Below, one piece after another: positions 1 through 26,989 of a DNA stretch of 26,989 nucleotides (the stretch's first letter is position 1; each line of letters begins with the position of its first letter). Origin of the DNA: an uncultured Azospirillum sp. (lineage in GTDB: Bacteria; Pseudomonadota; Alphaproteobacteria; RF32; CAG-239); the NCBI GenBank assembly GCA_947383875.1, contig CANDEX010000017.1, positions 1-26,989 of the forward strand, in the 5' to 3' direction. The position numbers were made by a program, and so were the translations under genes. The notes below the pieces were generated by a model that was given only the letters and a program-made list of their open reading frames with translations, had not been told where the DNA came from and searched no databases.

Positions 1-55
1 GAAATAAAGAGTAAGCTTGGTGCTTTAAAAGCCGATATGGCACAAAACCAGCCTG
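1..55. repeat. 55-bp direct repeat, copy 1
   Basis: Bases 1-55 are identical to 211-265, a 210-bp (70-codon) period inside the first gene. Copy 1 begins at the window edge, so the array may continue upstream. It encodes E-I-K-S-K-L-G-A-L-K-A-D-M-A-Q-N-Q-P. Confidence 0.9.
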
Positions 56-996
56 TGACCACGAGTGTTGCCGCACAACTGCAAAGCGGAAGCGGCTCAA
101 CTAGTCCGGTTCAAAGCAAACTCGGAGAGTTGAAAGCAAGTATTGCTCAAAGTCAAGAGGCTGTAGCGGCAGCAAAGGCCAAAGTGCAGACAGGCGTTAA
201 TTCAGCTTCTGAAATAAAGAGTAAGCTTGGTGCTTTAAAAGCCGATATGGCACAAAACCAGCCTGCGGCAGCCAATAGTCTCGCTTCCACCGAGGCGAAA
301 AAAGCCGCAAAAATAAATGCTAAGGAAATATCCCAAGGTGTCTCAGCGGTAAAAAAATCCAGTGAAAGATTAAAAAGCGGTTTCCGTCAGCCTGCGGTGA
401 TTAAGAATGAAATCCGTGCATTGGATAAAGGGGCATGGCTTCTCCCTGATGAAACAGTGAAAACCGCAAGTTACAGTCATTCCGAAACGTTAATGTTTGG
501 TGCTGAAAGCGGTTCAAGCGATATCCCTGACGGAGTGATTTTTAATGGTGATTATGATGAAACCGTTATGCCGGAAACGATGGTTGATTATTGCAAATTC
601 GGTGTGGATAAGCTTAATGATGTCACAATGATTCAAAATTGTATGAAAGAATTAATTAAGCATATGTCTGATAAAGACAGTCAGGCTGCCATGGAGGGTA
701 AGGCTATCCATACGAAAATGATGTCTCAGGTTGTTATTGCGGCCGTTGCGGAAAGTATGGCCTTAAAAAATACGGCCGCTAATTATGGTGAAAAATTAGA
801 TAAACAAGAAGAAGATATGGGGAGCGCATCGACCACACGAGATGATACCGGTGCTTTGGCGATGACCAATAAAGAAACCCAATATGTCATAAACAAGCTG
901 CTGTCTTCCCAAACAACTTTGGGAATATTGGAAGCCTTAAAATTAGTCGGTGGTTTTGATTATGCTGACTTAGGAGAGGATGAGGGAGACGAATAA
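1..996 (+). CDS. Helical repeat protein, 5'-truncated, first gene of the envelope operon
   Basis: The reading frame is open from base 1, so the gene begins before the window; the first ATG in frame (37) lies inside a repeat and is not a convincing start. The visible N-terminal part is a 70-residue Ala/Gln/Lys-rich helical repeat (motif A-L-K-A-D-M-A-Q-N-Q-P). It is followed by a block shared without mismatch with the next gene, which ends in Y-S-H-S-E-T-L-M-F-G-A-E-S-G-S-S. The C-terminal 150 residues are unique: a helical segment with two cysteines (D-Y-C-K and Q-N-C-M) and a strongly acidic tail (G-E-D-E-G-D-E). The stop overlaps the next start as TAATG, so translation is probably coupled. 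The family is not recognised. By comparison with its exported neighbours it probably acts in the periplasm, but the signal peptide would lie outside the window. Confidence 0.85.
   Translation, partial: EIKSKLGALKADMAQNQPVTTSVAAQLQSGSGSTSPVQSKLGELKASIAQSQEAVAAAKAKVQTGVNSASEIKSKLGALKADMAQNQPAAANSLASTEAKKAAKINAKEISQGVSAVKKSSERLKSGFRQPAVIKNEIRALDKGAWLLPDETVKTASYSHSETLMFGAESGSSDIPDGVIFNGDYDETVMPETMVDYCKFGVDKLNDVTMIQNCMKELIKHMSDKDSQAAMEGKAIHTKMMSQVVIAAVAESMALKNTAANYGEKLDKQEEDMGSASTTRDDTGALAMTNKETQYVINKLLSSQTTLGILEALKLVGGFDYADLGEDEGDE
211..265. repeat. 55-bp direct repeat, copy 2
   Basis: This is the second identical copy of bases 1-55. A diverged version of the same 210-bp unit occurs twice in the next gene, at about 1786 and 1996. 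Confidence 0.9.
251..521. repeat. 271-bp perfect direct repeat, copy 1
   Basis: Reading the two stretches side by side, 251-521 and 2041-2311 show no difference (constant offset 1790). The homology continues leftward to about base 27 with scattered mismatches and stops abruptly at 522, where the two genes take unrelated C-termini. It encodes the block ending in the Y-S-H-S-E-T-L-M-F-G module. Confidence 0.93.
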
Positions 997-2624
997 TGTC
1001 TAAGCATTTCGTCACATATGCGGGAACGCTGTTGCTTTTAACCTGTCTGAGTTCTCCTGTTCGGGCAGATATTGAGGCTATCCAAGGGGCTGTAATGGGA
1101 CCTATTCAGACAGTTTTACAGGAAGCCAAAGCAATTCAGGAAGATTTGAATGAAATAAAGGAGGAACTCCGATCTGCGGCGGAAGGTGTTTCCGGACCGA
1201 TAAAAGATGCCGCTAAAGCAGTCAATGATGCCAAAGCTCAAGTTCAATCAGGTGTAGAGATGGCGAATAGCATAAAGGCGGATCCCATGGCGGCTATGGG
1301 TAATAAAATGCCGGGTTTTTTAGGTGATTTAGATATTGCCGATCAAGAAATGCTGCAGAGTGCGATAAAGGGTAATTATCTGATGCAAATTCCCAAAGCA
1401 TCTGAGATAATATCAAATAGTAAATCCTCTGCGTTGAGTGTTATTTCCGGAGCAAAGGAAATGGCGCAAAGCGCAACTTCGGAGGTTCGTTCTGCTGCCG
1501 GTAATGTAACGTCTGCCGCAACAGCTGTACAGTCAACAGCAAATGCGACGGTAAGCAAGGCAGGTTCGCAACAGTCAATAATTGCCTCTCCGCAAACAAC
1601 ACAAACCAATGTTTCATCACAGGCTTTTGAACCGGTAGCTGCGCAAAATATGCTTCAAACAGCTCCGGAGGTTGCATCAATCAAAGCCATTCAACCGGCA
1701 AGACAAGCCTTTACCACACAAGTGCTCTCTGCCACCTCCGGAATTGCAGCCTCTCAGGCAAAAATACAGGCAGGAATGAATAATATCTCGGATGTCCAAA
1801 ACAGCCTAAATGCTTTAAAAGCAGATATAGCGCAAAATGAGCCTGTGACCACGAGCGTTGCCGCGCAACTGCAAAGCGGAAGCGACTCAGCTGGTCCGGT
1901 TCAAAGCAAACTCGGAGATTTGAAAGCAAGTATTGCTCAAAGTCAAGAGGCTGTAGCGGCAGCGAATGCAAAAGTGCAGACAGGCGTTAATTCAGTTTCC
2001 GAAATAAAGAGTAAGCTTGGTACTTTAAAAGCAGATATAGCACAAAACCAGCCTGCGGCAGCCAATAGTCTCGCTTCCACCGAGGCGAAAAAAGCCGCAA
2101 AAATAAATGCTAAGGAAATATCCCAAGGTGTCTCAGCGGTAAAAAAATCCAGTGAAAGATTAAAAAGCGGTTTCCGTCAGCCTGCGGTGATTAAGAATGA
2201 AATCCGTGCATTGGATAAAGGGGCATGGCTTCTCCCTGATGAAACAGTGAAAACCGCAAGTTACAGTCATTCCGAAACGTTAATGTTTGGTGCTGAAAGC
2301 GGTTCAAGCGAGACGGACTTAGTGAAAATCAGTCGTGAACAGGAAGAAAAAATGTCTGCGCTGCAGCGAGAAAACTTTGCTAATCTTTATGCGTTGGCTT
2401 TTACCATTCGCACGAATATCGCTAAAGAGAATGCCGAAGCAGCTGATGCCAAGAGTAAAGAAAATTCACGAGATATTATTCAGGCAACAAAGGATCAAGC
2501 CTTAGAAATGACTAAAAGATTGCGGAAATTTCTTATAATGGAGGCGGCAGTTTATGAATTTAAGGCGTCGCAACAATCGCGCCAATATAGCTTTGCGCCG
2601 GAAGAGGAGGATGATGATGAATAA
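996..2624 (+). CDS. Exported helical repeat protein, paralogue of the preceding gene
   Basis: 542 residues. The ATG at 996 is preceded by GAGGGA at 7-8 bases. Residues 1-24 form a signal peptide (hydrophobic T-L-L-L-L-T-C-L core, likely cleavage after V-R-A). The mature protein is almost entirely helical and Ala/Ser/Lys-rich: an N-terminal E-A-I-Q-G-A-V region with amphipathic helices, then two 70-residue repeats (about 265-350). The block shared exactly with the preceding gene follows (about 350-439). The C-terminal 100 residues (R-E-Q-E-E-K-M..., then N-I-A-K-E-N-A-E-A-A) are unique and end in acidic E-E-E-D-D-D-E. It sits upstream of T4SS core genes, and helical secreted proteins at such positions can be VirB5-like pilus-tip proteins. 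That link is a guess; no clear family signature is visible. Confidence 0.9.
   Translation: MSKHFVTYAGTLLLLTCLSSPVRADIEAIQGAVMGPIQTVLQEAKAIQEDLNEIKEELRSAAEGVSGPIKDAAKAVNDAKAQVQSGVEMANSIKADPMAAMGNKMPGFLGDLDIADQEMLQSAIKGNYLMQIPKASEIISNSKSSALSVISGAKEMAQSATSEVRSAAGNVTSAATAVQSTANATVSKAGSQQSIIASPQTTQTNVSSQAFEPVAAQNMLQTAPEVASIKAIQPARQAFTTQVLSATSGIAASQAKIQAGMNNISDVQNSLNALKADIAQNEPVTTSVAAQLQSGSDSAGPVQSKLGDLKASIAQSQEAVAAANAKVQTGVNSVSEIKSKLGTLKADIAQNQPAAANSLASTEAKKAAKINAKEISQGVSAVKKSSERLKSGFRQPAVIKNEIRALDKGAWLLPDETVKTASYSHSETLMFGAESGSSETDLVKISREQEEKMSALQRENFANLYALAFTIRTNIAKENAEAADAKSKENSRDIIQATKDQALEMTKRLRKFLIMEAAVYEFKASQQSRQYSFAPEEEDDDE
2041..2311. repeat. 271-bp perfect direct repeat, copy 2
   Basis: Copy identical to 251-521. 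Exact identity, including synonymous sites, points to a very recent duplication or gene conversion, or to an assembly artefact. Confidence 0.93.
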
Positions 2625-4002
2625 TTTAAGAAACATCCTGACAACGGCAGTATTATTTGTTGTAATGATTGTATCGTCATCAAATGCTCAGGTTAAATTT
2701 GATGTTTCCCGCGGAGCCAACAAAGTGACGGAAACGGTCAGCGGTTGGAGTGAACAGGGACAGAAAATCATAGAAGAGTCAACAACGCTTCAAACTATGG
2801 CTGCTTACGGCAAAGGAGCGATGGAAGCCGCTAAAATGATGCAGGAAACTGTTGCTGATGCTAAAAATATGGTAAATGATGTCAAATCAAGTGTCAATTC
2901 AGTAAAAGACACGGCTATGTCGACCGTATCAGATATAACTTCAGAAGCAAAAGGGTTGCAAGGTGATGTCACCGGAGCTGCCGGCGGGGTTGTCGGTTCG
3001 GCTGCCGGCGGAGTTAGCGGAGCCGTTTCTGCAGCGGCATCCAAAACCCAATCGGCTCAGGAACTCGCAAAGCTCAAAAAAGAAAAATCAGCCATAGAAT
3101 CAGAATATAAGGCTGCGGCCGCCGCTCGTAAAACTGAATTTGAAGGTCAGCTGAAATCTTATGAAGAGAATAATACAGCTTATCAAAAAATGATTGCTGA
3201 AGATTCTTCTCAAAAAGAAGAGCTTGAGGCCAAAATAGCCTCTAATAATCAAGCAATGACATCTTTGCGCGAACAATATGAAGCGAAGGAAGCCGAGGAA
3301 AAATCAGCCAGTAATGCCAGAGCCGCTGAGATTGACAACCAAATACGGCAGTTACAGGATCAAGTCTTAACGGACGGTCTCAGCCTGGCGAATGAGGATG
3401 TAAAATCTATGGCAAAATCACTGTTCGGAGGTGGTCAATCTGCTGCAGAAATGAACAAAATGATTGCCAATAACTTTATTCCTGCAGATGAGCCTTTGAC
3501 CGCGAAAACAATAAAGAAAGTGCGCAATTATCGAAATCAAACAGCCATAACGGACACTTTGCAAAGTATGGCAACAATGATGATGATTAAAGCCGGACGA
3601 GATAAAGATAACGGCAAAACAGAAGAAATTGCAGATAAAGTGCCGGCGATGGATGGTTCCTCTGCGGCGGTAGCGTTGGATACGCAGATTAAAGTTGAGA
3701 ATATGAAGGCTATTTTAGTCTATACCAAATTGCTTTTGGCCGATTTGAAAATGCGTACGGCAATGGATTTGTCTAAGCTTAATGTTTATCAGTTGCGTAA
3801 TCCGAATAAAGATGTTACACAGTTCAACCTTGATGACTACAAATATAAAAAGCCGAGCAAAGCAAATAAGAAGACGATTGTGGATCTGGCCAAAAAAGTT
3901 GCTAAAGAAGGCAGTTCTGTTGTGAATGATGTTAAAAGCAGCGGCATAACGGGCATGAACGATGTCACCGGGATGTTGTCATTGGGAGGAAAAGGACTAT
4001 GA
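2617..4002 (+). CDS. Exported coiled-coil protein of the envelope operon
   Basis: 461 residues from the ATG at 2617, chosen because GAGGAGG (2604-2610) lies 6 bases upstream and the signal peptide starts here. The frame is open further upstream, and ATGs at 2611 and 2614 are possible but too close to the Shine-Dalgarno sequence. The gene overlaps the previous stop by 8 bases (ATGAATAA). Residues 1-25 are a signal peptide (T-A-V-L-F-V-V-M-I-V core, cleavage after S-S-N-A). Next come an amphipathic helical region, a Gly/Ala-rich hinge (A-A-G-G-V-V-G-S-A-A-G-G) and a charged coiled coil at about 147-254. A C-terminal helical domain with M-K-A-I-L-V-Y-T-K-L-L-L-A-D-L-K-M-R-T closes it. The family is not recognised. 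The architecture (signal peptide, helical repeats, C-terminal helical bundle) matches its neighbours, which suggests partners of one complex. Confidence 0.88.
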   Translation: MNNLRNILTTAVLFVVMIVSSSNAQVKFDVSRGANKVTETVSGWSEQGQKIIEESTTLQTMAAYGKGAMEAAKMMQETVADAKNMVNDVKSSVNSVKDTAMSTVSDITSEAKGLQGDVTGAAGGVVGSAAGGVSGAVSAAASKTQSAQELAKLKKEKSAIESEYKAAAAARKTEFEGQLKSYEENNTAYQKMIAEDSSQKEELEAKIASNNQAMTSLREQYEAKEAEEKSASNARAAEIDNQIRQLQDQVLTDGLSLANEDVKSMAKSLFGGGQSAAEMNKMIANNFIPADEPLTAKTIKKVRNYRNQTAITDTLQSMATMMMIKAGRDKDNGKTEEIADKVPAMDGSSAAVALDTQIKVENMKAILVYTKLLLADLKMRTAMDLSKLNVYQLRNPNKDVTQFNLDDYKYKKPSKANKKTIVDLAKKVAKEGSSVVNDVKSSGITGMNDVTGMLSLGGKGL

Positions 4003-7000
4003 TGAAAAAAGTAACTAAAATCATAATGCTTTCTTCCTTGCTGGTAATGTTTTCCGGCTTAGCAAGCCATGCGTTTCTTTTGCCGCCGGGACCGGTTAGT
4101 CCGACGGCAGATCCGGGAACTGACGTTACATTTGGTTTGAGAAATGTCGGAGCCACTGCGCAACAATATGCGACGCAAATGCAGGCTTACGCCAATGAGG
4201 CAACACAAAAAGCCAAATCCCTTAAGAAAAAATATATGGAACAATTTACCGGCTTTATGGGAGGGCTGTTTAAGAAAAAAGAAAAAGCGGCTATTCCCGG
4301 TTCTAAAACCATACAGGAATCAAAAATCGCCGATATTTATGATCCGGAATCTGTTAAAAATGCTCTATATACCTTGTTTATGGCTTATCCGGTTGATTGT
4401 GATAAAGATGCAGATAACTTTGCGGCCTGCGTGGCTTATAAAACCAAAGCCGAAGAATTTTATCAGGATACGGTTATTGAAATCTATACGTCCGTGCGCT
4501 TGCTGGAACAAACCCTGAGTGAGTTAACAGCCGAAGTGGAAAACCTGTCTACAACATTTAGTGGTGCTGGTGGCGGCGGAGCTGAAAGCGGTGAGGACGA
4601 AAACGGCGTATGGAAAAATGCATTTAACGCCTATCAAACAATGAACAGCATTTTGAAAGTTACGCAGGAACTTTCGGCTATGCGTGCGCAATATGAAGCG
4701 GCCCTGTTTCTGCGCGAACAAATCGTTCCGGCACCGTATGTTTCGAAAAAAGAACGTGAAGCCAAAGAAAAAGCCGCCAAAACATCGGCTTATACGATTA
4801 ATGAGGAGGTCAAACTGGCTTCTTCCGGTGTCTATTCTCACAGTGAAACACTGGTGTTCGGTCAGTTAGGGATGGTGCAGGCTGATTTTTCTCTGACTAA
4901 AAATACTCAACCTGAAATCGTTGAGTATGAAGAGGATGATGACGAGGATTATGTGTATAATCCGGCACTTTATGGCAGTGTCAGCTTTGCAGATGCCCCA
5001 AAAATGCCGTTGAAATCTGCATTTGACGGCTCTCGTCAGAAACTTTTGGAATTAGATAAAATTGCACCGCTTTATAATAAGGTGCAGGACGCCAAAGAAG
5101 TTCATAATTTGCTTCAGGCCTTAGACAGCTATCGCGGTATTTTTGAAAATTATGAGCAATACAAAAAACTCCATGAAAAGTCATTGGAAGCGGTGGCCGC
5201 AGCGGATCAATGTGCCATTCAATATCTGAATCGTTATTATGGTAATCCCGAAAAGGTATGGAAAGGTGCAATGCCGGATGCTGCCATAAATGATTATGAT
5301 GCTCGTCAGGGAATTTCCGGTTGGGCTGTTAAAGCTTTTGAAATTGCCAAGTCTGAAGAATCCCTTTCCTTTGATTCTGATGATTTGGGAACAATGGATA
5401 TTGATATGAGTATTGATGTCAATGACCCGGCCAGCGAAAAGAAACTTCAGGCGGATTTTGAAAAACAAAGAGAAACAGCGTTGGTTAATCCCAGTCAAGA
5501 GGAAGAAATCGAAAAAGCGACCCGGGAATCTCAGATGATTTCATTTAATATCGGAGCTCAGGCTGCACAGTTATTGGTAGAAGATCAATATAAATCCGCA
5601 CCGCAATGGGGCGTTCCTGCTGTCAGATTTCCGGTCTGGAAAGATCAAATAAATTTCTATACGCAATATCTTGATGGTAAATATACCAATATTAAAGACT
5701 ATCTCCATCAGTTGGATGTCAGTACGATTATTGTTGATTTGGCTTATGCATTGAACGATTTAACGGTTTCTGATGCGGATGAGCGCGCCAATAATCGAGC
5801 CGGACTTGATAAATTATCCGCTCGTTTGGCAAAAGAGCAAGGCGGAACAAATCCGGCATCAGTCTTAAAAGACTTGGAAAATAATCGCAACCAAATGTTA
5901 TCTCAGGCACTGCAAAGCAAGAACAATCGCTTGCGGTCTCTGCAAAACCAAAAGAAAAATTTGCAAAACCGGATAGACCGGGCTGCGGAAGTATTAGCTG
6001 ACAATAATGAGCAGCTGAATGTTGTCCGGCAGGAAAAATTAGAGGCGGAAACGGGTATTGCAGTCAAAGAGAGACAGGTTGAATATCTGACGGAACGTCG
6101 CGGTGAAGATGCGGATAACCTGATTCGTACCACAGATATTGAATATAAGGAACAAAGCTTTGAGCTCGCTCCGGAAAAAGTTGAACAGGTTCATACCATT
6201 ACCTATGACAGTGTTAAAGAAAAGAAGTTACTGTTTGATACGGAAGAAGTGTTGTCTGATTACAACGAAAAAGTACAGAAATTGCAGTTTGAGGCAAAAC
6301 ATCAAGCCGTCGTTAATGCTGTAGAGGATAAAAATCAGGCGGTTCGTCAACAATTAATTCCTGTCAAAACCAACAGCAACAATGATGGTTCTCTGAGTCT
6401 GTATCCCGAAAACAAAACATCAACGTCTGGCAAGAAGAGTTTGTTCCGTCGCCCGTTTAGCGATAATTCAGACTTTGCGCCGCTGACAACCCCGAAATAT
6501 GTTTTATCTCAAACGTTATATTTTGGTGCGGAATATCCGGTTAAACAGACTAATTTCAGTCAGGAAAAAGCCAGATTGGATGCCGAACTTGATAATAAAA
6601 TCTCCAGCCAGACGGAAGAAGTTCGTATGGTAGAAAAAGCGGGAGTGGAGGAAAAAGTCATAGATGCGGTTGAAACAACTTATACCGAAGCGATAGTAAC
6701 CGAAACCATGGAAGTTAATACCGAAGATACTGAAGATATGGCTCTGGCTAAAGTTCAGCTGTCTGAGCATCAGGAAACTGCCGCTGCCAATGAGAAAAAA
6801 GCCGCTAAACTGAAAACTGTCAGTACTCAGAAAGAGGCAGAAATCAGTAATGCCAATCGGCAAATTGAAAACATTAGCCGTCAAAGTGAGGCGGTGGAAG
6901 CGGATTATGTTGCTCAAGTTCAAAAAATAGAGCAGGCTTATAATCAGAAACTTGAAGAGGCTCAAAAATATATTGAAAGCAAACGTCAAGCGAAAAAGAC

Positions 7001-8645
7001 GTTGGATTTAATCAGCTATTATCAGGACAAAATAGGTCTTCCGATTGCTAACGCGGAAGGTGTTTTCCCGCCATTCAGTCTGTTGAATATTTTAAAAACC
7101 GCTACCGGCCTGACAGATGACACTAAAAATTATGCTGATCAGCTGATTAATGACGCCCAAAAATCTATTCTTAACCTTGGTGACGGACTTTATGTTGGCC
7201 AATATGGAGATAAAGTGGCTGAGATTCACGCTAATTTGATGAAACAACTGCAAGAAATACCGGTTGAAGGATTGAGCAATTTTTCTTCGGCAGTAGGACG
7301 TTATGCCAAAACCAATTCAATTATTAAGCCGCTGACAACGCTGTTTCAGAAAGTTATGCTGGAAAAGGCCTGTGCCGGAGATAATTGCAAGCGGATAGAT
7401 ACGGAATATTTTGTCGGTTCTTATGCGAAAGAGCGCGATTTTATGGCACCCAAGGCCGCGCCGAAAGAATATTTGCCGCCGTTGCGTGAGGTTGTTTATT
7501 TTGATGATGTTGATTACGATAACATTCCTAAAGCGGCGGATGGCGGAATTGCCCGCGAAAGTTTCTTAAACAGCGGCGCAAAAATGCCTGAAATCTGGAA
7601 GCGTATTCTGGACGGTAAAGCCTTTGTAGATAAAGACGTTGATTTGAAAGCCCTTTTGGCAGAAGGCGGCGAAACAGCATCCTTTATGCGCGGGGGACGC
7701 TATCCCTGCCGTCTGGATGATCAAATTATCGACGTTGACAATATTGACGGACAATATCGTGTTTATACCGCTAAGGCCGTGTCATCAAAAGCTTCCGCTG
7801 AAGAAAAGGCTTATCGTCCGGCGCAGATGTATAAAATGCCGCAATGTAATGATATAACGCTTCAAAGCAAAGGCGGTATATTGGGTAAACTTTATGTGAC
7901 GGTTGAAGATAAGGTTGAAGGCGTGACAGCTCCGGCGAAAGTTTCCGCTTTTCAGGAGTTTTCAGGCAATGCATCTCATAGTGAATTGGGAACCTTGCTG
8001 CGAGCGACTGATAATGGCGTTTCGTTTAATCAGGCACCGGAAGCTGTTTTAACCCGTTTGAGCAAAATGGCAGATGAAGCCAGTCAATCTAACAGTTCTT
8101 ACGAAAAAAATATGCAGGATGAAGTTTATAAAAAAACGCTGCTTAATAAAAATCAATTCGGTAATTTCTTAACCTTTACCGAGCAGGAAATCAGTTATCG
8201 TCAGGCATTGGAAGAATTAAAATTAAGCATGGAAGAAGCGAAGGAAACCTTGTTTGAACAACTGGAAAAGGCCGGATTTACGCCCGGAGCAGATTATAAT
8301 CTGGCTAAAGAGGAAGACTATGAACTGACCAAGGATGTTCTGAACCGTCGGAAGAATACGCTGGTTAATGAGGGATTTGAAGAGATGGAGGCTGTTCAGG
8401 TTGCGGATAATGATATCGTCGAAGAACGTATGAAAAAAATCAGAAGCCTTCTGACAGCGTTGCGTAAAGATAAGAATGCCTATATTCCGTTGACCGATGT
8501 AACCGAAAGCGGTGCCGAACTTGATGAAAGTATCAAAGCCGAAGAGGTTAATCATCAGGTGACGGCAGAATATAAAAAGCGGGCTGATGAAGAATTTGAA
8601 AAACAAATAAAATCTTATCCCATACCGTTTTGTGCGGCTTATTGA
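3999..8645 (+). CDS. Giant exported coiled-coil protein (1548 aa)
   Basis: The start at 3999 overlaps the previous stop (ATGA), with GGAGGA 8 bases upstream. Residues 1-25 are a signal peptide (cleavage after A-S-H-A), followed by a Pro-rich start of the mature chain. The N-terminal 270 residues are helical with a Cys pair (V-D-C-D...A-A-C-V). Near 280-290 is Y-S-H-S-E-T-L-V-F-G, then an acidic stretch (E-Y-E-E-D-D-D-E-D-Y). Long coiled coils occur at about 620-705 and 870-1010, with a second copy of the module (S-Q-T-L-Y-F-G-A-E) near 836-845 between them. The C-terminal third is mixed alpha/beta with several cysteines and ends in a charged helical stretch. I see no catalytic motif and no membrane segment after the signal peptide. 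It lies 14 bases before a VirB8 gene, so a periplasmic or surface structural role in the T4SS is likely. The family is not recognised. Confidence 0.9.
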   Translation: MMKKVTKIIMLSSLLVMFSGLASHAFLLPPGPVSPTADPGTDVTFGLRNVGATAQQYATQMQAYANEATQKAKSLKKKYMEQFTGFMGGLFKKKEKAAIPGSKTIQESKIADIYDPESVKNALYTLFMAYPVDCDKDADNFAACVAYKTKAEEFYQDTVIEIYTSVRLLEQTLSELTAEVENLSTTFSGAGGGGAESGEDENGVWKNAFNAYQTMNSILKVTQELSAMRAQYEAALFLREQIVPAPYVSKKEREAKEKAAKTSAYTINEEVKLASSGVYSHSETLVFGQLGMVQADFSLTKNTQPEIVEYEEDDDEDYVYNPALYGSVSFADAPKMPLKSAFDGSRQKLLELDKIAPLYNKVQDAKEVHNLLQALDSYRGIFENYEQYKKLHEKSLEAVAAADQCAIQYLNRYYGNPEKVWKGAMPDAAINDYDARQGISGWAVKAFEIAKSEESLSFDSDDLGTMDIDMSIDVNDPASEKKLQADFEKQRETALVNPSQEEEIEKATRESQMISFNIGAQAAQLLVEDQYKSAPQWGVPAVRFPVWKDQINFYTQYLDGKYTNIKDYLHQLDVSTIIVDLAYALNDLTVSDADERANNRAGLDKLSARLAKEQGGTNPASVLKDLENNRNQMLSQALQSKNNRLRSLQNQKKNLQNRIDRAAEVLADNNEQLNVVRQEKLEAETGIAVKERQVEYLTERRGEDADNLIRTTDIEYKEQSFELAPEKVEQVHTITYDSVKEKKLLFDTEEVLSDYNEKVQKLQFEAKHQAVVNAVEDKNQAVRQQLIPVKTNSNNDGSLSLYPENKTSTSGKKSLFRRPFSDNSDFAPLTTPKYVLSQTLYFGAEYPVKQTNFSQEKARLDAELDNKISSQTEEVRMVEKAGVEEKVIDAVETTYTEAIVTETMEVNTEDTEDMALAKVQLSEHQETAAANEKKAAKLKTVSTQKEAEISNANRQIENISRQSEAVEADYVAQVQKIEQAYNQKLEEAQKYIESKRQAKKTLDLISYYQDKIGLPIANAEGVFPPFSLLNILKTATGLTDDTKNYADQLINDAQKSILNLGDGLYVGQYGDKVAEIHANLMKQLQEIPVEGLSNFSSAVGRYAKTNSIIKPLTTLFQKVMLEKACAGDNCKRIDTEYFVGSYAKERDFMAPKAAPKEYLPPLREVVYFDDVDYDNIPKAADGGIARESFLNSGAKMPEIWKRILDGKAFVDKDVDLKALLAEGGETASFMRGGRYPCRLDDQIIDVDNIDGQYRVYTAKAVSSKASAEEKAYRPAQMYKMPQCNDITLQSKGGILGKLYVTVEDKVEGVTAPAKVSAFQEFSGNASHSELGTLLRATDNGVSFNQAPEAVLTRLSKMADEASQSNSSYEKNMQDEVYKKTLLNKNQFGNFLTFTEQEISYRQALEELKLSMEEAKETLFEQLEKAGFTPGADYNLAKEEDYELTKDVLNRRKNTLVNEGFEEMEAVQVADNDIVEERMKKIRSLLTALRKDKNAYIPLTDVTESGAELDESIKAEEVNHQVTAEYKKRADEEFEKQIKSYPIPFCAAY

Positions 8646-8659
8646 TAACGGGGAAACTG

Positions 8660-9418
8660 ATGAGTGATTTAAATAATATGCTGGAAGGCACAAAAATCCT
8701 GTCCTTGACAGATGGCAAAGGGCATTCCCATGAGTTTATCAGCGAAACCGAACAGGAAAAAGCCGGTTCCAAGCTTATGTATTATATGTGGCTGTCTCGC
8801 CTGTTTATCTTTTTTGCCATTGTTTCGCTGTTGATATTTATGAGTTCGTCGCTGGCATTATTTAAGTTGGCACCTCAGGTGAATGTTGAGCCTTTTCTTA
8901 TCATTAATCAGGATTCTTCTGACGGGATAGTTCGTGCCGAGGCGATCACCAACCGCATGGCCTCCAAAAATCAGCTGATGGAAATCTTTGTTCGTCAATA
9001 TGTCATCCTGCGTAATACGATTATTGACGATGAAAAAGAAATGCAAACCAGATGGTATCAGGGCGGAATGTTAAGCTTTCTTTCAGCACCTCGGGTGTAT
9101 AATGAATTCGAACAGTATCGGGAAACAATCTGGGGACAGATTCGTCACGATGGTGTGGTACGGGAAGTTGAAATCATATCCATAGGCAAGCTTGGGGGAG
9201 AACGCAGCCCGGTTTGGAAAGTTGACTTTAAAACTTATGAACTGTCGCGAAATGCAATTGACCAAAAGACTAAAGCCCGGATATTGAGTGTCCGCTATTG
9301 GACAGCTTCGGTAACGGCATTTTTCATTCCCGGCCGCGAGTTTGTCGGGTTGCGTTTAATCAATCCGATAGGCTTTACCGTCATCCGTTATTCTCAGGCG
9401 GAAGTCGAAATTCTCTAG
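8660..9418 (+). CDS. virB8: VirB8-family T4SS inner-membrane protein, first paralogue
   Basis: 252 residues from the ATG at 8660, with GGGGAA just upstream; an in-frame start at 8630 would overlap the previous gene and lacks support. Topology is that of VirB8: about 42 cytoplasmic residues, one membrane helix (about 43-69), and a periplasmic domain. The periplasmic part starts with N-V-E-P-F-L and ends with the family signature N-P-I-G-F-T-V-I-R-Y. VirB8 dimerises in the periplasm and nucleates assembly of the T4SS inner-membrane complex. The downstream VirB8 at 9734 is clearly paralogous: compare E-M-Q-T-R-W-Y-Q-G-G here with E-M-E-A-R-W-M-P-G-G there. The Dot/Icm pair DotI/DotJ is an alternative frame of reference with the same fold. 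The family call is secure; the exact orthology is not. Confidence 0.88.
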   Translation: MSDLNNMLEGTKILSLTDGKGHSHEFISETEQEKAGSKLMYYMWLSRLFIFFAIVSLLIFMSSSLALFKLAPQVNVEPFLIINQDSSDGIVRAEAITNRMASKNQLMEIFVRQYVILRNTIIDDEKEMQTRWYQGGMLSFLSAPRVYNEFEQYRETIWGQIRHDGVVREVEIISIGKLGGERSPVWKVDFKTYELSRNAIDQKTKARILSVRYWTASVTAFFIPGREFVGLRLINPIGFTVIRYSQAEVEIL

Positions 9419-9484
9419 ACTGTTGATAAGTTGGGGATTTTCTCAAGACGATATTAGACTTTTAATTTAAAAGAGTATAGTTTC

Positions 9485-9522
9485 TTAATATCTATACGAG
9501 TACTCACCTATATATAGATTAA
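9485..9522. promoter_or_regulatory. Inverted repeat in the leader of the VirB7-like gene
   Basis: In the AT-rich 115-bp gap between the first VirB8 gene and the lipoprotein gene, TTAAT-AT-CTATA (9485-9496) can pair with TATAG-ATTAA (9513-9522). This gives a 10-bp stem with a 2-base bulge and a 16-base loop. It ends where the Shine-Dalgarno AAGGA begins (about 9522-9526). It could be an operator or an mRNA hairpin that affects translation of the lipoprotein. No T-run follows, so it is not a terminator. I see no convincing sigma-70 promoter in the gap, although its AT-richness makes an internal promoter possible. Confidence 0.3.
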
Positions 9523-9533
9523 AAGGATAAAAT

Positions 9534-9722
9534 ATGTCTAAGAAAATTACCTTGCTTTTTTTGCTGCTTTTGCTCTCGGCTTGCGGCGTATTTGGCTCAT
9601 ATTATGAAGCTGAGCCTGTCGGGGTCGGTAAAGGTGTGGATGAGTTGAAGCTCTCGCCTTGTGCTTGCTTGCAGCTGGAACTGCCTAAAACGCTTCCCGA
9701 TTGGTTTGTTGAAACGATTTAG
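9534..9722 (+). CDS. Small outer-membrane lipoprotein, VirB7-like
   Basis: 62 residues with an AAGGA Shine-Dalgarno sequence upstream. Residues 1-16 are a lipoprotein signal peptide with a poly-Leu core and lipobox L-S-A-C (Cys17 lipidated). The mature part is only 46 residues and has a C-A-C pair (Cys43, Cys45) before L-Q-L-E-L-P. VirB7 proteins are short lipoproteins that bind VirB9 in the outer-membrane core, in some systems through a disulfide. The position between two virB8 genes and one gene before virB9 fits. The sequence itself is too short to prove orthology, so the VirB7 call rests on size, lipobox and neighbours. Confidence 0.8.
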   Translation: MSKKITLLFLLLLLSACGVFGSYYEAEPVGVGKGVDELKLSPCACLQLELPKTLPDWFVETI

Positions 9723-9733
9723 GATGAGGTGAA

Positions 9734-10465
9734 ATGGTTAATCGTTTAGGCGGAAATAACACGCAGCAGCGTTTAATCGGAGGGCACGCGCCGGCGCAAG
9801 CCGCGCCGCGGCGCAGTAACGGTGATGTTTTTGTCGCGAATGTCGGCGAGAAACGTTATTTGTGGACGGCGCGTGCTTTTGCGGTTATTACGGCAATCAG
9901 TATTTGCTGTAACGTGGTGCTTCTGCTGGCGATTGCTCAGGTTATGCCTTTGTTTCGGGTTGAGCCGTTTCTCTTAACGTTTCAGTCTAAGTCTGAGCAG
10001 GTGTATAATATTATGCCGGTTCGCGGCAATTTGGCTGATGAAAAAGCTATTACTGAAGTTTTTGTTCGTGAATATGTTTTGCTGCGCAGCTCATTTGATA
10101 GGGATATTCCGGAGATGGAAGCACGCTGGATGCCGGGCGGTCCTATTCAGGAGATGTCTTCGCCGGCTGTTTATCAGGAATTTTTAAATAAAACGGCCAA
10201 GCGGGCAATAGAGTTAATCAGAACACGCAGTCTGCAGCGTAATGTTCGTATTTTGACGGTTAATGAATTAGGGCAGGGATTGTGGCAGGTTGAGTATGAA
10301 ACGCAGGATATGTATCCGGATTCGACGGCTCCCGAGATTAATTACTGGACGGCATCGCTACGGGTCGGTTACCGTCGCAAAAGTGTTAAATATGGCGAGC
10401 GTTTGAATAACCCTGTCGGGTTTACTGTTGAACGTTATTCTCTGACATATAATAAAGTCAGATAG
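9734..10465 (+). CDS. virB8: VirB8-family T4SS inner-membrane protein, second paralogue
   Basis: 243 residues, 11 bases after the lipoprotein stop, with GATGAGGTG ahead of the ATG. The cytoplasmic N-terminus (about 44 residues) is Asn/Gly/Arg-rich. One membrane helix follows (about 45-70), then R-V-E-P-F-L and a periplasmic NTF2-like domain typical of VirB8. It ends with N-P-V-G-F-T-V-E-R-Y, the conserved C-terminal signature. It stands directly before virB9, the canonical virB8-virB9 order, so it is the better candidate for the true VirB8. The copy at 8660 may be a specialised partner, as with DotI/DotJ or the duplicated VirB8 of rickettsial systems. Confidence 0.9.
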   Translation: MVNRLGGNNTQQRLIGGHAPAQAAPRRSNGDVFVANVGEKRYLWTARAFAVITAISICCNVVLLLAIAQVMPLFRVEPFLLTFQSKSEQVYNIMPVRGNLADEKAITEVFVREYVLLRSSFDRDIPEMEARWMPGGPIQEMSSPAVYQEFLNKTAKRAIELIRTRSLQRNVRILTVNELGQGLWQVEYETQDMYPDSTAPEINYWTASLRVGYRRKSVKYGERLNNPVGFTVERYSLTYNKVR

Positions 10466-10484
10466 GTTTATAAGGTATGTTGAA

Positions 10485-12161
10485 ATGAGATTAAGTCTTG
10501 GCAAAATAATGGTTATCGGAGCTCTGGCTGCTTTTGTCTGCCATGATGCTTGGTCGCAGGCTACAATGGGGAGCCTTGACCAAAATGCAGACCAAACCCA
10601 GGGGCAGTATATGCCGATGAATTTGGGGTATGCCGGGTTTAATTCTCTGGGAATGACACAGGCCGCTTGGCTTGATCCTTTGCAAAATCTGGGGGAAGGA
10701 CAGAGTAAGCCCGCTTATTCTAAGTATTATTGGTCTCCGGATCTGATTTTGCCTATTCGTCTCCGGGAAGGTATGATGACTTTGCTGAATTTTCCTCAGT
10801 GGGAGTTGATTGAGGATATGTATATCGGCGATAATGCGACTTTCGACGGTCAGATTTCCGGGCCGAATACTATTTTGCTTTACCCGCGTAAGGGGGCCAA
10901 TGTCGGTGTCGATACGAACATCATCATCTTTGGACGTTCCGGTAATAAATATGTTTTCTATGTCAAAAGCGAAGGGGTTAATACCGAACGTTTAACAAAC
11001 TCTATTATTGACATTGATGTCATTGACGGTCCGTCGGGATCTCGAGGAGCCGGCGTGGCTGGCGGCAGCGTTGGGGGCGGTTCCGGAATGAACGCTTCAT
11101 CCTATAAGGCGAATAATTCTCATTCAGCAGATTCTCTTTTTACTAAGCGGTTTCAACGGAGTGACTGGATTAAGGAAATTCCGCTTGATCCGACCAAATT
11201 CCGCTTTGATATAGAGGTCTATGTGCCTAATCCTGATGATGTTGTCATTGCTCCTGAACGTGTATGGCGGGATGATATTTTCACTTATATTGATTTGGGT
11301 GAAAAGGCTCTTAATATGACACAGCGTCCGATTGTAACGCTTATTGTTGAGCGGATTGAGGTGCCGGTTGGTTTCCGTACCAAAGGGCCGAATAACCGCC
11401 TGATTATTGTTGAAGGAATTGGCGATATGGTTATGCGTAACGGTAAACGTTTGGTTTGCCTGAAGTTGCGCCGTTCGGATGACGCCGGAATGGAGAACGC
11501 AACTTATGCGACTGACTTCGATGATGCCGCTTGGGATGTTCCTCAACCTCTTCCCGGCGGAAGATCTCGCCCGACAGGCGGTACCGGAAGTGATAGCGAA
11601 TTTAATGGTCCTGGCGGTGGAATTAGTGGCCATATGCCCGGTCAGTTTGATATTCAGGTGGGACAGAGTGAAATCGTTGTGCCGCGTTATGGGGCTAATG
11701 GCGGAGGTAACGGCGGTAATGTTAATATTGATTATCAGCGTCCTTACCCTAATGACGGATTTGATTATTCAAAAATGCAGCACGTTCGTAATAACAACCA
11801 ATATGGCGGTGCTGGCGTAAATGGTGCCGGCGGTGCTGGCGGAGGAGCCGGATTCGGAAACGGAGGATACGGCTTCGGCGCGGGACTTGGTGATGGTGAT
11901 GCTTCAAGTATTTCCATTGAGCTTGGAACGGATGCTAATGTCGGTAAATTGGAAACCTTGTGGGGGCAGCTGTCTAAGAAGTATCCGGATGTTCTCGGGC
12001 GATATGAGCCTTTCTTCTCTGTTGATGCTCCGGCTGACGGACAAGGTAAAGAGCTTTTCCACCTCAGGGTTGGTCCGGTTAAAAGTTTGGAATCCGGGGA
12101 TAATGTCTGCAGCCGCCTTGGGCGTAACGGTGTCTTTTGTAGTGTAGTTAGAACGCAATGA
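10485..12161 (+). CDS. virB9: VirB9-family outer-membrane core protein with C-terminal SPOR domain
   Basis: 558 residues, about twice a usual VirB9. A signal peptide (cleavage near A-W-S-Q-A, about residue 26) is followed by a VirB9 N-domain at about 83-185 (I-R-L-R-E-G...F-P-Q-W-E-L...N-T-I-L-L-Y-P...N-K-Y-V-F-Y-V). The VirB9 C-domain is at about 224-335 (P-E-R-V-W-R-D-D-I-F-T-Y-I-D...C-L-K-L-R-R). A 130-residue Gly/Asn-rich linker follows, then a SPOR-like domain at about 476-558 with L-F-H-L-R-V-G-P-V (524-532) and two cysteines (542, 552). VirB9 forms the outer-membrane core ring with VirB7 and VirB10; SPOR domains bind denuded peptidoglycan. A SPOR fusion would fasten the secretion channel to the cell wall. 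The VirB9 call is firm and the SPOR call rather good, both from pattern reading only. Confidence 0.87.
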   Translation: MRLSLGKIMVIGALAAFVCHDAWSQATMGSLDQNADQTQGQYMPMNLGYAGFNSLGMTQAAWLDPLQNLGEGQSKPAYSKYYWSPDLILPIRLREGMMTLLNFPQWELIEDMYIGDNATFDGQISGPNTILLYPRKGANVGVDTNIIIFGRSGNKYVFYVKSEGVNTERLTNSIIDIDVIDGPSGSRGAGVAGGSVGGGSGMNASSYKANNSHSADSLFTKRFQRSDWIKEIPLDPTKFRFDIEVYVPNPDDVVIAPERVWRDDIFTYIDLGEKALNMTQRPIVTLIVERIEVPVGFRTKGPNNRLIIVEGIGDMVMRNGKRLVCLKLRRSDDAGMENATYATDFDDAAWDVPQPLPGGRSRPTGGTGSDSEFNGPGGGISGHMPGQFDIQVGQSEIVVPRYGANGGGNGGNVNIDYQRPYPNDGFDYSKMQHVRNNNQYGGAGVNGAGGAGGGAGFGNGGYGFGAGLGDGDASSISIELGTDANVGKLETLWGQLSKKYPDVLGRYEPFFSVDAPADGQGKELFHLRVGPVKSLESGDNVCSRLGRNGVFCSVVRTQ

Positions 12162-15100
12162 GTAAAGAAGTATTAACACATTCCGAGAGTTATGTGAAGA
12201 AAACCAACCGCATTATTCTTGTGGTTGGTATTACTTCTTTTGTAATCTTTGTCCTCGGTGTGATGTTGCTTATGCAGAGCGGTCCGATACAGGACGACTA
12301 TACGGAACCCGTATTTACCGATAATGATGACGCCTTGACGATTACGGCAGACAACGGCCCGAGTGATAATATTGAATTTGGTGCGATTGACGATGGCAGC
12401 ATCCCTATTACGACGACCCCGAACCCGGTACAAATGGGGCAGGTTGTTTTGGGGACGGATGCTAAAAATGTGCTTACTTTGGGAACAAACGCGAAAGCTG
12501 TTGTTCGTGTTGTGTCTGTTCAGCTGGCTGAACCGCCTTTTGATGGTTTTGAGTTTGAAGACAGATGTTCGGGTAAAGAACTTCGCGGTCATGAAACTTG
12601 TGACATTACAATGAGCTGGACGCCTGTCGTCGCCGGAAATGTTCAGAATAATTTTATTATTACTTGGCATGAAGCCAACTTGTCTTCTTCAAACACCAAA
12701 TCCGAAAAAGTTCCGGTTGAAGGTAATGCTATTCGCAAAGAAGACTGTAATTTTTGCGAGCAGACACTTCCCGGAAGCGGAACGAATATTTCTGATAAAG
12801 GGGCATTAAAAACCCGTAATGCCATTGGGCCTAATGGTGAAATTATCGGCACAATTGACGAAGACGGCTATGTTCGTGATGCGAACGGCAATGTTATTGG
12901 TCGTGTAAATTCAGCCGGAATGATTGTTGATGAAAACGGTAATATTATCGGTGTAGCTGAAAATCGCCGTTTGGTATATGATTCTAACGGTAACGTTATC
13001 GGATATGTTAATCCTGACGGAACGGTTGTTGACAAAGATGGCAATGTCATCGGGCGTACACTGCCTGACGGGACTGTTGTTGATATGAGCGGCAATGTCA
13101 TTGGGCGCGCTGTCGACGCAGGTTTTGTTTATGATAAAGACGGTAATATTATTGGTCGTGTTCAGCCGGATGGTTCGGTTATTGACATGAACGGCAATGT
13201 CATTGGCCGTTTGAATGAAAAAGGAGAAGTTGTCGATTCTTCAGGCAATATCATTGGTCGTGTCAGCAAGCAGGGACGGGTTGCTGTCGATGCCAACGGT
13301 AACGTCATCGGTGTTGTTATGCCGGATGGTTCTGTCGTGGATAAAGACGGAAATATTGTCGGTTTTGTTGATGAAAACGGCAATGTCGTTGGTAAAAACA
13401 TTCTTGGCAATGCCGGAGGAATGGTTAAATTAGCTTATGATAAGAACGGCAAAGTTATCGGCTATGTTGATGAAAACGGCAACGTGGTGGATGCGCATGG
13501 TAATATAATCGGCCGTATGGATGCCAATGGTAATGTTGTTGATGAAAACGGCAACGTCATCGGTAAAGTGGTATCCCTGCCGCAGCGGCGTTTAGCTTTT
13601 GATAAGGACGGTAATGTCATCGGTTACGTTGATAAGGACGGTAATGTTGTTGACCCGAGCGGCAATATTATCGGTAAAGTGCAATCTGACGGAACCATTG
13701 TTGATGCGGAAGGTAACATTATTGGTAATGTTGTATCCCTGCCGCAACAGCGTTTAGCCTATGATAAAGACGGTAATATCATTGGTCATGTTGACGCTGA
13801 CGGTAATGTTATTGATGCCAACGGCAATATAATTGGCAAAGTCCAAGCTGACGGAACAATCGTTGATAAAGACGGTAATGTGATTGGTCGAGCTGCTTAT
13901 GTCCAGGGACGGCGTTTAGTTTATGACGATGACGGCAATGTTATCGGTTATGTTGACGAAAACGGCAATGTTCGGGATGCTCAGGGAAATATTGTCGGTC
14001 GCGTACTCCCCGATGGGACAGTTGTTGATAAAAACGGAAATGTGATTGGTCGGGTAGCCGATATGAATATCGGTGCGCAACGGCGTTTGGCCTATGATAA
14101 AGATGGCAATATTATCGGCTATATTGATGAAAATGGCAATGTGGTTGATTTTAACGGTAATATCGTCGGTAAAATGCTGGATGACGGCACTTTGGTTGAC
14201 TTGGAGGGAAATGTCATCGGCAAAGCAGGTGATGTGGTCAACCTGGTATTGGATAAAGACGGTAAAGTCGTCGGTTATCTGACAGAAGACGGCAAAGTTT
14301 ATGATTTGAACGGCAGTCAGATAGGATATGTTGATGAGCGTGGCAATATTATCAGCTCTCTGGATAAAACATTAGGGGCTTTGGTGCAAACGCGAATGAT
14401 TCCGATTACGCCCAAAGGAACCGTGTTAGGTAAACTCAATAGTGACGGTACGGTGGTGCAGGATTTGCGAACTGTCGGTCGTGTGTTGTCTAACGGATTG
14501 GTGCGGGATCCTTCAGGAGCGGAGGTTATCGCTCGTTTGGTGCGCGGAGGTTTGGTTGTCGGCTACGGGTGCAAAAACATAGGCTATCTTGAGGCAGACG
14601 GCAAAATTCGTAAAGGAAATCAGGAAACTAAGCTTAAACCGATGCCTGATGGTGTCATCTTGGATGCCGCGAATAACTATGTCGGTGAAGTTGTCAAAAC
14701 CGGAAAAGTGTTTGATGATTCTTGCACTTATTTAGGTGATGTCGGAACAGACGGCATTGTTCGCACGGCAGACGGTGTGTATGTGGGGTGTGTCAACCCT
14801 GACGGCACGGTACTGAATGAACAGGGAGAAATTATCGGTGGTGTTGCGCGCAATGGCGTGGCCGTATCTTATGACGGGGAATACTTGGGGCAAGTTTCCC
14901 CCGACGGATTAATCATTGCGTTGTCCGGACAACCCGTGGGTTGTGTTGGCACATACGGCGATGTGTTCAATAAAAACGGCAGCTATATTGGTCGGGTGCT
15001 TGATAAAATTTATGCCTATGATTTATATGGCAATTTCTTGAATATCGTCGGTCCTAACGGCAAAGTGGCAATAAGTGGTCAGCCTGATGCCAGACTTTAT

Positions 15101-16237
15101 GCCAATAATTTGATTGCGAATAATCGTAATGAAATTATCGGGGTCTTAATGGATGAAAAATCTACCTTACTGACTCCGGAAGGTAAGTTTTTAGGACGTT
15201 TATTCCCGGATGGACAGATATATGATGGTCGAGGCATTGCAATCGGCAAAATGAGCGGCGATGCATCCGGATTCTTGAATAAACAGCTTGGAACCCTGGT
15301 AAAAAAAGGTGTTGTCGCTGATTTTAAAGGTAACAAGATTGGTCTGGTGAATCATGACGGGCAAGTTATTACTCGTTTTGGTGAAGTGCTCGGAAATATA
15401 GACGCAAAAGGCAATTTCATAGATGCCAGAGGCGATTATCGCGGCGGTGTCGTATCCCGAGGAAGTGCTATCGGCTATGACGGATCATATCTGGGGTATG
15501 CTGTGGCTGACGGCAGCGTAATCAGTATGGAGGGGGCTAAAGTTGGTCAAGTATCCTCGGATAATAAGGTCGTTGACGGACAAGGCAAAATTATAGGGGA
15601 AATCATTCCTGAAAACATTGTGGTTGACATCTGGGGAAATTATCGGGGACGTGTAAATTCTCTGGGAGACGTGATCGATTTGAAAGATGAAGTTATCTCA
15701 GCTGTTTTACCGGGAGGATCGACGGATAAAAATTTAAGCCTGTTGCGCCGTGGTGCCGTTGTCAATTTCGGAGGAAATCTTTCAGGAGCCGTTATGCCCG
15801 ATGGAACGGTGATTGATCGAGAAAATGTACCGGTTGGCAGAGTTCTTTCTGACGGCAATATTATCAGTACAGCAGGTAAATTAATCGGCGAAGTGGCCGA
15901 CGGTGATATAGTTATTGATAACTCGGATAAAGTTGTAGGCTATGTTAATTTTGATGGTAGAATCAGAAATCGGGACGGCAGCCTTATCGGTCGTACACTC
16001 TCCGGTGATTTAGCGATTGACAATAATGATAATATTCTCGGCAGAGTCTATAAAATCGGTGCTACGATTTTAGGTAATGACGGCAGCTATAGCGGGCGTT
16101 TGGCTGCAGATGGCAGCGTTGTTGATGTGGCCGGAAAAAATATAGGCTACCTCAAAAATAACGGCTCTTATATTGATTTGGATAAAAAAGTAGCGGGCTA
16201 TGCTCTTCAGGAAGTGGCAAAGAACCGGAGGAACTGA
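12158..16237 (+). CDS. Membrane-anchored giant repeat protein: N-terminal half of a split VirB10/DotG-like scaffold
   Basis: 1359 residues; the start overlaps the virB9 stop (ATGA). A short cytoplasmic N-terminus and one membrane helix (about 18-41) resemble the anchor of VirB10/DotG. Residues about 82-172 look like an ASH/Hydin-type immunoglobulin-like domain: P-N-P-V-Q-M-G-Q-V-V-L-G, then G-H-E-T-C-D-I-T-M-S-W-T-P-V. Roughly 28 regular repeats follow (about 221-725), with unit close to G-N-V-I-G-R-V-L-P-D-G-T-V-V-D-K (16-17 residues). From 747 to the end the same pattern is degenerate. There is no VirB10 domain; that domain is at the end of the next gene. The repeat is probably a beta-solenoid or beta-roll with Asp/Asn-Gly turns (inference). 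The protein would reach from the inner membrane far into the periplasm. Confidence 0.85.
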   Translation: MSKEVLTHSESYVKKTNRIILVVGITSFVIFVLGVMLLMQSGPIQDDYTEPVFTDNDDALTITADNGPSDNIEFGAIDDGSIPITTTPNPVQMGQVVLGTDAKNVLTLGTNAKAVVRVVSVQLAEPPFDGFEFEDRCSGKELRGHETCDITMSWTPVVAGNVQNNFIITWHEANLSSSNTKSEKVPVEGNAIRKEDCNFCEQTLPGSGTNISDKGALKTRNAIGPNGEIIGTIDEDGYVRDANGNVIGRVNSAGMIVDENGNIIGVAENRRLVYDSNGNVIGYVNPDGTVVDKDGNVIGRTLPDGTVVDMSGNVIGRAVDAGFVYDKDGNIIGRVQPDGSVIDMNGNVIGRLNEKGEVVDSSGNIIGRVSKQGRVAVDANGNVIGVVMPDGSVVDKDGNIVGFVDENGNVVGKNILGNAGGMVKLAYDKNGKVIGYVDENGNVVDAHGNIIGRMDANGNVVDENGNVIGKVVSLPQRRLAFDKDGNVIGYVDKDGNVVDPSGNIIGKVQSDGTIVDAEGNIIGNVVSLPQQRLAYDKDGNIIGHVDADGNVIDANGNIIGKVQADGTIVDKDGNVIGRAAYVQGRRLVYDDDGNVIGYVDENGNVRDAQGNIVGRVLPDGTVVDKNGNVIGRVADMNIGAQRRLAYDKDGNIIGYIDENGNVVDFNGNIVGKMLDDGTLVDLEGNVIGKAGDVVNLVLDKDGKVVGYLTEDGKVYDLNGSQIGYVDERGNIISSLDKTLGALVQTRMIPITPKGTVLGKLNSDGTVVQDLRTVGRVLSNGLVRDPSGAEVIARLVRGGLVVGYGCKNIGYLEADGKIRKGNQETKLKPMPDGVILDAANNYVGEVVKTGKVFDDSCTYLGDVGTDGIVRTADGVYVGCVNPDGTVLNEQGEIIGGVARNGVAVSYDGEYLGQVSPDGLIIALSGQPVGCVGTYGDVFNKNGSYIGRVLDKIYAYDLYGNFLNIVGPNGKVAISGQPDARLYANNLIANNRNEIIGVLMDEKSTLLTPEGKFLGRLFPDGQIYDGRGIAIGKMSGDASGFLNKQLGTLVKKGVVADFKGNKIGLVNHDGQVITRFGEVLGNIDAKGNFIDARGDYRGGVVSRGSAIGYDGSYLGYAVADGSVISMEGAKVGQVSSDNKVVDGQGKIIGEIIPENIVVDIWGNYRGRVNSLGDVIDLKDEVISAVLPGGSTDKNLSLLRRGAVVNFGGNLSGAVMPDGTVIDRENVPVGRVLSDGNIISTAGKLIGEVADGDIVIDNSDKVVGYVNFDGRIRNRDGSLIGRTLSGDLAIDNNDNILGRVYKIGATILGNDGSYSGRLAADGSVVDVAGKNIGYLKNNGSYIDLDKKVAGYALQEVAKNRRN
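12820..14340 (+). repeat. Regular 16-17-codon repeat array A
   Basis: About 28 units of G-[NK]-[VI]-[IV]-G followed by [RKY]-V-x-x-[DN]-G-x-V-[VI]-D. They are grouped in larger units introduced by R-R-L-A-Y-D-K-D-G. The protein repeat is highly regular, but the DNA copies differ at many third positions, so the array is old and kept by selection on the protein. Confidence 0.9.
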
Positions 16238-16241
16238 GTTG
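16227..16241 (+). promoter_or_regulatory. Shine-Dalgarno and TTG start that define the second giant gene
   Basis: GGAGG (16227-16231) lies 7 bases before TTG (16239-16241), directly after the TGA stop (16235-16237) of the first giant gene. From this TTG the protein begins with a proper signal peptide. The in-frame ATG at 16200 has no Shine-Dalgarno and would add 13 residues before the basic n-region. Confidence 0.75.
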
Positions 16242-19200
16242 AAACGGCGGATAAACGGACAATATTCATTAATCACAAAATTTGCACGGGTTTCCTGTGC
16301 TGTTCTTTGCTTGTTAGGCATATATTTGCCGTCTGCCGCTGCACAGGAAATTACAGCCGTTGACTTTAACGGTGACTTAATTGGTAAAGTCATCCCTGAC
16401 GGTAAAGTTGTCAGTTTTGATAATCAGCTTATCGGTAATGTAACGGCAGACAGTTTGATTACTGATTTCGAGGGTAATATTATTGGTGGTGTTGTTCCGC
16501 AAGGTATCGCTATCGGCAACGATAATAAACCTCTGGGTAAAGTGAATAATGATGGTTCTGTCCGCTTAGCCTCCGGCAAAATCATAGCCAAGGTTTTGCC
16601 TAATGGTTTGGTTATTGATGATTTTTTCAATATCAGCGGAGCGGTGCTGTTTCCGGGGTTGATTTATTCTGATGAAGGTCGAACCGTCGGCCGATTAACC
16701 GGAGACGGTCTGTACACCAATCTGCAAGGACAGGAAATCGGGTTTGTCTCTCCTGACGGTTATGCGTACCGCAGAGCCGGGCAGGATTATGTGTTAGACG
16801 GCCGTCTGATATCGTCTAAGATGGTGGTTTCTCCTTCCGGCGAGTTTATCGGCAGTGTCGCGCCCGGCGGTAACGTAACTAATTTTGAAGCAGTAACAAT
16901 TGGTTTTATTAAGGCTAACGGCTTCGTCTATAACGAAAATAATCAGATTGTCGGTAGTATCGTCCGTTCAGGTTATGCTTTGGATAACAGCGGAAAGTAC
17001 TTAGGTTTTGTGACTTATAACGGCGAGGTGGTCAATAAGGGAACTGTCGTGGGCAATATGCGCTCCGACGGATTAATTGCCGACAAAGCGGGAAATCTGA
17101 TAGGTGCGGCTGTGGACTTTGCTGCTGCAGCAACGGATTTTAACGGTAAATACCTTGGTCGAATCATGCCGGAAGGTAAAATTGCCCGCAGCCGGGAGAT
17201 TACAGGTTTTGTCGGTCCTCGGGGCGTCACATTCGGAGCCGATGGCGCACTTAATGGTAAATTGATTACGGCAGGACCTGTTTTTGATTACCGCGGTGGT
17301 TTGCAAGCTCACGCGCTTAAAAACGGTTCGGTTATCCGCCTTGAAGGAACACCGGCCGGTTATGTGGTTGATAATATAGCATATGAAAACGCCGGTCGTG
17401 TCATCGGTGCTTCTATGAAAGATTTATTGGCTGTTAATACCAATAACCAAACCTTGGGCGTTGCCGGTATCAGCGGTATGGTTATGGATGGTGAAGAGCG
17501 AAAATATATGTCGCCTTTTGGTTACCTGTTTTCCGTGGACGGGAAAACAGGCGGCCGTGGTTTTCCGCTTTCATCGATATATAATCTGACCGGAACACCT
17601 GTTGCCCAAATTATGCCCGGCGGAAACTTAGTAAACAAAAATGCAGCCGCCATCGGTAAATTGACGCAATCAGGATTTAATGTTGATGAGCGTAACCAGA
17701 TTATCGGAAAAAATATTGAGGCAGGTTATGTTGTAGGCTCTGATGGAGCCAATATCGGTATTTTGTCTGAAAGCAACCTGGTTTTAGATAGCAGTTTGAG
17801 CCCGATAGCTAAGCTCTTGCCCGATAATGCAGCCGTGGGTGCCGCAAACAATACATCGGTAAATATGATGCCTGTTCTGGGTCGCGGTTCCGCCGATTCG
17901 ATGGCTTTGGCATTCAGCGGCAGTCTTATGGGCTACGCCGATCCGGCTGGTTCTGTTCGTGATTTTAACGGTTCTCGTTTAGGTAGAGTGACGGCAGAGG
18001 GATTGGTTATTGATAATATGGGGTCCAGTTTGGGCGGAACGGTAACTTACGCGCCGGTGATTGACGATCGTTGCGGACTGCTGGGTGTTATTACACCGCG
18101 CGGCGATATTCGAAATTACCGTGAAACAGTTATGGGGCGACCGCTTTTGAATGGTCAGGCAGTTTCAGAAAATGGAACCTATATGGGGTATGCCGTTGTC
18201 CCGACAGTCGTGATTGACTATAATGGTAATACGATTGGTACGGTTTCTGCCACCGGACAAGTCTTAAATTATAACAATGGTATTCTTGGCTGCATTGATA
18301 AACGCGGTTTTCTTAAGTCCGATGACGGCAGACATCTGGCACATACGGTTGAGTACGCCTCAGTAATTAATTTTAATGGGGTGATGATTGGGCGCAGTAT
18401 ACTTGATGCGCAGGTGGTCAATGAGCAAAATCAGTTTATCGGCTATACTCAGGCTAATGGTAATGTTAATTCCAAAACAGGTGTGCCGATCGGTAATTTA
18501 TTTAAATACCGCCACGCTTTTAGTGCTGCCAATAAATACATCGGTCGCGTGAATAATAAAGCAGAAGTCGTGGATGGCAGCGGTGCCGTAATCGGCAGTG
18601 TTGATTTTGAGGGTAATGTTATTCAGGATAATCGTAAAATTGGTTATGCTTTGTATGACTTATACATCTATGATAACGATTTTGAAGCCATCGGCTACAT
18701 TCTTAAAGACGGAACTGTTTTGTCTTTTATTAATCAAAATCTGGGCATCCTCAGCAAAGGTTTTCTGATTGATAAAAACAATGAAGTTCGCGGTCGCGGT
18801 AATCGTGATTTTTATGTTCGAAACGACAGCAATCAGATTGTTGGCGAATTGCTTTTGAATGGTGAATTACGTGATACGAGCAATAATGTCTTGGGCAAGG
18901 TTACCAAAAACGGCAATATTTTAGATAGCAATGGCCGAGTTATCGCTGTTGCCAAACCATTACAATATTATGGCGAAATGGTTGCTCGGGAAAAAGTTTA
19001 TGACGAAAACGGAAATCTGATAGGCTATGTTAATGCCGATGGTTCCGTAACTGATGAGAACGGCAATGTTATCGGCTATGTGCAAAACGGTAAAGTTGTC
19101 GATAAAAACGGTAATGTTATCGGGCAACTGGCCAGTGAAACATATGTCTATGATAAAGACGGCAATGTCATAGGCAAAGTTCTTCCTGATGGCACAGTTG

Positions 19201-22034
19201 TTGATATGGATGGAAAAGTCATTGGTAAAGTCGGTGCTGAAGGGCAAGTCATCGATGCCAACGGTAATATCATCGGGTCTATTGTAAAAGCCGGACAAAA
19301 TGAAGTTTACGCATATGACGAAGACGGCAATATCATTGGTCGGATACGTCCGGACGGAACCGTAGTTGATATGAACGGCAAAGTCATCGGCCGGGTTAAT
19401 GAAAATGGTGAAATTGTTGACAGCAATGGAAAAGTTATTGGTGTGACCGGAGACAAATTGGCCTATGACATGGACGGTAAAGTTATAGGACGCATACTGC
19501 CGAACGGAACAGTTGTCGATAAGAATGGTAATATCATCGGTCATGTAAATGCCGCCGGAGAAGTTGTTGACGCGCTGGGAAATGTTATCGGACGTAGCGG
19601 AGCCGAAAAACTGGCTTATGACGCTGATGGTAACGTTATCGGAAAAATTCTGCCTGACGGAACCGTGGTCGATATGAACGGCAAAGTCATCGGTCGCGTT
19701 AATGAAAACGGTGAAATTGTTGATGCTAAAGGTAAAGTTATTGGTGTAACCAAAGATAAATTGGCTTACGATCCAAACGGCAATGTGATTGGCCGAGTTC
19801 TGCCGGATGGTACGGTCGTTGACAAAAGCGGTAAAGTTATCGGAAAGGTCAATGAAAGAGGAGAGGTTGTTGATCCTTTTGGAAATGTTATCGGATCAAT
19901 CGGTGCTGAAAGACTGGCTTATGATGCCAATGGTAATGTCATTGGTAAAATTTTGCCGGATGGAACGGTAGTTGATAAAAATGGTAAGGTCATCGGTCGC
20001 GTGAATGCCGCCGGAGAAATTATTGACGCCAACGGTAATGTCATTGGTGTTTCGGGAAAAGAAATGCTGGCATATGATAAAAATGGCAATGTGATTGGTC
20101 GGGTTATGCCGGACGGAACGGTTGTCGACGCGAACGGAAAGGTTGTCGGACGTGTTCAGGCAGACGGAACTGTTGTTGATTTAAATGGCAATGTGATTGG
20201 GACGGCAAATACATCAGACTTGGTTTTTGATGCAGCCGGTAATGTAATTGGGCGTGTTCAGGCAGATGGAACTGTTGTCGATGCCGAAGGTAATGTCATC
20301 GGAAAAATTAATGAGAAAGGTGAAGTCCTTGATGCGGAAGGAAACGTCATCGGGACCGCCAGTACGGATAATTTGGCCTTTGATGCCAATGGAAATGTTA
20401 TAGGCAAAGTTCTTCCCGACGGAACAGTGGTTGATGCTAACGGTAAAGTCATTGGCCATGTTAATGAAAAGGGAGAAGTAGTTGATGCTCGCGGTAAAGT
20501 TATCGGCTATGCTAAGAAGCCGTCTTGGTACAGACGCCCGTCCGGTTTACCTCAAATCGGATTATCTCCCGAAGAAAAAGCCCTGACAGAAAAATATCGC
20601 AAATCTTTAGGAATTGCTTTGACGCCGGACGGAGAATACCTCGGCGAAATTATGGAAGACGGCAGCGTTGTCAACAAAGCCGGCGAAATAGTCGGACATC
20701 GAATGCCTGATGGACTTATTATTGATGACGATGGAGCTTTGATAGGTGTTGAGGAAAGCGAAAAAGTTTCTGGCGGCGATATGTTTATTCCGGCCGGAAC
20801 GTTTGGTCAGGGTGGTGCCTATGGAATTGGTACAGGTCCCGGCGGTAACCTTGGTCCCGGCGGTGGTTTTGGTCCGGGAGAACGTTATGATCCGCAGCGA
20901 GCCGCCGCATTAGATGCCGCACAGCAAGAGCGACGCAGCAATATGCAGGTAGGGCGGATTAGCAGCGGAATCAGTCCGGATTCTTTTGATGGTATGCAGA
21001 AAAACTGGGATGAACAGGGCATTAAAAAAGCCATTTCGTCTTGGCGTGTTGATTTAAGTGAAATGATTTTTGCCGATAAACCGATTCCGGCAGTTATTGC
21101 CCGTTCAATTGACAGTAATAATCCGACCCCGGTGACAGCCTATGTTGAGCGCAACATTTATGCGGAAGAGGGACGTAAAATCATTATTCCTGCCGGCAGC
21201 CGTATTATGGGAACTTTAGGGGGAATGACCGGAACTTCCGAAACCACTTCGCAGTCTGCCAAAGTTCAAATTTCGTGGGAAAGATTGATTCGTCCTGATG
21301 GTTCATTGTTTGTCTTCAGTGGTGTAACCGGAGATGCGCAGGGCCGCGGTGGTGCTTTAGGTTATCTTGATCAGCAATTATTCAAGAAATATACTTTGCC
21401 GATTATGACTACGGCATTGACGAGCTATACGTCATATATGATGGCTGACAGTGATAACAATGATAATAGCAGCATTAACGAAACGCCAAAACAGCAGGCT
21501 GCAAATGATGCGCGTCAAAACTTCCTGAACCAGATGAATCAGGTTTTTGAAGAAATTTTGGCTGATAAAACCAATATTAAACCGTTGACCTATGTTCCGG
21601 CCGGAACCCGTATCATTGTTTATCCGAATGTTGATTTGTGGATGCGTACCCGCGAGCGTAATCCGCAAGAATTGGGAGTCGGCGGTAAAAAAGACGTCTT
21701 TATTGATGACCCGGCAACAACAGGAAAACGTGAACTGGAGAAAAACAGACGGTCACTGGGTCGCGTAGACAGCACCTCAACCGGTGGAAATGTTGTCTAT
21801 GAATCTCAAGCGATAGATGTTGAACCAAGCGGCGGAACGCCTACATTGATAGATGACGGCAAATCTTCAGGAGCGAAGAAAGCCAATACGCCGCCGCCGT
21901 TGATTTCCAGTCCGGCTGCCACCGGTTCAACCCCGCCGCCGCCGTCATTTGCAACTTCGACAACCCCGGGAGCTGCGACAGCACCAAGTACCGGCAACAA
22001 CAATACCAACAACAGCGTACCTCAGCTGTTCTAA
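16239..22034 (+). CDS. virB10: Giant repeat protein with C-terminal VirB10/TrbI domain
   Basis: 1931 residues from the TTG at 16239. Residues 1 to about 36 are a signal peptide (basic K-R-R-I-N-G-Q start, V-S-C-A-V-L-C-L-L-G core, cleavage near P-S-A-A-A), so unlike usual VirB10 it has no inner-membrane anchor of its own. Degenerate G-x-x-I-G repeats fill about 38-915, and very regular ones about 918-1424 in super-units near 51 residues. A Gly-rich linker lies at about 1510-1560. The VirB10/TrbI domain is at about 1610-1805, with I-P-A-G-S-R-I-M-G, the antenna-like segment L-T-S-Y-T-S-Y-M-M and the closing V-P-A-G-T-R-I-I-V-Y-P. The C-terminal tail is Pro/Thr/Asn-rich. VirB10 links inner and outer membranes and forms the outer-membrane pore. 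In size and layout it recalls Helicobacter CagY and Legionella DotG, which also carry long repeats before the VirB10 domain. Confidence 0.9.
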   Translation: MKRRINGQYSLITKFARVSCAVLCLLGIYLPSAAAQEITAVDFNGDLIGKVIPDGKVVSFDNQLIGNVTADSLITDFEGNIIGGVVPQGIAIGNDNKPLGKVNNDGSVRLASGKIIAKVLPNGLVIDDFFNISGAVLFPGLIYSDEGRTVGRLTGDGLYTNLQGQEIGFVSPDGYAYRRAGQDYVLDGRLISSKMVVSPSGEFIGSVAPGGNVTNFEAVTIGFIKANGFVYNENNQIVGSIVRSGYALDNSGKYLGFVTYNGEVVNKGTVVGNMRSDGLIADKAGNLIGAAVDFAAAATDFNGKYLGRIMPEGKIARSREITGFVGPRGVTFGADGALNGKLITAGPVFDYRGGLQAHALKNGSVIRLEGTPAGYVVDNIAYENAGRVIGASMKDLLAVNTNNQTLGVAGISGMVMDGEERKYMSPFGYLFSVDGKTGGRGFPLSSIYNLTGTPVAQIMPGGNLVNKNAAAIGKLTQSGFNVDERNQIIGKNIEAGYVVGSDGANIGILSESNLVLDSSLSPIAKLLPDNAAVGAANNTSVNMMPVLGRGSADSMALAFSGSLMGYADPAGSVRDFNGSRLGRVTAEGLVIDNMGSSLGGTVTYAPVIDDRCGLLGVITPRGDIRNYRETVMGRPLLNGQAVSENGTYMGYAVVPTVVIDYNGNTIGTVSATGQVLNYNNGILGCIDKRGFLKSDDGRHLAHTVEYASVINFNGVMIGRSILDAQVVNEQNQFIGYTQANGNVNSKTGVPIGNLFKYRHAFSAANKYIGRVNNKAEVVDGSGAVIGSVDFEGNVIQDNRKIGYALYDLYIYDNDFEAIGYILKDGTVLSFINQNLGILSKGFLIDKNNEVRGRGNRDFYVRNDSNQIVGELLLNGELRDTSNNVLGKVTKNGNILDSNGRVIAVAKPLQYYGEMVAREKVYDENGNLIGYVNADGSVTDENGNVIGYVQNGKVVDKNGNVIGQLASETYVYDKDGNVIGKVLPDGTVVDMDGKVIGKVGAEGQVIDANGNIIGSIVKAGQNEVYAYDEDGNIIGRIRPDGTVVDMNGKVIGRVNENGEIVDSNGKVIGVTGDKLAYDMDGKVIGRILPNGTVVDKNGNIIGHVNAAGEVVDALGNVIGRSGAEKLAYDADGNVIGKILPDGTVVDMNGKVIGRVNENGEIVDAKGKVIGVTKDKLAYDPNGNVIGRVLPDGTVVDKSGKVIGKVNERGEVVDPFGNVIGSIGAERLAYDANGNVIGKILPDGTVVDKNGKVIGRVNAAGEIIDANGNVIGVSGKEMLAYDKNGNVIGRVMPDGTVVDANGKVVGRVQADGTVVDLNGNVIGTANTSDLVFDAAGNVIGRVQADGTVVDAEGNVIGKINEKGEVLDAEGNVIGTASTDNLAFDANGNVIGKVLPDGTVVDANGKVIGHVNEKGEVVDARGKVIGYAKKPSWYRRPSGLPQIGLSPEEKALTEKYRKSLGIALTPDGEYLGEIMEDGSVVNKAGEIVGHRMPDGLIIDDDGALIGVEESEKVSGGDMFIPAGTFGQGGAYGIGTGPGGNLGPGGGFGPGERYDPQRAAALDAAQQERRSNMQVGRISSGISPDSFDGMQKNWDEQGIKKAISSWRVDLSEMIFADKPIPAVIARSIDSNNPTPVTAYVERNIYAEEGRKIIIPAGSRIMGTLGGMTGTSETTSQSAKVQISWERLIRPDGSLFVFSGVTGDAQGRGGALGYLDQQLFKKYTLPIMTTALTSYTSYMMADSDNNDNSSINETPKQQAANDARQNFLNQMNQVFEEILADKTNIKPLTYVPAGTRIIVYPNVDLWMRTRERNPQELGVGGKKDVFIDDPATTGKRELEKNRRSLGRVDSTSTGGNVVYESQAIDVEPSGGTPTLIDDGKSSGAKKANTPPPLISSPAATGSTPPPPSFATSTTPGAATAPSTGNNNTNNSVPQLF
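18990..20512 (+). repeat. Regular 16-17-codon repeat array B
   Basis: The unit type is the same as in array A, here as a super-repeat of about 150 bp starting K-L-A-Y-D-x-D-G-x-V-I-G and continuing L-P-D-G-T-V-V-D. Neighbouring copies share short stretches of identical DNA, for example around 20150 and 20250, but most synonymous sites differ. Confidence 0.9.
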
Positions 22035-22045
22035 GGAGTTGAAAG

Positions 22046-23014
22046 ATGAGTTTTAAAGTTTTGGAATCTGTTCTGCGTCCTTTAGCCTATTGGTATAATC
22101 AGGACAATATTGAAGAAGTTGCAGTTAATCGCTCCGGACAAGTCTGGCTCCGGCTTCGCGGTAAAAGGGCTTACCCTTGGGTGATGCATAAAGATGAGAA
22201 ATTGAGTAAAGAATACTTGACGGATTTACTCTATATCATTGCCAATACATATGAACTGCCGTTTGATCCGGTTCAGGGAACGCCTGTTGTTTACGCAACC
22301 ATTCCCGGAGACCACCGTTTTTCGGCTGTCAGTGGGCGTAACGTCATGTATGACCAGGATGATTTGACCGGAGGTGTGGCTCTAACCATTCGTGTTCATA
22401 GCGATGACGTTGCTTTTGGTTTGCAGGACTACGGATTAAAGCAAGGTGAAGTTTTGCATAAAATTAATCCATTAAAAGATATTAAAGATCCGGAAGACCC
22501 GTATGAACGTCTGTTGTTGAGCATCAAACGCGGTGATCATATTTTGGTATCAGGTGCGACTGCAACCGGTAAAACGACATTTCTGAATAATTTGCTGAAA
22601 ATATTAGATATCCATAAACGTATTATTACAATTGAAGATACGCGAGAATTGTTGGTTCCTCACCCTAATAGAGTGCATATTGTCATGTCTCGTACTGAAC
22701 AAACCAACGAGTTTGATTATTCAAAAATCATTGACTTGGTTGTGCGCTTTACGCCTGACGCAATCATCGGCGGAGAAATTTCAACAAACAACGCCGGTGC
22801 TTTGTGGGAGTTAATGGGGTCAGGTCACGATAACTGTTTGGCTACAATTCACGCAGAGAGTTCTGAAGCTGCCTATGAAGCGTTTGTTGACCGTATATTG
22901 CACAGTTATCCGACGATTGATAGAGAAAAAACCATTAAGGAAATGCACCGCAAATTGCGTGTTGTTCAAATCAACCGTGACGGTAACCTGCGTGCCGTAA
23001 CCGAAGTAACGTAG
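22046..23014 (+). CDS. virB11: VirB11-family hexameric traffic ATPase
   Basis: 322 residues with AAGGAG 7 bases before the ATG. It shows the full set of secretion-ATPase motifs: Walker A G-A-T-A-T-G-K-T (170-177), Asp box I-T-I-E-D-T-R-E (194-201), Walker B region D-A-I-I-G-G-E (238-244) and His box G-H-D-N-C-L-A-T-I-H-A (260-270). The length matches VirB11, and the N-terminal domain (1 to about 140) is of the VirB11 kind. The enzyme sits on the cytoplasmic face of the inner membrane and powers substrate transfer or pilus assembly. It directly follows the VirB10 gene (11-base gap), which is the classical order, and it is the last gene before the terminator. All catalytic residues are present. 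Confidence 0.97.
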   Translation: MSFKVLESVLRPLAYWYNQDNIEEVAVNRSGQVWLRLRGKRAYPWVMHKDEKLSKEYLTDLLYIIANTYELPFDPVQGTPVVYATIPGDHRFSAVSGRNVMYDQDDLTGGVALTIRVHSDDVAFGLQDYGLKQGEVLHKINPLKDIKDPEDPYERLLLSIKRGDHILVSGATATGKTTFLNNLLKILDIHKRIITIEDTRELLVPHPNRVHIVMSRTEQTNEFDYSKIIDLVVRFTPDAIIGGEISTNNAGALWELMGSGHDNCLATIHAESSEAAYEAFVDRILHSYPTIDREKTIKEMHRKLRVVQINRDGNLRAVTEVT

Positions 23015-23040
23015 GAACAGATAATCCCGCTGTATGCAAC

Positions 23041-23072
23041 AAAAAAAGGCAGATTTCTATCTGTCTTTTTTT
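23041..23072. terminator. Bidirectional intrinsic terminator
   Basis: Stem 23041-23054 (AAAAAAAGGCAGAT) pairs with 23059-23072 (ATCTGTCTTTTTTT) around a TTCT loop, with one G-T pair. The A-run on one side and T-run on the other let it work for the virB operon on the + strand. It could also serve the convergent operon ending at 23222 on the - strand. Confidence 0.85.
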
Positions 23073-23104
23073 GTTATTGTTGCCTTACAGAAAAAACAAA
23101 TTTA

Positions 23105-23220
23105 CTCGGAGCTGAAAGCTAAGGTGTTATTCCAACCTCTTTCTTCTCCAACGAGCGTAGTCAAACCGTTAGGTTTGCAGCTACTATAGAGACCGCGGGT
23201 TTATCCGGGGATATCTATTT
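23105..23220. other. Structured intergenic segment between convergent operons
   Basis: This non-coding stretch holds at least two good hairpins. One is CAAACC/GGTTTG around GTTA (23162-23177), enclosed by GTAG/CTAC (23157-23184). The other is ATAGA/TCTAT with CC/GG and CGG/CCG inside (23186-23218), reaching to just before the stop of the minus-strand gene. Neither has a T-run. It may be the 3' untranslated region of the minus operon, an RNA-processing or stability element, or an unrecognised small RNA. It does not match any RNA family I can recall. Confidence 0.4.
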
Positions 23221-23221
23221 A

Positions 23222-23950
23222 TTACTGTAACGGTGGAATATTAAGTTGGGCAATATCTCCCGGCCGAATTTTAACATTAGAATAGCGCATATTTCCTGTT
23301 TCAATAACAAAACGCTGCCGGCTGGTTAATTGCGATGCCAAATCATAAAAATCTCTGCCGCTTAATTCTTGTCTCTGGGGATTCATAATATATAAGACAC
23401 AGCCTTGAGTCCGCTCTGCCACGCCGCAACGAGCCCGTCCTCTGGGAACTTCAGGATTAAAAACAACCCCTTGCAAGCCGTCACGGACGATTGTCTGCTG
23501 AGCAAAAAACAATTTGGCAAACATAAACCCGACCACAAACAAAGCGGCCGCAATAATCGCCATTCCTTTCATGGTAAACATATTACCTTGCATTAATTGT
23601 TCCATGAACGGAACTTTCGGAGGAATAATGTCGCTGTCATTAATAAATTGCGGCTGAAAGTCATTTGACTGTGTATTTTGATAAACGTCAGTTTCCTGAG
23701 CTAATGCCGGCAAATTACTGTCACCGTCTAAAATACTGTCAATATCAAAATCATCTTGCCGACGATTAGTCAATACACTGCCTGACGACATTGGTGAAAC
23801 CGGATTTTGCATCATAGGCATTTGCGGAGACGACTGCCCCGGAACTTGTCCTTGCACATATCTTTTAACCGGGCGTTTAACTTTTTTCAAACGGCGTGTC
23901 GGATCAAGGTTCTGAGGTTGATTAGGAATGTTTGGAGTCATATCTGCCAT
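23222..23950 (-). CDS. Bitopic membrane protein, last gene of the secretin-like operon
   Basis: 242 residues; AAGGA precedes the ATG at 23950 by 8 bases, and the gene follows the lipoprotein gene after 9 bases. The N-terminal 125 residues are cytoplasmic, disordered-looking and rich in Pro, Gln and Met, with a basic patch (R-R-L-K-K-V-K-R-P-V-K-R) near 19-30. A single membrane helix lies at about 128-150. The periplasmic domain of about 90 residues has two cysteines (175 and 184) and ends with I-R-P-G-D-I-A-Q-L-N-I-P-P. The layout recalls bitopic partners of secretins or DotF/IcmG-type T4SS proteins, but no family signature is visible. Its operon with a secretin-like lipoprotein suggests that it links that protein to the inner membrane. 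Confidence 0.85.
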   Translation of the reverse strand: MADMTPNIPNQPQNLDPTRRLKKVKRPVKRYVQGQVPGQSSPQMPMMQNPVSPMSSGSVLTNRRQDDFDIDSILDGDSNLPALAQETDVYQNTQSNDFQPQFINDSDIIPPKVPFMEQLMQGNMFTMKGMAIIAAALFVVGFMFAKLFFAQQTIVRDGLQGVVFNPEVPRGRARCGVAERTQGCVLYIMNPQRQELSGRDFYDLASQLTSRQRFVIETGNMRYSNVKIRPGDIAQLNIPPLQ

Positions 23951-23959
23951 TTGTTTTCC

Positions 23960-25225
23960 TTATAAATTATTCCGGATAGGTTGATTGGTTTTCATTGTGC
24001 GGATAATGCGTGGAACCATGAAAACAATCGTTTCTGATTTTGGAGAATTCTTATCAAAAATCTGGTTAGGAATACCGATAATCATAAAATTCTCACCCAG
24101 TCTGCTGCGAACGTTAAAATGAGTAATCTGACCATTTGTCGCCTCTAATGTAATGTCAGAGAAGATGCGATTGTCATGCTCCAAAGAGGCCTTAGCCAAA
24201 ACAGATAAGCCGGATTCCAACGAATTACGGTCACCGCATTTACCAACATCAAATCTTGCAAACCATAGATTCGGTACGACAAATTTTCCTTCGGCAACCG
24301 GCAGAACCATAGCCTGCTGTCCTAAAAAGCTTCGCAACGTAGATATATTCAGATCGTTAGAGGTTGTCAAGGCTCTGCCGATAACCCCGGTCTTTGTGGT
24401 TTTAATCGTACCGAAGTCAAAAGCAGTGAGAAGCTCCTGCCATTCAATATCATTTTCCTTACTGTAGGGATAAATTCGGAAAACATTGACGTCAAAAGTA
24501 ATTAATGATGGGTTATCCTCAAAATATGAAACCAGTTTATTGATTTTAGCTTGGAGTTCAAAATCAGCATTAAAGGTAACAGAATAATCTGCCCAGTCTG
24601 TTGTCATATCTGTGATGCCGGAACCTCTTAAGACATCAAGCAACCCAAGCATAATCGGGCGTGACTTCGGAACATAAAGACTAAAATTGCTCTTGCGGCT
24701 GATGGTTAATGTTTTTCTTTCCGCATCATAAGCATAATAAATTTCGGCCGCATCAGCAATCATACTGATAACTTCAGCCAGCTCTCCACGCAGATTTTCA
24801 GCGGAAATGCTTGCATAAGGAGCATCTTTGGCAACCAGTTTGATGCCTGCTTCTTTGGTCAGTTTATACATTGCTTTTTCTGCCGGCATCGTCTCAAACG
24901 TAAATCCTGTGACCTCAAAACGCGGCAGCATATCATTTTTCCCGTTTCGAACCAAATTAAATGCCTTCATGTTATAAGGAATGGCTTTAATCATTTCTTG
25001 GGTCGACCAGTTGACATAACAGCGCAGAGGCGTTTCCAAATCAAGAGAGCTTGCTCCTTTGGGAGTGCGTATCATGTTTGGATCCTGAGGCAGAATAGAT
25101 TCAGAGGCAATACGCTCTTCTATGGTCAAGTCACGATGCGGCTGTTCTTTCGGCGCGCAGGCAAAAACTGCTCCGGTTAAAATAACCATCAGACCCGTTC
25201 GGCCTTTCTGCATCCAGTTTCTCAT
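23960..25225 (-). CDS. Short secretin-like outer-membrane lipoprotein with STN/N0 domain
   Basis: 421 residues; the start overlaps the preceding stop by one base (TAATG). The lipoprotein signal peptide has lipobox V-F-A-C (Cys23). Residues about 105-177 fit an STN/N0 domain (F-T-F-E-T-M-P-A-E-K-A...T-L-T-I). About 218-265 looks like a secretin N-domain (A-K-I-N-K-L-V-S-Y-F...F-D-V-N-V-F-R-I). The C-terminal part (290-410) ends in E-T-I-V-F-M-V-P-R-I-I-R, the counterpart of the secretin F-x-T-P-R-I-I end. Secretins of the PilN/BfpB lipoprotein type are about 500-560 residues, so the beta-domain here is shortened and may not form a full gate. It could build a ring in the outer membrane beside or around the T4SS. 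The family call is moderately sure and its link to the T4SS is inferred. Confidence 0.8.
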   Translation of the reverse strand: MRNWMQKGRTGLMVILTGAVFACAPKEQPHRDLTIEERIASESILPQDPNMIRTPKGASSLDLETPLRCYVNWSTQEMIKAIPYNMKAFNLVRNGKNDMLPRFEVTGFTFETMPAEKAMYKLTKEAGIKLVAKDAPYASISAENLRGELAEVISMIADAAEIYYAYDAERKTLTISRKSNFSLYVPKSRPIMLGLLDVLRGSGITDMTTDWADYSVTFNADFELQAKINKLVSYFEDNPSLITFDVNVFRIYPYSKENDIEWQELLTAFDFGTIKTTKTGVIGRALTTSNDLNISTLRSFLGQQAMVLPVAEGKFVVPNLWFARFDVGKCGDRNSLESGLSVLAKASLEHDNRIFSDITLEATNGQITHFNVRSRLGENFMIIGIPNQIFDKNSPKSETIVFMVPRIIRTMKTNQPIRNNL

Positions 25226-25929
25226 TATTCTTCCGTACTCTCACTCTTAGGCGGAATAGTCTGTCCGCCGTCCGGATTAACCGGTTTTTTTATTTTAATA
25301 ACTTTTTTCAGTTCTTTTTGAGCCTGATCTTGAGCCATAAGCTTTTCCATCAGTTGATCCATATTCATTCCGGCACCGGCCGTCGGATCATCTGCCGGGG
25401 TTGAAATTGCACCCAAAGCCTCTTTCATCTTTTCAACTTCAGAGGCATCTTCCTTAATCATTTCCGGAGAAGAATTAGCTCGTAATTCTTCCTGATATTC
25501 CGCCAATGTCTTTTTTAAGGCAGGCAGTCCGCCGGCAATTTTCTTTTCAACATAAGGATACAGTTCCTTGTGCTTCAATATGTAATCACCGGTATCGCTG
25601 ATTTCTTCCAAAACATCAAGAATATAACCGTAAAAAGGGTATTCTTCCATCGCAATATTTCCCATTCTGACACATCGTGCAGCAATACGGGAAATTGTCC
25701 GGTCATAATAATCTTTGAGCAAAATATAATTGTCCAGATACCACAAGCTTTCTTTGCTGACAGTCGGCATAGCCGAACCGCTTTGCGGTGTGGCGGGACG
25801 TGGAGGCTGTTGAGGTTGAGATGTCTGCGAAACTGCAGGCTGTTGCACCTGAGGCTGAGCAGCCGCCGGCTGTGGCGAAACTGTTTGCGGATTAGGTGTT
25901 GCGGTTTCAGTGATGTTATCTTGTTCCAT
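25225..25929 (-). CDS. Soluble Pro/Gln-rich protein, first gene of the secretin-like operon
   Basis: 234 residues; AAGGAG lies 5 bases before the ATG at 25929. There is no signal peptide or membrane helix, so it is probably cytoplasmic. Residues 1-52 are a low-complexity Pro/Gln/Ala/Thr stretch. About 57-160 form a helical domain with conserved-looking aromatic and charged residues (W-Y-L-D-N-Y-I-L-L-K-D-Y-Y-D). The rest is charged and helical, then a Pro/Lys/Glu tail. The family is not recognised. Its one-base overlap with the secretin-like gene means the two are translated together, which hints at a cytoplasmic assembly or docking partner. Confidence 0.82.
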   Translation of the reverse strand: MEQDNITETATPNPQTVSPQPAAAQPQVQQPAVSQTSQPQQPPRPATPQSGSAMPTVSKESLWYLDNYILLKDYYDRTISRIAARCVRMGNIAMEEYPFYGYILDVLEEISDTGDYILKHKELYPYVEKKIAGGLPALKKTLAEYQEELRANSSPEMIKEDASEVEKMKEALGAISTPADDPTAGAGMNMDQLMEKLMAQDQAQKELKKVIKIKKPVNPDGGQTIPPKSESTEE

Positions 25930-25952
25930 ATCAGCTCCTTAACTCTCTGTTT

Positions 25953-25981
25953 AATTTAATTTAGCCGGTTGTTTTTGTAAA
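25953..25981 (-). promoter_or_regulatory. Candidate sigma-70 promoter of the secretin-like operon
   Basis: Read on the minus strand, TTTACA (25981-25976) is a 5/6 match to the -35 box. TAAATT (25958-25953) is a 4/6 match to the -10 box, with a 17-base spacer. Transcription would begin near 25946, about 17 bases before the ATG at 25929. This 76-bp gap after the acidic gene is the only intergenic space upstream of the operon in the window. Confidence 0.4.
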
Positions 25982-26005
25982 TTACTTTCTCCAAGCTTTA
26001 CCCAA

Positions 26006-26989
26006 TTATATGGTACCCTGCGGCTTATATGGTTCATTACTGTCATCTTTTTCCTCTAGTTCTCTAAAACCTGAGCTTTCTGCCAAATTTTCGGGAAGAT
26101 TAAACGGCGGAATGTCACTTTCAGATTTTTGATAAACATTATCCTGAAAATAAACTTCCCCGCTATACATTGCACTGAGAGATGTTGTCTCGCTGCTGTC
26201 GTTTTCTTGCAGCATATCATCCTGCCGATAAGGATCTCCCGCATTTATGTCAGATTCTAAAGCCTGAGTTATAACATCATTGCCGGAAAGAGATACTTCA
26301 CTATCGGCAGGAAGAGCTTCCTCTCCTGTTGCAGATAGAGATAAAGTCTCATCATTATCGGCAACTTCTTCATAATCCCATTCCCAATCGTCACTGCCAG
26401 AGTCACCGGTGTTGTCTGCGGAGAACGGCATATTATTTTTTTCATCTTCCGCTACTTCAACATACTCCCAGCCTTCTTCCGAATGTGCTTCATCTTCAGG
26501 GATTTCAACATATTCCCAATCATCTTCGGATGTCTCAGCATCTTCATCTTCTGCCACTTCAACATATTCCCAGCCATCTTCTTCCGGATGTTCTGTCTCG
26601 GTTGAAAGATTTTCTTCCCCTGTTGCAGATAGAGATAAATTTTCATCATCATCGACAACTTCTTCGTAATCCCATTCCCAGTCTTCATCATTACTATCGG
26701 CAGAGAAATTTTCTTCCGTTGTTATAAGTTCATCTCCGTTTTCAGCCGCAGAGAACAAGATATCCGTCGAGGATTCGTCTTCTGTTTCCTCATATTCCCA
26801 TTGCCATTCTTGAAGTTCATCCCCATCAGCGGCGGCTTCATCCGCAGCCGTTACCTCGGCAGCTTCCTCTGCCGGAGCTTCCTCATAAACCCACTCGGAG
26901 CTTTCATCGGCGGCGGCTTCATCCGCAGCTGTTACCTCGGCAGCTTCCTCTGTCGGAGCTTCCTCATAAATCCACTCGGTGCTTTCATC
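26006..26989 (-). CDS. Acidic Trp/Tyr-Glu repeat protein, 5'-truncated
   Basis: The frame is open to the window edge, giving at least 327 residues; the true start is outside (a TTG at 26758 is internal). The chain is extremely rich in Glu and Asp with regularly placed aromatics. It has two 27-residue repeats (S-E-W-[IV]-Y-E-E-A-P) and then W-Q-W-E-Y-E-E. After these come two W-E-W-D-Y-E-E-V units and three W-E-Y-V-E-[VI] units, spaced by F-S-A or L-S-A-T-G-E-E motifs. The C-terminal 70 residues lose the repeat and end in K-P-Q-G-T-I. No globular domain or membrane helix is visible. It is transcribed in the same direction as the secretin-like operon, 76 bases upstream of it. Possible roles (a surface or effector protein, a cation- or protein-binding scaffold) are guesses. 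Confidence 0.8.
   Translation of the reverse strand, partial: DESTEWIYEEAPTEEAAEVTAADEAAADESSEWVYEEAPAEEAAEVTAADEAAADGDELQEWQWEYEETEDESSTDILFSAAENGDELITTEENFSADSNDEDWEWDYEEVVDDDENLSLSATGEENLSTETEHPEEDGWEYVEVAEDEDAETSEDDWEYVEIPEDEAHSEEGWEYVEVAEDEKNNMPFSADNTGDSGSDDWEWDYEEVADNDETLSLSATGEEALPADSEVSLSGNDVITQALESDINAGDPYRQDDMLQENDSSETTSLSAMYSGEVYFQDNVYQKSESDIPPFNLPENLAESSGFRELEEKDDSNEPYKPQGTI
26828..26989 (-). repeat. Tandem 81-bp repeat, two copies
   Basis: Copies 26909-26989 and 26828-26908 differ at about 5 of 81 positions and encode a 27-residue unit with E-W-[IV]-Y-E-E-A-P and E-V-T-A-A-D-E-A-A-A. The array runs into the window edge and may continue. Confidence 0.9.

What the first reader, a model, noticed from the sequence alone, without database searches (positions are those of the whole stretch)
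12158..22034. A VirB10/DotG-like scaffold split into two giant repeat proteins
The first protein has the inner-membrane anchor and repeats but no VirB10 domain. The second has a new signal peptide, the same repeats and the VirB10 domain, but no anchor. Usual VirB10, DotG and CagY do all of this in one chain. Together the halves make about 3290 residues. The order is regular then degenerate in the first and degenerate then regular in the second, which looks like one ancestral array cut in the middle. A two-part VirB10 would need the solenoids to associate in the periplasm, a layout I do not know from described T4SSs.
Basis: partly seen in the sequence, partly recalled or inferred. Interest (0 to 1): 0.88.

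Follow-up and report, generated by a model that had tools for sequence, protein, structure and literature searches.

The report
VirB10 scaffold split into two proteins
In one large group of bacteria, the protein that normally ties both membranes together in a type IV secretion machine is made as two giant repeat proteins instead of one, while related bacteria still make it as a single chain.

Summary
The finding holds. Protein A (12158-16237) has a transmembrane anchor, an ASH/PapD-like domain and 17-residue beta repeats. Protein B (16239-22034) has a signal-peptide-like start, the same repeats and a TrbI/VirB10 domain. Of 153 genomes held of the same order, 116 have both; where the two matches share a contig (100 genomes), A is always upstream in its own frame and never fused, so sequencing error cannot explain the split. 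In 24 of 24 loci lined up from the order, A's last codons form a Shine-Dalgarno site for B, which starts within 8 nt of A's stop: B is translated separately but coupled. Outside the order, 7 of 14 fetched stretches hold one complete chain (1273-2831 aa) with A's N-terminus and B's C-terminus in the same slot between VirB9 and VirB11; the rest are truncated, broken or split. An outgroup-rooted tree makes the split derived, most simply once. 'One array cut in the middle' is supported only at the two ends: the interior blocks could not be matched in order (3 of 8 for, 5 of 8 against). Docking of A to B is inferred. Nine searches of open papers showed no two-chain VirB10.

The parts
12158..16237 (+). 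Protein A, 1359 aa: anchor half of the split VirB10
12212..12268 (+). A residues 19-37: inner-membrane transmembrane anchor
   Evidence: Kyte-Doolittle 2.93; 2.49-2.98 in 20 of 20 A proteins, window and 19 loci
12386..12751 (+). A residues about 77-198: ASH/PapD-like domain, followed by an invariant Cys-x-x-Cys (C197, C200)
12836..14356 (+). A residues 227-733: regular 17-residue array, length-variable between species
14417..16192 (+). A residues 754-1345: degenerate array of fixed length (592-593 aa in 20 sequences)
16227..16231 (+). GGAGG Shine-Dalgarno site for B, formed by A's last Arg-Arg codons (CGG AGG)
   Evidence: GGAGG or AGGAG in 24 of 25 split loci; 1 of 80 control gene ends; CGG AGG expected in 0.5% of Arg-Arg pairs by codon usage
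16239..22034 (+). Protein B, 1931 aa from TTG 16239 (open frame from ATG 16200): exported half with the VirB10 domain
16239..16343 (+). B signal-peptide-like N-terminus, ...IYLPSAAA before QEITAV
   Evidence: sequence and relatives by eye and hydropathy; no signal-peptide program was available
16347..18944 (+). B residues 50-915 (numbered from ATG 16200): degenerate array of fixed length (864-867 aa in 20 sequences)
18993..20519 (+). B residues 932-1440: regular array, length-variable (24-509 aa)
21066..21641 (+). B residues 1623-1814: TrbI/VirB10 outer-membrane domain
   Evidence: PF03743 6.1e-34; ComB10 structure 2bhv 8.2e-21
10485..12161 (+). VirB9 (CagX domain) with C-terminal SPOR domain; overlaps the start of A by 4 nt
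22046..23014 (+). VirB11-type ATPase
8630..9418 (+). VirB8-type protein (first copy)
9734..10465 (+). VirB8-type protein (second copy)

Best explanation
The two genes encode one functional VirB10 in two chains. Protein A is held in the inner membrane by one helix and carries a periplasmic ASH/PapD-like domain and a beta-repeat array. Protein B is exported by its own signal peptide and carries a second beta-repeat array ending in the VirB10 domain that, as in other VirB10s, would form the outer-membrane ring with VirB9. Ribosomes that finish A restart on a Shine-Dalgarno site inside A's last codons and make B, which would keep the two in step. The two length-fixed blocks (A's last about 590 residues, B's first about 865) would meet in the periplasm and stand in for the missing peptide bond, and the length-variable arrays on the membrane-facing sides would act as adjustable spacers. 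The pair most simply arose once, from a single-chain giant VirB10. Shown by computation: two separate conserved genes, a conserved coupling site, single-chain relatives in the same gene slot, nested tree position. Inferred: export of B, docking of A to B, spacer role, the way in which the chain was divided.
For: Order-wide: PF03743 in 121 of 153 genomes, A's N-terminal model in 117, both in 116; of these 100 have both matches on one contig, always with A upstream in a separate frame, and 16 have them on different contigs. Loci: 19 of 21 found by a VirB10-domain scan show VirB8b-VirB9-A-B-VirB11; the other two begin inside B. Single chains with A's N-terminal domain and B's VirB10 domain in one frame between VirB9 and VirB11: L022, L023, L024, L025, L027, L028, L029, i.e. 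7 of 14 fetched stretches. Outgroup-rooted tree of VirB9+VirB11+VirB10 domain: split clade including L034 100%, inside the giants 99%, all giants 59%. Coupling: GGAGG or AGGAG in A's last codons in 24 of 25 split loci against 1 of 80 control gene ends; 23 of 24 order loci spell Arg-Arg CGG AGG where codon usage predicts 0.5% (the loci are related, so these are not independent trials). A anchors 2.49-2.98 in 20 of 20; B N-termini at most 2.22, 12 of 20 reaching 1.6, with small residues before a conserved (Q/I/A)EITA. Fixed against variable lengths. Arrays of an A and a B orthologue both model as all-beta repeats with high confidence.
Against: No test of A-B contact was possible. The length-fixed blocks are not recognisable as such in the single chains: B's block scores 135-301 there, no more than on A proteins (281-334), against 958-995 in split relatives; A's block scores 90-296, against 678-737 in split relatives and 102-115 on B proteins; and the order A-then-B won in 3 of 8, B-then-A in 5 of 8. 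So the blocks may have been rebuilt after the split. Duplication with loss of opposite ends would leave the same picture as a fission. The node that puts single-chain L029 outside has 59% support. The signal peptide was judged by eye and hydropathy only. The coupling site is missing in L034, the one split genome outside the order.
Confidence: 0.72

Rival explanations
1. B alone is the outer-membrane VirB10 and A has become an independent inner-membrane stalk or scaffold protein that does not dock to B; the covalent bridge between membranes was simply lost.
For: B's own array and VirB10 domain could build the outer ring without A; A-B association is untested. In four of six outgroup loci (L036, L038, L040, L041) the VirB10 looks by eye like a lipoprotein without an inner-membrane helix, so an anchorless VirB10 may be tolerated.
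Against: A and B sit side by side in 100 of 100 genomes with both matches on one contig, are translationally coupled, and A's fixed block is as length-constrained as B's.
Confidence: 0.17
2. B's N-terminal hydrophobic stretch is an uncleaved signal anchor, so both chains are anchored in the inner membrane.
For: The stretch reaches 1.6 on a 19-residue hydropathy scale in 12 of 20 B proteins, window included.
Against: At most 2.22, below every A anchor (2.49-2.98), with small residues just before a conserved mature-looking start; signal-peptide-like starts also in L034, L046, L047, L050, L051.
Confidence: 0.08
3. Sequencing or assembly frameshift, or a pseudogene.
For: The two frames overlap in the raw ORF list, 16200-16237. 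Two fetched relatives outside the order (L030, and B of L034) are indeed broken in ways that may be errors.
Against: Separate frames in 100 of 100 genomes, own signal-peptide-like start, own Shine-Dalgarno site, conserved ends.
Confidence: 0.01
4. Programmed frameshifting or stop readthrough makes a fused A-B product.
For: A's stop and B's start lie within a few nucleotides.
Against: B's frame relative to A is not conserved (+1 in 13, +2 in 4, in frame in 3 of 20), stop codons vary, and a fusion would bury a signal peptide mid-chain.
Confidence: 0.02

Closest known systems
Single-chain giant beta-flower VirB10s outside the order (loci L022-L025, L027-L029; no description met in the papers searched)
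   Same: A-like anchor and ASH-like domain, repeats, VirB10 domain, same slot between VirB9 and VirB11
   Different: One chain of 1273-2831 aa instead of two coupled proteins
CagY of the Helicobacter pylori Cag system
   Same: VirB10 domain with a repeat region of more than 1,300 residues that varies by recombination (PMC6520456, passages); weak VirB10-domain match to CagY structures (1.6e-4, 3.9e-4)
   Different: CagY is one chain (recalled; passages treat it as one subunit); likeness of its repeats to these was not tested
DotG/IcmE of the Dot/Icm system
   Same: VirB10-like C-terminal domain after an about 600-residue repeat region thought to form beta-helices (PMC6362355, passages)
   Different: One chain, in a T4BSS; here the ATPase is VirB11-type, not DotB-type
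Canonical VirB10 (TraF, TrwE, ComB10)
   Same: C-terminal TrbI domain
   Different: Canonical VirB10 inserts in both membranes (PMC6362355, passages); here anchor and domain are on two proteins
Short VirB10s of outgroup genomes (L036-L041)
   Same: VirB10 domain beside VirB11; in L040 (E 3.5e-6) and weakly in L036 (2.7e-3) also A's ASH-like domain
   Different: 505-612 aa, no repeat array; lipobox-like start by eye in four of six

Membership tests
VirB10/TrbI (PF03743) | C-terminal TrbI domain | tested here: met
   B residues 1623-1814, 6.1e-34
VirB10/TrbI (PF03743) | N-terminal inner-membrane helix in the same chain | tested here: not met
   The helix is on A; B starts with a signal-peptide-like segment; 0 of 100 genomes join them
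VirB10/TrbI (PF03743) | Gene between VirB9 and VirB11 | tested here: met
VirB10/TrbI (PF03743) | Oligomeric ring with VirB7 and VirB9 in the outer membrane | not testable with these tools
   needs purification and cryo-EM
DotG/IcmE (T4BSS) | Dot/Icm-type partner ATPase (DotB) | tested here: not met
   VirB11 TIGR02788 144.7 bits (cut-off 249.95) against DotB TIGR02524 15.5 bits (cut-off 463.3)
CagY | Repeat region and VirB10 domain in one chain with an inner-membrane anchor | tested here: not met
   two chains in the window
CagY | Sequence likeness to CagY repeat regions | not tested
   no CagY repeat comparison was run
Beta-flower repeat proteins (PF21784/PF21785, DUF3659) | Repeat profile match over the curated cut-off | tested here: met
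   A 299.7 bits and B 372 bits against PF21785, cut-off 38
ASH/PapD-like (immunoglobulin-like) domain | Fold match of A's N-terminal domain | tested here: met

The most novel reading that the evidence does not exclude
An entire bacterial order runs its type IV secretion system with a non-covalent VirB10: the membrane-to-membrane scaffold is assembled in the periplasm from two separately exported giant beta-repeat proteins whose length-fixed blocks dock, so a signal from the inner-membrane ATPases must cross a protein-protein joint rather than one polypeptide.
Probability: 0.5. Interest if true: 0.82.

Novelty: new variant of a known kind. Interest (0 to 1): 0.72.

Why it matters
VirB10 is described as the T4SS subunit inserted in both membranes (PMC6362355, passages), and it is thought (recalled) to pass energy-dependent changes from inner to outer membrane. 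A natural lineage in which that chain is divided order-wide is an experiment already done by evolution: either the covalent link is not needed, or a docking interface that can be mapped has replaced it. The fixed blocks and the variable arrays say where to look, and single-chain relatives are natural controls.

Tried and rejected
Frameshift or assembly error: rejected for the window and its order. Recoding to a fused product: rejected, since frame offsets are not conserved. ATG 16200 as B's start: set aside for TTG 16239, because a TTG or GTG 1-5 nt past A's stop is present in 20 of 20 loci; in five more loci the first start lies at 2-8 nt and two use ATG (L047, L051).

Mapping A's and B's length-fixed blocks onto the single chains led nowhere: cross-hits between any repeat block and any array often reach 100-200 bits (output partly cut), and the order test gave A-then-B in 3 of 8 (L022, L026, L028) and B-then-A in 5 of 8 (L023, L024, L025, L027, L029). 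I therefore claim no break point.

Mobile-element origin: A's N-terminus has no tblastn match in 72,556 plasmid records; the VirB10 domain has 2 weak matches (24.6% identity) in 50,697 phage records, both unannotated faecal records. Relaxase PF03432 is in 0 of 15 split-order genomes searched and 2 of 18 in all (G202, which is split, and G225), while VirD4 PF02534 and VirB4 PF03135 are in 18 of 18; other relaxase families were not tested.

Rows left out: of the 24 genomes with beta-flower matches, 5 are of the order itself, 13 were fetched and 6 (G179, G271, G294, G339, G392, G407; short frames) were not fetched for that. In the rooted tree L042, L043 and L049 were left out by hand, and loci with fewer than two of the three genes fell out; 46 taxa remained. 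Of 1090 B homologues only 120 were listed and 7 read; of 22 A homologues 5 were read and 16 aligned with the window.

Full report
What is there. The window carries part of a VirB-type secretion locus: two VirB8-type proteins, a VirB9 with a SPOR domain, protein A, protein B, a VirB11-type ATPase, then genes on the other strand. A has a short N-terminal tip, one transmembrane helix (residues 19-37), a domain that models as an ASH/PapD-like immunoglobulin fold, an invariant Cys-x-x-Cys, and then 17-residue beta repeats to its end. B begins with a basic stretch, a hydrophobic stretch and ...PSAAA just before QEITAV, runs through the same kind of repeats, and ends with a TrbI/VirB10 domain and a low-complexity tail. 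The first open start of B, ATG 16200, is probably not used; TTG 16239 is.

Not an error. A VirB10-domain scan of one genome per species gave 21 loci; the record titles say alphaproteobacteria, proteobacterium or Pseudomonadota, nearly all uncultured or MAG, three name deer cecum or rectum, and one is Azospirillum sp. CAG:239. In 19 of 21, A and B are separate and adjacent between VirB9 and VirB11; L009 and L011 begin inside B. One B relative in the protein search is named Candidatus Scatocola faecigallinarum. No whole genome is held for the window itself; by tree it sits with L001 and L002, which lie in genomes of the CAG:239 order. In that order 153 genomes are held: 121 have the VirB10 domain, 117 have A's N-terminal domain, 116 have both. 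In 100 of these the two matches share contig and strand, always with A upstream and never in a frame long enough to hold both; in 16 they lie on different contigs. Of the five with B only, two (G019, G129) show an array upstream of B cut by the contig start, one (G152) is cut inside B, one (G101) is masked there, and one (G142) was not opened, but its listed frame of 24540 aa suggests masking. The one with A only (G039) has less contig left than the A-to-VirB10 distance seen in other genomes with an A of the same length (G038, G040; inference).

Built for two proteins. A's C-terminus, NRRN, is the same in all 24 loci of the order that I lined up (window, 19 loci, L046, L047, L050, L051). At the DNA level 23 of 24 spell the two arginines CGG AGG and one AGG AGA, so that GGAGG or AGGAG sits just before a TTG, GTG or ATG that begins B 1-8 nt after A's stop. 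Codon usage in 99 ORFs predicts CGG AGG in 0.5% of Arg-Arg pairs, and the motif occurs in 1 of 80 ends of VirB8b, VirB9, VirB11 and B in the same loci. The loci are related, so this is conservation, not 24 independent draws. I read A's last residues as held in place by selection on B's ribosome-binding site. B's frame relative to A is not conserved (+1 in 13, +2 in 4, 0 in 3 of 20), which speaks against recoding. The split genome outside the order, L034, lacks the motif.

Where it came from. A class-level sample of 385 genomes gave 24 with beta-flower repeats. From 13 of the 19 that are not among the order's 153, 14 stretches were fetched. Seven hold a complete single chain, 1273 to 2831 aa, that starts like A (profile E 1.9e-9 to 3.4e-43) and ends like B (2.3e-66 to 1.2e-88), after VirB9 and before VirB11. 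L026, L031, L032 and L035 are truncated. L033 and L034 (genome G202, the only one held of its order) are two contigs that together show a split gene with a signal-peptide-like start on the second protein; its B is broken once more. L030 (G352) is broken in two with a 4-nt overlap and no signal peptide on the second part; I cannot tell decay, error or a real second split. A tree of VirB9, VirB11 and the VirB10 domain with ordinary VirB10 loci as outgroup (46 taxa, 945 columns) groups L034 with the order at 100%, inside the giants at 99%, with single-chain L029 outside at 59%. The simplest reading is one division, with gain of a signal peptide, in the ancestor of G202 and this order. Of six short-VirB10 outgroup loci (L036-L041), four start like lipoproteins by eye; in L040 A's ASH-like domain sits in front of the VirB10 domain (3.5e-6; weaker in L036, 2.7e-3), which suggests that this domain belonged to a VirB10 before the repeats came.

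Anatomy of the arrays. Over the window and its relatives (20 sequences each) the degenerate block of A is 592-593 aa and that of B 864-867 aa, while the regular arrays run from 224 to 514 and from 24 to 509 aa. At DNA level the window's regular arrays contain tandem copies of 162 and 303 bp at 73-81% matches. So the fixed blocks look like the working surfaces and the regular arrays like adjustable spacers, one on the anchor side of A and one on the VirB10 side of B. This is inference. AlphaFold2 gives a confident all-beta array for an A orthologue (L015, 1101 aa, mean pLDDT 80.6, about 90 in the fixed block) and for the array of a B orthologue piece (L014, mostly 80-93 up to about residue 620), but not for the VirB10 domain.

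What I could not show. The fixed blocks cannot be recognised in order in the single chains: A-then-B scored better in 3 of 8, B-then-A in 5 of 8, and B's block scores no higher there than on A proteins. So 'one array cut in the middle' is supported at the two ends only, and the blocks may have been reshaped after the split. Contact between A and B is untested.

Function of the system. Coupling protein PF02534 and VirB4 PF03135 are found in 18 of 18 genomes looked at, relaxase PF03432 in 0 of 15 of the split order. Together with presence across the order this suggests a resident machine, more likely for protein than for DNA, but only one relaxase family was tested.

Against the literature. A 2019 review states that VirB10 inserts in both membranes and that DotG has an about 600-residue repeat region; I saw passages only (PMC6362355). 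A 2019 paper describes CagY's repeat region of more than 1,300 residues and its recombination; passages only (PMC6520456). Searches for VirB10 with beta-flower, gene fission, DUF3659 and 'split VirB10' found no paper. Two broader sets listed one paper each and three more listed 10, 10 and 2; except for the two papers above I saw these as listings only, and no title or abstract start shown describes a two-chain VirB10. The library holds open-licence papers only.

Verdict. A real, conserved, probably derived split of VirB10: a new variant of a known kind, with the docking of the halves as the open and testable point.

Noticed in passing
window 10485-12161: VirB9 carries a C-terminal SPOR domain (PF05036, 1.4e-4), unusual for VirB9 as far as I recall.
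   Followed up: no
window 37-8645: Four upstream ORFs (319, 542, 482, 1548 aa) have no Pfam hit or only coiled-coil-like hits under the cut-offs; the 1548-aa one starts with a hydrophobic segment. A long stretch of the 319-aa ORF is nearly identical to one in the 542-aa ORF (translations).
   Followed up: no
window 23222-25929, minus strand: Three genes without Pfam hits (242, 421, 234 aa); relatives of all three lie downstream of VirB11 in 16 of 21 loci, so they may belong to the system.
   Followed up: partly
L030 9602-9605: Giant VirB10 of G352 broken into 589 + 1598 aa with a 4-nt overlap and no signal peptide on the second part; decay, error or a second independent split.
   Followed up: partly
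L034 8997-9066: In G202 the B protein is broken again into 409 + 1317 aa.
   Followed up: no
L036, L038, L040, L041: Short VirB10s with lipobox-like starts by eye, apparently without an inner-membrane helix; L040 also has the ASH-like domain.
   Followed up: partly
genomes G001-G013: 12 of these 13 genomes show two VirD4-type frames, one of about 733-751 aa and one of about 773-831 aa.
   Followed up: no
G114, G120, G018, G021: The open frame with A's N-terminal domain reaches 2314-2734 aa in these genomes.
   Followed up: no
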